DNA of 64,000 nucleotides from Methanospirillum stamsii (GCF_003173335.1 NZ_QGMZ01000008.1:124001-188000), one strand, 5' to 3'. Shown: positions 1 to 64,000, counted from the stretch's first letter. Program-made: numbers and translations. The notes: generated by a model from the sequence alone, not told the origin.

Positions 1-2
1 AG

Positions 3-173
3 ATCTTACCTGATCTTATCGACCTGATGGGTGATTACCAGACATCACGATATCCTGATATGAGCGAGGTGATCCCCTGTGAATACTATACCGAGGCTAT
101 TGCAAGGGACCGGATCAGGAAGGCACAGAAGATATTTGCTGTGCTGTTATATCCTGATGGGAGTAATCCATGA
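3..173 (+). CDS. HEPN-like protein, C-terminal fragment (cut by window edge)
   Basis: The frame is open from the window edge and encodes 56 residues ending in TGA at 171-173. The readable part contains EYYTEAIARDRIRKAQKIF, an alpha-helical stretch like the end of HEPN-domain proteins. It shares ATGA with the nucleotidyltransferase that follows, the usual arrangement for HEPN/MNT pairs, so the family call rests mainly on that context. No R-x4-6-H RNase motif is visible because the relevant part lies outside the window. Confidence 0.5.
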   Translation: MLPDLIDLMGDYQTSRYPDMSEVIPCEYYTEAIARDRIRKAQKIFAVLLYPDGSNP

Positions 174-499
174 TTGATCCGGTTATTGATCTGTTTAGAT
201 CAGAGATACTTCCGAGACTTATTGAACTCTTTCAGCCTGAAGATGTAATCCTGTTTGGTTCACGGGTACAGGGAACAGCCCATGATGAATCAGATCTTGA
301 TGTGATAGTGGTATCAGAGTCTTTCAAAGATGTTCCCCAGCATGAGCGGTTTCCCCTGGTCAGAAAAAGAATCAGAACAGGATATTCAATAGATTATCTC
401 TGTTATACACCAGAAGAGTTTGAGCGTATGAAGACCAGATCAAGCGTTCTGGAGAGTGCATTAACTGGACCTCATCAGGCAGTACTTGGGACCGGGTAA
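170..499 (+). CDS. MNT-type nucleotidyltransferase domain protein
   Basis: This 109-aa protein has the minimal nucleotidyltransferase fold: LFGSRVQG followed by DESDLDVIV (the GS...DxD metal site) and a third acidic residue in SIDYL. MNT proteins paired with HEPN partners act as antitoxins, in studied cases by AMPylating or otherwise neutralising the HEPN RNase. The ATG at 170 overlaps the HEPN stop (ATGA), implying translational coupling. The C-terminal tail after about residue 85 is loosely conserved. The catalytic residues look intact, so the antitoxin is probably functional. Confidence 0.75.
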   Translation: MIDPVIDLFRSEILPRLIELFQPEDVILFGSRVQGTAHDESDLDVIVVSESFKDVPQHERFPLVRKRIRTGYSIDYLCYTPEEFERMKTRSSVLESALTGPHQAVLGTG

Positions 500-1089
500 T
501 GAAATTATTATATTGATGAATTTTATTTCATCCTCTAGATTTTATAAAATGATGATTATGTCGATATATATACTGATTGACCTCCTGTGAAAGGGATTTT
601 CTGTGTTAATTCAAGGTGAACTGGGGAACCTGTTTCACCGGTGAGGGAGAACAGAATACAGTTTACCGACTGCCGAAAGCCTATTCCTGGGATCCCAGTA
701 TGTATGACTTCTGGATATCAGACCGGTGGATGGCTGGCCCGACAAGAAACCGTGTATCGTCTGCGGGACAAAGCCCACCCATTACTTGGAACGAACGAAG
801 GGAAAGACCCAACCGGGAACACTTCGCAAGGCCTGTTACCATCGGAGTTGACGATGAAGTCCAGCCAGCTTTGCACCATTCCCGGCTGGAGAGATGGACC
901 GGTGCTTAACCAGTGGTGATTTCTGTGATGGTGATGCGATCGCCTGGCAGGATTCCCTGTGATCACACTTCGGGACGGGTGAGACCTGTTATTCCCAGCT
1001 CTGCGAGTCAGAGGTGAGAACGTGATGACTCGTCTGGTCTGCGTGCGATATTCCCGGGTGCGAAGACGGGTATTTAGGGGATCTGCATG
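500..1089. other. Gene-poor stretch, probably decayed
   Basis: Short open frames occur in several frames here (for example 616-909 and 641-919), but their translations are compositionally odd and resemble no family I know. There is no good ribosome binding site, tRNA or long inverted repeat. I see nothing functional that I can support. Confidence 0.4.
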
Positions 1090-1320
1090 AGTACTTTCAG
1101 GTATCTCAAGTGAGAAGGAGAGATTATCAGGAGTTTTATTATTCAGGAGTTTGCAGGTGGCGATTTTTATACGACTGGTAATACACCCGGCAATAGCTTC
1201 GTTGATAGACTCCAGAGCTTCTTCGAGGGTATCCCCTTCTGAAAGACAGCCTGGAAGTTCAGGACATTCCATGATGAAATGCCCTTCTTCATCTTTTTCA
1301 CAGAGGATGGTTAATTTCAT
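1090..1320 (-). pseudogene. HicB-like antitoxin, solitary and probably truncated
   Basis: The first ~50 residues (MKLTILCEKDEEGHF...ELPGCLSEGDTLEEALESI...) are a clear HicB/UPF0150 partial RNase H-fold domain, the antitoxin module of HicAB systems. After roughly residue 75 the frame stays open to 718, but the translation turns into unrelated Arg/Ser/His-rich sequence, so the original 3' end has probably been replaced. No HicA (short dsRNA-binding-like toxin) is recognisable on either side. The 3' limit given here is where protein-like sequence stops and is approximate. Confidence 0.6.
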
Positions 1321-1708
1321 GGTAGTCAGGAAGATGCTAAAATTCTTTATATTATCTTATTTTCAGAGCAATAAACATCTTCCCTGAAAATATGGGATTC
1401 AATTTCAATTTGAAGTAAATAACAGACAATCATAGGAAAGTATCGCTACGTAATATCACAGGAAGGGTATCGGATATCTCCGGATCTATCCGTTGGAAGA
1501 GACTTGTACAGTGACGTGTTGCGGGTTGGCTGGTCCGGAGTGAATACCAGGTCTTCGGCATAGGAAGCTCACGGGCATATTATCACCGGACCCGGATCCT
1601 ACAGAGGAGGAGAGAAAAAAATTTCTAGGTTTATACAGACCTGAAAGTGTAATGGCCTGACCTGGAAGGGTTCTTCCCCTCCGGAGGTTTGCGGTTGTTC
1701 GCGAGCAT
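1321..1708. other. Intergenic stretch, nothing recognised
   Basis: The stretch is AT-rich near 1330-1440 and becomes G-rich after 1600. The coding-like frame of the following small protein extends upstream to a TGA at 1658-1660 without an ATG. No RNA gene or repeat was seen. Confidence 0.3.
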
Positions 1709-2011
1709 TTGTCCCGTTCGCTGGAGAAAGTGGGCCGGTTCCGGATGGAAGGAGAGATGATTGTGATATACCTGGACGGGATCGGATCGTTTCAGGTTGG
1801 GAAATCCCAGGTGATCTCGTTTCTTCTCCGGTTAGGAGAAGAGGTGATCCGGGACCGGGATGGGGGAGCAGTCGGGATGATGAGTCTGTCCGGGAGTGGG
1901 AGAGGAGTGAAGATGATGATTAAAGAGAGGTTGTATGTTGCTCCGGTCCGGAGGGTGAAACGGGTACTTGAAGGGAAGGAGAAGAAGGGGGCGGTGTTTG
2001 GGGTGAAATAA
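1709..2011 (+). CDS. Hypothetical 100-aa protein, perhaps a fragment
   Basis: This frame starts at a TTG and reads a basic protein with plausible secondary structure (RFRMEGEMIVIYLDGIGSFQ, then a Gly/Arg/Lys-rich tail). The same frame continues upstream as PLRRFAVVREHLSRSLEK without an in-frame ATG or GTG, suggesting that the true N-terminus has been lost. The strand is markedly purine-rich. I do not recognise the family. It is convergent with the GNAT gene, 2 bp away. It could equally be a chance frame in G-rich decayed DNA. Confidence 0.35.
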   Translation: MSRSLEKVGRFRMEGEMIVIYLDGIGSFQVGKSQVISFLLRLGEEVIRDRDGGAVGMMSLSGSGRGVKMMIKERLYVAPVRRVKRVLEGKEKKGAVFGVK

Positions 2012-2013
2012 TT

Positions 2014-2496
2014 TTATTTTCGCATAACTTTTTGAAACACAAACATTGGGTCATCACTTTTGGGACCATCTACTCTGATGATCTGAAAACCACATTTGTT
2101 TACATAAAAGTACACATTTCTCATCAAATCGGGTGGTGTGAATGTTGTCCATGTCTTTGTTTGTGGATATCTATTCTCTATTTCCAGCCATGCTCTATAG
2201 CCGATACCTCTATCAAGACAATTTGAGTCGACAAATAAAAGGCTTAAAATGTTGTTATTATCATCATTAATTGTCAGTACAGCCCCTCCCACCATCGTCT
2301 CGTCTTGATAAAATACTAATGGAGTGTCTTCTGTTTTTTCGAGTATGCCATCTATTGAAGGGAGGTCTTCGGGGTTATGATTAGCTCCAAATTTATCCGG
2401 TAAATCATCCATAGAAGCAGCAAAAGATTTCTCCATCATTTTTTTCGCTTCATCGAAATTACTCGGATTCATTGGCGATATTGTTATGTTCTGCAA
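2014..2496 (-). CDS. GNAT-family N-acetyltransferase
   Basis: This 160-aa protein has the GNAT order: an N-terminal strand-helix segment, a central GGAVLTINDDNNNILSLLF beta hairpin, the acetyl-CoA pyrophosphate loop region around CLDRGIGYRAWLEIE (R/QxxGxG/A type), and a C-terminal YVNKCGFQIIRVDGP motif typical of the last strands. Transferases of this family move an acetyl group from acetyl-CoA to an amine; the substrate cannot be told from sequence. It stands alone between decayed segments, so it may be accessory cargo. Confidence 0.75.
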   Translation of the reverse strand: MQNITISPMNPSNFDEAKKMMEKSFAASMDDLPDKFGANHNPEDLPSIDGILEKTEDTPLVFYQDETMVGGAVLTINDDNNNILSLLFVDSNCLDRGIGYRAWLEIENRYPQTKTWTTFTPPDLMRNVYFYVNKCGFQIIRVDGPKSDDPMFVFQKVMRK

Positions 2497-3448
2497 AATT
2501 GATCCAATATTTGTATAATCCTAAGAAATAAGGGATTTCTGGTCTTTATTTAATAAATGGGTCTTTGTCATTTCCGGTGGAATAAGCTGATATCAATGGG
2601 CCCTGCATGGGGTGAATCGATAATATAATAATTCATGGCTGTCAGGGAAGTTTGGTTAATCCTGTTGGCCTGAATCTACTTCCCAAAAGAGGAAGGGGTA
2701 TAGAATTATTGGAATCAAACCCGGGATTTCTTATCAACCAAGCTATAAAATACTCATCGTACTCTCTTTGAATCTGGTCATGGATGATGGATTAGAATAT
2801 TAAACGGGAAATCCTGTATGGGTGGTTAGGGAATTCTATAGCGTTGAAATGACACTAATTATTAATATTGTCGCGTTTATCGCTCCATTCCCTTATCCAT
2901 CTCCTCTTCTCCCTCCGTTTCAGATCCCGGTTCAACCATTTACATGCTCCCGCCAATTTCTATTCAGCCGTGAGAGATCACGGCAGGGGATTCGAACATG
3001 GCAGACGTACTTTCAACATCTGTTCTGATGACCGGGCGGTCCTTTCCCGGGATATCCGGTTCACCAGATCGGCTCTTTCCACCATCCGGGTGAACAGTTC
3101 GGGAGTGATCGGGTATGATGAGTTGCCGGGAACTACCGGACACCGGATGTCACCTCATTCCTTTATGGGAACAATTCACTCCACACTCCACACTTCCCGA
3201 TCTCAGTACCCAACAATCAGAAACGTTTCAAAAGGTATTGTCTGACAAATTTTTCAAACAAAAAAAATCAGTAATGTCATCTTCATTGAATATAAGTTAA
3301 CTTTTCAGAATTTTGTTTTTCCATCCTCTTTCAGTAAAGATTTATCTGAATATTTTTGTAAAAATCTCCAATTATACCTCCCGAACTAAATCGCCAAAGC
3401 TATGAAGAAGAGATGATCTTTCGCTAATAATTGTCAGCAGATGAAAAT
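2497..3448. other. Long gene-poor region next to the transposase
   Basis: No complete gene is visible in this ~950-bp stretch. On the minus strand, about 2978-3151 reads ~56 protein-like residues (ITPELFTRMVERADLVNR and following) ending in TGA, which looks like the C-terminal remnant of an unidentified protein. The part after 3230 is AT-rich and probably includes the downstream end of the ISH3-like element, but I could not fix its terminus. Confidence 0.35.
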
Positions 3449-4615
3449 TTAGGTTATTTCATCGAAATTAGAGAGATGTAGCGTATTTGAAGCCAATTTG
3501 GCGATAGCATTCCACATCCGCCCGATAAATGCTTCAAAACGAAACCAATCACTAATTATTACAATTGGCCCTCTTTGTTTCCTTCGAAAATTCTCATGTA
3601 GAATAACAACCCAGATATTTTTAAGCAGAAACGATACGATAGTAAAAAAATACCTAATAACCGGATCTCGCGTAGAGGTCCTTGGTCGAACGATATTTCT
3701 CATTCGATAAGATGATTCTATCGCAAATCGAGTTCTGTATTCGGATTTAATTTTTAATAAACTCCATTCAAGACCAAAATATACAAACCCTCGATTTTTT
3801 TCTTCTATTGTGCCGTCCTTTGTGATTTTGCGATATAAATATCGTATTATTTTGATTGTTTGTGGTTTTTTACTATCCTCATATATTGTATACTCGAATT
3901 GTCGAAGTTCATTTTGATTCAATAATTCTTTTAATTTCTTACCGTATACTTTTACAGGCATAATATGGGGAATTCCTTCGCTTTGGAGATAATGAAATAT
4001 CTCGGCTGAATAAAACCCTCGATCCAACAAAAGAACACGAATGTGGTATCCTTCTTCTCTAATAATCTCAATAAACCGTTTTATGCTAGAACACTTGCTT
4101 TGACTTTTCCGAACAGGAAAAACAGCCAATGTTACTCTTCGATTTCGTATGGTCACATACAAGGAAATATATGAATAAAAATGGTTCGTGGATTTTTTCT
4201 GTTTCCCACCTACAATAAAATCTTCATTTTCTGGTACTTTTTTTCCATAATAAGGATCATTTACTTCATCTATTGCGAATGTGTAGTACTTTCCTTTATC
4301 GAGAAATTGATGTGCAAATTCCTGAAATAATTTCGAGTTATTTTCCTCTAATTCCACATATTCTAACGAATTAGTGCATGCGTGATAGGTCGTACATGAG
4401 GGGAATTTCAGATCAGGTACCCTGCATATTGAAGTCGGAGAATTTCGATTCAAAGCCATTCCAACAGTAGTGGTTATGATATCCTCAGAAGTAAACGTAC
4501 CACAGGGCATAATGGTAATATGAGTATTAATTGCTCGTACTGCCCTAACCACTGTAATCTTTTCTTTTCCTTTGAAAGGAGAATTATTTGACTTTTTTTG
4601 AAATTTAGAGCCCAT
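3449..4615 (-). mobile_element. ISH3-like DDE transposase
   Basis: This 388-aa transposase carries the three acidic residues of the RNase H fold in the expected order: FAIDEVNDPYYGK (D1), LLLDRGFYSAE (D2) and RFAIESSYRMRNIVRPRT (E with the downstream Y/R signature seen in ISH3/IS4-type transposases). The frame is intact. It catalyses cut-and-paste movement of its own element. Codon use is much more AT-rich than neighbouring chromosomal genes, consistent with a mobile origin. The element ends are not clear by eye: AT-rich flanks at about 3230-3440 and 4660-4740 have only weak terminal similarity, so only the gene is delimited. Confidence 0.85.
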
Positions 4616-4653
4616 ATCTGCCGGCGGCAGATTTTTAAAAGTATATATACTTT
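4616..4653 (-). promoter_or_regulatory. Transposase promoter with two palindromes
   Basis: ATCTGCC-GCC-GGCAGAT (4616-4632) is a perfect inverted repeat directly abutting the transposase ATG. Six bases upstream lies the 16-bp perfect palindrome AAAGTATATATACTTT (4638-4653), which contains a TATA-box-like core. The expected start point about 25 bp from that core falls inside the first palindrome, so the palindrome may be an operator or a start-codon-blocking hairpin. Its function is inferred. Confidence 0.5.
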
Positions 4654-5016
4654 CTTATGAGCAGTTAACCATATTTATAAAAACGAAAAATTTGACCATT
4701 ACTATGGGTTAAAGTCAACAATATCTATCCGAATTAAAAAAAACCAGAATTTATTAAAAAAAATTCAAAATCCAATTAACAAAAAATTAGAACGGAGAGT
4801 TATGGTTGTTGGGTACTGGATCTCAACCGGAAAAGCATCCATCAGAAACAATGAGCAGGGAAAGAAAAAGATGCTAACATACGAGACCGGAAGGGAACCG
4901 GATAGGATTATTCCTCCCTTACATGAGGAGAGGGTTCGATCCTGCACCGGGTCAGGACCAAGATCAGATCCTCCTCCTGAATTCGGAATTCTCCCTAAGT
5001 CCGGTACGCTATTAGT
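4654..5016. other. AT-rich IS flank and unrecognised sequence
   Basis: The first ~150 bases are very AT-rich and probably contain the right end of the ISH3-like element. An open frame at 4802-5029 (plus) gives a Pro/Arg/Gly-rich translation without family resemblance, and I do not regard it as a gene. Confidence 0.3.
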
Positions 5017-5304
5017 TCACCGGTCCTGATCATCTACCGGATTATCTTCGGAGAGAAAGAAAGAACCTCGACTACTGTTTTCGTCGTCATAAATTTCATA
5101 CCGGTACCCCCTTTGGAAGATCCGAATCCACGAGTTTAACATACTCCCATCAAGTTCCGCATCGATCCGGAAATCGTTCACCTGTTGGATGATCTCCTGG
5201 AGATTACCGGATGCTAATAATCGCGAATCTGACTGTAAACCGTTGAAAATACTCTCATCCTGTCTTTTACCTCCGGAGTTTTTTGGGCCCCACAAACTAA
5301 ACAA
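5017..5304 (-). CDS. Doubtful hypothetical protein fragment
   Basis: The frame begins at a TTG and gives up to 95 residues. The part LQEIIQQVNDFRIDAELDGS and the following SMLNSWIRIFQRGYRYEIYDDE is protein-like, ending in an acidic tail. No family is recognised. It may be the C-terminal piece of a gene broken by the neighbouring transposition. It diverges from the fic operator region. Confidence 0.3.
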   Translation of the reverse strand: MFSLWGPKNSGGKRQDESIFNGLQSDSRLLASGNLQEIIQQVNDFRIDAELDGSMLNSWIRIFQRGYRYEIYDDENSSRGSFFLSEDNPVDDQDR

Positions 5305-5360
5305 AACGATAAATGCTTAGGATTTTTCTTTTAAACACATTTTTCTTATACTACTAAAAC

Positions 5361-5442
5361 ATACTAATTTGATTAAAATTAGTATAACGATATTACGAAG
5401 AGATTGAATACTAAAATATACTAATATGGTTAAAATTAGTAT
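5361..5442. promoter_or_regulatory. Two tandem palindromic operators upstream of fic
   Basis: Two copies of ATACTAAT-N9-ATTAGTAT occur at 5361-5385 and 5418-5442, 57 bp start to start and 31 bp before the fic ATG. The whole repeat unit is longer (ACTAAAAYATACTAAT...TTAAAATTAGTATAAC) and nearly identical between copies. Such paired inverted repeats are typical of repressor binding sites. The winged helix at the end of the Fic protein is the obvious candidate binder (inference). Confidence 0.7.
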
Positions 5443-5472
5443 AACTAATATTATTCAGTAATTATTTAAACC

Positions 5473-6762
5473 ATGAAATCATTACCGTTAAAACCTCCTG
5501 ATATCTCTGATTTGTCATTTATTAACCAAATCCTTCTTCGATACTTTGAGGATTCTGATTTTAAAAAGACCGTTGATGCGTTTAATGACCGGTACCTCTA
5601 CTGGGATGAACTGACTTACCGGATACAGGATGAAGAGGAGAGGTTGGAAACCTGGACTGCAATGAAGGTGTTTCGATCCCAAAAGATGGAGAAAATTTCG
5701 TATCCTCTTTTAAAAATGGAGTACTCACCAATTCCGACAATACAAAAAAGTCTTCATCTTTTTGATCGGTACCTCTCCGGAACAATCCAGATACAAAACA
5801 GATCTCTTCAGCTAGACAAACGATACATCGTTTCATCCCTGATTGAAGAAGCAATAGCATCAAGTATTCTTGAGGGGGCGGTTACTACCCGGAAAAAAGC
5901 CAGGATTATGATCGAGCAGAAGAGAAAACCAAGGAGCCATGGAGAGCAGATGGTCCTCAATAATTACAATACCCTGCAGATGATCACCAGGAAGAAAGAG
6001 GACCGATTAACTCCGGATCTACTTCTGGAAATTCAACGGATGGTAACAAAAGATACGATTGATCCTGAAGATGTTGGTCATTTCCGGAATAGTAATGATG
6101 TGAGGGTGATGGATGTGGTCAATAATGTGGTATATCACATCCCCCCGGATTGGCAGGAGATTTCACGGTTACTCGAGCAGTTATGTGAATTTGCTAACCA
6201 GGATGATGAAGAAAAGTTCATTCATCCTATTATCAAAGGGATAATAATTCATTTTCTGGTCGGTTACATTCATCCGTTTAATGATGGGAATGGCCGGACC
6301 GCAAGAAGTCTGTTCTACTGGTATACGCTTTCCCGGGGATACTGGTTAATGGAATATCTTTCAATCTCACGGAGTATCCTTAAGACCAAAGGAAAATATT
6401 CCCTTGCATATCTCCATACCGAATTTGATCAGTTAGATCTGACGTATTTTATCCGGTATCATATCGATTGTATGAATAAGGCACTTGATGAAATGATTAC
6501 ATTTATTGAAGAAAAGCAGGATCAGCAACGAAAATCACAGGAAATTGTCCGGTTGGATAATAACATTACCCCCCGGCAGGGGGAGATTTTTACCGAGATG
6601 ATGGAGGCTCCGGGGCAACTGTTCACTATTTATCAGATAGCAGAGCGGTTTAATGTGGTTTACCAGACTGCCCGGACAGATCTTATGCATCTGGAGGATT
6701 TAGGGTACGTCGTGAAGGAAAAGAGGGGAAAGGGGCTTTATTTCATTTATAAAGGGAAGTAA
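5473..6762 (+). CDS. Fic-domain AMPylase with C-terminal winged helix
   Basis: This 429-aa protein has the complete Fic core motif HPFNDGNGRTARS (about residues 269-281), which binds ATP for AMPylation of a target hydroxyl. Upstream, SSILEG near residue 134 matches the inhibitory (S/T)xxxE(G/N) helix, placing it with Fic proteins that carry their own inhibitory helix in the N-terminal part. Residues ~365-425 (ITPRQGEIF...YQTARTDLMHLEDLGYV) form a winged helix-turn-helix, common in Fic/DOC regulators. Length and architecture are normal for Fic-wHTH proteins. It stands alone behind two tandem palindromes and may autoregulate. The target is unknown. Confidence 0.9.
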   Translation: MKSLPLKPPDISDLSFINQILLRYFEDSDFKKTVDAFNDRYLYWDELTYRIQDEEERLETWTAMKVFRSQKMEKISYPLLKMEYSPIPTIQKSLHLFDRYLSGTIQIQNRSLQLDKRYIVSSLIEEAIASSILEGAVTTRKKARIMIEQKRKPRSHGEQMVLNNYNTLQMITRKKEDRLTPDLLLEIQRMVTKDTIDPEDVGHFRNSNDVRVMDVVNNVVYHIPPDWQEISRLLEQLCEFANQDDEEKFIHPIIKGIIIHFLVGYIHPFNDGNGRTARSLFYWYTLSRGYWLMEYLSISRSILKTKGKYSLAYLHTEFDQLDLTYFIRYHIDCMNKALDEMITFIEEKQDQQRKSQEIVRLDNNITPRQGEIFTEMMEAPGQLFTIYQIAERFNVVYQTARTDLMHLEDLGYVVKEKRGKGLYFIYKGK

Positions 6763-7686
6763 GAATCCTGAATTAACCTATGAGCGTTCTTAATTCGCTT
6801 AACAAAGGAAAAAATTACTACCAACATATCATTACAGGAAAAATTTTTCCGTCCCGAAATAAAGACCGTTTTTTTAAAAATTAAGAAATAATACGAATTA
6901 CTGGAATTCATCCATTCTTTTAGATATTTGAATCCTTTCCTTGGCATTATTCAGATATGATAAGCACACGGAAAAGGCAAATTCATTCATCGCTGATCCA
7001 GAACAAGGAGGTAGTAATATTCATGATGTGGGTTATGTGAAAAGTGTATAAACGATGGCCCTTGCCCGTTTGTGTTCTTTCTGCAGGATAATTGCGGTAG
7101 ATATACACCAACCCTATCTATAAGTAGTGGACGAAATTTTTTTCTGAAGATTCTTCTGGGAGAACAAAAACGGTCTGTACATTGATGATCTCCCCTTTGG
7201 GGAGGAATATTTCTATATTATATAGGCTGAAGGATGCGGGAAAAAAGATTTATATATTGTCCTTCGTTCCATTTAATGAAAAATCAGCACAATGGGTTTT
7301 TTAAAAGATGAAAGTGAAAATGAAAATATCTGGTTGGTTTTAAAGTCATGGTACAACATCAGACATAGCCAGGATTAGACGTTTTTTCGCTGTAATTTGA
7401 AAAATAAAATCAATGTTATTGAAGGAATGATATCTATACTTTAATTTTTTCTGATATACTAAAAAGTACCTGGAATTTTAATAAAAGATTGACTTTTCTC
7501 AAAAAACAGAATAATTACTGAAAAAAATCGTCGAAATAATTCTTTCTCGCCGTAATTGATACTACAGTGGTATATTTCGATTCGATAAGGTTATAAATTT
7601 TGACATGTAAAAAAAATATTTATCCTGATTTCTTTATGGTTTGGGATATTAACTGAACACGGATGGATATCCTGAATGGAGTTTAC
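6763..7686. other. Long AT-rich intergenic region
   Basis: No convincing gene or RNA is seen. A 66-codon minus frame at 6747-6947 has no ribosome binding site and overlaps the fic 3' end. The region contains several A/T tracts that could include the promoter of the following secreted protein, and GGAG at 7678-7681 is that gene's ribosome binding site. Confidence 0.35.
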
Positions 7687-9909
7687 ATGCACAATAAAGC
7701 GTATTGGATGGTAGTTTGCTTATTAATGCTGGTATTGATATCTGTATCATTTCCTGCAACTGCGGTTATTAATAAAATCTCACCCGGAAATGAGGTATTT
7801 ATCGGTGAAAGTGGTCTGGATCTCACCGGATACATCAATAAACCTGTAATGATTGGGTGGTATGATGATCCCTGTGGGCTCTCTAAAACCAAGGAGGAGG
7901 ATGTTACTGATCCGGTATATAGCCTTTCTGAAGATGGAAAGACGGTTATATATGGAGGAACAATCGGGGAGCGTAGTTACGGTTGTATTCCTCCTGAAGA
8001 TGCATCTCCTTCAGATATTCAAAAAATTGAAGACCCGGCAGATTTCTTTGTGGATCCTGATCTATTTTTCGCAAAAGATGGAGAATGGTACCTCTGGGAT
8101 GGAAAAAATCACGGTGATCTCGTGTTCACTCTCGTTGAACCATCTATAAGCATGAAGATCCTTGACGGCTCCTCCGGAGAAGACATTTCAGGAAAAAAAA
8201 CTTCCAAAGGAAATTATGTAAATTTCCTCATAGAGACAAACATGGGAAGTGCTACCGGAAGAACTGGATACACCCCAGATGATGCACCCTTTACGATATC
8301 GCTAAAACAAGGAGAGAATGGAGAAATTATCACTGAAGTCCCGGGAAAGAATAACCAGATGATTTCTCTTGAAAATCTCCCGATTGATTCTAAAGAGTGG
8401 TACTGGGTAGGAACCGATGAGGGCCACACCAAAGTTGGATCAGATGATGGATGGAATACAGGAGATGAGGCGTATGCTCCAGGAAAGTACTTGGTATGGG
8501 TCAGTTCAAACCTGAATGACTTGTATGATAATTTTCGTGCTCCTGATGGTTCTCCTTATACTGGAAGGTCAGTAAGCCCTGCGAAAATTGTTGAGATAAT
8601 TGCAAATGATAGAAGTACAAATGGAGTGGTTCAGGATACCACACCAGTTCAAACTATTGTACCAGGAAAGGAGCAAAAAGTTCTTGGAGTGCCAGATGAT
8701 CTTGAACCGATTGAGGACACAAAGGTAGTAGCCCAAAAAATTGAGGTTACAGAAAGGAGTAATTTACCTGTAACTGCGAATTTTTTAGGATATCTTGACC
8801 TTATTACATCAGATGAATTTAATAAAAAATCTCCATCTTCAGGTTCTCACGATCTGCAATGGGATAAAAAAGCCGATAATGCTGCAATGATAGAATCTGA
8901 CTCGGAATTTTTCCAGGAAGAAGGACGTACCCCTCCGGTTAGTTATTACATCGATATGGGTAATTATCTCATCGGTATGGAGCGGTATAAAGATGCAGAA
9001 GATGCCTTTGAAACCGCATTAAGTAAAGATGATCGGAATATCGATGTAATCATCGGTCTTGGCATGGTGAAATTCTATCTTGGTTCATATCCCTTCGCGG
9101 TCAGTACATTTGATGATGCTATAAAACTGGATGCACGAAATGTCCTGGCTTTAACATACAAGGCAGTATCTCAGGCTAATGCAGATAATCTGGACGGGGC
9201 ATTAGTAAGTATTGAAAAGGCTACCACTTATGGCCCTTCAGATGCTCTTGCCTGGTATTATGCTGCAGTAATCTATGCACAAGCAGGGGATATGGAAAAG
9301 GCAGGATCAGCGATACAAAAAGCATCTGCATTAAAACCGGACAATACCTATATTCAGGTCCTCTATGATGAGATCGCTCCATCTGATATATCTCCCTCAA
9401 ACCAGGAATCCCAGAAAAAAGGTCTCTCACATGTAACTTCAGGTTCTGGTTCAACCATTACTGATCTTACGAGTGATATGCAGTCTTTTAAAGGTATTTC
9501 CGGATTTGGTGCTATATTCGATGCAGAAAAAGAGCAAATAGGTACTAAAACCATCATCCGGTATTCAGAACGGGATAATATCGACTCCGGAGTTCCGGTG
9601 GAATATCATGTGGAAATAATTGCTGATCCTACAGAAGGACCAGCACCATTAAATGTTCATTTTTCTGATGAATCTTCTGCTACTGGGGGAATTACTCCTA
9701 TTCAATGGACCTGGAAGAGTAATCAGAAAAAGTATTCCGGGCGTGATTATACCCATACATTCTACCTGCCTGGAACATATCAGGTAGACTGGGAAATCCG
9801 GTGGTCTGATGGTAAGGTTTCTTCTTCCACGGCTTATACTAGATTATCGATCAGTGTTCAGGATACCTTGTCTGATGATTCTGAAGATTTTACTCAGGGC
9901 ACAAATTAA
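7687..9909 (+). CDS. Secreted DUF3821-TPR-PKD protein
   Basis: From the ATG at 7687 (GGAG five bases upstream; an in-frame ATG at 7663 lacks one) this gives 740 aa. A signal peptide (WMVVCLLMLVLISVSFPATA) is followed by a DUF3821-like beta-rich module (NEVFIGESGLDLTGY; about residues 30-310), a Thr/Pro/acidic linker, three TPRs around residues 415-555 (YKDAEDAFETALSKD, YPFAVSTFDDAIKLD, ALAWYYAAVIYAQAGD) and a C-terminal PKD domain (APLNVHFSDESSATGG...TYQVDWEI; about 625-715). No C-terminal membrane anchor is present. DUF3821 is typical of cell-surface proteins of Methanomicrobiales; its role is unknown. The combination suggests an envelope scaffold or binding protein. Confidence 0.75.
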   Translation: MHNKAYWMVVCLLMLVLISVSFPATAVINKISPGNEVFIGESGLDLTGYINKPVMIGWYDDPCGLSKTKEEDVTDPVYSLSEDGKTVIYGGTIGERSYGCIPPEDASPSDIQKIEDPADFFVDPDLFFAKDGEWYLWDGKNHGDLVFTLVEPSISMKILDGSSGEDISGKKTSKGNYVNFLIETNMGSATGRTGYTPDDAPFTISLKQGENGEIITEVPGKNNQMISLENLPIDSKEWYWVGTDEGHTKVGSDDGWNTGDEAYAPGKYLVWVSSNLNDLYDNFRAPDGSPYTGRSVSPAKIVEIIANDRSTNGVVQDTTPVQTIVPGKEQKVLGVPDDLEPIEDTKVVAQKIEVTERSNLPVTANFLGYLDLITSDEFNKKSPSSGSHDLQWDKKADNAAMIESDSEFFQEEGRTPPVSYYIDMGNYLIGMERYKDAEDAFETALSKDDRNIDVIIGLGMVKFYLGSYPFAVSTFDDAIKLDARNVLALTYKAVSQANADNLDGALVSIEKATTYGPSDALAWYYAAVIYAQAGDMEKAGSAIQKASALKPDNTYIQVLYDEIAPSDISPSNQESQKKGLSHVTSGSGSTITDLTSDMQSFKGISGFGAIFDAEKEQIGTKTIIRYSERDNIDSGVPVEYHVEIIADPTEGPAPLNVHFSDESSATGGITPIQWTWKSNQKKYSGRDYTHTFYLPGTYQVDWEIRWSDGKVSSSTAYTRLSISVQDTLSDDSEDFTQGTN

Positions 9910-10419
9910 TCATTCGGAAGATATAATCAAAACAAATATCCTTATTATGGTCATTTTTTGATGATTAAACTCAGAATCTCGATTTATCAAGGGGTCGCCA
10001 AGCATACATATATATGTGCGATACCATTGCATGCCCCCTATTTAGATCCCCCTTTTTAAGTGTATCAGTGAAAACCAATACTCTCTTTATATCTTGGGCT
10101 CTTCAGTTCGGGAAAAATCGCCGATTTATATAGAACCCGGATGGAAGCCCTCTCCATTCTCTTCTGGTTGAAAATTTCCCTATCAGTGAGACTTAAAACC
10201 AACCGGATTTCTCTTAATTGTGATAATGGTATAATGCCCTTTAATTGGTGTAAATCTGATATATCCGGACTTTAGGTGAGTATTTTATCATCTCCTGGTT
10301 AGTATCATGTCTGCGATTGAGATAATAGGATGAAGGGGAATTTTCAAACTATCTTGTATTATTCTAAAAAAATATCATTATTCCCAGGTTTTTTACCAAA
10401 TGGGGCGCTATTATATGAT
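9910..10419. other. Intergenic region, nothing recognised
   Basis: AT-rich sequence with several C/T-rich runs (for example near 10030-10060). No RNA fold, repeat or gene is evident. It may contain the promoter of the small zinc-binding membrane protein downstream. Confidence 0.3.
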
Positions 10420-10614
10420 ATGACACAAAACCCCTGTGTCCATCATGAAGACAATGTTGGAGAACATACCTGCCGTTTATGTGGAAAAAACCATTGTATT
10501 GAATGTATTCATCTTGGAAGCCGGATATGCTACTCCTGTATCTATAAAGGAATCATTATTATCATGGTCATTATGGTAATCTTTTCATACGTAGCCTGGT
10601 ACGGTCTTTTATAA
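10420..10614 (+). CDS. Small B-box-like zinc-binding membrane protein
   Basis: Starting at the internal ATG at 10420, the product is 64 aa. It has a dense set of metal ligands (CVHHEDN, TCRLCGKNHCIECIH, ICYSC) that matches a B-box-type zinc finger, followed by a single transmembrane helix (IIIIMVIMVIFSYVAWYGLL) ending at the C-terminus. An in-frame ATG at 10330 would add 30 residues that do not look conserved. Proteins of this form in archaea are uncharacterised; the zinc finger probably faces the cytoplasm and mediates protein contacts. Confidence 0.6.
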   Translation: MTQNPCVHHEDNVGEHTCRLCGKNHCIECIHLGSRICYSCIYKGIIIIMVIMVIFSYVAWYGLL

Positions 10615-10702
10615 ACGATGAGAGGCGAATCCCGAAATCAGATATCGGAATTATGGTTTTATAAAAAAGGTTTATCGCTGATTACATGAACATTATCTCA
10701 TC

Positions 10703-11251
10703 ATGAAAAATATCTCTTTTCTCTCTCTTTTATTTATTGTCTCTCTCGTTTGCATTGCGGGAAATGCCATATGTGGGGTTTTTGGTGATGACAATGATAA
10801 ACCGGTTGATACACTATTAAAAAAAGATCCCCAAAATGCAACAATGCTGGTAACTCTCGGGATTGACCTTTCAAATTCCGGTAGATACAACGAATCCGTC
10901 GATGCATATAATCAGGCACTGATACTCGAACCTGGGAATTCATCACTCTGGAATCTTAAAGGATCAGTTCTGCAAAAACTTGAAAAATATGAGGAAGCTA
11001 TCAGGGCTTATAACCAGGCACTCTCAATCGACCATGAGAATATTGATGCCTGGAATAACAAGGGCTCTGTCCTTGTTGAGATTGATAAGTTGGAAGATGC
11101 ATCCAAGGCATTTAATCAGGCACTCCTGATTGATCCGGAAAATGTCTTTGCAAAGGAAAATCTGGAACAGGTTTTAGACAAAATCAATGAATTAACATTT
11201 TTAAAGTCTGTTGAAATCCTGAAAACAAAAATGGAAATCCGGGATTCATAA
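10703..11251 (+). CDS. Secreted TPR protein
   Basis: This 182-aa protein starts with a signal peptide (MKNISFLSLLFIVSLVCIAGNA) and carries three consecutive TPRs: NSGRYNESVDAYNQALILEP, KYEEAIRAYNQALSIDHEN and KLEDASKAFNQALLIDPEN. TPR solenoids bind peptides or partner proteins. It is one of several secreted TPR proteins in the window and has no operon partner. No membrane anchor is visible apart from the signal sequence. Confidence 0.7.
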   Translation: MKNISFLSLLFIVSLVCIAGNAICGVFGDDNDKPVDTLLKKDPQNATMLVTLGIDLSNSGRYNESVDAYNQALILEPGNSSLWNLKGSVLQKLEKYEEAIRAYNQALSIDHENIDAWNNKGSVLVEIDKLEDASKAFNQALLIDPENVFAKENLEQVLDKINELTFLKSVEILKTKMEIRDS

Positions 11252-11551
11252 TGAATCCGGAATAGATCTTTCCATATGACAGGTTAAACTGAAGAGTTGG
11301 AGGTCCATTTTTAATGGTTTCCTAATCTGTCCTGTCTTTTGGCTCATATATGCTCAGGGAAATTTGTTTTAACCTTAATCTTTGGTATTTTTGAAGATAT
11401 TACTGCATGAAATGAAACCCTCTCTTTCATGATTTTTTCATTGGATAAAAAATCGTTTCGCTCATCTTTTTTTTCAGTAATGCAAAATATATGGAATGTA
11501 TCGATACTATCATCCGGAACGAGTGGTGGATTCATGAATGGAGGATACAAA
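11252..11551. other. Leader region before the CobN-type gene
   Basis: The CobN frame stays open back to an ATG at 11429, but that extension (MIFSLDKKSFRSSFFSVMQN...) is unlike the conserved N-terminus. GGAGG at 11540-11544 sits seven bases before the GTG at 11552 and marks the likely start. No riboswitch-like structure could be established by eye. Confidence 0.4.
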
Positions 11552-14500
11552 GTGAAAATAGTCTATATTAGTGCAGGAACCGGAGAAAATCCCTGGCTTT
11601 ATGAAGCAGCAGAATCATGTAGTGAAGTTAGCCCGGTTACGATTCTTCAGGCAACTTCAGAAGAACTGGATTCTGAAGAGAAGAGGTTTATTAAAATCCT
11701 GGAGGAAGTAAAAAGCTGTGATCTGCTCCTTGTGAGCAATCACGGAAGTGCCACCTATTTCAAGAAATACGATCGCCTTATTGCTCTGGTCAGGGAGCAA
11801 AAGGTTGGAACCTTTATCGGAAGCTCAATCCCGGAAGAGATGAAGGAATACCGGGATATCTTCCCGTTCTCTGACGACGACTATGACTTTGTTCATGCAT
11901 GTATAGAACTTGGCGGAAAGGAGAACACAAGAAGTCTCATTCTCTGGGCCTGTAAAACCATTGCCAGAATAGAGGTTTCTGTTCCTCCCTTGCAATATCC
12001 ACCGACTGAAGGATTCTATCACCCGACATTACCGGAAGTCTATGATTACGCTGCCCATATAAAACGACTGGATCCTGATAAACCAACAGCCGGAATTCTC
12101 CTTCACCAGTTCTTTTTTGTCAGGAAGAACATCCTTCCGATTGATACCCTGATATCTGCTCTTGAATCCAGGGGGATGAATGTTCTCCCTTTCTTCCTCG
12201 TAACAAGCCCGAATGAGGTCACCGGGGCAATAGGGATTCGGAAATTCATCGAACAGTACCTGATCCATGGTAATAAGCCGCTGGTTGATGTTCTCATCAT
12301 CAACATGTCATTCTCCCAGATTAGTCTCTCTGATCCTAATGACGGGATGAAGAAAGAGCCGATATACAACTTCTTTGATGATCTGAACGTCCCCCTCCTT
12401 CAGACTATCACGATGTACCGGTCATATGAGACTTGGAAGGAAGATGATCTTGGCCTTTCTGCGATGGAGATCTCATCCGGAGTTATCTGGCCTGAATATG
12501 ACGGACAGGTAATCACCATACCCCTTGCCACCACGGATGAATATGAGGGGAAAAAGAACGTTGCAGTGCCAATCCCAGGAAGGCCTGAGCGTATTGCAGA
12601 GATGGCGCTCCGGTGGGCAGAATTGAAACGGACGCCGGTACAGAATAGAAAGATAGCGATATTCCTATACCAGTATACCGGGGATATGGATGCTCTTGGA
12701 GATGCCGGAGGTCTTGATACCCCGAGGAGTATCATCGAGATACTAAAGCGTCTCAAAAATGAGGGATACAAGGTGGATTATATCCCAAAAACCGGGAACG
12801 AACTGATTAACTGGATGATTGCCGGTCTTACCAACGATATCAGGTACATCACCCATGACCAGATGCGGGAGAGATCTGGAGGTTTTGTGAACGCTGAACA
12901 GTATCGGGATTGGTTTTCCAAAATCCCCGAGAAGAATCAGGCCAAAATATCTGCCGACTGGGGTGATGCACCGGGTGAATTGTTCCTTCATGGTGGGGAA
13001 CTCTGTATTCCCGGCCGGATGAACGGAAACATCTTCCTTGGAATACAACCGCCAAGGGGATTATTTGAGCAGGTCGAGTCTCTTATTCACTCAAATGACC
13101 TCGTGATGCCACACCATTACGTCGCTTATTACCGGTGGATAAAGCACGTATTCGGAGCCCATGCGGTGGTCCACGTAGGAACCCACGGAACCCTTGAGTG
13201 GCTCCCCGGCAAGGGGAATGCAATGTCTGAAGAATGCTATCCAGACCTGGTTTTTGAAGATATGCCGCATATCTATCCGTATATCATCAATGATCCTGGT
13301 GAAGCAGTGGAGGCAAAAAGGAGGACCTGGGCAGTCCTCCTTGACTATCTCATATCTGCCATGATGCGGGCAGAAGGGTACGGGGATCTTTCGGAACTTG
13401 ATACGATTCTGCAGGAGTACCTGAGAGCGAAAAGCGGAAAAGAAGAACAAAAATCTGCAGAACTCATCGAAGAGATACACCGGATTGTCCTGGCCCAGAA
13501 TCTCACACATGACTTAGGTCTCAACCAGGATGCTCAGCCCGATGAAGTTGCAGTAAATGCAGAGCGGCTCTATGATTACATCTGTGAGGTCAGGGATACT
13601 ATAATCAAAGACGGCCTTCATATCTTCGGTCTTCCTCCGGCAGATGTTCGTTTCAGGGAGATGATCTATGCCCTGACCAGGCTTGAAAACGGGAATGTTC
13701 CATCTCTTCGTGAGAGTATCGCAGCATCGTTATCCCTCTCTTTGAGATCCCTCCTTGATGATCCTTCGGGATTCAATGAGAAGCACGATCAGATGAACGG
13801 AGCTCTCATCGATATGATCGACTGTAAGAGCCGGAACCTGATTGACCGGATGGCAGAATGCGATTTCAGCCTGGAGGAGTCACTCTCCTTGATTCGGGAT
13901 GAATATGGAGAAGATAATTCTGGCCTTGAAACATGTGTCCGGTTTATCTGTGAGACCATCGTTGATACCCTATATAAGACAACGGATGAAGTGACAAACC
14001 TGGTCAGGGCTCTTGATGCAGGATATGTACCCCCGGGACCAAGCGGGGATCCTACAAGGGGCAATGTTCATCTCCTCCCTACGGGGAAGAATTGTTACTC
14101 GATTGATCCTGCAACCATCCCGACCCAGGCTGCCTGGAAGACAGGCAAAGCTATGGCAGACCTGATGGTTGAGCGGTATATCCAGGAAAAGGGTGAATAT
14201 CCCGAAAGAGTAGGGATTGTCGTCTGGGCGACTGACACGATGAGGACCGGAGGAGATGATATCGCTTACATCTTCTGGCTGATGGGGCTGAGGCCGATCT
14301 GGTCTGACCGGGGCGGTGCGGTGACCGGGCTAGAGGTCATTCCGGCAAAGGAACTTGGAAGGCCACGAATCGATGTAACCCTCCGGATAAGCGGAATGTT
14401 TCGGGATACCTTCCCCATGTTGGTCAATATGATCGATGAAGGTGTTGAGATCATTGCCTCACTGGATGAATCAGATGATGTCAACTTCCTCTCTGCCCAC

Positions 14501-15301
14501 TTAAAACAGGATATGGTGGAGAAGTTAAAGGAAGGTTTCTCCGAGCAGGAAGCCAGAGATATGGCTCTTATCCGGATATTTGGAGACCCTCCCGGAAACC
14601 ACGGATGTGCGATTGGTGAGGTTGTTCATGCTTCTGCCTGGAACGACCGAAGCGATCTTGCAGAGGTGTATACGACCTGGGGTGCTCATGCCTATGGCCG
14701 GAAATACCGTGGAGAGAAATTCCCTGAACTCTTCAGGGAGCAGATGGGGCACCTTGATGTTACGGTGAAAAATCGTGTCTCCCGTGAATTTGATATTCTG
14801 GATGTTGATGACGATTATATCTTCCTTGGCGGGATGAATGCCTGTGTCAAAACCTACGGTGACAAAGATCCGGTATCGGTGATCGGTGAAGCATCAGATC
14901 CGAAGAACGTGAAGACACGCCTCCTTGACGAGGAGATCAGGTTTATTTTCCGGAGCCGTGTGCTCAACCCCAGGTGGCTTGAAGGGCTGAAGCCCCATGG
15001 ATTCAGGGGAGTCCAGGAGGTCATGAACACCATCGAGTACACCTTCGGGTGGGATGTGACCTCTGATGCGGTTGATGACTGGGAGTACCAGGCAGCGACA
15101 GAGCATTTCCTCTTTAATGAGGAGAATAGGAAATGGATTGAAGAGAACAATCCGTATGCCCTTCACAGCATAGCCGGAAGGCTGCTGGAAGCAAACCAGA
15201 GAGGTTTCTGGGATACTGATGACGAGACGATCCGCAGATTGCAGGAGATATATCTTGAGTCAGAGAACTTCTTTGAACAGATGGGGGAAGAGAATCCATG
15301 A
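11552..15301 (+). CDS. CobN/BchH-type metal chelatase large subunit
   Basis: This 1249-aa protein belongs to the CobN/magnesium-chelatase H family, which binds the tetrapyrrole and inserts the metal with energy from I and D AAA+ subunits. The family signature VHVGTHGTLEWLPGKG lies near residue 540, and further conserved blocks (PPSGLFEQVESLIHS-like around 510, GMFRDTFPMLVNMID near 950, WNDRSDLAEVYTTWGAHAYG near 1030) are in order; the length is normal. I and D subunits are encoded in the facing operon. Methanogens insert cobalt early with a small CbiX/CfbA chelatase, so a CobN homologue here must act on another tetrapyrrole or an atypical step. The GTG start at 11552 is chosen for its GGAGG site; longer starts at 11429 and 11534 exist. 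Confidence 0.88.
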   Translation: MKIVYISAGTGENPWLYEAAESCSEVSPVTILQATSEELDSEEKRFIKILEEVKSCDLLLVSNHGSATYFKKYDRLIALVREQKVGTFIGSSIPEEMKEYRDIFPFSDDDYDFVHACIELGGKENTRSLILWACKTIARIEVSVPPLQYPPTEGFYHPTLPEVYDYAAHIKRLDPDKPTAGILLHQFFFVRKNILPIDTLISALESRGMNVLPFFLVTSPNEVTGAIGIRKFIEQYLIHGNKPLVDVLIINMSFSQISLSDPNDGMKKEPIYNFFDDLNVPLLQTITMYRSYETWKEDDLGLSAMEISSGVIWPEYDGQVITIPLATTDEYEGKKNVAVPIPGRPERIAEMALRWAELKRTPVQNRKIAIFLYQYTGDMDALGDAGGLDTPRSIIEILKRLKNEGYKVDYIPKTGNELINWMIAGLTNDIRYITHDQMRERSGGFVNAEQYRDWFSKIPEKNQAKISADWGDAPGELFLHGGELCIPGRMNGNIFLGIQPPRGLFEQVESLIHSNDLVMPHHYVAYYRWIKHVFGAHAVVHVGTHGTLEWLPGKGNAMSEECYPDLVFEDMPHIYPYIINDPGEAVEAKRRTWAVLLDYLISAMMRAEGYGDLSELDTILQEYLRAKSGKEEQKSAELIEEIHRIVLAQNLTHDLGLNQDAQPDEVAVNAERLYDYICEVRDTIIKDGLHIFGLPPADVRFREMIYALTRLENGNVPSLRESIAASLSLSLRSLLDDPSGFNEKHDQMNGALIDMIDCKSRNLIDRMAECDFSLEESLSLIRDEYGEDNSGLETCVRFICETIVDTLYKTTDEVTNLVRALDAGYVPPGPSGDPTRGNVHLLPTGKNCYSIDPATIPTQAAWKTGKAMADLMVERYIQEKGEYPERVGIVVWATDTMRTGGDDIAYIFWLMGLRPIWSDRGGAVTGLEVIPAKELGRPRIDVTLRISGMFRDTFPMLVNMIDEGVEIIASLDESDDVNFLSAHLKQDMVEKLKEGFSEQEARDMALIRIFGDPPGNHGCAIGEVVHASAWNDRSDLAEVYTTWGAHAYGRKYRGEKFPELFREQMGHLDVTVKNRVSREFDILDVDDDYIFLGGMNACVKTYGDKDPVSVIGEASDPKNVKTRLLDEEIRFIFRSRVLNPRWLEGLKPHGFRGVQEVMNTIEYTFGWDVTSDAVDDWEYQAATEHFLFNEENRKWIEENNPYALHSIAGRLLEANQRGFWDTDDETIRRLQEIYLESENFFEQMGEENP

Positions 15302-15378
15302 GACTGAAGAGCATCTCTCTCCGGAAAAGAGTGGGATGCCTGGATGGCATCCGGTCAGGATGGGATGAGATCTCATGA
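15298..15378 (+). CDS. 26-codon mini-ORF linking cobN and the ABC ATPase
   Basis: An ATG at 15298 overlaps the cobN TGA (ATGA), and the frame ends in a TGA at 15376-15378 that overlaps the ATG of the ABC ATPase (again ATGA). It would encode MRLKSISLRKRVGCLDGIRS and six more residues. The double overlap fits a translational coupling bridge or a tiny basic peptide. A purine-rich GGGGGAAGAG lies upstream. Whether it is translated is unknown; two ATGA joints could arise by chance. Confidence 0.4.
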   Translation: MRLKSISLRKRVGCLDGIRSGWDEIS

Positions 15379-16328
15379 CCGCCATTCAGACTGAAGATCT
15401 CACCAAATTTTTTGGAGATTTTTGTGCGGTAAACGGCCTGAACATCGAGGCGGATAAGGAAATTTTCGGGCTTCTTGGACCGAATGGGTCAGGAAAGACG
15501 ACAACAGTTCTGATGCTTACTACCCTTCTCACCCAAGACAGGGGAACTGCAAGCATCTGTGGATATGATACCCGGAAGGATCCAGACAAGGTTCGAAGCT
15601 CTATCAGTTATGTCCCCCAGGATATGGCAATTGACACCAACCTGACCGGACGGGAGAACATGCTCTTTTTTGCTAAATTGTATGGTGTTTCCAATCCCCG
15701 GGACCGGGTTGATGAGCTCCTTGAAGTGATGGAACTCTCTTCCCGTGCCGACGATCTGGCAAAGACCTACTCCGGTGGGATGCGAAGGAGGCTTGAACTG
15801 GCAGAAGCCCTGGTACACGAACCTGAAGTGATATTCCTTGATGAACCAACACTCGGGCTCGATGTTGCAGCCAGAAAGAAAATCTGGGAGCATATCCATG
15901 CACTGAACCGGAAAGGGATGACGATCTTTGTGACTACCCATTACATGGATGAGGCAGACCGGTACTGCGACCGGGTCGGGATCATCAATCATGGCATGAT
16001 TGCAGTCCTTGGAAAACCCGCTGAATTAAAATCACACCTGATGAAGGATGTCATCTCTGTTATTGTAAATGGTGAATATGTGCCAGTAGACCTGGAAGGT
16101 GTTCTGTTTGTCGGTCAATCCGGAGATGAACTCTCGTTTACAGCTGAGAACGGGAGAGAGGCACTCCCAACACTCGCTGATGCCCTCAGCCGTGCTGGAA
16201 ACAGTATCCGGGCTATGTCTCTTCGTGAACCAACTCTTGATGATGTATTCCTCCAGTCGGTGGGAAAGCAGGAGGAATCAACGGGTTTTGAAGAGTGGAA
16301 ATACCGTCTGATGCTCAGGAGGAGATGA
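15375..16328 (+). CDS. ABC-2 type exporter ATPase (DrrA/CcmA-like)
   Basis: This 317-aa protein is a standard ABC ATPase: Walker A GPNGSGKTTT (about residues 34-43), Q-loop VPQD, signature YSGGMRRRLELAEAL, Walker B VIFLDEPTLGLD and H-loop TTHYMDEAD, followed by the DrrA-type C-terminal domain. It would power export through the ABC-2 permease encoded directly after it (TGATG junction). Its place behind cobN suggests that the exporter handles a product or toxic intermediate of the cluster, though DrrAB-type pumps have many substrates. A 26-codon mini-ORF precedes it. Confidence 0.9.
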   Translation: MTAIQTEDLTKFFGDFCAVNGLNIEADKEIFGLLGPNGSGKTTTVLMLTTLLTQDRGTASICGYDTRKDPDKVRSSISYVPQDMAIDTNLTGRENMLFFAKLYGVSNPRDRVDELLEVMELSSRADDLAKTYSGGMRRRLELAEALVHEPEVIFLDEPTLGLDVAARKKIWEHIHALNRKGMTIFVTTHYMDEADRYCDRVGIINHGMIAVLGKPAELKSHLMKDVISVIVNGEYVPVDLEGVLFVGQSGDELSFTAENGREALPTLADALSRAGNSIRAMSLREPTLDDVFLQSVGKQEESTGFEEWKYRLMLRRR

Positions 16329-17053
16329 TGAAAGGAGTATTCACCTACATACAGAGGGATTTTATCCGGTGGTTCCGGTACCGGGTCGGAGTAGTCTCAA
16401 CCCTGGTGCTTCCAGCTGCCTGGCTCATGTTCGTCGGGCTTGCCCTTCCGGTCGAGTTTACGGGAAATTATCTTGATTTTATCACACCCGGAATTCTCGT
16501 GATGACGATTCAGACTGCAGGAATATCAAGTGGATCCCTTCTGATGTTTGACAAGATGCTTGGATTTTTGAATAAGTTCCTTGCCATGCCGGTTCCACGT
16601 GAGAGCATCCTGGTAAGTAAGATCCTCTTCATCACTCTTCGGGGAATTCTGCAGTCAACCATCATCCTGGTCCTTGTAATTCTGATTGGTGCCACGATAT
16701 TAAATCCCCTACAGTATGGGCTGATATATCTCATCCTCTTCCTGTTTGGGGTGTTTATCTCTGCCTTTTCAACCACAATCGCTCTCTATCTGGATGATCA
16801 TGACTCCTTTGCAGCTTTTACGGCCATGGTCACCATGCCCCTCTTCTTCACTTCGAGTGCCCCGATGCCCTATGATGTGATGCCAGATTGGCTTTGTGCC
16901 ATAGCCCATGTCAATCCCTTAAGTTTTGCTATCGATGCTATCCGGGATCTCGGATCCGGGACGATTCCCTTCTTCTCCATCGGGCTTTTAGCTGTCTTCT
17001 CGGTGATTATATTGTGTATATCCGGGTATGTCTTCCGGCGGATTACGGTATAA
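16328..17053 (+). CDS. ABC-2 type permease
   Basis: The ATG at 16328 has AGGAGG at the proper distance and overlaps the ATPase stop by one base. The 241-aa product has six predicted membrane segments (VVSTLVLPAAWLMFVGLAL, GILQSTIILVLVILIGATIL, LIYLILFLFGVFISAFSTTI, ..., GLLAVFSVIILCISGYVF) and the ABC-2 signature region NPLSFAIDAIRDL near the C-terminus. With the preceding ATPase it forms a DrrAB-like exporter. It is the last gene of the forward unit and converges on the nitrogenase-like operon. Confidence 0.88.
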   Translation: MKGVFTYIQRDFIRWFRYRVGVVSTLVLPAAWLMFVGLALPVEFTGNYLDFITPGILVMTIQTAGISSGSLLMFDKMLGFLNKFLAMPVPRESILVSKILFITLRGILQSTIILVLVILIGATILNPLQYGLIYLILFLFGVFISAFSTTIALYLDDHDSFAAFTAMVTMPLFFTSSAPMPYDVMPDWLCAIAHVNPLSFAIDAIRDLGSGTIPFFSIGLLAVFSVIILCISGYVFRRITV

Positions 17054-17099
17054 TGGTAAAAAAGTTTGTGTGAATTCTTCCTCAGAATTCTCATTTTCA

Positions 17100-17162
17100 T
17101 ACCTCCTGAAGATGAGGACGAATTTTTCCGATCATAATCAAAAGGAGAATAAAAAACTCTTT
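17100..17162. terminator. Bidirectional T-rich termination region
   Basis: Between the convergent units lies AAAAAACTCTTTTTACTC. Read forward it gives T5 after the permease; read in reverse it gives TTTTTTATTC after the nitrogenase-like subunit. Archaeal termination commonly occurs at such oligo-T tracts. Confidence 0.45.
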
Positions 17163-18443
17163 TTACTCGGAAAAATCTTTAACCGTCTGAAAGATCTCTT
17201 CAAGAATCCAGAGGGCTCCTGTTCCTCCTAGGTATGCTTTCTCTGTAAAGTAGATGTCACTGGTCGTCCGGTTGTAAAGTTCAATCGTTTTTCTGCACTT
17301 CCCGGATAATTCAAGATCCTTCCCGGTAAGGCTGTCACCAAAATAAAAATCAGGCTGTACAATAGATGGATCAGCTCCAAGAGCCGGTATTTCATGTGTT
17401 TTGAGAAATTCTGTGAGTTTTCCTGTCATCTCAGGGTCTTGTCCTTCTGCAAACTCAACTGATACCGGAAGCATACTAAGGTACTCAAACAGCCACCTGG
17501 TCAGGGGCAGGACAAACGAGGAGTCTCCCCTGATGGAAAAGGTTGCTCCTTTTGGATATCCTGCTTCATGGTGATACCTCGATATCTGGTGGAAGGCATG
17601 AACCCGCTGTTCTTTGAGATATTCAAGAGCTGGGTTCGGGTCTCTTCCTGTAGCATCGGCGACGGCAGATATCCATTCTTCAGTCTGGGTAAAGCCAACC
17701 GGTGCTCCTCCCGCAGGTATAACAGCCGGGATATCATATTCAGATTCAAGATACTCTGCAGTTTTTGTGGAATACTCCGGATAGACAACGATATTGCAGC
17801 TGGCTGTTGTTGACTCCCTGATCTCTGCGATACCGGATCCTGCACCCGGGACACAGACCACATAAAGACCCATCAGTTCGCAGAGTTTTTTTAGTTCTGC
17901 GACATTACCCTTCCAGAACTTCTGGTTTATAGAAAATCCAAGGAGGTTGACCCGGTTTTTCACTTTGGGAAACTTGTTTAGTTTGAGCCAGCGGAGGATT
18001 GAAACCATTGCCATATCAAACCCGGTTGCCAGGGGGTACGAATATGCTGCTCCTTCAAAGGCCATACAGATAGAATCAAGGTTCGCTTCTACGAGAAACC
18101 GGTTCAGGTCATCTCCGATGAGTGAAGCACCAGGTGAGTTGACAATCGCAAGAAAAGAATCCCCTTTTTCTGCAATGAGTGGAAGGATCTCCCGGAGTTT
18201 ACCAGCAGATCCGAGAATATAGTCATCGCTGTCAAGGTAAGTACAGGGTATCCTCGACTGTCCAAAGAAGAATGGCTCCTCAAAAGATCTCCGGTTCAGG
18301 GAGTTTTCCCGGGGGAAATGCCGGTCAGAGAAATAGGCCGGATTACCCCTGCAGCCGGTAGGGCCGTTCATCACTGCCCTGGCATCCAAAATTCCTTCAA
18401 TCGCAAGCAGGGTTCCGATGAACCCGTCTGGATCCAGTTTCAT
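17163..18443 (-). CDS. Nitrogenase-like component 1 subunit (NifK/BchB position)
   Basis: Starting at the ATG at 18443 (ATGA overlap with the upstream fusion gene, GGAGGGG site), this is 426 aa. The fold family is nitrogenase/oxidoreductase component 1: NGPTGCRGNPAYF (Cys31), RIPCTYLDSDDYILGSAGKL (Cys67, the conserved D-x-Y-GG-like element) and NSPGASLIGDD, which corresponds to the usual C-P-x-x-IGDD but has Ser103 instead of the third cysteine. It is shorter than NifD/NifK. Together with the NifD-like half of the fusion protein it could form a heterodimer holding a bridging Fe-S cluster, as in BchN-BchB. An incomplete cysteine set means an asymmetric or reduced cluster. Substrate unknown. 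Confidence 0.75.
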   Translation of the reverse strand: MKLDPDGFIGTLLAIEGILDARAVMNGPTGCRGNPAYFSDRHFPRENSLNRRSFEEPFFFGQSRIPCTYLDSDDYILGSAGKLREILPLIAEKGDSFLAIVNSPGASLIGDDLNRFLVEANLDSICMAFEGAAYSYPLATGFDMAMVSILRWLKLNKFPKVKNRVNLLGFSINQKFWKGNVAELKKLCELMGLYVVCVPGAGSGIAEIRESTTASCNIVVYPEYSTKTAEYLESEYDIPAVIPAGGAPVGFTQTEEWISAVADATGRDPNPALEYLKEQRVHAFHQISRYHHEAGYPKGATFSIRGDSSFVLPLTRWLFEYLSMLPVSVEFAEGQDPEMTGKLTEFLKTHEIPALGADPSIVQPDFYFGDSLTGKDLELSGKCRKTIELYNRTTSDIYFTEKAYLGGTGALWILEEIFQTVKDFSE

Positions 18444-20611
18444 ATGATCCCCTCCCCGTCCTTTTTCCATCCTTCGGATACCGGCAGTTTCATCAGGAGA
18501 TTCCACTTCTTTGCCCGTTCAATTGCCACCTGAAATCCAAAACCCGGGGCATAGGGGATGTGAGCACTCCGTGCTTCATCAGATCTCCTGAGCGTTGGAT
18601 AGGTGTACAGGACCAGGTCAGGTTTTAGTTCACTGATATCCTCAGATCTCATCTCGATGGAGTACGAATGCACAATCGGGAATGCATCTGCATATCTTGA
18701 TCTGAACGATTCAGAGAATGGGGAGTAGGTTAGTCCTATCTTAAGGATCTTCATCCCAAGATCTGAAGCGATATCTAAAACCCAGTCAAGGGACTTTGGA
18801 TAGGTTGATATAAGGATGGTTTTACCTTCCATATCATGCCTGAGTTTTCTTATCTGTTCCTGATATCTAGCCTCTTCTTCAGCAATAATCTCTTTTGCTT
18901 TCTCTTCCATTCCGAATACCCGTGAAACTTCTAAAAGCCACTGTTTTGTCTCGAAAAATCCGGTTGGGAGGGGGAGATCAAGGAACGGGAGCGATGACCT
19001 GGATGTAAGCATCTCCCTGATGCTCTCCACTGTGTCATCCTTATCAGCCGGCAGAACAAGTCCTGCTTTATTGAAGTTTTTCAGCGATGATGAGTCTGTA
19101 TTTATCAGAAATCTGCAGTTTACCCCGATTCCAAGACGTCCGAGCAGATCCCTGACTGCCTGGTAACTTCTTTCTTCGTTTTCTGCCAACCATTTTTCCG
19201 CGATGAGGTTAACTGATGGGCTATTGGTTTTCTCTGTCTTATCGTCAATCAGGCCGGCTACTGCCCCGTAGCCATCCATGACTCCCTGGACGAAATCCCC
19301 GACAAGGTTCCCGTCCACTTTTACCGGAATTATGCGTACATCCGGATTTCCTTGAATAACAGTCGAGATCACCTTTCCAATATCATCACCGATGATCCCT
19401 GGCGGGCAGGCCGTAACAACGAAGATTAATTTGCATCCGTCCCTGATTACTGAATCCAGGGTCTCTTGTAACTTTTTCTCCCCACCGAATATGAAATCCT
19501 CATCTCTCATATCCGTGGAGATGAGCCGCTCCATCAGTCCCTGCTGATAGGAACTGCCAAATCGTGTTGTTGAATGCTGCCTGGTATCCAGGAGTTTTTC
19601 ATACATCATCAGGGTGCAGCTCCTTGGGCAGTGCATTATCGTCACGGCATCGGAGACCTGGGCAGTTACAGAGACCGCCCCTGCAAAAGCACATCCAATA
19701 AGCGGCTTTTTATTCTTTACGGATACTGACACCGCCTTTCTGGAATCCTTCTCTTCTCCTTGACAAAAGGAGAATCGGTGAATTGTCCGGGAATCGTTCC
19801 TTTGCAGGACAATCTCTTCAAGATCCTCATCACTCAGTGGTAGGGCATGGTGGAGAAGTGCACCACCCCCCATGATGTCTTCTGCATGTACGGCAAGAGT
19901 TCTGAAGACTTCTGCTTCTTCAGAATCCGGGTGTCCTTCAATCAGGGTACATCCAGTTCTCTCGGCTCTGGCAAAGATTTCACTCCTTGGTACACGAATC
20001 ACAACCGGCAGCCTGACAGCTCCTGCGAACCTCCTGACCCGTTCCTCTTCATCAGGATCTCCACGTGCGTTGTGGATGATGCCGGCAATTCTTGGGCCCC
20101 TTTCTGTAAAATTCAGGATCCCTTTCAGGATATTATTGGCTGCATAGAGTGAGAGGTACTCGCCGGAGGTTACAATATACACTGCATCGGCGTATTCATT
20201 CCGAATAGGGACCGCAAATCCACCGCATACCACATCACCAAGGACATCATACAAGGTGAGGTCAAAGAGGTCTGAGCTGACACCGAGATCCTCGAGGAGT
20301 TCAAAGGTCGTGATTACCCCCCTTCCTGCACATCCGACTCCTGGTTCAGGACCGCCTGCTTCAACACAGGCGACATTTCCATATCCCCGAAAGACAATCT
20401 CTTCAGCCCGTCTCTCTTTTGGAAGCTGAGTCTTGATATAACTCAGGGCCGTCATTGGGATTTTCCCCCCAAGGAGCAGACGTGTCGAGTCATGCTTCGG
20501 ATCACATCCGATTTGGAGTACCCGGTGCCCTTTTTCGGCAAGAGCCGCTGAAGTATTTGCAGAAATCGTCGATTTTCCGATTCCCCCTTTACCGTAGACT
20601 GCGATCTTAAT
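18440..20611 (-). CDS. NifH-NifD fusion, nitrogenase-like reductase
   Basis: This is a single 723-aa chain. Residues 1-265 are a NifH/BchL-type iron protein: P-loop GKGGIGKS (7-14), CDPKHDS, and the two [4Fe-4S] ligands Cys94 (GVGCAGRG) and Cys129 (DVVCGGF). Residues ~300-723 are a component-1 domain with GCAFAGAV (Cys307), HCPRSC (Cys328/332) and ACPPGIIGDD (Cys402). Electron donor and acceptor are thus covalently joined, unlike separate NifH/NifDK, BchL/NB or CfbC/D. No ATG, GTG or TTG lies upstream in frame after the previous stop (20654-20656); initiation must be at ATT 20611, which has GGAGG eight bases upstream and overlaps the stop of the ABC ATPase (ATTAA). The next ATG (20455) would delete the P-loop. 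Confidence 0.85.
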   Translation of the reverse strand: MKIAVYGKGGIGKSTISANTSAALAEKGHRVLQIGCDPKHDSTRLLLGGKIPMTALSYIKTQLPKERRAEEIVFRGYGNVACVEAGGPEPGVGCAGRGVITTFELLEDLGVSSDLFDLTLYDVLGDVVCGGFAVPIRNEYADAVYIVTSGEYLSLYAANNILKGILNFTERGPRIAGIIHNARGDPDEEERVRRFAGAVRLPVVIRVPRSEIFARAERTGCTLIEGHPDSEEAEVFRTLAVHAEDIMGGGALLHHALPLSDEDLEEIVLQRNDSRTIHRFSFCQGEEKDSRKAVSVSVKNKKPLIGCAFAGAVSVTAQVSDAVTIMHCPRSCTLMMYEKLLDTRQHSTTRFGSSYQQGLMERLISTDMRDEDFIFGGEKKLQETLDSVIRDGCKLIFVVTACPPGIIGDDIGKVISTVIQGNPDVRIIPVKVDGNLVGDFVQGVMDGYGAVAGLIDDKTEKTNSPSVNLIAEKWLAENEERSYQAVRDLLGRLGIGVNCRFLINTDSSSLKNFNKAGLVLPADKDDTVESIREMLTSRSSLPFLDLPLPTGFFETKQWLLEVSRVFGMEEKAKEIIAEEEARYQEQIRKLRHDMEGKTILISTYPKSLDWVLDIASDLGMKILKIGLTYSPFSESFRSRYADAFPIVHSYSIEMRSEDISELKPDLVLYTYPTLRRSDEARSAHIPYAPGFGFQVAIERAKKWNLLMKLPVSEGWKKDGEGII

Positions 20612-21650
20612 TGGGATCGCCTCCGGTGAGATGCCATGAGCTGGAGATACACTCTACCATCTCCCTGATACTCTGACATTCCTTCTTCCCACCCTGGTGT
20701 GAGATCTGCCATACCGGAGTACTATCGCCGGTAGTGACCTGGATTACGATATCCGGGGAAGACCCATTTGCCGGAACGTATCCTATCCTTTCCATGGCAT
20801 ATGCAGTCCAGATCTTCTGGATGGATTCGGGTGCATCCAGGTGGAACGTTCCCCGTTTTTCTACTGGAATAGTGAACTCACCGCGAGTGGTATCAAAATG
20901 CACTCCATCTATCTCAAAGGCTGATCCGAAGATTCCGGAGAGGACGAGATCTTCAGGAGTTCCTGCAATCATTGTGCCTGACCTGTTCAGGATCCAGAGC
21001 TGGTCAGCACACCGGATAGCAAGATTCAGGTCATGTGTTGAGAGGAGGATGGATTTTCCTGTTTTCTGGGCAACCATCCGGAGGATTCGCATCGTCTCTA
21101 TCTTGTGAGGCAGATCCAGAAAGGCGGTTGGTTCATCGAGAACCATCAGTTCAGGTTCCTGTGCAAGGGCCCGGGCGATCATCACCTTCTGTTTCTCACC
21201 ATCACTCATCTCGTGGATGAACCGGTGGGAGAGGTTCCCGGCACCGACCGAAGAAAGGGCATTGGTTACAATACTCTTGTCTGAATTAGACAGTCTTCCT
21301 GCCCAGTTTGTGTAGGGAAACCGGCCTAGGGCGACGATGTCAAACGCGGTCATGTAACCAGTCTGGACAGGAGTCGTCAGGACTACGCTCAGGGTTTTGG
21401 CTTTTTCATCAGAGGTGAACTCATTGATTCGTCTGCCATGAAGCCAGACCTCACCACATATCGAGGGCTGGATACCGGTAAGTGTACGAATAAGGGTTGA
21501 TTTTCCTGATCCGTTCGGACCTATCAGACAGACCAGTTCCTTTCTTTTAAGCGTTAGGTTGAGGCCTTTTGAGATCTCTTTCACCGCTGTCTTCTGGCTT
21601 TTATATCCGATGGTAAGATCGGTGCAGGATAATACTGGTTTTTCATTCAT
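20607..21650 (-). CDS. BtuD/FecE-type importer ATPase
   Basis: This 347-aa ABC ATPase has Walker A GPNGSGKSTL (about residues 43-52), signature MSDGEKQKVMIARAL, Walker B LMVLDEPTAFLD and H-loop STHDLN, closest in style to the cobalamin/iron-chelate importer ATPases. About 95 residues follow the ATPase core (VHFDTTRGEFTIPVEKRG...), a C-terminal extension seen on some archaeal BtuD-like proteins. Its ATG overlaps the permease stop (ATGA), and its TAA overlaps the ATT start of the nitrogenase-like fusion. It should energise uptake through the adjacent permease and binding protein. Confidence 0.88.
   Translation of the reverse strand: MNEKPVLSCTDLTIGYKSQKTAVKEISKGLNLTLKRKELVCLIGPNGSGKSTLIRTLTGIQPSICGEVWLHGRRINEFTSDEKAKTLSVVLTTPVQTGYMTAFDIVALGRFPYTNWAGRLSNSDKSIVTNALSSVGAGNLSHRFIHEMSDGEKQKVMIARALAQEPELMVLDEPTAFLDLPHKIETMRILRMVAQKTGKSILLSTHDLNLAIRCADQLWILNRSGTMIAGTPEDLVLSGIFGSAFEIDGVHFDTTRGEFTIPVEKRGTFHLDAPESIQKIWTAYAMERIGYVPANGSSPDIVIQVTTGDSTPVWQISHQGGKKECQSIREMVECISSSWHLTGGDPN
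20620..20624 (-). promoter_or_regulatory. Ribosome binding site that decides an ATT start
   Basis: On the minus strand, GGAGG (20624-20620) is followed by eight bases and then ATT (20611-20609), the first codon of IKIAVYGKGGIGKS. This is ideal spacing for initiation, and there is no canonical start in the frame. Confidence 0.7.
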
Positions 21651-22720
21651 GTGATTACTCCTCGTCCGAATTTAGTTCCCCTGACGATCACCCATATTAC
21701 AACCGGTGCACCAAAGAGGGCAGTTATCGCATTGAGGGGCAGAATAATGTCTGTTCCTGGGAGATGGGATATGATATCAGTACAAAGGGCGACTATCCCG
21801 CCTACCAGGATACATCCTGGAACAAGAATCCGGTGGTCGGCGGTGACGAATAATGCCCTGCAAAAATGGGGAATGGCTATTCCGAGAAATCCTATCGGCC
21901 CACAGAATGCAGTTACAACTCCTGCCATGAGAGCTGTGGTTACGATGATGGTTACCCTTATCCGGCTATAATTCATCCCCATACTCTCTGCATACTGTTC
22001 ACCAAGCAGGAGGGCATTTAGTGGTTTAACCAGGCATATCGAGAGGAGATATCCGGCCAGGAGGAGAATGACCATGAACGGGAGCTGACCCCAGGTAACT
22101 CCTGAAAAACTGCCGAATGTCCAGAATGAATACGAATGCATTGCAGATTCATCGGAGAACTGGAGAAGAATGGTAACGATTGCACCACTGATGTACGAGA
22201 CCATGATGCCCAGAATGAGAATCGTGATATTACTCTGAATTTTTGCTGATATCAGCAGGATTAACAGGAGTACTGCAAATGCTCCTACGATAGCCGCTAC
22301 AGAAATGCTGAGGTCACCGATGAAGCCGATAGTGGAAAAGATTGCTCCAATCCCGCATATGCCTGCAGAAAGCATCACGAATGCCACTCCAAGACTTGCT
22401 CCCGAACTTATTCCCAGGATATACGGATCTGCCAAGGGGTTTCGAAAGAAGGTCTGCATGAGGAGCCCTGAAAGTGCCAGGGCACCTCCGGCAAACACCG
22501 CTGTGATGGCCTTTGGCATTCTCCAGTCCCAGAAGATATTCATCCATGTCTCTTTGACTTCCCCACCGGTGATAATCTGAAGAAGAGCATCTAATGGGAT
22601 GTTCACCGATCCCACTACAAGGTCCAGGATGAAGATAAAAATAAGAATTCCAATGATGAGTGGGGCAACAACAGTAAATCGCTTTATGCTGTCGCCGGCA
22701 TCACCTCCTTCGATATTCAT
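21647..22720 (-). CDS. BtuC/FecCD-type importer permease
   Basis: The ATG at 22720 (GGGAGCAGGACAG just upstream) gives 357 aa; a TTG at 22750 would overlap the binding-protein gene. The protein has the ten-helix FecCD layout with the family motifs RMPKAITAVFAGGALALSG, NPLADPYILGISSGASLG, GAIVTILLQF and CGPIGFLGIAIPH. Such permeases transport cobalamin, haem or siderophore-type chelates. Given CbiZ, chelatase and nitrogenase-like neighbours, a corrinoid or other tetrapyrrole is the most likely substrate (inference). It is coupled by ATGA to the ATPase gene. Confidence 0.9.
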   Translation of the reverse strand: MNIEGGDAGDSIKRFTVVAPLIIGILIFIFILDLVVGSVNIPLDALLQIITGGEVKETWMNIFWDWRMPKAITAVFAGGALALSGLLMQTFFRNPLADPYILGISSGASLGVAFVMLSAGICGIGAIFSTIGFIGDLSISVAAIVGAFAVLLLILLISAKIQSNITILILGIMVSYISGAIVTILLQFSDESAMHSYSFWTFGSFSGVTWGQLPFMVILLLAGYLLSICLVKPLNALLLGEQYAESMGMNYSRIRVTIIVTTALMAGVVTAFCGPIGFLGIAIPHFCRALFVTADHRILVPGCILVGGIVALCTDIISHLPGTDIILPLNAITALFGAPVVIWVIVRGTKFGRGVIT

Positions 22721-22736
22721 CTGTCCTGCTCCCTTG

Positions 22737-23921
22737 TTACTCCTGACCAATGTGAGTATAGTAGTAGAATTCGTGATCAGGAAGAAGGTCAGGATGCAGG
22801 ATCTTTACCAGGTCGGCAAGGACAATATCCGGGTGTATGATACCTGACTCCCAGTAATCGTTCCCTCCGTTCTCGTTTACCCTGGCATTATAATGGTACA
22901 CGTTTCCGTTTTTATATGCGTCAAATTTGGCAAATCTTGGATCAAGTGCCAGTAATTCATCGTTATCGTTTGCATACCCGATGTTTATCCAGTAATCTGC
23001 TGCATATGCCTTGTCATAGACGGTCTCGAAATCGAGCATCTGGCTGCCGGTTTCTTCATTATCTCCAAGGATATAATCTCCGCCGGCATCCCTGAAGAGC
23101 TCTGCAACGTAACTTTTTCCTCCGGGTGCATACCATCCTCCCTGGTAATCAATCCCGGAAAAGATCGTGGGTTTTTCGTTTGTTTGCTCTGCTTCTTCTT
23201 TGATATTGTTGTAATTCTGTTTTATCTCATCAAAATATTCGTTGGCTTCTTTTTCCTTGTTATAGAAGAGTGAGAAGAACTTTATCCATTCAGCCCGGGC
23301 GAGGGGGTCGTTTTCCATCCAATCAGCGGTTAGAACCGGTTTTAATCCCGCTTCAAGTAGCTTGTAATGGTTGTCATACTCCTTGTTTCCGTTTGCAACA
23401 CAGAAGATCAGTTCAGGTTCAAGTTCGATAAGATCCTCCATCTTGAGCGTACTTGTCATAGAGACCGCCCCACTGCCTACCTCAATGATATCTCCGTTTG
23501 AGAGCCGGTTTTGGAAACCTTCGTCATGAACCTGTTTCACTCCGTTATGTCCGGTGATGGTTTCAATCTCTCCGAGTTCACTAATGTGGGGGATATGGAC
23601 GACTCCCATCGTAACGACGTTCTGAACCGGGACATAGAATACCTCTGCATCCGGGTATCCGTCAGGAACCTCTTCACCACGCTGTACAAGGAGATATGTG
23701 TAATTTTCTGATTCCCTTCCCCATGGGTCATTAATCTGTACTACCTTGTAGGTGTCATGGTACTCGACAGTATACCCTGTCGCCATCTCCGGATATGCCT
23801 TGTCTGGAAATAGGTCGGTGGTATCGGCAGCACCGCTATAGATACCTGCAATAAATACTGTTAACAGGAAGATAAGGTAACAATTCAAAAATTTACAACT
23901 TTTTTGTGTCATTATTTTCAT
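22737..23921 (-). CDS. Periplasmic-binding-type chelate-binding protein (BtuF/FecB-like)
   Basis: This 394-aa protein has a signal peptide (YLIFLLTVFIAGIYSGAADT) and the two-lobed TroA/FecB fold: VVTMGVVHIPHISELG, MEDLIELEPELIFCVANG (family-typical 'LxPDLIF') and the second lobe IFSGIDYQGGWYAPGGKSYVAELFRDAGGDYILG, ending with the last helix region VLADLVKILHPDL. No lipobox cysteine is obvious, so attachment may be through the N-terminal segment. It delivers the substrate to the adjacent importer. It overlaps the chelatase D-subunit gene by ATGA. Confidence 0.85.
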   Translation of the reverse strand: MKIMTQKSCKFLNCYLIFLLTVFIAGIYSGAADTTDLFPDKAYPEMATGYTVEYHDTYKVVQINDPWGRESENYTYLLVQRGEEVPDGYPDAEVFYVPVQNVVTMGVVHIPHISELGEIETITGHNGVKQVHDEGFQNRLSNGDIIEVGSGAVSMTSTLKMEDLIELEPELIFCVANGNKEYDNHYKLLEAGLKPVLTADWMENDPLARAEWIKFFSLFYNKEKEANEYFDEIKQNYNNIKEEAEQTNEKPTIFSGIDYQGGWYAPGGKSYVAELFRDAGGDYILGDNEETGSQMLDFETVYDKAYAADYWINIGYANDNDELLALDPRFAKFDAYKNGNVYHYNARVNENGGNDYWESGIIHPDIVLADLVKILHPDLLPDHEFYYYTHIGQE

Positions 23922-25792
23922 CTCGGTGAATAGATGGTGTTCTGGACAGATCCGGCAAGTCCTTGAGTGCCAAGTTCTTCAAGTCTGAAATAGAGGGCGT
24001 TCAGGTTACCTGCCAGGACCTGTGCTCTGCCCAACCGGGGAAATCCGGCCTCGGTATCGACGACCACATATCTGATCCCCGTAAAGGCGATTTTTTCAGT
24101 AATCTCTTTCAGTTCTTCTGAGGGGGATTTTCCGTTAATCGGAACGTTTCCTCTTCCATCAGTGAGGATAACGATGGATCGGTTCTCATCTGTAGATGCG
24201 AATCTTCCCCGTGTCAGGAGATTGCATGATTCAATGAGTCCTTTACCAAGGGGAGTCATCCCCCCGGTCGGGATGGTTTTGAGCATTTTTGCTGCATGAT
24301 CCGGACTTTTCGTTGGCGGGAGGAGGAGGTGTGCATCCTTTCCCCGAAAGATCATCAGCCCGACCCTGTCACGTTTCAGGTATGCATCATGAAGCAGGGA
24401 TAAAATAGCACCTTTTACGGCGATCATCCGTTTCTGTACACCCATGGAACCGCTGGCATCGACGAGGAACAGGATGGTATGGGCTACTTTCTTCTCCCGG
24501 ACCTTTTCTCTGATATCACCTTTCGTTACTGATATTGCAAGCCCGTTTCTCTTCCGATGTCGCTGATAGGGAGCAGCCGCCCGGAGCGTTGCATCGATGG
24601 CGATGTCGTTTTGGTTTTTTACCGGAAGCCGGAATGCATGATAGTGACCCGAGGTATCTGTACTTTGTACCCTGGTTCTCCGGCCACTTTTCTGCTTTCG
24701 TGTTGCCTGCCAGGATTGCTCATCAAGGTACCGGATCACCTCGAAGGTGGCTCCGATATCAAAAACCCTCTCTGATACCGGCGGTGGAGGTGGAATACCA
24801 CGATCCTGTTCCTTTTGCTCCTCTTCTTCGGGGTGGGGCTCATCTCTCTCTTCGGGTGGCTGCCTGGTGTCTGGATCCTGCCTGTTTTCCTGGGCATTGT
24901 CTTCTTTCTCTTTGTTCTCTTCGGGTGGCTCCGGTGGCGGGCAGCCCGGTTTTTCTCTTCTCCGGTGTTCAAGAGCAAGCAGGGCTGCCTCTTTAATATC
25001 TTGGAAATTAACCTCGTCTCGTTTGTCAAGAGCTGCTAAAGCACATGCAGCTCGTGTAGCTGCAAGGTCACCCCTCTGACCTTCAACGGCCAGCTCAAGA
25101 CAGAGTGATGAGACCAGATCCTGTAAAGCCTCCGGGATACTGACATAGGGGAGACGATCCTGTGCGGCGGTGACCTTCTCTTTTAGGGAATCTGTCTCAT
25201 GCTGTTGCTCCAAAAGAAATGATTTAGTTTTAGTTTCAAATTTGAGCTGATTCCTTACGATCTCAGCCCGGAGTTCAGTCTCGTCTATCCTATCAAGACG
25301 GACACAGAGATCAAACCGGTCCATTTGTCCGGGAGAGAGTTCTCCTTCTGCAGGATCCATGGTCGCAAAAAAGGTGAACCTGGTCGTGACATGGTGGGAA
25401 AGTCCTTCCCGTTCGAGAATGAAATGTCCGGTATCGGATGTATTGAGGATGTTATTGACTATCCCTTCTTCCATCAGATTGACGTTATCCGCATAGAGGA
25501 TCTGGCCATCTCCTTCTTCTAAAAGTCCTGGGGTAACCTGAATACTACCTGAAGTGACGGCCTTCTCAAGATCAATCATTCCCATCAGGCGGTCAAAAGT
25601 AACAGCCTGTGGAATGGTCTGGATTGGTTTATCCTCTATTGTACCGACCGATCTGACCAGGGTTGACTTGGCAGATCCCGGATCGCCGATAATGAGGACA
25701 CTGCGTATATCTTCATGAACCAATGAGCAGAGCAGTGCCTTTTTGGCATTTTCCTGTCCGACAATGCCAGAAAAAGGGAAGAGGAAGTTCAT
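23918..25792 (-). CDS. BchD/CobT-like chelatase subunit (AAA+ plus VWA)
   Basis: This 624-aa protein has an N-terminal AAA+ domain with Walker A GDPGSAKSTL (about residues 36-45) and a degenerate Walker B ILYADNVNLM, a Pro/Glu-rich linker around residues 290-345, and a C-terminal von Willebrand A domain with MIDAS motif DASGSMG (about 443) and TDGRGNVP. This is the magnesium-chelatase D architecture, which couples the I-subunit motor to the H/CobN subunit. With BchI encoded upstream (ATGA overlap) and CobN in the facing unit the three-subunit chelatase is complete. Confidence 0.9.
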   Translation of the reverse strand: MNFLFPFSGIVGQENAKKALLCSLVHEDIRSVLIIGDPGSAKSTLVRSVGTIEDKPIQTIPQAVTFDRLMGMIDLEKAVTSGSIQVTPGLLEEGDGQILYADNVNLMEEGIVNNILNTSDTGHFILEREGLSHHVTTRFTFFATMDPAEGELSPGQMDRFDLCVRLDRIDETELRAEIVRNQLKFETKTKSFLLEQQHETDSLKEKVTAAQDRLPYVSIPEALQDLVSSLCLELAVEGQRGDLAATRAACALAALDKRDEVNFQDIKEAALLALEHRRREKPGCPPPEPPEENKEKEDNAQENRQDPDTRQPPEERDEPHPEEEEQKEQDRGIPPPPPVSERVFDIGATFEVIRYLDEQSWQATRKQKSGRRTRVQSTDTSGHYHAFRLPVKNQNDIAIDATLRAAAPYQRHRKRNGLAISVTKGDIREKVREKKVAHTILFLVDASGSMGVQKRMIAVKGAILSLLHDAYLKRDRVGLMIFRGKDAHLLLPPTKSPDHAAKMLKTIPTGGMTPLGKGLIESCNLLTRGRFASTDENRSIVILTDGRGNVPINGKSPSEELKEITEKIAFTGIRYVVVDTEAGFPRLGRAQVLAGNLNALYFRLEELGTQGLAGSVQNTIYSPR

Positions 25793-26832
25793 GAAACTTC
25801 GTAAGTCTCCTCAATCAGCGAATGAATGGCTCTGATATCTACTTTACTCTCCTCGAATGGTCTCCGTCTCATCCGGTGGGGAAGTGAGAGGCCGGCAGCC
25901 TTTTTCAGGTGTTCTTTTCTGACCTCTTTCTGACCATCGAGTGCTGCAAATGCCAGGGCAGTCTTTACCAGGGTGAGATCTGACCGGTGTCCGTCAACCC
26001 CGAGGGAAAGAGAGATAGTTACAGCAGTATTGATCAGAGTTTCATCTGGCGCAAGAGATGGGATGATCTCTTTTGCCTGTCTGATTTTATCCCTGATTGC
26101 CTGCTGTTCTGACGCAAATCTATCACAGAATGCCTTCGGATCTGTTTCGAAATCAAGCCTCCTCCTGACAACTTCGGACCGGAGGGAAGGATCTTTCTCA
26201 CCTTCTACATCCACGACAAGACCGAACCGATCAAGGAGTTGTGGCCTTAAATCCCCCTCCTCCGGATTCATGGTTCCAACCAGCAGGAATCGTGACGGAT
26301 GAGAGTAGGAGATTCCCTCCCGTTCCACAAAATTGACACCCATTGCTGCTGCATCCAAAAGAAGGTCTACGATATGGTCATCAAGGAGGTTGACCTCATC
26401 GACATAGAGGATGTTGCCGTTTGCCATCGCAAGCACCCCTGGTTCAAATTTTTTGATTCCTTTCGTGATAGCATGTTCAATATCAAGAGTTCCTGCCACA
26501 CGGTCTTCGGTTGCACAGAGGGGAAGTTCTACAACCCGCATCCGGACAAACTCCGAGGGAATTTTTTCTCCTTTTATTCGTTTCGACTGGCAGGAACTGC
26601 ATTGATTCCTCAAATCAGATGCATCACACCTGAAGATACAGCCTTTCACCACTTCCCGTTCTGGCAGAAGATCGGTGGCAGCTCTTACCATGGTTGATTT
26701 TGCGGTTCCTTTCTCTCCCCTGATAAGAACCCCGCCGATGGAAGGATACACAATATTTGCCAGAAGGGCTTCTTTCATATTCTCCTGTCCGACAATTCCT
26801 GCAAACGGATAAACTGGTATTTCACTTGTCAT
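25789..26832 (-). CDS. BchI/ChlI-like chelatase AAA+ ATPase
   Basis: This 347-aa protein is a magnesium-chelatase I-type AAA+ ATPase: Walker A GEKGTAKSTM (about residues 38-47), Walker B ILYVDEVNLLDD, sensor SRFLLVGTMNPEEGDLRPQL and arginine finger DRFGLVV. A cysteine cluster (FRCDASDLRNQCSSCQ) is typical of the archaeal members. It hydrolyses ATP in a ring with the D subunit to drive metal insertion by CobN. It is separated by 3 bp from cbiZ and overlaps the D-subunit gene by ATGA. Confidence 0.92.
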   Translation of the reverse strand: MTSEIPVYPFAGIVGQENMKEALLANIVYPSIGGVLIRGEKGTAKSTMVRAATDLLPEREVVKGCIFRCDASDLRNQCSSCQSKRIKGEKIPSEFVRMRVVELPLCATEDRVAGTLDIEHAITKGIKKFEPGVLAMANGNILYVDEVNLLDDHIVDLLLDAAAMGVNFVEREGISYSHPSRFLLVGTMNPEEGDLRPQLLDRFGLVVDVEGEKDPSLRSEVVRRRLDFETDPKAFCDRFASEQQAIRDKIRQAKEIIPSLAPDETLINTAVTISLSLGVDGHRSDLTLVKTALAFAALDGQKEVRKEHLKKAAGLSLPHRMRRRPFEESKVDIRAIHSLIEETYEVS

Positions 26833-26835
26833 GGA

Positions 26836-27978
26836 TCACCTGGATAATCCGTTCTTCACATACCAGGAACTGATCCTGATCCAGTTTTCAATGATACTCC
26901 GCCTCTCATCCAGAACGAGGTTGAGATCAGGATGAGTTTTTGCCTCTATCAGGTCTGGAAGTGTCTTCATCATGCCTAGTGCGGTCTTTTTTCCGGATAA
27001 TTCAGGCACAAGACCCCAACCAATCTCGTCAACGATGTGAAGAAGAGAGGCTGTAAGGGTAACAACAGATGGATCACGGGAGAATAACCGGAGATTTTTG
27101 ATAAAGAGGTCCTTTTTATTCTCCCCTTCAAGTGCTGCTCCTGTCTCCCAGTATTTCTTCTCATCTATCCCGAATCTCTCAAGCCTGATTAACATATCAC
27201 GCTGAGAATCAGGGGTAAGATTGGTCTGTCTGGCAAGTGCCTCTGTGGTCGCATCGATTACACAATTTGCAATCAGTTCTCCAAGTTTTGAATGTTTTCC
27301 AGCCCATGTGAGGGTATTCGGGCTGCTCATGTTTGAAATTACACAGATCTGATCGGTTCCGGAACCGGTGGCAATCCCGGTCGAGTATCTGCTTGGTGCC
27401 ATCAGCTGCTGAATGGCAACGGTTTTTGCTTCGGCTGCTGTCATCACCACCCTGGTCATGGTATGAGCCGGAAGATGGGAATTTACGATAATGATGGTGT
27501 TGATAGTTCCACCAACATAGATCGTCTGTCCCTCCTCTTCGTGCCAGGTTGCAGGATCTCCTGCCCTCCCTCCGTTCACTTCAATACCTGCGGTGACGAT
27601 TGCGGTGATCTCAAGGGTTCGAAAAGATCGGGTTGATATTGCAGCGTTCTTCATCTTCGCTGCCGTCATCATGGCAGCAATTCTTTCCGGATCCAGGCCG
27701 AGCCTTCTTGAATGGATTTCCAGGTATGCTTCAACTGACCCTCCTTCCAAATCATGGGCACAATGACCTTTGGTAGGTTTTGGCTCATGGTTGAATATTG
27801 CCTGGAGGTTTTCCTGGTATCCTCCGTTTACATAGGAAGTGGTAAGCGCATTCCGGTTTTCAGGCAATTGTACAACGATCGAGTTTTCACAACGATATAC
27901 CTCCTCCCCGCTGCTTGTTTTATATATCAATTTCAGGTCATTCCTGAAATCCAAAGGTTCACTGTTGATTTCTTCCAA
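26836..27978 (-). CDS. cbiZ: Adenosylcobinamide amidohydrolase CbiZ
   Basis: This 380-aa protein matches CbiZ, the archaeal enzyme that removes the aminopropanol (or pseudocobalamin nucleotide-loop) arm from adenosylcobinamide to give adenosylcobyric acid for re-use. Recognisable blocks are RSFRTLEITAIVTAGIEVNGGRAGD, IYVGGTINTIIIVNSHLP and TGIATGSGTDQICVIS. The N-terminal ~110 residues contain an extra lead region. The start is TTG at 27978 with GGGGTG upstream. As first gene of the eight-gene reverse operon it links the whole unit to corrinoid salvage, which is why the importer is best read as corrinoid-type. Confidence 0.88.
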   Translation of the reverse strand: MEEINSEPLDFRNDLKLIYKTSSGEEVYRCENSIVVQLPENRNALTTSYVNGGYQENLQAIFNHEPKPTKGHCAHDLEGGSVEAYLEIHSRRLGLDPERIAAMMTAAKMKNAAISTRSFRTLEITAIVTAGIEVNGGRAGDPATWHEEEGQTIYVGGTINTIIIVNSHLPAHTMTRVVMTAAEAKTVAIQQLMAPSRYSTGIATGSGTDQICVISNMSSPNTLTWAGKHSKLGELIANCVIDATTEALARQTNLTPDSQRDMLIRLERFGIDEKKYWETGAALEGENKKDLFIKNLRLFSRDPSVVTLTASLLHIVDEIGWGLVPELSGKKTALGMMKTLPDLIEAKTHPDLNLVLDERRSIIENWIRISSWYVKNGLSR

Positions 27979-28276
27979 AGAATGGCACCCCGTTTATTTG
28001 TATTTAAGGTAAGAAAATTTGATAAGATTCTATTGCGCACAATAAAATTGTATTGATTTATCGTTCTCCTCGATCTGATGATGCTGTGAAGACAAGATTA
28101 GATAACAAGTTTGCAGGACGTTTAAAAATCGATAAATCCGGGGATGAGGTGAGATTGATACAGATCTGGAAAACCTCCGTCAAACAGGATTTTTAATCCC
28201 CTATCCGACATCCGGATATTTAGAAGATAGATAATATGCACATTCTCCCGAGAGAGAAAAAAAAAGGATTTATTAT

Positions 28277-30481
28277 TCAGACCTGAATCGATGACCTGAT
28301 AGTACTTTGTGACTGGTGAGCAGGATCCTTAACCGGAACATTGACACGTTTACCGTCCCACTCTGAAAACTGGTGAAGACATACCGTCAGGTCACGGGTA
28401 AACGCAAAGTATCCAATCTGGGTATTCCGGCATAATTTCATGGCCATGTCCATAAGTCCACGGGGATCGGGTCTTGCTTCCCCAAGCCAGATATGGAAGA
28501 TATTCCCGCCATCAACAATCGGGAAGAAGACATGCTCTATCTCAGCCCGCTGTGCGAGGGTGACATCTGCTCCGGGGGCAACATGGGTTCCGTTGGTATA
28601 ATAAATCGGAAGGTCGCGTGTTTCGCCAAGTTTACCCAGAGCGGCGTCCAGGTTCCCTTTGATGACCCGTTTTGCATCCTCGTGGAATTCATGACGGAGG
28701 AGATCGGCTACTGCAAACCGCTGTCCCGTTGTCTCTGCTGGTGTCCGGGCAAGGGCAATAGTCATCCCGTGTTTTTGAGTCAGTTCCCGGCTATAGATCT
28801 CCATCTCGGTCATTGACCAGACTGCCATCCGGAAGGCATCCTCAGATTCATGAAGCTGATGACCGGTAAAGTGCTGGACCATCTCATTCAGACCAACGAT
28901 ACCGATGGTATACACAAGACCCTCAAAATCGACAGCTAATGCTCCTCTCTCTCCTGTCTTCGGGTCACGCGGGCGCTGCATTGCAAATGGCATCCGGTTA
29001 CTCTTCTTAATAAGTTCCATCCACCGCAGTTTTATCTTAAATACCTCAACAGCAGTGTCCATCATGGACCGGAGTTCTGCAAACAGACGCTCCTCGTCAC
29101 CATGTGCCTTGTAGGATGCACGGGGACAGTTAAGGGATACAACACCCCAGGAACCCATAGAAAAGTGCATCCCGTTCTCAAACATCAGTTTCTTATCAAA
29201 ATCCTTGTCCTGGTCTGCCATGGTTGAGAACTGGTAGGCACAACACTGGTAACAGGAGATACCCTCTCCGGCTCCCCTGTACTCCGGGAGCTGGTTATCA
29301 TAATAGGGTGTCCCGAACTTGGATGAGAGTTCGAAGGTGAGGAGATAGAGATCTTCATAGGTTGGAAGGTCCGGATTCAATGCATTAAACTCTTCATTCT
29401 CATGCATGAAATCAGGTTCAATGCTTATCTCCGGCTTTGGGAAATTAAATGGCTTGCCCCAGTAATCTCCTTCTAACATCACCTCCATGAGTGATTTGAA
29501 GAGAAGACGAACCTCCCGTTCACATGATCCATATGTCTGGAGTGGTGCATCAGTGCCGTTCCATACCTTCCCTTTATAAACGCAGGGTTTGTCTTTCCAG
29601 AGTTTTGGGACACCGGGTGAGAGCTGCACAGATGAAAAGACCAGCTGGCCCCCTCGTGCCACCATCATCTGCGTCATCTCATAGACGAACATCTGCATGA
29701 GCTGTTTCATCTCATCATATGCCATCCCGGTAAAATACGGTGCAAGGAATGTAAGAAAATTATAATATCCCTGCCCGCCGGCGAAGTTTGTCTGGGCACT
29801 TCCCAGTGCTTTCACCGCGTGGAGCACGGCTACTTCTGCACGTTTTGCAGGTCCTGCGACAGACGCCTTTGTCCCATTCCCGTCCGGCATGAGCCCATAA
29901 TAAAAGAAATACCTGAGGTCCCAGTCCTGGCAGAATGGCCGGGTGCCGAAGTACTCAAGATCATGGATATGAATATCCCCGCACAGGTGCCGGTCTGCAA
30001 GATGTGGAGGAAGCGAAAGCAGGTACTGTTCCTTGCTTATCTTGTCAGCCTTCTTTTTATGGGAAGTTTCAGCATTTTCCTGCAGATTTGCATTGTCGTT
30101 TTTCTCAAATCCCCTGCCCACATCTATCTGGTGAGCATCAAAAACCGGTGTACCTACCCTTGTACAAACGTTCCGCCACTGAATCCTTCCCCGTTCTATA
30201 AGGATGATATTCATTATCTCCCTGATTAACGGTCCGGATAATGCACGAAGGTTCAGTTTTTTTATCCGGTCTTCTACTTCCCTGGCGATTTCCTGTGCTG
30301 CCTCTTCATCTGCTCCTTCATAACCGTAAAAAGTCTCTACAAGTTTTGTTTCTTTAAGGATCTGTCTGACAATCCGGTCACGGTCCCAGTCCAGGATATG
30401 GCCATCACTGGTTCTGACCGGAGGCATAGACGGAATGGCTAATCCGTCAAGTGTTGTCTGGCGTGTTGTGCCTGGCACCAC
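28277..30481 (-). CDS. nrdD: Anaerobic (class III) ribonucleotide reductase NrdD
   Basis: This 734-aa enzyme reduces ribonucleoside triphosphates using a glycyl radical. It has an N-terminal ATP cone (about residues 15-100, SDGHILDWDRDRIVRQIL...), the ten-stranded barrel with an active-site cysteine region SCYQCCAYQFS, and the C-terminal glycyl-radical segment CRNTQIGYFAFTRDLTVC. The usual C-terminal zinc site of paired CxxC motifs is not evident. A redoxin gene lies directly upstream, matching the NrdD type that uses an NrdH-like redoxin rather than formate. The radical-SAM activase NrdG is not adjacent. A GTG start at 30481 is used. Confidence 0.93.
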   Translation of the reverse strand: MVPGTTRQTTLDGLAIPSMPPVRTSDGHILDWDRDRIVRQILKETKLVETFYGYEGADEEAAQEIAREVEDRIKKLNLRALSGPLIREIMNIILIERGRIQWRNVCTRVGTPVFDAHQIDVGRGFEKNDNANLQENAETSHKKKADKISKEQYLLSLPPHLADRHLCGDIHIHDLEYFGTRPFCQDWDLRYFFYYGLMPDGNGTKASVAGPAKRAEVAVLHAVKALGSAQTNFAGGQGYYNFLTFLAPYFTGMAYDEMKQLMQMFVYEMTQMMVARGGQLVFSSVQLSPGVPKLWKDKPCVYKGKVWNGTDAPLQTYGSCEREVRLLFKSLMEVMLEGDYWGKPFNFPKPEISIEPDFMHENEEFNALNPDLPTYEDLYLLTFELSSKFGTPYYDNQLPEYRGAGEGISCYQCCAYQFSTMADQDKDFDKKLMFENGMHFSMGSWGVVSLNCPRASYKAHGDEERLFAELRSMMDTAVEVFKIKLRWMELIKKSNRMPFAMQRPRDPKTGERGALAVDFEGLVYTIGIVGLNEMVQHFTGHQLHESEDAFRMAVWSMTEMEIYSRELTQKHGMTIALARTPAETTGQRFAVADLLRHEFHEDAKRVIKGNLDAALGKLGETRDLPIYYTNGTHVAPGADVTLAQRAEIEHVFFPIVDGGNIFHIWLGEARPDPRGLMDMAMKLCRNTQIGYFAFTRDLTVCLHQFSEWDGKRVNVPVKDPAHQSQSTIRSSIQV

Positions 30482-30486
30482 ATCAC

Positions 30487-30750
30487 CTAGCAGAGCTGCA
30501 GAACGGTTTCTTCATTTACCTGGTCTCCGGTGAAAAGATCCTTAGAGGTCAGGAACTTTTTACCTGACTGAAGCACCGGCGCTTCCTGAACAAAAACCCC
30601 ATTCATCCTGAGTTCAGTGAGCGCTTTCGCAGATGACATATCCGCGATTGTGTATGAAATCTGCCGATTAGAGAGAAATTCCTTTAGTATTTCACATCGC
30701 GGACAAAATTCCAGAGTATATACGATAAAGCCTGCCCCCATAGTGATCAC
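30487..30750 (-). CDS. nrdH: NrdH-like glutaredoxin
   Basis: This 87-aa thioredoxin-fold protein has the active-site motif CPRC (EFCPRCEILKEFL) and a cis-proline region EAPVLQS. It lies 5 bp upstream of nrdD in the same orientation, so it is most likely the disulfide-reducing partner of the class III reductase, as established for methanogen NrdD of this subtype. The in-frame ATG nine bases inside (30741) is an alternative start. Confidence 0.85.
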   Translation of the reverse strand: MITMGAGFIVYTLEFCPRCEILKEFLSNRQISYTIADMSSAKALTELRMNGVFVQEAPVLQSGKKFLTSKDLFTGDQVNEETVLQLC

Positions 30751-30901
30751 TATCTTCTATTGGTATGTTTTTGCTGCATGATGAAGCCTTCACTCATCTC
30801 AACTCTCATGATATAGAGCACTTTTTATACTTCCTGATTCATTACCCGGATTATTAATCCAAAGATCCTTATCATATGAAATAGAGAGATTATCCAGCAG
30901 A

Positions 30902-31453
30902 ATGGTTCGTCTATTCGTTGCAATCGACCTTCCTGATGAGATTCGTGAACAGTTCAGGGACGTTCAGGAGTCCCTCCGTTCATGCAGGGCACGCCTTACC
31001 CTGGTTGACCAGGAGTCGATGCACATCACGCTGAAATTCATCGGTGAAGTGAGTGGTTCTCACCTTACGCAGATTACCGATATCCTTCAGACTATTAAAG
31101 GAACACCCTTTTCATTAGAACTGGGATTAATCGGGGTGAACAGTCAGAGAGCTCCGCGGGTGGTCTGGGCAGAAGCAGGTGATCAGGGACAATGCAGGGC
31201 TCTTGCCGGAGACATTGATACTGCCCTTGCAACTCTTGGCTTTGAACCGGAGAAGAGAAAGTTCAGACCACATATCACGATTGCCCGGGTCAGGCAGTTT
31301 CATGAATCATTGTTTGAAGTACTTGCCGAGGTTTCATCCTCCTGTTCAGGGACCATTCCGGTCAGGGAGTTTATCCTCAAAAAAAGTGAGCTCACACCGG
31401 ACGGCCCTGTCTATACAGATATTCTCAAAGTTCCGATCAAGGTGCCTGAATGA
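30902..31453 (+). CDS. thpR: RNA 2',3'-cyclic phosphodiesterase ThpR
   Basis: This 183-aa 2H-phosphoesterase has both catalytic HxT motifs, HITLKFIGEV (about residue 41) and HITIARVR (about residue 124). ThpR/LigT enzymes open 2',3'-cyclic phosphates to 2'-phosphates on RNA. The gene overlaps cca by ATGA, a pairing common in archaea that suggests a role in tRNA end repair. A TATA-like TTTTTATACTT lies about 80 bases upstream. Confidence 0.92.
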   Translation: MVRLFVAIDLPDEIREQFRDVQESLRSCRARLTLVDQESMHITLKFIGEVSGSHLTQITDILQTIKGTPFSLELGLIGVNSQRAPRVVWAEAGDQGQCRALAGDIDTALATLGFEPEKRKFRPHITIARVRQFHESLFEVLAEVSSSCSGTIPVREFILKKSELTPDGPVYTDILKVPIKVPE

Positions 31454-32832
31454 GTTTTTCTTCACTGGAACTTGGGGTCCTTAAAGAGATCCGCCCGACT
31501 GAAGATGAACTGGACCGGATGTATCTCTTGGCAGAGAGCCTGATCCGGGACATTCGTGAATCTGGAAAAGCTGATGGTATGATGGTCGGTTCGGTTGCCA
31601 GAAAGACCTGTGTTCATGGTGACCGTGACCTTGATATCTTCATGCTCTTTGACCCTGCTCTTCCCCGCATGGATTTAGAACGTGAAGGTCTCTCTCTTGC
31701 ATGGAATATTGCCCAAAAATATACGGATGTTATAAAAGAGAAGTATGCAGAGCATCCCTATCTGAATGCCACCATTGACGGGCTTGATGTGGATCTGGTC
31801 CCCTGCTATGAGGTCCGGGAAGCGACTAGTATACAAAGCGCAGTGGACCGGACGCCCTTTCACAACCGGTATATCAAAGCCAGGATTGGGCCATATACCG
31901 ATGACGTTCTCCTCCTGAAACAGTTTGTAAAAGCAGGCGGGGTATATGGGTCTGATCAGATGACCGAGGGGTTTGCCGGATATCTTTGTGAACTCCTGGT
32001 CCTTCATTATGGCGGTTTTCATGAGATCCTCACCGCAGCGGCTAAATGGAAGCCGGGTATGTTCATTGATCTCGAGGAACATGTTGAGAAATGGTTTGAT
32101 GAACCGCTGGTCGTTATTGATCCGGTGGATCCATGCAGGAATGTATCTGCTTCGGTATCTGAAACAAAACTTCTTGAATTCATTGAACTCTGCCAGGGGT
32201 ACCTGAAGTCACCATCAAAATGGTTTTTCTACCGGCCACCTATCTGTATTCTCACAGAGGAAGATGTAAAAAAACTGGTCTCCGGCAGGGAATCAGCCTT
32301 TATCGCACTCACTTTTAAAACACCCCCATATATTGAAGATATTGTTGTTCCCCAGCTCCGGAAAAGTCTTCATACCCTTACAGACCTGCTAAAGCGTCAC
32401 GAGTTTGTTGCCCTCCGTGCTGACACCTGGATGCTTGAAGACCGGAGTATGCTCCTTTTTGAGCTGCTTGTGGATACGTTGCCGGCAATACGATTCCACA
32501 CCGGCCCTCCGGTAACCGCTCCGGTAAATGCATCCCGGTTTATAGAAAAGTACCTCCATTCAGATCAGATTTTTGCGGGCCCATATATACGGGACGGAAG
32601 GTACGGAGTAGAACTGCCCCGGCGCTTTCGAAGGGCTATTGACCTCCTCTCTTCATCGGAAGTTTTTGCCACGGCTCTTGGAAAGCATGTTAAATGTTCC
32701 ATGGCCGAGGAGTTTTCAGTTCATTACGGAATTGAATGCTGGCAGCCCGGGTTTGAACCCTTTATTAGCGAATTCCTTCAAAAAAGTTCCCCTCTGGTCA
32801 GGATAAGGAGGGCAGAGGCGAGGTCTCCCTGA
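31450..32832 (+). CDS. cca: CCA-adding enzyme, archaeal class I
   Basis: This 460-aa tRNA nucleotidyltransferase has the catalytic GSVARKT near residue 48 and DRDLDIFMLFD near 60 with a third carboxylate in DGLDVDLVPCYE; the length and domain order (catalytic, central, C-terminal tRNA binding) fit archaeal class I CCA enzymes. It adds or repairs the 3'-CCA of tRNAs without a nucleic-acid template. This is needed here: the tRNA-Leu gene in this window does not encode CCA. It is cotranscribed with thpR. Confidence 0.95.
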   Translation: MSFSSLELGVLKEIRPTEDELDRMYLLAESLIRDIRESGKADGMMVGSVARKTCVHGDRDLDIFMLFDPALPRMDLEREGLSLAWNIAQKYTDVIKEKYAEHPYLNATIDGLDVDLVPCYEVREATSIQSAVDRTPFHNRYIKARIGPYTDDVLLLKQFVKAGGVYGSDQMTEGFAGYLCELLVLHYGGFHEILTAAAKWKPGMFIDLEEHVEKWFDEPLVVIDPVDPCRNVSASVSETKLLEFIELCQGYLKSPSKWFFYRPPICILTEEDVKKLVSGRESAFIALTFKTPPYIEDIVVPQLRKSLHTLTDLLKRHEFVALRADTWMLEDRSMLLFELLVDTLPAIRFHTGPPVTAPVNASRFIEKYLHSDQIFAGPYIRDGRYGVELPRRFRRAIDLLSSSEVFATALGKHVKCSMAEEFSVHYGIECWQPGFEPFISEFLQKSSPLVRIRRAEARSP

Positions 32833-32878
32833 CCCGGGGTTGTAAACTATTTAGGTATATACGATAAACCTCGCTTGC

Positions 32879-34612
32879 ATGAGCGCTTCCCGCCCTGTTT
32901 TTTTTTGTCTCATCATGTTTGTGATGATATCTGCTCCGTCTTTCTCTGCACAGATTGACGATCTGATATCTGACGGAAATGCATATTACAGTCAGGGCAT
33001 GTACCAGGAAGCAATTGATGCGTTTGAGCGTGTAATTGAATCAGATCCCTCCAACGCAGCTGCCTGGTACAATAAGGGAGTTTCTCTCTATAAACTCGGT
33101 CAGACTGATGAAGCAATTGCGGCTTATGAAGTTGCAATCGGTCTGGATCCCCGCAATCCTGATTACTGGTATAACAAAGGGAATGCCCTTTACAGTAAAG
33201 GGATGCTGAATGAGGCATATGCAGCCTATGATGTGGCAATTCAGCTTGATCCCTATGATGTACTGGCATGGATGGCCAAAGGGAATGTTCTTTCGGATCA
33301 GCAGCAGTACGAGGAAGCCATTCGTGCATATGATGCCGCAATTCAGATGGACCAGGACAATGAAGAGACCTGGTTTGCGAAAGGAAATGCGCATTATAAC
33401 CAGGGGAGTTATAAAGAAGCGGTCTCCGCGTATGAAATAGCCCTGCAAAAGAATAGTAAAGACAGTAAAGCCTGGTACAACAAGGGAAATGCCCAGTATA
33501 ATCTCGATGATTTGGAGGGTGCACTGAAGAGTTATGAGATGGCCCTTGCATACAATCCAAAAGATGCGGTTGCCTTTACCAACAAGGGGATGGCTCTTGC
33601 AGATCTGGAAAGATATGAGGATGCTATTGATGCATACCAGGATGCCCTCAGTCTTGACCCTACCGATCAGAAAGCCTGGACATCACTTGGACAGGTGTAC
33701 AAAACCTTACAACAGTATGAGAAAGCCGTCGATGCATTCCAGAAGGCTCTTAAACTCAATAAGACTGATTCATCAAACTGGAAAAATATCGGTGATGTCC
33801 TGATGCTTGAAAAGCGGTATGACGAAGCACTGGCAGCATATGAACAGGCCATTGCCCTAAACCGCAAAGATGCCGGTGCCTGGGTCGGGAAAGGAAAAGC
33901 ACTTGCAAGTCTTTTACGATATGAAGAAGGACTGGCGATTTTTGAGATAGCCTGTGCAATGGAACCCCAGTATGCATCAGTCTGGGTAGGAAAAGGTGAC
34001 TGTCTTGCAGGTCTTGGAAAACCAGATGAAGCCGGATATGCCTATGAATCCGCTCTTCAGCTTGATCCCCGGAACAGTCAGGCTCTTGCAGGAAAGAGTA
34101 AAAGCCGGGTATTAAGTGGTGATACAGAAACCGCTCTCAGTTCCCTGGAACTGGCAATCAGTGCAGATCCTACGAATATTGGCCTGAAGAGTCAGTTGGT
34201 TGAAATCTATGAAAAGATGGGGAAATACTCTGATGCACTTGCTATATGGGATTCAATAGCTGGAAATAATACTGATTCGGATGTTGTGAGAAAGGGCAGG
34301 GCACTCACTCTGGTCCGGGCCGGAAAAGTCAGCGAGGCACTTGACCTGTACCATGATGCACTGGCAGAAAGCCCGGGTTCCGGAATGGTCTATGAACAAT
34401 ATGGTGATGTTCTCTCCCTTGCCGGTGATGTTGAAGGGGCGGAGAATGCATACCGGAAGGCAATGGAACTTCAGCCAAATCTTACCGGTATCTCTTTTAA
34501 GATCCAGAGTCTCGAGTCTCTTAAAAAAGAGACTCCTCTCCAGATATTCTCTGTTCTTTGTGCCTTATGTCTCGGGATTGCCTGCGTTAGAATCAGAAAT
34601 GGTAACCGGTGA
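32879..34612 (+). CDS. Large TPR repeat protein, membrane anchored
   Basis: This 577-aa protein begins with a signal peptide (CLIMFVMISAPSFSAQ) and is almost entirely TPRs, about 15 in a row, each with the AWYNKGxxLYxLGQxDEAIAAYExAIxLDPxN pattern. A hydrophobic C-terminus (LQIFSVLCALCLGIACVRIRNGN) should anchor it in the membrane with a short basic tail. Such solenoids assemble protein complexes at the cell surface. Its last 48 bases overlap the 3' end of the convergent C11 protease gene. The start ATG is preceded by a TATA-like GGTATATACG. Confidence 0.85.
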   Translation: MSASRPVFFCLIMFVMISAPSFSAQIDDLISDGNAYYSQGMYQEAIDAFERVIESDPSNAAAWYNKGVSLYKLGQTDEAIAAYEVAIGLDPRNPDYWYNKGNALYSKGMLNEAYAAYDVAIQLDPYDVLAWMAKGNVLSDQQQYEEAIRAYDAAIQMDQDNEETWFAKGNAHYNQGSYKEAVSAYEIALQKNSKDSKAWYNKGNAQYNLDDLEGALKSYEMALAYNPKDAVAFTNKGMALADLERYEDAIDAYQDALSLDPTDQKAWTSLGQVYKTLQQYEKAVDAFQKALKLNKTDSSNWKNIGDVLMLEKRYDEALAAYEQAIALNRKDAGAWVGKGKALASLLRYEEGLAIFEIACAMEPQYASVWVGKGDCLAGLGKPDEAGYAYESALQLDPRNSQALAGKSKSRVLSGDTETALSSLELAISADPTNIGLKSQLVEIYEKMGKYSDALAIWDSIAGNNTDSDVVRKGRALTLVRAGKVSEALDLYHDALAESPGSGMVYEQYGDVLSLAGDVEGAENAYRKAMELQPNLTGISFKIQSLESLKKETPLQIFSVLCALCLGIACVRIRNGNR

Positions 34613-35926
34613 CAATTCACCCGTTTCATCACACAAATCCAGGTATCTGCTGATGAACCTGTCCCAAGAGGGTGTAATAAAGGCACTATCCTGGTAGTAA
34701 TCATAAAAGACCGGATTGATGAGGACTGGAGAAAGGACTGCAATTCCATGTGCTCCTGGAACTCTTTCATCATGTCTGGCATAGATAACCGTCCGGTTGA
34801 TTCCTTCGATGACTCCCTCTGCCGGTTCTTTGAGGTATGGAACATGCCTCCGGATGGTATCCGCGAAATCGTAGAGATCCATGGTTGCTTCATCTAACTC
34901 TCCGGTTCCTGTAAGGCCAAACTGTTGTGTCTCCATGAGTGCTGAATAAATTTGTGAACACCCGTTCTCCGCACCTACAAGAGAGTGTAGTTCTTTTGCA
35001 AATTTGTCAAGTTGTAACGTCAGAAACCCTGCTTCTTTCAGATTGATTAGAGCGATTGTTTTTCCCTGTCCGGGTATTTTCATGTATTCCTGGAAAAGCT
35101 CTTTCGCATGTTCCAGTGTTGGAGCCTCCGGATTAGCACAGAGATACTCTATCCATGATTTATATGGCCAGCCCTCAGCCGGTTCTGACTCTTCACTGGC
35201 AATAGCATAGTCCGCATATGGGGAGAGTGCGGAAACCATCTCAAGACATCCCATCAGGCACGAATCAAATCCGATGAGTTCTATATCCGGTCCCTGCCCG
35301 AGAATCTCCACAAGTTCACTGATAATAAGGCCATCTTCATCATGGTTCTGATCAAAAAGCATTCCGGTGTAAGCCTGACCATGACCGATAAAGATGAGAA
35401 AAAACCGGTCATAATGGTAATGTTCCTGAAGGAATGAGAGAAAGAATCCGAGCGAATTTGGATCTCCCATGCTGGCGTTGGGAAGATGGATTCTGAATTC
35501 GTTGTCATCTCCGAGGACCTCATCTTCAAGATCTGCCCTGATGGTATCAAGGTCAGCAATTGTCATCCCTGACCAGCCAGGTTTCTCTGTACCGCCATAT
35601 GCAAAAACGACCGTGCAGTTGTCTGACGTTTTATTCTCTGCTCCTTTTATAATCTGGATAAAATCATTGGTAATGAGGCCGGATTCCTGCTCCAATGTCC
35701 CTCCGGATGCATAGACTCCGATAAGAAGAGTTCCGCTTTTATCTGCGGTTACACTTACAGCGATACATCCAGCCGCGATGAGCAGAAAAATTACCGAAAA
35801 AGAAAAAATTGATTCTCTTTTTTTATCACTGGTTTGTGTATTCCCCGGATGTAGATTCTTCCGGGTCTGATGTCTCTTCTGATAGGGTGCTATTACTCTC
35901 CACTCCTGTAATCTCTCCGTTTTCAA
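34565..35926 (-). CDS. Clostripain-family (C11) cysteine protease, second copy
   Basis: The protein has the C11 dyad: LIFIGHGQAYTG (His) and LIGFDSCLMGCLEM (Cys). The following ASEESEPAEGWPYKSWI is the family's substrate-pocket block. A signal or anchor helix (SFSVIFLLIAAGCIAVSVTA) begins near residue 42 from the TTG at 35926, so it is exported. The start is uncertain: the only canonical in-frame start is that TTG, which lies 101 bases inside the preceding protease gene, with GAAGGT upstream of it. The 3' end overlaps the TPR gene by 48 bp. The product is shorter than its neighbour and lacks its beta-rich C-terminus. Confidence 0.8.
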   Translation of the reverse strand: MKTERLQEWRVIAPYQKRHQTRKNLHPGNTQTSDKKRESIFSFSVIFLLIAAGCIAVSVTADKSGTLLIGVYASGGTLEQESGLITNDFIQIIKGAENKTSDNCTVVFAYGGTEKPGWSGMTIADLDTIRADLEDEVLGDDNEFRIHLPNASMGDPNSLGFFLSFLQEHYHYDRFFLIFIGHGQAYTGMLFDQNHDEDGLIISELVEILGQGPDIELIGFDSCLMGCLEMVSALSPYADYAIASEESEPAEGWPYKSWIEYLCANPEAPTLEHAKELFQEYMKIPGQGKTIALINLKEAGFLTLQLDKFAKELHSLVGAENGCSQIYSALMETQQFGLTGTGELDEATMDLYDFADTIRRHVPYLKEPAEGVIEGINRTVIYARHDERVPGAHGIAVLSPVLINPVFYDYYQDSAFITPSWDRFISRYLDLCDETGELSPVTISDSNAGNPET

Positions 35927-37775
35927 TCCGGAATACCTTCACTCCTGCATAATTGCCTGGGTTATCATCATACTCCGCATACATTGCCTGTGCATAAAAA
36001 CTGTCAGGAAGTATATCATAAGTAAGTGTGGTATCTTCGGATACGGTCATTCCACCAATTTCAACCCATTCTCCTCCATCCGGACTGTCTTCCTGGATTT
36101 CCCATCCATATGAATAAATCGTGTCATTCGGTTGTAACTCCAGGTTCTGCCTTGAAAACTGGACTTCACCATTCTCACGGATAGTATAGGGGGTTGCAAC
36201 AAGCCGGTTTTTACCGGATTCAGGATTGATGTAGATATCAAGAACTGCAGCAGTGTCAAGAGTTCCCCTTATCAGGTCGATTTCGGAGGTAAAGAGTAAT
36301 GATCCCTCCGGAACCTGTGAATCATACGACATACCAAGAAGAGCATAATTATTTAAGTCCAGGTTATCCTGCAGGTAGAACCATTTCCCATCCCAATCAG
36401 GGAGCTGATACTCTCCGTCTTCTTCAGCTTCCAACAGTTCATCTCCGATGAGGATCATCTGGTCATCTTCACAAATGTAATATTCTGTATAAACCGATGC
36501 TGTTCCAAAGGGGTCATCGATAGAGAATGTTTCGTCAGTTTCAGAGATTACGGGTTTTTCCGTGTCCTGTCCGGCTATTTCCAGAAGATTTGCAAAAAAC
36601 GCATCCCATCCGGATGCAATCCTGGCATCATCCCCAAGTTCCTGGTATATTTCAGGGGTAATGCGGCTTGGAGACATGATGGACAGTCCTCCGGATTCAG
36701 ATACATACTCATCATTTTTCGTGTACAATACTGCCTCGTCAAGCAGGGATATTGCTGAATTTACCTCATCAGAAATGTCCGGATTCTGATCTTTAACTGC
36801 TTCCAGGAATGACTTTAGATCAACTGATGTCTCTCCACTTTCCCGGTTGTCTTTTCCGTACCTGGCAGGTATCTGGTATGCTTTCCCGATTGACCGGTAT
36901 CCCTGACTGGTCTGTGTGTATGGATCAAGTTTGGTACCAAGATTGTCCATGACCTGCACGAGGTCAGGGATTTTTGAGAGGTTTATTACAGAAAGAGTCT
37001 TCGCTGAATCTTCACGGTTCATAAAGGTATCTACGATAACTGTTCCAATCTCCTCCGATGAGATATCTGGGTCTTCTGATACGGCATGAATCCATGATTT
37101 ATAGTCCCATCCGGTACTTGGTTCAGTCTCCTCAGATGCCACCATTATCTTCCCGAACGGCTCCATGGTTCTTGCCACTTCAAGGGATCCCATAAGGCAG
37201 GCATCAAATCCGATGAAATCATACGTTGTGCCGGTTGTCTCAAGAACCTGTTTTATGTCCGAAAGAGCCAGCTGACTGTCATATACCTCATCAAGTCCGA
37301 ATCCTTCATACCCGGATCCATGATCCCAGAATATAAGCAGGGTACGTTTTGCCGGATAGGTCTGGTTTACAAAGGTAAGGAAATCCTTTAATGTCTCCTG
37401 ACTTCCCATGTCGGCATCCGGGTCATTGAAAGAGACTTCTTGTTCATTACCAATGACACCATCAGATGCATCTTTCATGAGTTCTTCCGCGGTTGCATAG
37501 GTTACGCCTTCCCATCCGGGGGTTTTGGATCCACCATATGCTACTACAATCTGCAGATCGGAGGTGTTTGCACTTGCATATCCATCAAGAATCTCGGCAA
37601 TGTTATATGTCCCAGCCTGAAAATCAGACTCAAGATCTCCTCCGATCATATATATTGCAAGAAGATTATCAACCTCATCAGCCACTGGTTCGAAATTATC
37701 CGCTGGTTCATCACACAGGCCTGATGAGATGACGGAGAGCAAAAACAGTAAAAGGAGAATTATTTTAGATTCCAT
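35826..37775 (-). CDS. Clostripain-family (C11) cysteine protease with C-terminal domain
   Basis: This 649-aa secreted protein has a signal peptide (IILLLLFLLSVISSGLCDE) and the C11 catalytic pair in LIFWDHGSGYEG (His) and FIGFDACLMGSLEV (Cys), followed by ASEETEPSTGWDYKSWIHAV. Clostripain-type enzymes cut after basic residues and mature by self-cleavage. Residues ~430-625 are a beta-rich extension with no recognised family, ending in a Ser/Thr/Glu-rich tail without an anchor. It is followed by a second, overlapping C11 gene, so the two probably work together on the cell envelope or on extracellular protein. Confidence 0.87.
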   Translation of the reverse strand: MESKIILLLLFLLSVISSGLCDEPADNFEPVADEVDNLLAIYMIGGDLESDFQAGTYNIAEILDGYASANTSDLQIVVAYGGSKTPGWEGVTYATAEELMKDASDGVIGNEQEVSFNDPDADMGSQETLKDFLTFVNQTYPAKRTLLIFWDHGSGYEGFGLDEVYDSQLALSDIKQVLETTGTTYDFIGFDACLMGSLEVARTMEPFGKIMVASEETEPSTGWDYKSWIHAVSEDPDISSEEIGTVIVDTFMNREDSAKTLSVINLSKIPDLVQVMDNLGTKLDPYTQTSQGYRSIGKAYQIPARYGKDNRESGETSVDLKSFLEAVKDQNPDISDEVNSAISLLDEAVLYTKNDEYVSESGGLSIMSPSRITPEIYQELGDDARIASGWDAFFANLLEIAGQDTEKPVISETDETFSIDDPFGTASVYTEYYICEDDQMILIGDELLEAEEDGEYQLPDWDGKWFYLQDNLDLNNYALLGMSYDSQVPEGSLLFTSEIDLIRGTLDTAAVLDIYINPESGKNRLVATPYTIRENGEVQFSRQNLELQPNDTIYSYGWEIQEDSPDGGEWVEIGGMTVSEDTTLTYDILPDSFYAQAMYAEYDDNPGNYAGVKVFRIENGEITGVESNSTLSEETSDPEESTSGEYTNQ

Positions 37776-37843
37776 ATTTTCCCTGATTATTCTGATTATC
37801 TGTTGGCAGTCTATCCATTTTTATCCTTATGATTTGAGCCAGG

Positions 37844-38800
37844 TTATGACATCTCCGGGTGAAGTACTGTCATGGCTGCACCAATTAATGGTGCATACCC
37901 ATTAAGAGGACTAATCCTGAATTCAGGAAGTTTAAGATAGTGATCGGTGTAATCCAAGGCCTCGTCAAGCAGAGTCGGGTGATTTCTGATAACCGTCCCG
38001 TCAAGAATGATACATTCCGGATCATATGCAACAATCACTGCTGAAAATCCCCTTCCGTTTATTTTTGCAAGAGCAGTCCTAAAATCCTTTTTTATCCTGT
38101 CATCCGGATGGCAATGTAAAATCTCTTCTGCCTTGCCTGACTGGGAACAGGGATAATCATGCACCCTGCACCATTCACGATAAAAGGTTGGGATACCATT
38201 TCCTGAAGCATATCCTTCCCAGTGTCCGTAATGACTGCAGGTACAGGGAAATGAATAGGTGTTGTCAACCGGAAAATGTCCGATTTCTGCTGCATTCCCT
38301 CCTCTTCCGGTAAGAACACGTCCACCGGTAAAGACACCTCCACCTATCCCGGTTGATATGGTGACATACACAACATTCGAATACCCTCGTGCTCCCCCTG
38401 CAAGAACCTCACCAAGCACTGCTGCCCGGCAGTCGTTTTGGAGGATAACACACTGGCCCGTCTCTTCAGCAAGAGGCACGGTTATCGGAACGGTTTCAAA
38501 CGGAAGGTTAGGTGGATGAACGATTGTTCCTGATATTGCATCTACCGGTCCGGCTACTGAAACTCCGATTCCGGCCAGTGGGGTCTTTTCCTCGTTTATC
38601 TCACGAAGTGTCCGGGCAATGATTTTGGGAATATCCTCCGGAGATCCGGATACCGGTGTTTTAAAAGAACGGACTTTTATCAGAGTTCCATCAGCATGAA
38701 CCAGACCAACACGGGTATTGGTACCCCCAATATCTGCTGCCCCGACCACCGGCGATGTATTTTCCTCCATAATTTCCAGAGATGAATTCTGCCGTACCAT
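37844..38800 (-). CDS. ROK-family sugar kinase (glucokinase-like)
   Basis: This 318-aa protein is a ROK-family kinase: ATP-binding AADIGGTNTRVG at the N-terminus, catalytic region VILQNDCRAAVLGE (the conserved D), ISTGIGGGVFTGG, and the zinc-binding motif CTCSHYGHWEGYASG. ROK proteins with this motif phosphorylate glucose or related hexoses. Transcription diverges from the Kef-type antiporter 41 bp away, so the two may share a control region. An alternative start is the ATG at 38770. Confidence 0.88.
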   Translation of the reverse strand: MVRQNSSLEIMEENTSPVVGAADIGGTNTRVGLVHADGTLIKVRSFKTPVSGSPEDIPKIIARTLREINEEKTPLAGIGVSVAGPVDAISGTIVHPPNLPFETVPITVPLAEETGQCVILQNDCRAAVLGEVLAGGARGYSNVVYVTISTGIGGGVFTGGRVLTGRGGNAAEIGHFPVDNTYSFPCTCSHYGHWEGYASGNGIPTFYREWCRVHDYPCSQSGKAEEILHCHPDDRIKKDFRTALAKINGRGFSAVIVAYDPECIILDGTVIRNHPTLLDEALDYTDHYLKLPEFRISPLNGYAPLIGAAMTVLHPEMS

Positions 38801-38841
38801 GAAAAGAACCTAGTGGTAAGGAAGGCCATATTATTCAGGTT

Positions 38842-40818
38842 ATGCAGGGAGAACTGGCATCACTCTTTACCGGCATTGTGGTAGTTTTTCTCATCGCTGT
38901 TTTTCTTCTCATTATTTTATACCGGGTCAGGATTCCTTCTGTGGTAGCATTTCTTATTGCAGGGTTCCTGGCTGGACCTTCCGGTCTTGGGCTGATAACC
39001 AATGAGGAGTCCATCAGTTTTTTTGCCGAATTAGGTGTAATTTTTCTGCTTTTCACCATCGGTCTGGAATTCTCCGTATCACGTATATTGAAAAGTAAGC
39101 GTTTTGTCCTGATTGGCGGAATTCTCCAGGTTTTTCTAACTATTGTCATCTGGACACTTCTCATGCAGATAACCGGGATGGATCTCAACCATGCATTTTT
39201 TTGGGGTATGCTGGTTTCGCTGTCATCAACTGCTATCGTCATGAAAGTCTTTGCTGACCGGATGGAAGTTGACAGTCCTCATGGAAGAGCAACCCTTGGA
39301 ATTCTCATCTTCCAGGACATTATCGTCATTCCCATGGTAATGGTAACTCCGGTTCTTGCAGGAACCACTGATTCGGATTTTTCTCTCATGAAACTTCTGA
39401 TAGGTGCCTTTGTCATCCCCGTGTTTGTATACATTGCAGCACGGTACGTGGTTCCGGCCCTGCTGCTTCATGCTGCCCGGCTGAAAAACCGGGAGATGTT
39501 CCTTTTTATTGTCATGGGTACCTGCCTGATGGTAGCATTCCTGACCAGTGAGTTTGGATTATCCATGGCACTTGGTGCATTTCTTGCTGGTATCATCATA
39601 TCAGAATCTGAATACAGCACCCATGCCATGTCAAGTATCCTGCCATTCCGGGATCTCTTTACCAGTTTCTTCTTCATCTCCATCGGAATGATCTTTAATG
39701 CTGGTTATTTCATGGAAAATCCGCTTCTCATTGCTGAACTTGTGATGCTTGTAATCTGTGTAAAATATGCAACCGGAACACTCGCAGCCCTTCTTACCGG
39801 TCTTGCCCCACGGGCCTGTGTAATGACCGGAATCTCACTCTCGCAGGTTGGAGAATTTTCATTTGTTCTTGCTACCACCGGAACCTCTCTTGGATTCTTA
39901 GCACAGGATCAATTTCAACTCTTTCTGGATGTCTCGGTGGTGACGATGGGCATAGCACCGATTCTTATGGGTATTTCCGGAAAAGTTGCAACCACTTTGT
40001 CATCTCCCCTTTGCAGAATTCTTCCTGACCGGAATAGTGAACAGGAAGAGATTGTAAAAGGTCTTAATAATCATATTATTATCGTCGGTTATGGTCTGAA
40101 CGGGAAAAATGTGGCGCGTTCTGCTGAAATTGCCGGTGTTCCGTATCAGATTATTGAGATGAATCCTGATACCGTCAGAGAAGAGAGAAAACTGGGAAGG
40201 CCTATCATGTTTGGTGATGCAGCCCAGTCAGAAGTCTTAAAAAAAGCCGGGATTGCAAAAGCCAGGGTTGTGGTGATTGTTGTCAATGATCCCTTCAGCA
40301 CCCAGCAGATTGTGCAGACGGTCAGGATGATGAGTCCGGGCATTCACATCATTGTGAGAACCCGGTATATGGGTGAAGTGGCAACACTCATGGAACTCGG
40401 GGCTGATGAGGTCATCCCTGAAGAGTTTGAAACGGCGGTTGAAATTTTCACCCGGATTTTATATACTTACCTGATACCGACCAATGAAATAGAACACCTG
40501 GTGCGGGAGATTCGCTCCGGTGGGTATGAGATGTTCAGGAGTATTAACACACCCATTTACTCCTTTGATAATCTCAAAGTTCTTGTTCCTGACATTGAGA
40601 TTCGGACTATCCGGATATCTGATGATTCCCCGTATTCAGGTATTCCATTAAAAAAGACCATGATCCGCAGTAATTATCAGGTTTCTATCGTCGCTATCCG
40701 GAGGGGTCATCAGATGATTGTAAGTCCGGGAGGAGATGAGATAATCTGTACTGGCGACCTGGTGATGGTTCTTGGAAGACCCGAAGACATCCTGACTGCC
40801 TTTCCTAATGATGCCTGA
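38842..40818 (+). CDS. Kef/CPA2-type cation-proton antiporter with TrkA domains
   Basis: This 658-aa protein has about 12 membrane helices (residues ~1-385) typical of CPA2 antiporters, including the conserved LLFTIGLEFS and FFISIGM segments. Residues ~405-520 are a TrkA-N/RCK NAD-binding domain (HIIIVGYGLNGKNVARSAE) and ~570-655 a TrkA-C domain (IRISDDSPYSGIPLKKT...). Such proteins exchange K+ or Na+ for H+ under nucleotide control. It is monocistronic and converges with a small hypothetical gene 2 bp away. Confidence 0.92.
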   Translation: MQGELASLFTGIVVVFLIAVFLLIILYRVRIPSVVAFLIAGFLAGPSGLGLITNEESISFFAELGVIFLLFTIGLEFSVSRILKSKRFVLIGGILQVFLTIVIWTLLMQITGMDLNHAFFWGMLVSLSSTAIVMKVFADRMEVDSPHGRATLGILIFQDIIVIPMVMVTPVLAGTTDSDFSLMKLLIGAFVIPVFVYIAARYVVPALLLHAARLKNREMFLFIVMGTCLMVAFLTSEFGLSMALGAFLAGIIISESEYSTHAMSSILPFRDLFTSFFFISIGMIFNAGYFMENPLLIAELVMLVICVKYATGTLAALLTGLAPRACVMTGISLSQVGEFSFVLATTGTSLGFLAQDQFQLFLDVSVVTMGIAPILMGISGKVATTLSSPLCRILPDRNSEQEEIVKGLNNHIIIVGYGLNGKNVARSAEIAGVPYQIIEMNPDTVREERKLGRPIMFGDAAQSEVLKKAGIAKARVVVIVVNDPFSTQQIVQTVRMMSPGIHIIVRTRYMGEVATLMELGADEVIPEEFETAVEIFTRILYTYLIPTNEIEHLVREIRSGGYEMFRSINTPIYSFDNLKVLVPDIEIRTIRISDDSPYSGIPLKKTMIRSNYQVSIVAIRRGHQMIVSPGGDEIICTGDLVMVLGRPEDILTAFPNDA

Positions 40819-40820
40819 AA

Positions 40821-41225
40821 TTATTTTTCAGAGTCCAGGAATGCGATGGCCGATTTATATGCTCCGTTTCCTGAAAACCGGTGCAGTTCCTGTAGGTCGT
40901 CTGATACACTGATGACTGGTTTTGCATTTTTCATGGAAAAGGTCAGGGTACATTGCCGGTATTCGCCGATAGGTACCCCCTGTGGCAATGTTGATGCCGG
41001 AGTAAAAGCGAGAATTTCAAATGCTTCATCACCTGGGTGTTCCTGGAAAAAGAAGAAGAACACCTGCCAGGCGTTGAGCAGATCTGACGTTAAAATTGCG
41101 TCTCTGATTGCAGGTTCCAGTGATGTCAGGTGCATCCTGGTACAGACAACATCTTCGTCGCAGTCCTCCAGGATCCTATCAACAATCCGTGATAGTTCTG
41201 TGTAGGGGATTGATTCATTTTCCAT
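40821..41225 (-). CDS. Conserved-looking hypothetical 134-aa protein
   Basis: I do not recognise this family. The product is soluble and acidic with no signal or membrane segment. A notable run WQVFFFFFQEHPGDE sits in the middle, then FEILAFTPASTLPQGVPIGE and a C-terminal helix. Composition and codon use match neighbouring core genes and there is a plausible ATG start. It is followed convergently by kef and preceded by the SIMPL gene on the same strand, 46 bp away, so those two may be cotranscribed. Confidence 0.6.
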   Translation of the reverse strand: MENESIPYTELSRIVDRILEDCDEDVVCTRMHLTSLEPAIRDAILTSDLLNAWQVFFFFFQEHPGDEAFEILAFTPASTLPQGVPIGEYRQCTLTFSMKNAKPVISVSDDLQELHRFSGNGAYKSAIAFLDSEK

Positions 41226-41271
41226 ATAAAAGCTGTAAGCTACTGATAGAAAAAAGGGTTGGAAACGGGAT

Positions 41272-42018
41272 CTACACGATCCGGTACCCTGCCGTGACCC
41301 GTGCGTTTATTTCTACTGCTCCGGGTTCGATGGGTGTTTCCGGCCCGGCAGCTTTCATTGCTGAAACACGATAATCCTGGTTATAATACACCGGTGGCTG
41401 GTAACTCTCATCAACGGTTATTTCTTGAACATCTCCAAGGTTTTTTCCCATTGCAGATATCACCGTTTCAGCATCTGTTTGAGCTTTCCGGACAGCAATC
41501 GCGAGGGCTTCTTTTCTGAGTTCAGCAGTTTTTTCCTGGCTTAATGTGAACTGGAGTGAGCTTACCGAGTTTGCTCCTGAGGACACTGCAATATCTACGA
41601 TATCACCAACCCGGTCTATCTTTTCGGTTTCAATTGAAATGGTGTTCATTACTTCGTAGATAGTGACATCTTCTCCGAATTTGGCTTTCAAGGCATCATC
41701 AGGATAGTACACTTCTGATATTGAATATGAGGTTGTTCCAATTTCATGGCCGGTCAGGTTCCCTTTTGATGTGTCCCTCAGAGCAGACATCACCAGGTCC
41801 ATCTTCCGTGCGTTTTCTTTCTGTGCTGCTTTCACATCAGGATTTTTGGTTACGACCGTCAGATCAATCTCAACCCTGTCAGGAGCAGCCTTTATCGTTC
41901 CGCTTCCGGTGACATGAATGAGGGGTATGTCGTCACTTCCTGATTCTGCATTCACCGGAACCAGGAAGATAATGAGCATGACCAGTAGAGCGACTGGCAT
42001 GTATGTGTGAGTGTGCAT
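41272..42018 (-). CDS. SIMPL-domain (DUF541) secreted protein
   Basis: This 248-aa protein has a signal peptide (MPVALLVMLIIFLVPVNAES) and a SIMPL/DUF541 domain: IHVTGSGTIKAAPDRVEIDLTV, ...TGHEIGTTSYSISEVYYP..., AIAVRKAQTDAETVISAMGKNLGDVQEIT. Bacterial members are periplasmic and were linked to oxidative-stress tolerance or membrane signalling; function in archaea is unknown. The length is normal for the family and no C-terminal anchor is seen. Confidence 0.88.
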   Translation of the reverse strand: MHTHTYMPVALLVMLIIFLVPVNAESGSDDIPLIHVTGSGTIKAAPDRVEIDLTVVTKNPDVKAAQKENARKMDLVMSALRDTSKGNLTGHEIGTTSYSISEVYYPDDALKAKFGEDVTIYEVMNTISIETEKIDRVGDIVDIAVSSGANSVSSLQFTLSQEKTAELRKEALAIAVRKAQTDAETVISAMGKNLGDVQEITVDESYQPPVYYNQDYRVSAMKAAGPETPIEPGAVEINARVTAGYRIV

Positions 42019-42126
42019 AGTACATGAGTTGTATTCGTCTGTGATACCCTTTCCGATGACTTAGAAACTCTTGATAGTTATGAAAGGGAAGTACTATTTT
42101 CTGTTGACTGTTAATGTGTATGGATA

Positions 42127-42414
42127 GTGAGAGACGAGGATATTGACTGGACAATATATCACCTGATTACCGGGAATAATGGATGTACTGAAGGTCTGCT
42201 CCTTGAACGAACCTGTTATGATCCAAAAGAAATTCATACCTCTCTTACCCGGCTTTGCCGGTATCGGCTGGTTGAACAAAGGGATGATATATGGTGTGCC
42301 TGTAGTGTCGGAGATATGATTTTGAAAGACCAGATCCAGGATTTATTAACAGACGGTCTTGAATTATCCGGTGGTGTTATCAGATACCGGCCAGAAGGAG
42401 AGGAAACGAAATGA
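42127..42414 (+). CDS. Small winged-helix-like protein, first gene of the trm56-TFE operon
   Basis: Starting at GTG 42127, this gives 95 aa. The pattern [22 protein letters not shown]...[20 protein letters not shown] is like a winged helix that recognises DNA, and ends in an acidic tail. I do not know a named family. Its stop overlaps the trm56 ATG (ATGA), so it is part of a five-gene operon for RNA and transcription functions and might regulate it (inference). Confidence 0.65.
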
Positions 42415-42926
42415 TAGTAGTGCTTAGGATCGGGCATCGGCCCCAGCGGGACATGCGTGTCACCACTCACGTTGGACTTACTGCACGGGCACTCGGCGCA
42501 TCCGGGATGTATATTGCATCAGATGACAAGGGTGTTGTTGAGAGTATCCGTGATGTTGTGTCCAGGTTTGGCGGGGATTTTTTTGTTGAGGACAAAGTCA
42601 AAATGAATTCCTGTATAAAGCAATGGAAACGTGACGGCGGGTGTGTCGTACATCTGACGATGTTTGGTCTGAATCTTCCGGATGTTGAAGCTGATATAAA
42701 GACCAAAGAGAAGATCATGGTCATCGTCGGAGCAGAAAAAGTGCCGGGTGAGATTTACGAACTTGCAGATTATAACGTGGCGGTAACAAATCAGCCACAC
42801 TCTGAGATTGCTGGTCTTGCAGTATTCCTGGATCATGTCGCTCCTGATGCCCTTTATCGGGAATTTCCCGATGCAAAGGTCCGGGTCTATCCAAATGCCT
42901 GCGGAAAAACGGTGGAAGAACTCTGA
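42411..42926 (+). CDS. trm56: tRNA (cytidine-56-2'-O)-methyltransferase Trm56
   Basis: This 171-aa protein matches archaeal Trm56, a SPOUT enzyme that 2'-O-methylates C56 in the tRNA T-loop using S-adenosylmethionine. Visible features are the N-terminal [24 protein letters not shown] and the knotted SAM-binding C-terminal part ([40 protein letters not shown]). The size is typical. It overlaps the upstream small gene by ATGA, and its TGA overlaps the CTG start of the ATP-grasp gene. Confidence 0.93.
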
Positions 42927-43999
42927 AACGAATTCTTGTTGCCGGTTTTTCGACCCGGCATGTTGCCTGCTCTGCACAAAAGGCAGGGTATGAGGTGTAT
43001 GCCATTGACCATTTTTGTGATGCGGATCTTCGAAAGGCCGTTATCGCATATGACCGGTTTGATGAGCTGGCCTCCCTTCCCATAAAAATTGGGGAGATGT
43101 GCAGGAGGTATTCAATTGATGCTATCATTCCTACATCCGGAGCAGAAAATCTGACCGGCCTTCCTGCTCCTGTATTAGGTTCATCTCCTGCTGTTGCCGC
43201 CAGATACCTGGATAAGGGGTACACTCAGAAATGGTTTGAGAGTCTTCAGATTCCGGTTCCTCCTCTGGTACGTCCTGGTGAGTTTCCTGCCATGCTCAAA
43301 CCCCTGAAGGGATCAGGTGGCTGGCGAAATACGATTGTTCACTCTGACGATGACATCTCTGCCTGGAAAGATCTTTTTCCTGATGAGCCATTCATCCTGC
43401 AGAGAATCGTTGATGGAATTCCCGCTTCTGTCTGTTGTGTTGCAGCAGGTGGAAAGGCACGGGCACTTGCGGTGAACCAGCAGATCATGCGTGGCTGCGG
43501 TCCATACCGGTTTGGTTTTTGTGGTTCAGTAACCCCTTTTGATACTCCCGGAAAGGATGAGATGATTCGGTATGCTGAGCTCGCTGCTGCCCGTTCTGGT
43601 TGCATCGGTGTGCTGGGTATTGATTTCATGGTCTGTAGTGATGCTGTCTATGCAATTGAACTCAATCCCCGGTTTGTTGCAACACTTGACACGATTGAAT
43701 CCGCGACCGGAATTAACCTGGTAGATCTCCACATCAATGCATGCAGGGGGATAATTCCTGAATCAATTCCGGTTCCGGTTCAGTATGCCGTGCGCCGGAT
43801 CCTGTTTACAGACAGATCCTTTACGCTGACTCAGGATCTCTCCCCCCTCCAGCCTCATGTGGCAGATGTCCCTGTTACCCCCGCAGAATTTGAAGAAGGA
43901 GGGGCGGTTATCAGTGTGTTTGGATCTGGTTCGGATCTTATCCATGCTGAGGAGACTCTGGATAACACTATCAGGTTAGTAAACCAATATATACAGTGA
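42923..43999 (+). CDS. ATP-grasp protein (COG2232-like) starting at CTG
   Basis: The conserved N-terminus [24 protein letters not shown] is encoded, but no ATG, GTG or TTG exists between the upstream stop (42845-42847) and GTG 42995, which would remove it. The best start is CTG 42923, seven bases after GGTGG and overlapping the trm56 stop (CTGA). The resulting 358-aa protein has the ATP-grasp features: [17 protein letters not shown] (ATP-binding lysine and glycine loop), the [20 protein letters not shown] segment and the metal-binding [10 protein letters not shown]...YAIELNPRF. The family joins a carboxylate to an amine or thiol using ATP; the substrate of this archaeal group is unknown. Confidence 0.8.
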
Positions 44000-44520
44000 T
44001 GGTTTCCTACGAGGAAATGCTGGCTGACAAAGCCATTTTTGCTTATTTACACCGGATGATCGGGGATGAAGGAATCGAACTGATTCGCAGATTCCCGACA
44101 GATAAGGAGTATAGCGATGAAGAACTGGCAGAGGTAACCGAGATTAATCTCAACTCTGTCAGGAACACCCTCTATACGTTGTATGAGCATCGTCTTGCCC
44201 GATACCGGAGAATTAAAAATAATGAGACCGGCTGGTTGACCTACCTCTGGCAGCTTGAACTTGAAAATATGTATGATTCGGTTTCAAAGGATCTCGAGAT
44301 TATCCTCGAAAAACTCCGGCGACGATGTAAATATGAGAGTGAAAATGCATTTTACAATTGTACAAATTGTGGGCTTACTTTTACTTTCTCGGATGCAATG
44401 GATTCTCAGTTCGTCTGTCCCCACTGTAATAATCAGTTGATTCATTTTGACAATGAACCGCTTGCTTTTGCTTTGCAGCGGCGAATTGCCCGGATTGAAG
44501 AGAACCTGGGGCATGTCTGA
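43999..44520 (+). CDS. tfe: Transcription initiation factor TFE alpha
   Basis: This 173-aa protein has the N-terminal extended winged helix (IRRFPTDKEYSDEELAEVTEINLNSVRNTLYTLYEHRLARYRR) and a C-terminal zinc ribbon with two CxxC knuckles (NCTNCGLTF and VCPHCNNQ), matching the archaeal homologue of TFIIE-alpha. It helps open promoters and stabilise the open complex with TBP, TFB and RNA polymerase. The ATG at 43999 shares one base with the ATP-grasp stop (TGATG). The downstream HD gene starts inside its last codons. Confidence 0.95.
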   Translation: MVSYEEMLADKAIFAYLHRMIGDEGIELIRRFPTDKEYSDEELAEVTEINLNSVRNTLYTLYEHRLARYRRIKNNETGWLTYLWQLELENMYDSVSKDLEIILEKLRRRCKYESENAFYNCTNCGLTFTFSDAMDSQFVCPHCNNQLIHFDNEPLAFALQRRIARIEENLGHV

Positions 44521-45040
44521 TCCGGGAGACGAATTCATCCCTTTTCTTGTGCAGGCAGGTTGCGACCCGGGAGTAATTGCACACTGTCTGGCTGTCCGCG
44601 ATGTTGCAGTGCAGATAGCTGAAAGACTGAAAAATGCCGGTATCCAGGTTGATGTCAGTCTTGTTGCAAAGGGGGCGGTGATTCATGATATTGGCAGGTC
44701 AGTCACCCATGGAATGGATCATGCCGATGCAGGGGGCACTATCTGCAGAAAGCTCGGGCTTGATGAAAAAATCTGTTTTATTGTTGAGAACCATATCGGG
44801 GCCGGTCTCTATGCAGAAGAACGAGCGGAGTTTGGCCTTCCGGCAGTTGACCGGATTCCTCAGAGTCTTGAAGAAAAGATAGTGGCACATGCGGATAATC
44901 TGGTTAAAGGAACCCGGGTGCTGAATAAAGAAGAATTTATTGCCTCGCTGAACCGGTTTCCGGAATCTGTCCGGACCAGATTCATTGCACTTTCTGAAGA
45001 GCTTGAATTGCCCGTCCGGAAGATTCAGGGAATAAATTAA
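44513..45040 (+). CDS. HD-domain protein, TIGR00295-like
   Basis: The ATG at 44513, just before the TFE stop, gives 175 aa. The HD-superfamily metal site is complete: CLAVRDVAV, VIHDIGRSVTHGMDHADAG and IVENHIGAGL, with a final carboxylate in VAHADNLVKG. These archaeal proteins are annotated as HD phosphohydrolases of unknown substrate, often next to TFE or Trm56 as here. It ends convergently with the ACT-domain regulator, sharing four bases (TTAA). Confidence 0.85.
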   Translation: MSDPGDEFIPFLVQAGCDPGVIAHCLAVRDVAVQIAERLKNAGIQVDVSLVAKGAVIHDIGRSVTHGMDHADAGGTICRKLGLDEKICFIVENHIGAGLYAEERAEFGLPAVDRIPQSLEEKIVAHADNLVKGTRVLNKEEFIASLNRFPESVRTRFIALSEELELPVRKIQGIN

Positions 45041-45534
45041 AAGATCAATTTTTTTACCACCGGCAGATCACGGAGTTCATCAATGACCCCTGCCGGAATT
45101 TTTCCTTCGGCGATGATAACCAGGCGCGGAGCTTCTGAAAGATGTGGGTCTGTAACAAAGATCTGTCTGAGTCCTATCTGGTGAGTGGACAGGGTATGGA
45201 TACACGCCTCAACAACACCTGGTTTGCTTGCATCCTGAGGGATAACGGTGATGACCGATAATGACAGGTTTTCTGCGATGACTGAAAGGTCGGGTGTGGC
45301 CCGCATATTGATGAAGATATCCCTGAAAGGTGAGGTAAGAATGCGCCGGGCGGTAGCTTCGACGACCCGCCGGTCAACATGAAGTTTTGATGCCACCTGC
45401 GTTGCAGCTACCGCAATATTGTTACATGAGATTTTTCCGGTTTCATTTACCCCGAATCCATTTTCAAGAAGAAATCTGACGACCCTGGTTTGTGATGGAG
45501 AATCAGCAAACCAGTCAAGAATTGCAGACCACAT
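45037..45534 (-). CDS. ACT-domain regulator (COG2150-like)
   Basis: This 165-aa protein has an N-terminal helix-turn-helix-like segment (SQTRVVRFLLENGFGVNETGKISCN, VASKLHVDRRVVEATARRIL) and an ACT-type ligand domain in the second half (SLSVITVIPQDASKPGVVEACIHTLS, APRLVIIAEGKIPAGVIDELRDLPVVKKL). That matches archaeal regulators of amino-acid metabolism that bind amino acids through ACT domains. It is monocistronic and lies between the TFE operon and tRNA-Leu. Confidence 0.85.
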   Translation of the reverse strand: MWSAILDWFADSPSQTRVVRFLLENGFGVNETGKISCNNIAVAATQVASKLHVDRRVVEATARRILTSPFRDIFINMRATPDLSVIAENLSLSVITVIPQDASKPGVVEACIHTLSTHQIGLRQIFVTDPHLSEAPRLVIIAEGKIPAGVIDELRDLPVVKKLIF

Positions 45535-45695
45535 ACATCATTTTCTATTTCTCATCAGTTATAGGAAGTAGCTCTTATGCTGAGATGAAATGGATAAGTT
45601 CTTTACGTAATACATCGACCTTATTCAGGCACAGGAACAAGATGTTCCCGAACAAGTAATCAGTGAATCTGATGAAGTTCTGTGCAATCTATTGA

Positions 45696-45780
45696 GCGAG
45701 GGTATCCGAGCCAGGTCAAAGGAGCAAGGTTGAGGGCCTTGTCGCGAAGGCGTTCGAGCGTTCAAATCGCTTCCCTCGCA
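45696..45780 (+). tRNA. tRNA-Leu (anticodon GAG)
   Basis: The 85-base sequence folds as a class II tRNA: acceptor GCGAGGG/CCCTCGC (45696-45702 with 45773-45779) and discriminator A; D arm TCC...GGA containing AGCCAGGTC; anticodon stem CAAGG/CCTTG with loop TTGAGGG and anticodon GAG at 45732-45734; variable arm CGC-GAAG-GCG; T arm GAGCG-TTCAAAT-CGCTT. The long variable arm and anticodon make it leucine. CCA is not encoded. The integrase stub 60 bp downstream marks it as an integration target. Confidence 0.96.
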
Positions 45781-45818
45781 TTTTAACAGTATGTTCAAAT
45801 CGTGAGAAACTTTTAACA
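45760..45818 (+). repeat. Partial duplication at the tRNA 3' edge
   Basis: GTTCAAATCG occurs in the tRNA T arm (45760-45769) and again at 45793-45802, and each copy is followed by TTTTAACA (45781-45788 and 45811-45818). The spacing differs (11 versus 8 bases). It may be an attachment-site duplication or integrase arm site, but the similarity is short. Confidence 0.35.
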
Positions 45819-45841
45819 AAGTAATTCTCTCACGCTTTTTT

Positions 45842-46055
45842 ATGCCTCTACCGATAACCTACACCGATAACGATAGGTTTCATTGTTTTAAACCCGATTA
45901 CTCACAGAGAGCGATAGATAACGCCTTAAACCGAGGTGAACTCTCGAACGATGACATTTCGTTGATGACTGCTTATATCACCGAACGGAGTGTTATCAAT
46001 CATGTTGGATCGAAACGCTCTCTAAAAATCATTTCAAATCTGATTACCGTTCGAA
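45842..46055 (+). pseudogene. Tyrosine-recombinase N-terminal stub
   Basis: From ATG 45842 about 70 residues read as the SAM-like N-terminal domain of an archaeal integrase (DYSQRAIDNALNRGELSNDD, ISLMTAYITERSVINHVGSK, RSLKIISNLITV). The frame then runs for 20 residues into what is another frame of the downstream ATPase gene, so the catalytic domain (R...HxxR...Y) is gone. It sits 60 bp after tRNA-Leu in the orientation expected for an element integrated there. Family assignment rests on the short helical domain and on context. Confidence 0.55.
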
Positions 46056-47282
46056 GCTGCCCGGGTGCTCCGGGAAGGAGATCCCATCCAATATATCCTC
46101 GATTCCTTCGCGGCTGACCATGAAGGAGATGAGGTTGTCGCCAGGTGCCTGATTATGTCGTTTGCTTCCCGGTCTGTTATCAACTCGAATGGGCTTCATG
46201 TCCTTGTGACCGGAGAATCCGGAAAAGGAAAGTCGCACGCTTTCGATACGATGATTCAGCACATCCCGAAAGAATTTCGGCTTGATGGGAGGCTATCAGA
46301 TAAGGCACTCTTCTACGCGGAGGACCTCCGGGCCGGGTCTGCCATCTGTCTTGATGATATTTCTCTCTCCGAACAGATGCAGGAGACACTTAAGGGAGTT
46401 ACCACTTCATTTAAGAAACCGTTCATCTACCGGACGGTGAACAAGGACCGGAAGGGTCAGACCTGTGTCATTCCTGAACGGTGCGTCTGGTGGGTTGCCA
46501 AGATGGACGGGACCGGAGACGATCAGGTCTGGAATCGGATGCTTACCTGCTGGATTGATGACAGTCCGGAGCAGGACGAAAAAGTATTGACCCGCGAACT
46601 CTTCGCGGCGGCTCAACTTCCGGATGAGACCGAACATGTCCGGGATGAGATGATCGTCTGTCAACATATCTGGGCTCAGCTTCTCCCGGCTCATGTGGTC
46701 ATTCCATACGCCGAACAGATCCGGTTCTCGTCTGTAGCGAACCGGAGAAACCCGGGGATGCTCCTGGACTTGGTGAAGAGTGTTGCCATCATCCACCAGT
46801 ACCAGCGAGAGGAAACAGAACTGAAAGTCGGCCGGGTGATTCATGCCACGACTGAAGATTTCAAGATCGCTTGTCAGATGTATCAGGCTTTGAACGGTGA
46901 GTCGGGTGGTCAGATGTCGAAGCTCACCCGGTCAGAGTCAGAACTGATTCAGGCCATCGAGAAAACACACCGGTATGAATTCACTGTAACTGAACTTCGG
47001 GATCTTCTTCCGGATAAGTCATACAATGCCATCAGAAAACTTCTGAATGGTGGGTCTAGTCATCAGGCTCATTACTCCGGACTCCTTGAGAAGTGCCCAG
47101 CCATATCGGTTCTTGACCGGACAGATACCAGTGAAAATGGAGGCACCAGCCGAAGGCAGAAGGTTTACTATTGGGATCACGATCGATATGTCGCCTGGGC
47201 TTCAGGTGGTGGGTGCTGGTTAGCACGGAATGATGCCCATGATGATGATACCGGCGGAAGTGGCGGAAGCGGGCGGAAGTGA
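46044..47282 (+). pseudogene. Truncated AAA/helicase-like ATPase of an integrated element
   Basis: The frame is open from the stop at 46041-46043 and begins abruptly with FEAARVLREGDPIQYILDSF, fused at about 46050 to the integrase stub; a GTG at 46065 could give 405 aa. Walker A is GESGKGKSHA and Walker B SAICLDDISLS, followed by sensor-like WWVAKMDGTGDDQV and a C-terminal winged helix (YEFTVTELRDLLPDKSYNAIRKLL). It resembles replication ATPases of archaeal plasmids or viruses rather than a chromosomal helicase. The N-terminal domain (probably primase or initiator) has been deleted, so it may be inactive. Confidence 0.65.
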
Positions 47283-47736
47283 GCGGAATGGTAGCGGAAA
47301 CCTTCCGCCAGGTAACAAAGACCGGGACGATGATAATTCTTCTAAAAACAATAATAAAAATAATTTTTATTATAATGAGCGGAAAGATGAGGATTTACAG
47401 AGCACACATGAACCAGTGATCACCTATGACTCTGCACCGGAAAATTTCCGCACTTCCGCTAGCTTAGATCAAAATACTCAATCAGACTCTTCTTCTGTGG
47501 TGGATTCAACAACCGGCGATGATTTAGATCGCGGAACACTTCCGCTCACTACCGCCAACACCCCGCGGATTCCGCTATCTCATATTGATCCGGATGACTA
47601 CACCCCTATGAATGGGGTATGGTCCGGACCATGTGCGGTCTGTGGTGGTAAATGGGCAGTTGTACCTGTTGATTTATATAGTACAAAAAAGTTGGCTATA
47701 ATTTATTTGGATAACGTTGCCAAAACCATGACCTGA
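47230..47736 (+). CDS. Low-complexity protein with one zinc knuckle, doubtful
   Basis: The frame overlaps the ATPase 3' end by 53 bp and gives 168 aa dominated by Gly/Asn/Asp/Ser/Thr. A single CAVCGGKWAVV motif near residue 136 looks like half of a zinc ribbon. Much of the coding sequence coincides with the GCGGAA repeat cluster, so the frame may be a by-product of the repeats. If real it probably belongs to the same element as the ATPase. Confidence 0.35.
   Translation: MMPMMMIPAEVAEAGGSERNGSGNLPPGNKDRDDDNSSKNNNKNNFYYNERKDEDLQSTHEPVITYDSAPENFRTSASLDQNTQSDSSSVVDSTTGDDLDRGTLPLTTANTPRIPLSHIDPDDYTPMNGVWSGPCAVCGGKWAVVPVDLYSTKKLAIIYLDNVAKTMT
47254..47575. repeat. GCGGAA/TTCCGC iteron-like cluster with AT-rich core
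   Basis: Twelve copies of one hexamer lie in 322 bp. Forward GCGGAA starts at 47254, 47263, 47273, 47283, 47294, 47379 and 47531; reverse TTCCGC starts at 47303, 47446, 47454, 47540 and 47570. The first five are spaced 9-11 bp, about one helical turn. Two form symmetric sites: GCGGAACACTTCCGC (47531-47545) and GCGGATTCCGC (47565-47575). A ~40-bp A/T-only-like tract (47336-47375) lies inside. This is the layout of a plasmid-type replication origin. Confidence 0.55.
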
Positions 47737-47767
47737 TCAGAAATATTTCTGAATCAGGCACGGAGTA

Positions 47768-47962
47768 TTAAAATAATGGATATTTTCGCGTTTTAGCGTT
47801 AGGGGGTCCGAAATCTGTGAGCGAAAACAATTTACAATATTTTAACCTCCAAAAATTATGCGAAAACCGATCTCTCTTGTCATGATGCAAAAAAATGCCA
47901 AAAATATGATGGTGTAATAATTCATTGATTTTTCTATAACCAAAAAACTCAAGATCAATCAT
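47768..47962 (-). CDS. Short frame after the PIN gene, doubtful
   Basis: The ATG at 47962 overlaps the PIN gene stop (ATGA) and the frame gives 64 residues (MIDLEFFGYRKINELLHHHI...). The first ~45 residues are plausible, the rest looks random. It could be the 5' remnant of a fourth operon gene cut by the recombination that formed the element's left part. No family is recognised. Confidence 0.3.
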   Translation of the reverse strand: MIDLEFFGYRKINELLHHHIFGIFLHHDKRDRFSHNFWRLKYCKLFSLTDFGPPNAKTRKYPLF

Positions 47963-48570
47963 GAATTTTCACTTTCTAAAACCCCTCTATTCGCCGTAAA
48001 TAAAGTAACATCACTCACCGAAGAAAAATCAGCATCATCACTAATTATCCGGAGAGGAATTCCTTCGGCAAGTAGCGACTCTACCATACAAGCATCATAT
48101 GGATCCAGTTTATTTGTTCCCATCCGGTCAATAACCATGTGAGTAAAATTTGAAGTTAAATTTACCGGAATCGAAACAGACATAGCCTCAACCAGACTCC
48201 AGGTAAGTTCAATCTCTTCAATAACATCCGACCGTCGATGAGCATACTCATGACGATAGGCTTTTTGAGTGATATCAATCCCCGTTTCCCTCTTAAAGAT
48301 ATCATATTCAGTCCTTTCGATAAGGTTACTCAGTTCAGAAAACGATAATTCAGATCTATAGAGAGTACCCTTCACATTCAGAACCTTCTTAATAAAATCC
48401 GGATATATTCGAATCTGTTTTGCCCGGAATCTTGAAAGACCCTGACTTGCAATCTGGGATGCAACCCAGAACCACACATTCGTATCGACAAAAAAAGAGT
48501 CCTCCGGGCGAGGATCATACTGGCTGATATCTACAACCTGTGATACAATGATGTATTTTCGGGAACTCAC
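47959..48570 (-). CDS. PIN-domain protein in a STAS/HATPase operon
   Basis: This 203-aa protein starts at GTG 48570. The PIN nuclease carboxylates are visible: FFVDTNVWFWV at the N-terminus, SELSFSELSNLIERTEY with a central Glu, KLDPYDACMVESLLAEG and IISDDADFSSV near the C-terminus. PIN domains are Mg-dependent RNases. The protein is longer than toxin VapC, and its upstream partner is a STAS-like protein instead of an antitoxin, with a shared ATGA/GTGA-type overlap. It may be an effector nuclease controlled by the STAS/HATPase pair (inference). Confidence 0.75.
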   Translation of the reverse strand: MSSRKYIIVSQVVDISQYDPRPEDSFFVDTNVWFWVASQIASQGLSRFRAKQIRIYPDFIKKVLNVKGTLYRSELSFSELSNLIERTEYDIFKRETGIDITQKAYRHEYAHRRSDVIEEIELTWSLVEAMSVSIPVNLTSNFTHMVIDRMGTNKLDPYDACMVESLLAEGIPLRIISDDADFSSVSDVTLFTANRGVLESENS

Positions 48571-48914
48571 GCACTCTCCGCAATTCCAAGAAGAGTGTCA
48601 TCTATTGCCTTCTGAAGATTTGGATTGGTATAATACTCTTTAGCATTCGAAATCACTTTCTTTGCCACCTGGTTCCCATACGGTGAAAGATTGACAAATT
48701 TCAAATGCCCCTGTAACTGCTCAATTGGAATATCTCTGAGCAACTGACCTATTGCGGTATTAAAGAAAGGCGATGCACAGATATGAATATCTGTGAAGTC
48801 AAGCGTAACGTCTTCCCCCTTTTCAAGGAGCGGGTGGACAAGATCAAATATCTTTTGCCCATCATCCACCGAAATGCAGTGTTCACCGGTAAGGGTAATA
48901 ACTTTGATATTCAT
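48567..48914 (-). CDS. STAS-like DUF4325 protein
   Basis: From ATG 48914 (GAGGCG upstream) this is 115 aa. The alternating pattern EDVTLDFTDIHICASPFFNTAIGQLL is the STAS-like DUF4325 signature, where bacterial STAS proteins carry a phosphorylatable Ser/Thr in the DFTxxxxxSS loop; here ICASPFF leaves a single Ser. It lies between the ATPase and PIN genes on the same strand and begins 11 bp after the ATPase stop. A partner-switching role is inferred. Confidence 0.75.
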   Translation of the reverse strand: MNIKVITLTGEHCISVDDGQKIFDLVHPLLEKGEDVTLDFTDIHICASPFFNTAIGQLLRDIPIEQLQGHLKFVNLSPYGNQVAKKVISNAKEYYTNPNLQKAIDDTLLGIAESA

Positions 48915-48924
48915 AATTCTCGCC

Positions 48925-49973
48925 TCATGCCCAGATATCATCAATTGTTTCATCTGAAAAATGATAGTATTTCTCATCACACCGGAGCATCAGGTTGATA
49001 ACTGTACCTTCAAACCCCGGTAAATCTAATTCATAGATCTCTTTGTCATTTCCTATAAAGACATAACCATCATTACTGTAAAACTCAAGAGTCCCCTTGT
49101 TTAACCGGATGAACTCTTTCAGGAGATCAAGACCGACGCCGGCGTTTCTCTTTCCTTTATTCGTAGAACTCCCATTCGTAAATGCCCATTGTAATGCCTT
49201 ATCAGAGGAGATACTATCAGGATCACGCCCCTTTTGGTCAGCATACCTTCGAACATTTTCCGGAATACCTATGCCAAAATCAACTAGGAGGCTGTCCGAG
49301 AATGAGATTTTTCTTTTTTTGATTTATCAATCTGGAGCCTAATTAGAATTTAAACAATGGTTTAAGGCCAAATTTTTCATGATTTTTGGGTTAGTGTAGT
49401 TCTCGGACAGCCTCCTAGGGTGAGATTGAGTTCATTCAGGGATGGATACTTTTGGCCACAGGCAAATATACCATGCGGGGTTTCACTATGCTCAAAAGCA
49501 TTCGTGAATATTTCCCATACTGCCCCAACAATCTCGTCCAGTAAGCGGGGACTAATGGAGAGCCAGGATCGCCGAAGCCATTCTTCGTTTAAATAATGGA
49601 TAATTGCATCCTGGTTAGTTCCTTCAAAATGTTGAATGGATATAGCATTTCCTTGCCATTTTGGTTCATCATATCCACAAAATGACAAAAATCCATTTTG
49701 GGCCAGGTTTGCATGAACATTTTCCTGCATAGATGGAATGTTAAGCTCCACACGCCCACCATTCCTTTTGATATGAGTAACTAGTCCCCCCAAAATCGCA
49801 ACCGCATTATGACGGATGAATGAACAATGATCAAAAGTGAAAACAATGTGGCCTGAAAAATCTCGATATTTTTCCGAGAGAGAAAAGAGGTAATGAAAAT
49901 CCGAACGATGATCGTTTAATGTGGGCATTGAGATTTTTTTAGGTGAGTTGAAAGAAAATAATGATATCGACAT
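48925..49973 (-). pseudogene. STAS-HATPase protein split by a MITE
   Basis: The 5' part (49973-49419) encodes a STAS-like segment (GHIVFTFDHCSFIRHNAVAILGG) and the GHKL N-box region LLDEIVGAVWEIFTNAFEHSE. Translation then runs into the 135-bp inverted-repeat element and stops at 49377. On the other side (49287-48925) the frame resumes as LVDFGIGIPENVRRYADQ (G1 box), RNAGVGLDLL (G2 box) and ends in TGA 48925. Removing the insert and one CTAG copy restores a continuous protein of about 305 aa. It resembles anti-sigma-type or sensor ATPases and heads the STAS-PIN operon. Confidence 0.8.
49284..49418. mobile_element. 135-bp MITE with perfect 19-bp terminal repeats
   Basis: CTAGGAGGCTGTCCGAGAA (49284-49302) is matched exactly by its reverse complement at 49400-49418. 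The outer CTAG is palindromic, so the target duplication is CTAG or the central TA. The ~97-bp core is AT-rich and non-coding. It interrupts a reading frame that is continuous without it, which proves insertion. No transposase with these ends is in the window; it must be moved in trans. Confidence 0.9.
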
Positions 49974-50335
49974 AAATATTAATGATTTTCAGATTTCCTT
50001 ATTTTATTATAGATTAATCAATATCAAATATATCAACCATTATTTTTCTAACTATCCTTCAAAATAAAAAATAAATGAAGGGGAAACAAGGATATCAAGG
50101 GTTTAAATAATGTCGGTGAATGGGTGATGATTAATTTTCTCTTATTAGAGAGAATGAATGTATTTAATTCACTTATAAATTAAAAGGGGGTGACGGTCGC
50201 AGGGGCGAATCCCCCCGGATGATCTCTTCCGTAATAAGACGAAGATAACAACCGATTTGACTTATCGGGACTGATGGTAATTTTAAAAATAAAATCGGCT
50301 GTTGTTAACGTCCCCATTTTAAAATATTTTTAACC
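49974..50335. other. AT-rich intergenic region with a GC-rich, hairpin-forming island
   Basis: A GC-rich island (50186-50220, GGGGGTGACGGTCGCAGGGG and following) contains GGGG-CGAAT-CCCC. Farther on, AACAACCGATTT (50247-50258) pairs with AAATCGGCTGTTGTT (50292-50306) apart from a three-base bulge. TTATAAAT at 50173-50180 could be a TATA box about 27 bp before the island. This is the pattern of a small structured RNA, but no known family is recognised. Confidence 0.4.
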
Positions 50336-50346
50336 ATATATAAATA
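50336..50346 (+). promoter_or_regulatory. Strong TATA box
   Basis: ATATATAAATA lies 48 bp before the ATG of the 167-aa protein; the start point expected ~25 bp downstream is near 50366. It is one of the best matches to the archaeal TATA consensus in the window. Confidence 0.65.
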
Positions 50347-50362
50347 GACGACTAATATTAAT

Positions 50363-50378
50363 TGTCACACCAGTGACA
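50363..50378 (+). promoter_or_regulatory. Inverted repeat in the short leader
   Basis: TGTCAC-ACCA-GTGACA is a perfect 6-bp stem immediately before the AGGGGG ribosome binding site (50379-50383) of the 167-aa gene. It could stabilise the mRNA or be an operator at the start point. Confidence 0.5.
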
Positions 50379-50393
50379 GGGGGAAAATCGAAC

Positions 50394-50897
50394 ATGGCAG
50401 ATTTTGTTGCAAAGTCAACCGTCAAGAGTGCTGAACGGAAACTCGCCACTCCGTTTGCAAGCAAGGAAGCGATGAACACCATCATCAGCGCAATCATCAC
50501 TGATAACCCGTGGGGCTGCACTTCATACACCTCCGGTGGAGAAACCCTTGCAGCTGTACAGAAAACATCTGAATATTACACCGGAAAAATTCCATACGAA
50601 AATGTTCAGGGAAAAACGGTCGGTCAGATCTCCGTCAAAGCCGGAACCGCCGGGGCATTTGACACCAACATCTCAACAATTGTTGCAAATACTGCTCTCG
50701 CTTCTGCAATGGGTGGAACCGCATCCCATGACAGTTCAGAGGACAGTTTTTCTGTAACCCTCAAGTGTCACACCGACACCGGAGAACTCTATAACGTCCG
50801 GTTCAGTCGCGATGCAATCAACGTTTCCAGTTACGAGGATGACAGTATCCTCACAACTATCGAAACCTGGGCAGACGGTATTACCGCTCTCGCATAA
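50394..50897 (+). CDS. Unknown 167-aa protein, probably highly expressed
   Basis: The ATG at 50394 follows AGGGGG at ideal distance, a leader hairpin and a strong TATA box. The 167-aa product is soluble, has no signal peptide, and is rich in Ala, Ser and Thr with a balanced, strongly biased codon choice (ACC, ATC, GCA) suggesting high expression. Landmarks are TPFASKEAMNTIISAIITDN, NPWGCTSY and VRFSRDAINVSSYEDDSI. I do not recognise the family. A structural or nucleoid role would fit abundance, but that is only a guess. The following gene starts 32 bp downstream. Confidence 0.75.
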   Translation: MADFVAKSTVKSAERKLATPFASKEAMNTIISAIITDNPWGCTSYTSGGETLAAVQKTSEYYTGKIPYENVQGKTVGQISVKAGTAGAFDTNISTIVANTALASAMGGTASHDSSEDSFSVTLKCHTDTGELYNVRFSRDAINVSSYEDDSILTTIETWADGITALA

Positions 50898-50928
50898 TCC
50901 AAACATCTCTTTTTCCCGAGGTGATGAG

Positions 50929-51300
50929 ATGGAAATGGGTTATGTAATCATAGGATGTGCCTGTCTTCTCATCGCTGGTTTAGTCGGTGCAGACTCGGTA
51001 TCATCAACAATCGTTTGTGATGGGTCGTCCTGGGTATCCTCGACGGTCATAGGCCAGGGGCAGACATACGCGGCGAACCTGTTCACAACGAACATGGCAG
51101 TTCTCATGAGAAATCTGGATGTTGGTAATGACGGAAAGGTTTCAACCCGGACCAATGTTCAGTCGGCTGGTCCGGTTGGAGTAGATGAATACTCCGGGCA
51201 GGGAACGAACCAGACCGGACCATCTGAAAACTGTGTATTTGCTCTTCCCTCACATTTTACTCGTTTGTTCATATTATTTGTTTTTTATTCTGATCTGTAG
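50929..51300 (+). CDS. Truncated secreted protein
   Basis: ATG 50929 with GAGGTG upstream gives 124 aa. The signal peptide (GYVIIGCACLLIAGLVGADS) is followed by a beta-rich stretch with SSTIVCDGSSWVSSTVIGQG and VQSAGPVGVDEYSGQGTNQ. After residue ~105 the sequence changes into hydrophobic AT-rich coding (PSHFTRLFILFVFYSDL), which looks like read-through into non-coding DNA. The original gene was probably longer, so this is likely a broken surface-protein gene. Confidence 0.5.
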   Translation: MEMGYVIIGCACLLIAGLVGADSVSSTIVCDGSSWVSSTVIGQGQTYAANLFTTNMAVLMRNLDVGNDGKVSTRTNVQSAGPVGVDEYSGQGTNQTGPSENCVFALPSHFTRLFILFVFYSDL

Positions 51301-51488
51301 CTTTAATTTTGTGACATTTTTTTTTCAGTACCATTATGAGACACTATATTTTCTATCCGTAATGTTGACGTCTCCCGGTTTTATTTATCCGGATAGAACT
51401 GAAGTGACCTAAGAGGAAGGAGTTCGTAAAAAAAAGCAGTTTTTAATGATCTTTCTTATTGTCGTTTGGAATTCATGGTATCTTCGGA

Positions 51489-51842
51489 TCAGTAAGAATC
51501 AATCGTTTCAATGATTCTTTTTAAACTGGTGATTAGTGGGGGGATTTCATCAACAATTGCCTTCCACACCAGCATCTAGCTGATACCCCAATACTGGTGA
51601 ATGATTTTATCCCTCATTCCGGTAATGGATCGCCAGGATATCTCCGGGTTAGCCGTCCTGATCTCCTGGGGGATTCCTTTTGCTGCTTCTCCTAAAACGA
51701 GTAAATTGTATAGGATAGCATCAACTATTGCCTGATGCTTAAATAATTCATCAGGAGTTGTTCCCTGGGCATATGATGCAATCTTTTCTGCTGAGGTGAG
51801 CATATCTTCAAGAAAGATCCGTGGGTCACGTATTTCAGACAT
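51489..51842 (-). pseudogene. HepT-like HEPN toxin with in-frame amber codon
   Basis: The first 88 residues are a HepT/DUF86 protein ending with the catalytic motif RDKIIHQYWGI (R-x4-H). A TAG at 51576-51578 stops translation there, but the same frame continues as MLVWKAIVDEIPPLITSLKRI to a TGA at 51489-51491, which is exactly the usual HepT C-terminus. Full length would be 117 codons. The TAG stands where a Leu is expected, so TTG to TAG is the simplest change. The catalytic residues precede the stop, so a truncated product might still exist. Confidence 0.8.
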
Positions 51843-52134
51843 ATGCGACTTCAGAGAGGATTCGGTCTTTTAACCTTGTTTTTATACCGGTTATTTCAAC
51901 AAGATCTACCGGAGCATTTAGTGTATCAGATAGGTAATTTTCAATCTCGAGAAATTTGAATAATCCGGGAGGTTCTGAAAATTCTACCAGGATATCTATG
52001 TCACTTTCATCTGTATAGTCCCCTCTGATAACCGAACCAAATATTCCGATCCGGGTTATGTGATATTGTTCGGAGAGGAGGGGTTTGATGGCTTTTACCT
52101 GATTAATTACCTTGTCTGGTGTTTTGTTTGGCAT
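51835..52134 (-). CDS. MntA-like nucleotidyltransferase antitoxin
   Basis: From ATG 52134 this is 99 aa; an upstream frame extension to 52224 is hydrophobic and unlike the family. The metal-binding motif is intact: IGIFGSVIRGDYTDESDIDILVEF, with a third Asp in APVDLVEI. MntA proteins AMPylate HepT to neutralise it. It overlaps the hepT start by 8 bp in the normal gene order. The antitoxin is intact while the toxin is interrupted, the state expected for a decaying or detoxified pair. Confidence 0.85.
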   Translation of the reverse strand: MPNKTPDKVINQVKAIKPLLSEQYHITRIGIFGSVIRGDYTDESDIDILVEFSEPPGLFKFLEIENYLSDTLNAPVDLVEITGIKTRLKDRILSEVAYV

Positions 52135-53164
52135 GTTCTTCCTTAATAATCCTGGTAAAGGGATACTGAATAATGATGTTTTTACAATAACTATAGTAAT
52201 TACGAATATAACCCTCTTGCTCAAGGTTTTTTTGATATTCTTTACTCAGTGTACATTCAGAAGAGATTCAGATTATCATGTGAAATTTCCATCTGTTTTC
52301 CGATTGGAGAGAATAATTCGAATGAATACTGATTATTCAGTTTATTCTTGATAAATACCATGCAAGGTTAGGATATTTATCCTCTATCCAGAAAATTCTT
52401 TTTTTTGATACTGTTAGTGAGAGAGGTAAAAAATTCGTGGTTGAAAATATGGATATTCTACGTAATTACCTATCATACGTTCCAATTTTGCGATATGGCA
52501 CTAAATAGTAATTCAATTATAAAAATCTTTAAATTTTTTATGATTTCGCAGAATAATTTTTTGATGGTATTCCTTTTCCGATCTGGCCTTTAAAAGAAAA
52601 TATCTCTGAAGAAATATATGAAAATCCTGGCATCATTAAAAAGTCTATTCTATATTTTCGATCCTATATATGATCAAAATTGATTTGATCAAAATCCGGC
52701 TGACAGACGTCTGACAAATTTTTTACAAAAAATATGGCTTTATTTTTTCAGGAAAATATTTCTAAAAATAAGTTGATTTCTCATTCCATCAGGTTGATTA
52801 TTTAATCATTCATCATTAGCACCTGATTTTGTGAGAGAACCTAATGATACCTGGACAACACTGAAATATGGACATTTTCTTCTTAAATGGCAAACACTCA
52901 ATTAATTGGGCGTATCGATTAGATTCACCAGGATCAGGCTTACCACTCTTCTCCACATTGAATGAATTGCTTATTTTTCACTGATAATGAGAGTATCAAA
53001 AACGGGTTGGTGCATAAGGATCCATGCATCATTTATATATTCTATAAAAGTTAAATACCCCCAAAAGTTATCTTTATCCCTCAAATCATTGACAAATACT
53101 TACTCCCGAAACCTTACATCAAATCAAAGAAATCCGGATAATCATTCTCTCCTCATGAACAACT
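52135..53164. other. Long AT-rich intergenic region, nothing recognised
   Basis: About 1 kb, strongly AT-rich, without coding-like frames, tRNA or long repeats. Two short frames (52405-52593, 52987-53202) have random-looking translations. It probably marks the far edge of the accessory region and includes the promoter of the histidine kinase gene. Confidence 0.4.
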
Positions 53165-54889
53165 ATGGATCCATTATCCCAATCCTGGCACTTATTTCTT
53201 GACTGGTTTGAGAACATCAGTCTCCTGGTAGTCCTGATTTTTTTATATAATTATATTCCGGATCGGTTTTTTATTCATCGTGACCGTATTTATTCGGTTT
53301 TTGTCGGGCTTATCTTTACTTTTGCTGCAATTATGGGAATATTCATCCCATGGGGAGGGACATCACATCCCTCTATTGGTATTAATGGGGTATTAGTGCC
53401 TCTTGCAGGCCTTGTCGGAGGTCCGGTGTCGGCAGCTATTATCACTGTGACCCTGGTTCTTTCCAGGCTTCCTCTGAATTTTGTGGGTATTGACCTTTCT
53501 GATATTCTTATAACAATCATCGCCGGGATCATTGGAGCTCTGTTTTACCTTTTAAGGGAGAGAAAAATCCTGAAACTTGCACCCTTAACTGAACTTGTAA
53601 TCCTCTCCTCTCTTTTTGCATGTATCACCGGGATTGTTCTGATCTGTAATCCGGTGCATGATCAAAATGTTCCTCCTGGTGCGCAGATACTTTCTGTGCC
53701 GGTCATTGAAGTAGCGGTAATTATCTTTTTCGGGCTTATCCTCCTTGGTTCGGTAATAAGGGCCATTGATCGCAAACGGGATGACGAATACGAACTTGTG
53801 GCATACAAGGAACACCTGGAAGCACTTGTCCAGGAACGAACCGCAGCCCTTGAACGGACTAACTCTCTCCAGGAAGCAACGATAGAGTCAACAACGGATG
53901 GTATTATTGTAACCGGATTACATGGAGAAGTAACGGGGTATAACAGTGCAGGTGCATCTGTTTTGGGAATTGTTGATAAAAAGTGTGAATCGAATCAAAT
54001 TCCGGATATATATTCTCTTGTATGTAGTCAGGTTCATAAACCAGATAATCTTCTTCAGTGTCAGGAAAAACTGGCTGATTACCCCCATGAACCGATAAAA
54101 GTGGATCTCAAATTCCAGAATGGAAGTACGTATGAATTATCCGTAACTCCTCACCGGCTGGCCGGAGTAATAATCGGTCATGTGTACAATTTCCGAAATA
54201 TTACCAAGCGGAAGATGGCTGAAGAAGCAATTAAAACGGTGAACCAGAAACTCCTCCTCCTATCCGGGATTACCCGGCATGATATCTTAAACCAATTAAC
54301 TGCCCTGAACCTGTATGTTCAGCTCGTAATTGATGAGACAACTGACACTGGTATCAAAGAGCACCTTTATCAGATCGATCAGATTTTGAAGACAATGCAA
54401 CTTCACACTGAATTTACCAGTGATTATCAGGATGTCGGACTTCATGAACCGGTCTGGCAAATCCCTGGTGATATTTTTATCCAGGCTTCTGCTGCATTTA
54501 AAGATAAAGGCATTGAGTTTAAAACCGGAAAAATAGAGTATGAAATCTACACAGATCCCCTTCTTGAACGTGTTTTTTACAATCTTATAGACAATTCCTT
54601 GCGCCATGGAGAGCATGTATCTTCCATTTCACTAACAGAGTATATGAATGGACATAAACTGGTACTTGTTTATCATGATAATGGAACCGGCATACTTCCG
54701 GCTGAAAAAGAAAAAATCTTTCAGAAAGGATTTGGAAAGCACACCGGATTTGGGATGTTTCTGATTCATGAAATCTTATCAATCACCGGGATTTCCATTC
54801 GGGAAAAGGGAATCTATGGTGAAGGTGTCAGGTTTGAGATTACTGTCCCCCCGGATAAATTCCGGCCAAAAACAGAACCAGCAACCTGA
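53165..54889 (+). CDS. LytS-type membrane histidine kinase with PAS domain
   Basis: This 574-aa sensor kinase begins with five or six membrane helices of the 5TM-LYT type (about residues 10-205; motif GTSHPSIGINGVLVPLAGLVGGP). A short coiled coil (EHLEALVQERTAALERT) leads to a PAS domain (~235-350) and a kinase core: H-box LSGITRHDILNQLTAL, N-box LIDNSLRHGE, G1 YHDNGTGIL and G2 GFGKHTGFGMFL. The RHD-type H-box is common in methanogen kinases. No response regulator is adjacent, so it is an orphan. The signal is unknown; LytS-type sensors in bacteria respond to membrane or carbon-source state. Confidence 0.88.
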   Translation: MDPLSQSWHLFLDWFENISLLVVLIFLYNYIPDRFFIHRDRIYSVFVGLIFTFAAIMGIFIPWGGTSHPSIGINGVLVPLAGLVGGPVSAAIITVTLVLSRLPLNFVGIDLSDILITIIAGIIGALFYLLRERKILKLAPLTELVILSSLFACITGIVLICNPVHDQNVPPGAQILSVPVIEVAVIIFFGLILLGSVIRAIDRKRDDEYELVAYKEHLEALVQERTAALERTNSLQEATIESTTDGIIVTGLHGEVTGYNSAGASVLGIVDKKCESNQIPDIYSLVCSQVHKPDNLLQCQEKLADYPHEPIKVDLKFQNGSTYELSVTPHRLAGVIIGHVYNFRNITKRKMAEEAIKTVNQKLLLLSGITRHDILNQLTALNLYVQLVIDETTDTGIKEHLYQIDQILKTMQLHTEFTSDYQDVGLHEPVWQIPGDIFIQASAAFKDKGIEFKTGKIEYEIYTDPLLERVFYNLIDNSLRHGEHVSSISLTEYMNGHKLVLVYHDNGTGILPAEKEKIFQKGFGKHTGFGMFLIHEILSITGISIREKGIYGEGVRFEITVPPDKFRPKTEPAT

Positions 54890-54990
54890 CCTGATTTTTG
54901 TTAATCGGGATATAGTCAAATTCAATACCTGCATAAATGAGAAAATACTAAAACTGCTAAATCGTTAGTACTTTAATGGTGAAAGTCCGG

Positions 54991-55512
54991 ATGAAAAAAA
55001 TTCTCTCAGTATGTCTTCTCATTATTAGTTTAATCAGCATAACCGGGATGGTTTTAGCAAATGAAAACCTCTCAAACTCCTCCCAGGTAATATTTACATT
55101 TCCAGACCCGGCTCCGGTTTCTTCTGCGACAATCGGCCATGATTATGTCCTTCAGAAGGTGAGTCTTACCGGAGATTATGCATATACACGTCCCGGACGC
55201 TGTCTTACACCCCGGATAATCGTTATGAACCAGGGTGGAGATGACATAGCTCAGGGAAAAGTCCCGGTTGAGGCATGGCTTGGAGATACGCTCCTTATCC
55301 CGGTAGTCGATTCATTCCCTCCTCTTGAAGCAGGAAAATCCGCAATGATTGACCTGCGTTATATGATACCTCATGGTATTCCCCTGTTACCCGATCACCT
55401 CACAATAAAAATCGATCCCTGGAATACAAGAGATGAAAAAGGGACGGGGGTTAATGAAAAAAGTTCCGTGGCCTATGTTGTTTTGCGTGATGATGACTGG
55501 GCAAAAATGTAG
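54991..55512 (+). CDS. Secreted CARDB-like 173-aa protein
   Basis: From ATG 54991 the product has a signal peptide (KKILSVCLLIISLISITGMVLA) and a single beta-sandwich: TPRIIVMNQGGDDIAQGKVPVEAWLGD, then FPPLEAGKSAMIDLRYMIP and LTIKIDPWNTRDE, the pattern of CARDB/DUF11-type domains. An in-frame ATG at 54976 adds five residues. It has no anchor and should be released or bound to other surface proteins. It lies between the kinase and the convergent PP2C gene. Confidence 0.6.
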   Translation: MKKILSVCLLIISLISITGMVLANENLSNSSQVIFTFPDPAPVSSATIGHDYVLQKVSLTGDYAYTRPGRCLTPRIIVMNQGGDDIAQGKVPVEAWLGDTLLIPVVDSFPPLEAGKSAMIDLRYMIPHGIPLLPDHLTIKIDPWNTRDEKGTGVNEKSSVAYVVLRDDDWAKM

Positions 55513-55515
55513 ATT

Positions 55516-56295
55516 TCAACTCTCCATATCAGCGATGATAAAAGTGATGTTATCCGGAGCACCTGCATCAAAACAGATATCTGCCATACGTTTTGATGCT
55601 TCTTTTAAATCTCCAGTACGGGCGGCTTTCAATACTTCTTCTCCTCCATAATCCCAGACTCCGTCTGAACAGATAACAATCCGGGATCCGGATATCGGAA
55701 CGGCTTTTTGAATTCTGATATCAGGTCTCCGGGTTACCCTTCCTCCTGAAAGACATGAAGTTATCACATGACCGAGAGGATGATTTCTGGCTTCTTTTTC
55801 TGAGAGGGTTCCTGCGTCTATCATCTCCTGAATAACTGAATGGTCCTTGGTCATGAGGGTGAGACGCTTTTGATCAGGAGTGCTGCAATATACCCGTGAA
55901 TCACCGCACGAGAAGATGAATAGATATCCGGCTGTTACAAGCACTCCTGAAAGCGTAGTTCCAAATCCATCCAGAGCCGGGTCTTTAAGGGCAAGGGAAA
56001 CCAGATGATCCGCTGCTCCGTTGATACATGCCATGAGGCTTTCTTCATCATCCGGAGGCGGTGTAGTCTTACCGAGATATCGCAGCACTTCTCCACTTGC
56101 AACATCGCCTGCAACGCATCCCCCAAGACCGTCAGCAACAGCCAGCAAAGCCGGAAATTTCGTTATGGTATTAAATACCGGATTATCCATTGCAGTTTTT
56201 GTAATTAAATGGCCGGGAATGAACAGGCTGTCTTCATTTCTTTTCCGGTAAAGCCCGGTATGGGTAAATGCAGCGATATGTATCGAATTAATCAT
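55516..56295 (-). CDS. PP2C-type Ser/Thr protein phosphatase
   Basis: This 259-aa protein shows the PP2C metal motifs in order: TGLYRKRNEDS (residue ~13, Asp), VADGLGGCVAGDVAS, IFSCGDSRVYC, VICSDGVWDYGG and APDNITFIIAD. Two Mn/Mg ions activate water to dephosphorylate Ser/Thr. Length is standard for stand-alone bacterial-type PP2C (PrpC/Stp). The start has AGGAAGAG upstream. No Hanks-type kinase is next to it in this window, so its partner must be elsewhere. Confidence 0.93.
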   Translation of the reverse strand: MINSIHIAAFTHTGLYRKRNEDSLFIPGHLITKTAMDNPVFNTITKFPALLAVADGLGGCVAGDVASGEVLRYLGKTTPPPDDEESLMACINGAADHLVSLALKDPALDGFGTTLSGVLVTAGYLFIFSCGDSRVYCSTPDQKRLTLMTKDHSVIQEMIDAGTLSEKEARNHPLGHVITSCLSGGRVTRRPDIRIQKAVPISGSRIVICSDGVWDYGGEEVLKAARTGDLKEASKRMADICFDAGAPDNITFIIADMES

Positions 56296-56389
56296 TACTC
56301 TTCCTAAAAATTAAGATTGATAATAAAATGGACTAACGGGCAATGGAAATACCTGTCCTGACAGTGAAAATTGTTATGGTGTGTCCCGG

Positions 56390-57619
56390 TCATATCTCAT
56401 CACAGGGGACGTATCTTCCTGCACATACGACATACTGTTTTTGATCGCTTCCGGTAACCAGAGAATAATATGCTTCTTTATAGAATATGCCACTTTCAAG
56501 CGGATTTGTGAATGTATAAGAGACAAAACCAGTTCCTTTCGTCATTGCACCGGATACTATCTCATCTCTGAATTTTTTTCCAAGTATGTCCTCTTTTCCG
56601 GCCAGGTTCACCCCGATATCCTCCGGATTACCTGCATCCGCGATAAGGGTGACATGGGTGTCATATACATATACATAGAGTGATGGATCATTCCGGTCTT
56701 TGTAGGGATGTTTGCTACTCTGAATATCTGCAATTGTTCCGGTTGCATCAATGCTGATTGCATTGGCGGTAAGGTTGACGAGGTCTGTTATCTGAGTTCT
56801 CGCTTGTGTTTTTTCAGCACAGACCGGGCCGAGATATTTGGCTACAATACGCTCATAGGTTGTAATACCTTCTGTTCCACGATCACTTTTCAAAACATCA
56901 AGGTTTTTCTGCAGTAATTCTATGATGTCAGGGTTAGTATTTTTTGAAAAGGCATAATAATAGGTCGTTTTCTCTACTTCATCAAGGACATAGAATACCG
57001 ACGGGTTTTCAGCAAATGTCTGAATAAGGCTCTCTCCCGGATATCGTGCATACACCCAGACATCAGATGTACCATCGACCAGACGCTTTACCGCGTCAGG
57101 AGTCGTAACTACCTGAAATATATTCTCTTCTGGGATTCCTGCATCTAATGCTACCTGAACTCCTATGTCATCCTTTATTGCTACAACCCTGAGGTCCTTA
57201 TTGTCTGGCCTCGCCGTCTTCAGGGTATTGTCAAGTGCAAAAAAGACAATTGGAATCTGGATAATCGGCCCTGCCCATGAGAAATTTTGTTCACGTTCCA
57301 AAGTCCTGGCCGTGGAAAAAATACAGGTATTATTCCGTGTAAGGGCAGTATTATACGCATCAGTCCAGGCCATGAGTCTGATACTATCTTTTGGGAGTTC
57401 AATTCCATCTCTGCCCAGGGCCGTCTGTAATAATTCAACGGATAGTCCGGATGGAACACCATCTTCCAGGTAACTCAGCGGTGGGTATTCCTCCGTTACA
57501 AATAACATGTCATCAGGCATTTCTGCTGCCAGACATATCCCCGGAAAAAGAAAAAAACAGACCAGTATAAAAAGTCCAACAAATACAGATCTCATCTGGT
57601 TTTGATTTTTCTTTTTCAC
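56390..57619 (-). CDS. Extracellular SBP3-Cache sensory/binding protein
   Basis: This 409-aa protein has a signal peptide (VFVGLFILVCFFLFPGICLA), a solute-binding family 3 domain at about residues 35-270 (YPPLSYLEDGVPSGLSVELLQ; FSTARTLEREQNFSWAGPI; GIPEENIFQVVTTPDAVKRL) and a C-terminal single Cache domain (~290-405; LYVYVYDTHVTLIADAGNPE and YKEAYYSLVTGSDQKQYVVCAG). It lacks a kinase or methyl-accepting domain, so it is a free binding module that may feed ligand to another receptor. Start GTG 57619 or ATG 57595; CGTATAAATAG overlaps the former. Confidence 0.82.
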   Translation of the reverse strand: MKKKNQNQMRSVFVGLFILVCFFLFPGICLAAEMPDDMLFVTEEYPPLSYLEDGVPSGLSVELLQTALGRDGIELPKDSIRLMAWTDAYNTALTRNNTCIFSTARTLEREQNFSWAGPIIQIPIVFFALDNTLKTARPDNKDLRVVAIKDDIGVQVALDAGIPEENIFQVVTTPDAVKRLVDGTSDVWVYARYPGESLIQTFAENPSVFYVLDEVEKTTYYYAFSKNTNPDIIELLQKNLDVLKSDRGTEGITTYERIVAKYLGPVCAEKTQARTQITDLVNLTANAISIDATGTIADIQSSKHPYKDRNDPSLYVYVYDTHVTLIADAGNPEDIGVNLAGKEDILGKKFRDEIVSGAMTKGTGFVSYTFTNPLESGIFYKEAYYSLVTGSDQKQYVVCAGRYVPCDEI

Positions 57620-57631
57620 CTATTTATACGT

Positions 57632-58480
57632 TCAGACGAGCGGTCTTGGAATCTTCTCCCCTTTAACCGGAAGTTGTCCATGATACACATGAATCGGATG
57701 GTCAATCTCTTCCATCCGGAGCAGAATAAGATGTTTTCCCTGTTTCGTCAATGCAAAGACCGGGACCGTTGATCCAGCCTGCATTATGGCCTTAGTCCCG
57801 CATATCTCCCATATGGCCTCTGAGGCACAGGCGGTTACGATATCTGCATTCCTGCAGATATTTTCTGCATCACACACCCTTTGTCCGGTTGTGTGAACGG
57901 CAATAATGATTGCATCCGGCTGTGTTTCGCGAACCAGTTTCGCATCTGCAGGAGAACTTACGGTAACAGCTAGTTTTGCGTACCCCCTTTTTTGTGCAGT
58001 AAGCACCCCGGAAACCGGATCAAGAGTTGCATGGTCAGGATCAGGGACCAGACCGCCCCCCTCTCGGATTTTTTTGATGACTTCAGGAATTGGCGACGTA
58101 AAGACAAGACCGGACATTCTTCCACCTATCCCCTGCACCATATCAGGACTGGTTATTACCACTGTACCTGCTCCGTCACAAACAATTACAGATGCATCGA
58201 TATACCCTGCCCGAAGAGCAGAACTCATTAATTCTGAAGCTCCGAATCCTACAAAATCATCAGATGAATACAGGTTTCTTCCGGCAGTACACATCCCGAA
58301 AGAATCGATTCTGTCCTGAATATTCTTGCAGACTGCTTCAGGTGTTATCGTATGCACCGGATATGAAAACCTCCTGGCTAGTGGGCATTCATCAATCTCC
58401 GGGTTTTCAGCCGAAATTACTCTGCCATCCCTGACAATCACCCGCGTTTTTCCCACTGCTTCAATGATATGTTCATCCAT
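57632..58480 (-). CDS. Methanogenesis marker protein 8 (DUF2099)
   Basis: This 282-aa protein matches the DUF2099/TIGR03275 family, found essentially only in methanogens: N-terminal HIIEAVGKTRVIVRDGRVIS, the cysteine in DECPLARRF, SSDDFVGFGASELMSSAL, CDGAGTVVITSPDMVQGIGG and VHTTGQRVCDAENICRNADIVTACAS. Several conserved cysteines suggest metal or cofactor binding, but the function is not established. It sits between two exported-protein genes on the same strand with gaps of 2 and 12 bp. Confidence 0.88.
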   Translation of the reverse strand: MDEHIIEAVGKTRVIVRDGRVISAENPEIDECPLARRFSYPVHTITPEAVCKNIQDRIDSFGMCTAGRNLYSSDDFVGFGASELMSSALRAGYIDASVIVCDGAGTVVITSPDMVQGIGGRMSGLVFTSPIPEVIKKIREGGGLVPDPDHATLDPVSGVLTAQKRGYAKLAVTVSSPADAKLVRETQPDAIIIAVHTTGQRVCDAENICRNADIVTACASEAIWEICGTKAIMQAGSTVPVFALTKQGKHLILLRMEEIDHPIHVYHGQLPVKGEKIPRPLV

Positions 58481-58482
58481 GG

Positions 58483-59421
58483 TCAGGCTCTTTTTATGAG
58501 AAATATTGCTGCGAATAGTGCAAACACTCCTACAATGGGGCAGAGTCCTGATTTTTGCGTTGGTGTCGGTGTTGGCGGGGCAGGCAGTGGTGTCCTGACC
58601 GGGATTGTATCGATTGGAGCAATAGTTACCATCGGTTCGATTTCAGGTTCAGTAACCAGGGTTGGTGTAGGGGTTATCTCTGTTTCAGTGAATGAGGGCG
58701 TTTTTTGTTCTGAAACAGTACTGAGTGCATTCAGGCTGATATTATCGATGAACCCTTCTGCTTTCATTCCGTTTTGCCCCTCTCCTGTGGATGTCATGAA
58801 CAGATGGGTGAGTTCTTCAATCTTTCCACTCACTTTAACAAAATGGCTGAATAGTGGTGTCTCTTCACCTGGTTTTGTAACCGTCATACTGACACGGCTG
58901 TCTGCCGGATACCATGTGAGTCTGATGTGATATTCTTCTCCATCTTCGAACCTGACTCTTTTTCCGCTATAATTTTCTTTTCCTGGAATTGAAAAGGTTT
59001 TTGAACGAAGATTTTCCTGACTGATAGCAACAAGGGAAAATGCATTTTCTTCATTCTGATTGTTGAGTTCTGCAATGACCAGTGGCCCTTTCTGACTGTC
59101 CAGGTTCGCGGTACCAAGGCCGAATCTGAATGAACTCTTTTCTTCTGTCTTTACTGGATACACGTCAAATTCCAGAGTGAAAGACCCGGTATACGGGTTT
59201 TCGAGAGGGAAGGCTGCATAAGACCCTGTGCCTCCTTCGATAAGATAGTGATACCTTCCGGATTGTTCATCAAGATAAAAGGAGTTATTACTGTTTGTTT
59301 CCCAGCCTTCTGCATCCACAAAGTCTGTGGAATATAGGCTGTTATCTGCAATGACACCAAGGCATGAAAGTGGAATCAGCACCATGGTGATAGTCAGCAA
59401 GAGAATAAGGGGGACATTCAT
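58483..59421 (-). CDS. Secreted lectin-like protein with Thr/Pro linker and C-terminal anchor
   Basis: This 312-aa protein has a signal peptide (LILLLTITMVLIPLSCLGVIA), a concanavalin/laminin-G-like beta-sandwich at about residues 30-225 (YSTDFVDAEGWETNSNNSFY, GSFTLEFDVYPV, YHIRLTWYPADSRVSMTV), a Thr/Pro-rich stalk (TPTPTLVTEPE...PTPTPT) and a C-terminal helix CPIVGVFALFAAIFLIKRA. The stalk plus short hydrophobic tail resembles archaeal sorting or anchoring signals. It probably binds polysaccharide or glycoprotein at the surface. Confidence 0.68.
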   Translation of the reverse strand: MNVPLILLLTITMVLIPLSCLGVIADNSLYSTDFVDAEGWETNSNNSFYLDEQSGRYHYLIEGGTGSYAAFPLENPYTGSFTLEFDVYPVKTEEKSSFRFGLGTANLDSQKGPLVIAELNNQNEENAFSLVAISQENLRSKTFSIPGKENYSGKRVRFEDGEEYHIRLTWYPADSRVSMTVTKPGEETPLFSHFVKVSGKIEELTHLFMTSTGEGQNGMKAEGFIDNISLNALSTVSEQKTPSFTETEITPTPTLVTEPEIEPMVTIAPIDTIPVRTPLPAPPTPTPTQKSGLCPIVGVFALFAAIFLIKRA

Positions 59422-59472
59422 TGTACTGTCCCTATGGTTTTATCTGCTAATCTTGAAAGGTTGCCGATGAAC

Positions 59473-61020
59473 TTAACCAAGGGTAAGTTCTGCAATTCCA
59501 CCCTGGAAGTTCATGCTTTGTGCTGATTTCTGATAGAACAACCTGCCTGATTTGTCAGGTCCGATTCCTGAGAATACTACCTGCGGACTCTCAACATATT
59601 TGTATGGTTCTGAATTAATATAGAGGGTCTCGTATGGATCGCCCTTTGGAACGGTCAGATTTAATGTTGAAGAATAACTGTCAAATCCACCAATCATAAA
59701 GCTGTTGACCGGTCCTCTCGCAACGGTCTCACCATTTTTAACAAGGGTGATATCATTGAAATTGAAGGATGTGAACCGGTTTTTATCGGTAGATATTGTT
59801 CCGTCAGAAGATCCCGGTCCATAGATAAGCTGGATATAATCGCCTGGGACAAACTGGTACAATTTTCCTGCAATTTTCATTGAACTTACCGGATCAGTGA
59901 TTCTGAGTCTGACATACCCATCAGGAACGAGTGCACCATTAATGCTGTTCGTCATATACACATCCATCAGGGTAGGGGCTGTCACGTTAATGCCTTTTTC
60001 AGGGTAATACTTGTCAGTTCCATAGGCATTGGTTACCCGGAGCGTAACATTATAATCCCCTGCACTCTGGAAGATGTGCACCGGATTCTTTTCTGATGAC
60101 TGGCTGCCGTCACCGAAAGACCATTCCCAGCTCTTTGGATTGCCTGTGGACAGATCAGTGAACTGCACCGTAAGTGGAGCCTGACCACTCCGGGGTTCTG
60201 CAAGATAATTTGCAATCGGAGGAGAGCCGATTACGATATAATCTTCCGAAGTTCGTCTGTTTGATCCATATGAATTGGAAACCAGCAGACTGACGCTGTA
60301 TGCTCCGGGGACAAAATATGTGTGCACCGGATTCTGAAGTGTCGATGTCGAACCATCACCAAAGCTCCAGAGGTACTCACTGACAGTGCCATAACTAAGG
60401 TCATGGAACGTCACTGTAAGAGGTGGATCTCCCACTCTGGGTTCTGCTGTAAAATCCCCGACTGGTGGCTGTGTCGGATTTGCATCCTTCACCTCAACCT
60501 GTATACTGGTCGGTGACGGAGTTGGAGTTTCTGACAGAACCACTTCAACCGGCAATGGTGTTGCAGATACAACCGGTGGAGGTTCAATTCTTGCCTTGTC
60601 AATAAGGATACTCTCTCCTTTATCGGTGATGTAATACACCTCAATAAGTCGCGGACTGTCCGGAGAAGGATAATACATATCCACTCGTTCACCCTCTGAC
60701 CATGGCCAGGCCCCTCCCTGGAAGTTCAAATTCTGATTTGGTCTGATATCCCCGTTTACTTTAATAACCAGTCTGTCTGAAGGAAAAGAATCTCCTCCCA
60801 TATGCTGCATAACAATGGAATCTCCTTCTCCTTCGATACTTATTGATGCCTGAGGGATCCTTTCCGGAATCGGATTCCAGATTACCAGTACCACACCCAG
60901 GAGAAACAGCACGACCATGATCACTGACATGACCATAATTGTCTGAATCTGTGTCATTGCACTATCTTTACCCATACACCTAACCCATCTATGTAACATT
61001 TTTTTCTGTACCCCCCGCAC
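59473..61020 (-). CDS. Membrane-anchored PKD-repeat surface protein
   Basis: This 515-aa protein has an N-terminal helix (TIMVMSVIMVVLFLLGVVLVIW) preceded by GKDSAMTQ, which could be a pilin-like (class III) signal or a plain anchor. Next comes a domain with NFQGGAWPWSEGERVDMYY, a Thr/Pro linker, two PKD domains (DPPLTVTFHDLSYGTVSEYLWSFGDG, QAPLTVQFTDLSTGNPKSWEWSFGDG) and a C-terminal beta domain ending NFQGGIAELTLG. The first and last modules recur in the next gene upstream. PKD domains mediate surface contacts and protein extension. Confidence 0.72.
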   Translation of the reverse strand: MRGVQKKMLHRWVRCMGKDSAMTQIQTIMVMSVIMVVLFLLGVVLVIWNPIPERIPQASISIEGEGDSIVMQHMGGDSFPSDRLVIKVNGDIRPNQNLNFQGGAWPWSEGERVDMYYPSPDSPRLIEVYYITDKGESILIDKARIEPPPVVSATPLPVEVVLSETPTPSPTSIQVEVKDANPTQPPVGDFTAEPRVGDPPLTVTFHDLSYGTVSEYLWSFGDGSTSTLQNPVHTYFVPGAYSVSLLVSNSYGSNRRTSEDYIVIGSPPIANYLAEPRSGQAPLTVQFTDLSTGNPKSWEWSFGDGSQSSEKNPVHIFQSAGDYNVTLRVTNAYGTDKYYPEKGINVTAPTLMDVYMTNSINGALVPDGYVRLRITDPVSSMKIAGKLYQFVPGDYIQLIYGPGSSDGTISTDKNRFTSFNFNDITLVKNGETVARGPVNSFMIGGFDSYSSTLNLTVPKGDPYETLYINSEPYKYVESPQVVFSGIGPDKSGRLFYQKSAQSMNFQGGIAELTLG

Positions 61021-61059
61021 AGAATAATTACTGCCTCAAAAAATCTTTCATGTATTGAT

Positions 61060-62508
61060 TTATGTTAATGAGGGGGTAGTGACCTCATACGATTCAATAC
61101 CACCCCTGAAGGTAAACCCTGCTTTTTCCTGAACGCTGAAGAGGAATTTCCCTGTTGAATCTGTTCCGACATTATGCAAAATAACCGTTTGTCCATTATT
61201 TGCAACGATTGCCGGAACAGCATTCACCAGGCCTTTAAGCCCTGATTCATGAGCTTTAATACGAATGGTAATATCTGACATTGCTATCTGGCTGTACTGA
61301 TTTATGTTTATATTTGTAAGCCAGCCTGATGCAAATTCTTTACCATTCACATAAACGGTTGCATCCTCAAAATCAAACTGCACGATTGCGTTATTGATGA
61401 TGGATATTGACCCAATTCCCCCCTCGTTTATTACAATCCTGACCTGGTCGTCCTTCTTTAGAGAATAATCCTTACCCCCAATGCGCATGGTCATTCCCGG
61501 ACCTTTCACACTGAAAAACAGCTGACCCCCGTCATCGATTTCAGCAGTGCCCGGACCAGAAAGAAGTGTGTCCTGTCTTTCCATTGGCAGGACGGTTATC
61601 TCCTTTACCGGTGAGGGTGAACTCTCGTCTGGATCACAAAATACCATATCAAGGCTTGCGGAGTACGTGCCCGGGAACGGATACATATGTTCCGGATATC
61701 TTGTATTGGAAGTCATACCATCTCCAAAGTCCCATGTCCGGTTTTGTGCGCATACTGTCGTCTGGTCTGCAAACTGGACCACAAGCGGCTGAACCCCGGA
61801 GGTTGGTTGTGCATCAAACCGGATGAGTTCAGCAGGAATTAATGATTCCTGAACCTGCATCCCTGGACCGGTCTGATAACCGGCAGATAGTTCCGTTACC
61901 TGGACAGGTGTCTGAACCGGTTCAGGTGTTGGTTCTGGTGTCGGGGTTGGAGTCGGAGTTGGCGTGGGATCCGCAGAAGTCGAGAATAGCAGGCTCTGCA
62001 TGTCACCTTTTGTATAAATGACTGCTATTGTTGCAGGTTTTGCATATCCTGATGTATCTATTTTCAGAACGCTGTTCTGACTCCATGGCCAGGATTCCCC
62101 ACCCATCAGCATGAGTTTGTCTGAAGGAATCTCATTCCCGTCAATGGTGAATCTGATATCCTGCAACTCAAGGTCAGGTCCTGATTCAAGGTGCAGGTAG
62201 AGATCTTCTGCCGACTGACTGGGAGTAATGATAACCTCCGGTGGGCCGGATGGCGCCATCATGGGCATTACAATAAAAACCCCGGCAAGTATTATCGCGA
62301 TAGCAACAACTGCAACAATTATCAGCCGTAAATCAATCTCCAGTTCACGCCCTTCAGGTTCAGAAGCTGGTTCTTCTTCAGTCTCCCCGGGCAAGGTGAC
62401 TGGTTCTTGTTCCGGCTCATTTTCCGGCTCGTCAAGCTCCAGCTCAAGCTCGTCAGCCGACCCCTCATCATCGAGAAGTTCGAGCATATCCTCTTCATCT
62501 TTCATCAA
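61060..62508 (-). CDS. Membrane-anchored PKD protein with acidic cytoplasmic tail
   Basis: This 482-aa protein starts with ~75 very acidic residues (DEEDMLELLDDEGSADELEL...), then one helix (IIVAVVAIAIILAGVFIVMPM), a domain with MGGESWPWSQNSVLKID, a TPTPTPTP linker, one PKD domain (VQPLVVQFADQTTVCAQNRTWDFGDG) and a C-terminal beta domain ending FTFRGGIESYEVTT. It is clearly a paralogue of the adjacent downstream gene with one PKD fewer. The acidic tail may contact basic cytoplasmic partners. The two genes are 39 bp apart and probably form an operon. Confidence 0.72.
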   Translation of the reverse strand: MMKDEEDMLELLDDEGSADELELELDEPENEPEQEPVTLPGETEEEPASEPEGRELEIDLRLIIVAVVAIAIILAGVFIVMPMMAPSGPPEVIITPSQSAEDLYLHLESGPDLELQDIRFTIDGNEIPSDKLMLMGGESWPWSQNSVLKIDTSGYAKPATIAVIYTKGDMQSLLFSTSADPTPTPTPTPTPEPTPEPVQTPVQVTELSAGYQTGPGMQVQESLIPAELIRFDAQPTSGVQPLVVQFADQTTVCAQNRTWDFGDGMTSNTRYPEHMYPFPGTYSASLDMVFCDPDESSPSPVKEITVLPMERQDTLLSGPGTAEIDDGGQLFFSVKGPGMTMRIGGKDYSLKKDDQVRIVINEGGIGSISIINNAIVQFDFEDATVYVNGKEFASGWLTNININQYSQIAMSDITIRIKAHESGLKGLVNAVPAIVANNGQTVILHNVGTDSTGKFLFSVQEKAGFTFRGGIESYEVTTPSLT

Positions 62509-62642
62509 TTACCTCCGTTCCGGATACCGGGGGCTCACATCCCACAAACAGGCCAGATATCTGTATGATCCAATTATCCAATATATTATATAAAAGATGG
62601 TGTTTGATATTGTAACAAAAAAGCAAGAAATACTTGAGAAGG

Positions 62643-64000
62643 CTATACATGCCTTACAAATTTACTACAGTCCCGGATCCTGATATCAGTCAGGTAGTGA
62701 ATTGCTGTTTCATTCTTCGGGTTTATCCTGGTAGCTTCTTTGAAGCATTTTCTGGCTTCACAATATTCCCTGAGTTGGTAGAGAACAAATCCTTTTGCGG
62801 CAAATAATTCATCAATAGATTCTTTCTGTATACTTTCAGGAGGTATTTCTTTCACCATTTCTGAAAGGTCAGCAAGTAAGGTATTTGCACCTGAATAATC
62901 CCCGGAGTCTATCATCTCCTGAGCTTGTCGGGATATCTTCTGAAAAATTTCACTCTGTTCATTATTCGTCAGATTTTTGTAACCGGTAAGAATTGGTTTT
63001 ATTTCCGGTTCGTTTGTGCCTGGTTTTTCTCTCTCATCGTTGGTATCAGATTCCTGTTTAGGTTTTTTTTCATTACCTTTCTGGACAATATGGTTGTAAA
63101 TTCTTTCAATTTCTTTTTCATCTTCAATATTGGTACATGACTCTTTAGCATTACTCAATAAATCCAGTGCTTCATCACCTTTGCCGATATTAAATAGTGA
63201 GATACTTTTAAGGAATAATGAGCGATAGTCATCTGGTGTCTGTTTTAGCAGTTCATCAAGACGGATTATTGATTCCTGATATTTTCCCTGCCTGATTAAT
63301 TCCTTGATCTTCTGATGTTCTTCTTTTGAACCTGTTTTGTCTGTTTCTTTACCTTTCTGAGGCTGGATATTCTGTTCCTTCTTTACTGAGAGGATAGGTT
63401 TCTCTTTCAGGTTTTTAGCCTCCAGAATATCCTGTTTTAAAGAGTCGATGGTTTTTCTGGATAAACCTGCTTCAGATACAAGGATGGTCACCGGAACCGG
63501 AGAGGACTGAAGATCAGTGATGTGGTACATGTCACTTTTAGCAGTACTATCACCCGCAGTCTGCAGGAGTACCGCTTGTTCATCAGGCATCACCTGGTCA
63601 GGCAGCAGGTCCTGAAGGTCCCTGTCAGATTGTAATCTTTCATCGATATCAGCATGTATCCGGAGTGAATCAGAAGAGATGACTGCCTGAGATACGGGGT
63701 TTTGCATCGCGGCAAAGTTCAGCCGGTACGGGTCAGGAGAAGGTGGTTCCTGGGGTGGTTTTGCAGCAGAGGGGGTCGGGGATGGTTTTTGAACCGGAGG
63801 TGTTGTACTGGGTTTTGAAGGAGGTGTCTGGTTTTTTACGGACTCTGCCGGTGCCGGAGTTTCCATTTTTGGAAGGGATGGTGAGCAGTATGTTGCAAGA
63901 TGAGCAAGCATCTCTTTGTACTCGGAATCATCAATCTCTCCTTTCGCATATCTGGTAAATAAAACCGCAAGCGGGGGGCTATGTGGATATGCCGGAATAT
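62643..64000 (-). CDS. SHOCT / Pro-rich / TPR protein, 5' end beyond the window
   Basis: The frame is open to the window edge, so the N-terminus is missing. The first readable residues PPLAVLFTRYAKGEIDDSEYKEMLAHL form a SHOCT-type oligomerisation motif, followed by a Pro/Ser/Thr-rich linker (~40 residues), a mixed region, then TPR-like repeats (KIKELIRQGKYQESIIRLDELLKQ; SIGKGDEALDLLSNAK-type; YSGANTLLADLSEM; YCEARKCFKEATRINPKNETAI) separated by a Lys/Glu-rich stretch. No signal is visible in the part present. It may be cytoplasmic scaffolding for the neighbouring surface proteins; 134 bp separate it from them. Confidence 0.7.
   Translation of the reverse strand, partial: IPAYPHSPPLAVLFTRYAKGEIDDSEYKEMLAHLATYCSPSLPKMETPAPAESVKNQTPPSKPSTTPPVQKPSPTPSAAKPPQEPPSPDPYRLNFAAMQNPVSQAVISSDSLRIHADIDERLQSDRDLQDLLPDQVMPDEQAVLLQTAGDSTAKSDMYHITDLQSSPVPVTILVSEAGLSRKTIDSLKQDILEAKNLKEKPILSVKKEQNIQPQKGKETDKTGSKEEHQKIKELIRQGKYQESIIRLDELLKQTPDDYRSLFLKSISLFNIGKGDEALDLLSNAKESCTNIEDEKEIERIYNHIVQKGNEKKPKQESDTNDEREKPGTNEPEIKPILTGYKNLTNNEQSEIFQKISRQAQEMIDSGDYSGANTLLADLSEMVKEIPPESIQKESIDELFAAKGFVLYQLREYCEARKCFKEATRINPKNETAIHYLTDIRIRDCSKFVRHV

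Follow-up and report, generated by a model that had tools for sequence, protein, structure and literature searches.

A conserved fusion of a NifH-type iron protein with a NifD/E-type domain, encoded beside corrinoid-uptake-type and chelatase genes in Methanospirillum stamsii

The fusion gene and its operon

The window analysed here is a stretch of 64,000 nucleotides from Methanospirillum stamsii (GCF_003173335.1, NZ_QGMZ01000008.1:124001-188000), and positions count from its first letter unless another locus is named. One gene of its minus strand encodes a NifH-type domain (H) and a NifD/E-type domain (D) in a single chain, and the gene behind it encodes a partner subunit, K; fusion and partner together are called HD-K below. 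The features are as follows.

11429..15301, plus strand: CobN, large chelatase subunit (TIGR02257, 923.9 bits against the NCBIfam cobaltochelatase cut-off of 822.05)
15375..17053, plus strand: ABC transporter encoded by two genes, one for an ATPase and one for a membrane protein, which lie between those for CobN and K
17163..18443, minus strand: partner subunit K, NifK/BchB-like, 426 aa, with one cluster cysteine (C31), which aligns with BchB Asp36
18440..20611, minus strand: H-D fusion gene, 723 aa, NifH-type iron protein and NifD/E-type domain in a single chain; start probably ATT at 20611
19802..20611, minus strand: NifH-type domain, residues 1-270 (PF00142 over residues 2-269), with P-loop 7-14 and cluster cysteines C94 and C129
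19703..19801, minus strand: putative flexible linker, about residues 271-303 (pLDDT < 50, lowest conservation in the chain, variable length)
18443..19702, minus strand: NifD/E-type domain, residues 304-723 (PF00148), with cluster cysteines C307, C332 and C402 and without the FeMo-cofactor ligands
20607..21650, minus strand: ABC transporter ATPase, BtuD/FecE type (profile matches)
21647..22750, minus strand: permease, FecCD/BtuC family, best model BtuC (profile matches)
22737..23921, minus strand: substrate-binding protein, BtuF-like, Peripla_BP_2 (profile matches)
23918..25792, minus strand: ChlD-like chelatase AAA+/VWA subunit (profile matches)
25789..26832, minus strand: ChlI-like chelatase AAA+ subunit (profile matches)
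26836..27978, minus strand: CbiZ-type adenosylcobinamide amidohydrolase (PF01955, E 4e-58)

The genes of the minus strand form an operon in the order CbiZ, ChlI-like, ChlD-like, BtuF-like, BtuC, BtuD-type, fusion and K, and most of them overlap. CobN and the two-gene ABC transporter are convergent to this operon, and the latter occupies the same place in most close relatives. The K gene starts within the stop codon of the fusion (4-bp overlap, ATGA), and a K gene was found 3' of the fusion in homologous loci wherever the contig was long enough.

The fusion frame is uninterrupted from 20653 to the TGA at 18442-18440, which gives 723 codons if it is read from 20611. Residues 2-269 matched Fer4_NifH (E 9.9e-89) as a complete domain and residues 307-672 matched Oxidored_nitro (E 6.9e-64), both far beyond chance. 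The H domain carries the P-loop GKGGIGKS and both Fe-protein cluster cysteines, C94 and C129, which were invariant across 32 fused proteins. The open frame and the two Pfam domains confirm what a preliminary description, made from the sequence alone, had claimed, namely that a NifH-type and a NifD-type domain share one frame.

We found no ATG, GTG or TTG between the upstream stop and the P-loop of the fusion, and the first ATG (20455) is already within the NifH domain. The best start candidate is probably the non-canonical ATT at 20611, as judged from its setting: it lies eight bases 3' of GGAGG, and 20607-20611 overlaps the TAA stop of the upstream ABC ATPase gene. The ATT-AAG at this position is kept in many relatives, and several have an ATG two to four codons upstream.

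Distribution and single origin of the fused family

The neighbourhoods of 34 fused loci, including the window, were read; they hold 35 fused genes in all, as locus L060 has two copies. Among 232 genomes of the window's class there were some twenty fused homologues. When 393 genomes from the phylum were searched with a profile, 21 matched, every one in a frame of 735 residues or more, and a scan of genome contigs with D as the query recovered only three close loci, plus a distant relative from the clostridia. In the Bacillota, three fused full-length genes were found in 398 genomes and three more in another 199. The survey thus covered methanogens and Bacillota; Deltaproteobacteria and Methanomassiliicoccales, from which the fusion has been reported, lie outside the sample. 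Archaeal copies in the alignment were 39-69% identical to the window fusion, and bacterial copies were lower.

The preliminary description had named a sequencing error near 19740-19830 and relatives with separate genes as possible evidence against a fusion. Separate full H and D genes of the fused family occurred at none of the 34 fused loci read, which had been found with fused queries; an unfused H domain of the family would still exceed the search threshold, and the H-only pieces listed near that threshold were all located in long fused frames. The non-ATG start would suit an artefact of assembly or sequencing that joined two genes, but the chance of this is negligible and sequencing error is ruled out as the origin of the fusion, because the same join is present in 34 other genes at 33 other loci of methanogens and Bacillota, from independent assemblies.

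One of the three Bacillota genes from the 199 genomes, a copy additional to those 34, at locus L135 (G1023), has an in-frame TAA in the linker (9786-9788), just 5' of the first D cysteine, and has no start codon ahead of the first D cysteine motif. Decay, read-through or an error may account for this.

The fused family has a single origin. In the tree, 33 fused H domains formed one side of a branch (SH-aLRT 100) against NifH, CfbC, BchL and other Fe proteins. In addition, the fused D domains formed one clade (SH-aLRT 100), as did the K partners (99-100). The fused D domains fell on the NifD/E side of the D-domain tree. Placement at deeper levels is unreliable in view of the long branches. Most simply, the trees point to a single ancient fusion that was later passed between archaea and bacteria.

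The H-D fusion as such is already known. Dos Santos et al. (2012) mentioned fused NifH-NifE/NifN-like proteins in Archaea, Firmicutes and Deltaproteobacteria in one sentence, with data not shown, and filtered the fused sequences out of their tree; gene context, cluster ligands and function of the fused class were not given (PMC3464626). The window has the same architecture, a single frame of NifH and NifE-like parts followed by a NifN-like gene, and very likely belongs to the same family. A fused nifH/nifE is also named in a paper on Methanomassiliicoccales (PMC4153887). In the literature searched, which mostly excluded subscription journals, we found neither a functional study of the fused family nor the single origin, the tether, the cluster pattern or the corrinoid and riboswitch link described here.

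Putative tether, predicted cluster ligands and relation to known enzymes

The linker, from the end of the final H helix to the D domain, comprises 31 residues in the window protein and 30-109 across 32 homologues. Conservation along the chain is lowest here (mean identity 0.29 at residues 281-300 vs 0.45-0.94 in most domain blocks), and the linker has many Ser, Lys, Glu, Pro, Gly and Ala residues. An AlphaFold model of the fusion as a single chain gave pLDDT < 50 over residues 272-305. From these features, the linker looks like a flexible tether that would still permit docking and release, and not like a rigid link. BchL, a Fe-protein homologue, kept its activity when two of its subunits were joined by an engineered flexible linker (PMC7948495). 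The proposal in the preliminary description that a permanent link forces a different geometry is therefore unsupported, whereas its alternative of a dedicated pair fits a fusion that is real and conserved, so that its interpretation is partly supported overall. The role of the K gene, the corrinoid neighbourhood and the mention of the fusion in print in 2012 were absent from that description. The longest linkers, of low complexity, are those of the Methanosarcina-type copies (L102, L107, L108, L110 and L112), which are without corrinoid neighbours.

A NifH cluster is shared by the two halves of a dimer, and both of its cysteines are conserved here, so two H domains would have to pair, and a D2K2 core would therefore hold exactly one H dimer. 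The fusion fixes the stoichiometry at one H per D, so that each D2K2 would have a single Fe-protein dimer and not as many as two. The pair may stem from one tetramer or from two. The cryo-EM entry 7ut9 represents nitrogenase under turnover with one Fe protein per MoFe protein.

The D-domain cysteines C307, C332 and C402 are the equivalents of NifD C62, C88 and C154 and were invariant in 32 proteins. No equivalents of NifD Cys275 and His442, the FeMo-cofactor ligands, were found in the fused D domains when six homologues were aligned with NifD. Subunit K retains only the equivalent of NifK C95, namely C31, which was invariant in 20 proteins. A P-cluster has six cysteines, three per subunit; here D has three and K only one. 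This 3 + 1 pattern leads to the prediction of a single 4Fe-4S cluster per D/K, with three ligands from D and one from K, much as in dark-operative protochlorophyllide reductase (DPOR), where three Cys of BchN and Asp36 of BchB hold it, but with Cys in place of Asp. The best structural match of the K model was DPOR BchB, with methylthio-alkane reductase also near the top, and the D domain matched methylthio-alkane reductase, NifEN and DPOR at similar Z.

By these features, HD-K resembles DPOR (BchL, BchN-BchB), in which a NifH-type ATPase also serves a heterodimer. However, BchL is a separate protein whereas H is joined to D, BchB uses Asp36 as a ligand where K has Cys31, and the gene context of HD-K is corrinoid and not chlorophyll. 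CfbC-CfbD, the Ni-sirohydrochlorin a,c-diamide reductive cyclase of F430 synthesis, likewise has an archaeal NifH-type ATPase, but CfbD is a single-gene component.

The best-scoring model was CfbC for the H domain and NifD/NifE for the D domain. All curated cut-offs were missed: those for nitrogenase (NifH, 309.6 vs 394.35; NifD, 99.1 vs 653.55), those for DPOR (BchL, 195.9 vs 345.15; BchB, 70.9 vs 490.35) and the equivalog cut-offs for CfbCD (CfbC, 319.8 vs 402; CfbD, 35.9 vs 268.4). In the window genome, which comprises 3.74 Mb in 89 contigs, five NifH-type genes are complete. A separate set scored above the curated cut-offs for NifH and N2ase-alpha, and the CfbC and CfbD proteins of this genome passed theirs with 415.2 and 530.4. 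A role of the fusion in nitrogen fixation or F430 synthesis is ruled out, because the genome has its own sets for both jobs and the fusion fails their cut-offs. Two uncharacterised nitrogenase-like H, D and K sets, unfused, lie beside Btu-type transporters at other loci of the same genome (L065, G000:C9, 7162-10406; L066, G000:C52, 2558-5972); in the former, the D and K genes abut as TGA-ATG.

Corrinoid context and candidate reactions

All 18 loci of the window's order, the window included, had at least one of BtuFCD, CbiZ, ChlI/D, CobN, CbiK and BtuR within 12 kb, and six of the 11 loci of a second archaeal family had at least one such corrinoid or tetrapyrrole gene within the same distance. 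CbiK stood beside fusion genes in 12 loci and BtuR in three. The window genome's nif and cfb loci, by contrast, had none of BtuFCD, CbiZ, ChlI/D, CobN, CbiK and BtuR as neighbours. In the Bacillota, HD-K lies in an operon with an ECF transporter and with alpha-toroid/S-layer and DUF4430 (transcobalamin-type) proteins, the toroid being assigned by eye; alpha-toroid and DUF4430 are the two halves of a transcobalamin-like binder (PMC1796856). A cobalamin riboswitch (RF00174) directly precedes the HD-K operon at two loci, L137 with 98.4 bits and L121 with 34.6 bits, the latter just over the gathering score. Further cobalamin riboswitches occur near the fusion genes of L119 and L136, and the neighbours in L135 include BtuR and methylmalonyl-CoA mutase. 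Neighbourhoods and riboswitches thus link the fused family to corrinoid genes across lineages.

Several further genes were observed in these regions. A conserved TIM-barrel gene (AP_endonuc_2-like, a weak match) stands beside CbiK and the fusion at eight loci, among them L109:15740-16792. L130 (G000:C56, 4014-16660) carries such a module but lacks the fusion; it has a second CobN (62% identical), CbiK, the TIM-barrel gene and a Btu-type transporter. BtuF- and BtuC-like genes beside a short CobN fragment of 418 codons (L131, G000:C35, 4337-8068) may be a degenerate copy of a cluster resembling that at L061. In one Bacillota genome, the gene immediately 5' of the fusion encodes a DUF3786 protein (L120:5821-6426).

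Operon-2 of Dehalobacter restrictus also combines a BtuCDE-type transporter, two CbiZ, CobN and Mg-chelatase subunits; it is under cobalamin riboswitch control, and its proteins rose 46-fold on average under corrinoid starvation, although no nitrogenase-like or nif-type gene is mentioned for it (PMC4285132).

Given that the fusion lies amid genes for vitamin-B12 uptake and metal insertion, HD-K probably reduces scavenged B12-type molecules, not nitrogen. We put at about even the chance that it works in salvage, as a tethered reductase driven by ATP whose substrate is an imported corrinoid. In such an enzyme, of the protochlorophyllide-reductase type, a flexible tether would attach an iron-protein domain to each catalytic D subunit. 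A pair of H domains would hold one 4Fe-4S cluster, bind ATP and dock at the D/K interface, pass single electrons to the 4Fe-4S cluster held by D C307, C332 and C402 and K C31, and undock without diffusing away. The electron would then reach a large macrocycle in the D/K cleft, most likely a corrinoid imported by BtuFCD and trimmed at its nucleotide loop by CbiZ, while CobN/ChlI/ChlD, plus CbiK in many relatives, would handle the metal. The enzyme would most likely reduce this corrinoid once bound, either its cobalt, from Co(II) to Co(I), or its ring, with adenosylation or metal exchange to follow. More tentatively, and at somewhat less than even chances, HD-K may be a self-contained corrinoid reductase with undescribed ATP-driven chemistry (reductive ring modification, or cobalt release or exchange in B12 scavenging), its tether setting one Fe-protein dimer per D2K2.

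Several observations count against a corrinoid substrate. Haem and siderophores are also among the cargoes of BtuFCD-family and FecCD transporters, and the BtuF-like protein of the window weakly matched a haem-binding model. No riboswitch was found in the window between 10 and 32 kb; cobalamin riboswitches are rare in archaea. The five Methanosarcina-type loci had no corrinoid neighbour within about 10 kb. To our knowledge, the tetrapyrrole reductases of this superfamily act on ring bonds of Mg- or Ni-macrocycles and not on corrinoids, and CobN/ChlI/D could serve another tetrapyrrole.

The strongest alternative, though in our judgement a rather unlikely one, is that HD-K acts on another metal tetrapyrrole, which may be an undescribed one, and reduces its ring after metal insertion by CobN/ChlI/D or CbiK, much as happens in the synthesis of chlorophyll or F430. 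A chelatase followed by a NifH-type reductase is the order of the Bch and Cfb pathways; K resembles BchB, the cysteine pattern is DPOR-like, and chelatases of two kinds adjoin the HD-K genes. However, the cobalamin riboswitches, CbiZ, BtuR and the transcobalamin-type proteins point to corrinoids, and an uptake transporter in the operon fits salvage better than synthesis. It is improbable that the cluster instead acquires metal, with cobalt (or nickel or iron) taken from imported metallotetrapyrroles, loosened reductively by HD-K and released by chelatases that run backwards. An uptake transporter, an amidohydrolase and two chelatase types in one cluster would suit this role, but no result here indicates the direction of the chelatases, and we know of no enzyme of the HD-K type that releases metal. 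Least of all do we expect a small-substrate reductase or cofactor scaffold with a FeMo-co-like 8Fe cluster, as in methylthio-alkane reductase or NifEN: the D domain scores best against NifD/NifE, lies on their side of the tree and has both systems among its best structural matches, but it is without the C275 and H442 equivalents, and K is without two of the three P-cluster cysteines.

In the nitrogenase-like enzymes studied so far, the iron protein is free, docks and leaves. A natural tethered version would make the docking cycle, stoichiometry and half-site behaviour accessible in one polypeptide, and it already offers a template for engineered fusions. Should HD-K act on a corrinoid, corrinoids would be a new class of substrate for the superfamily, and the CobN/ChlI/ChlD chelatases of methanogens, so far orphans, may acquire a function.
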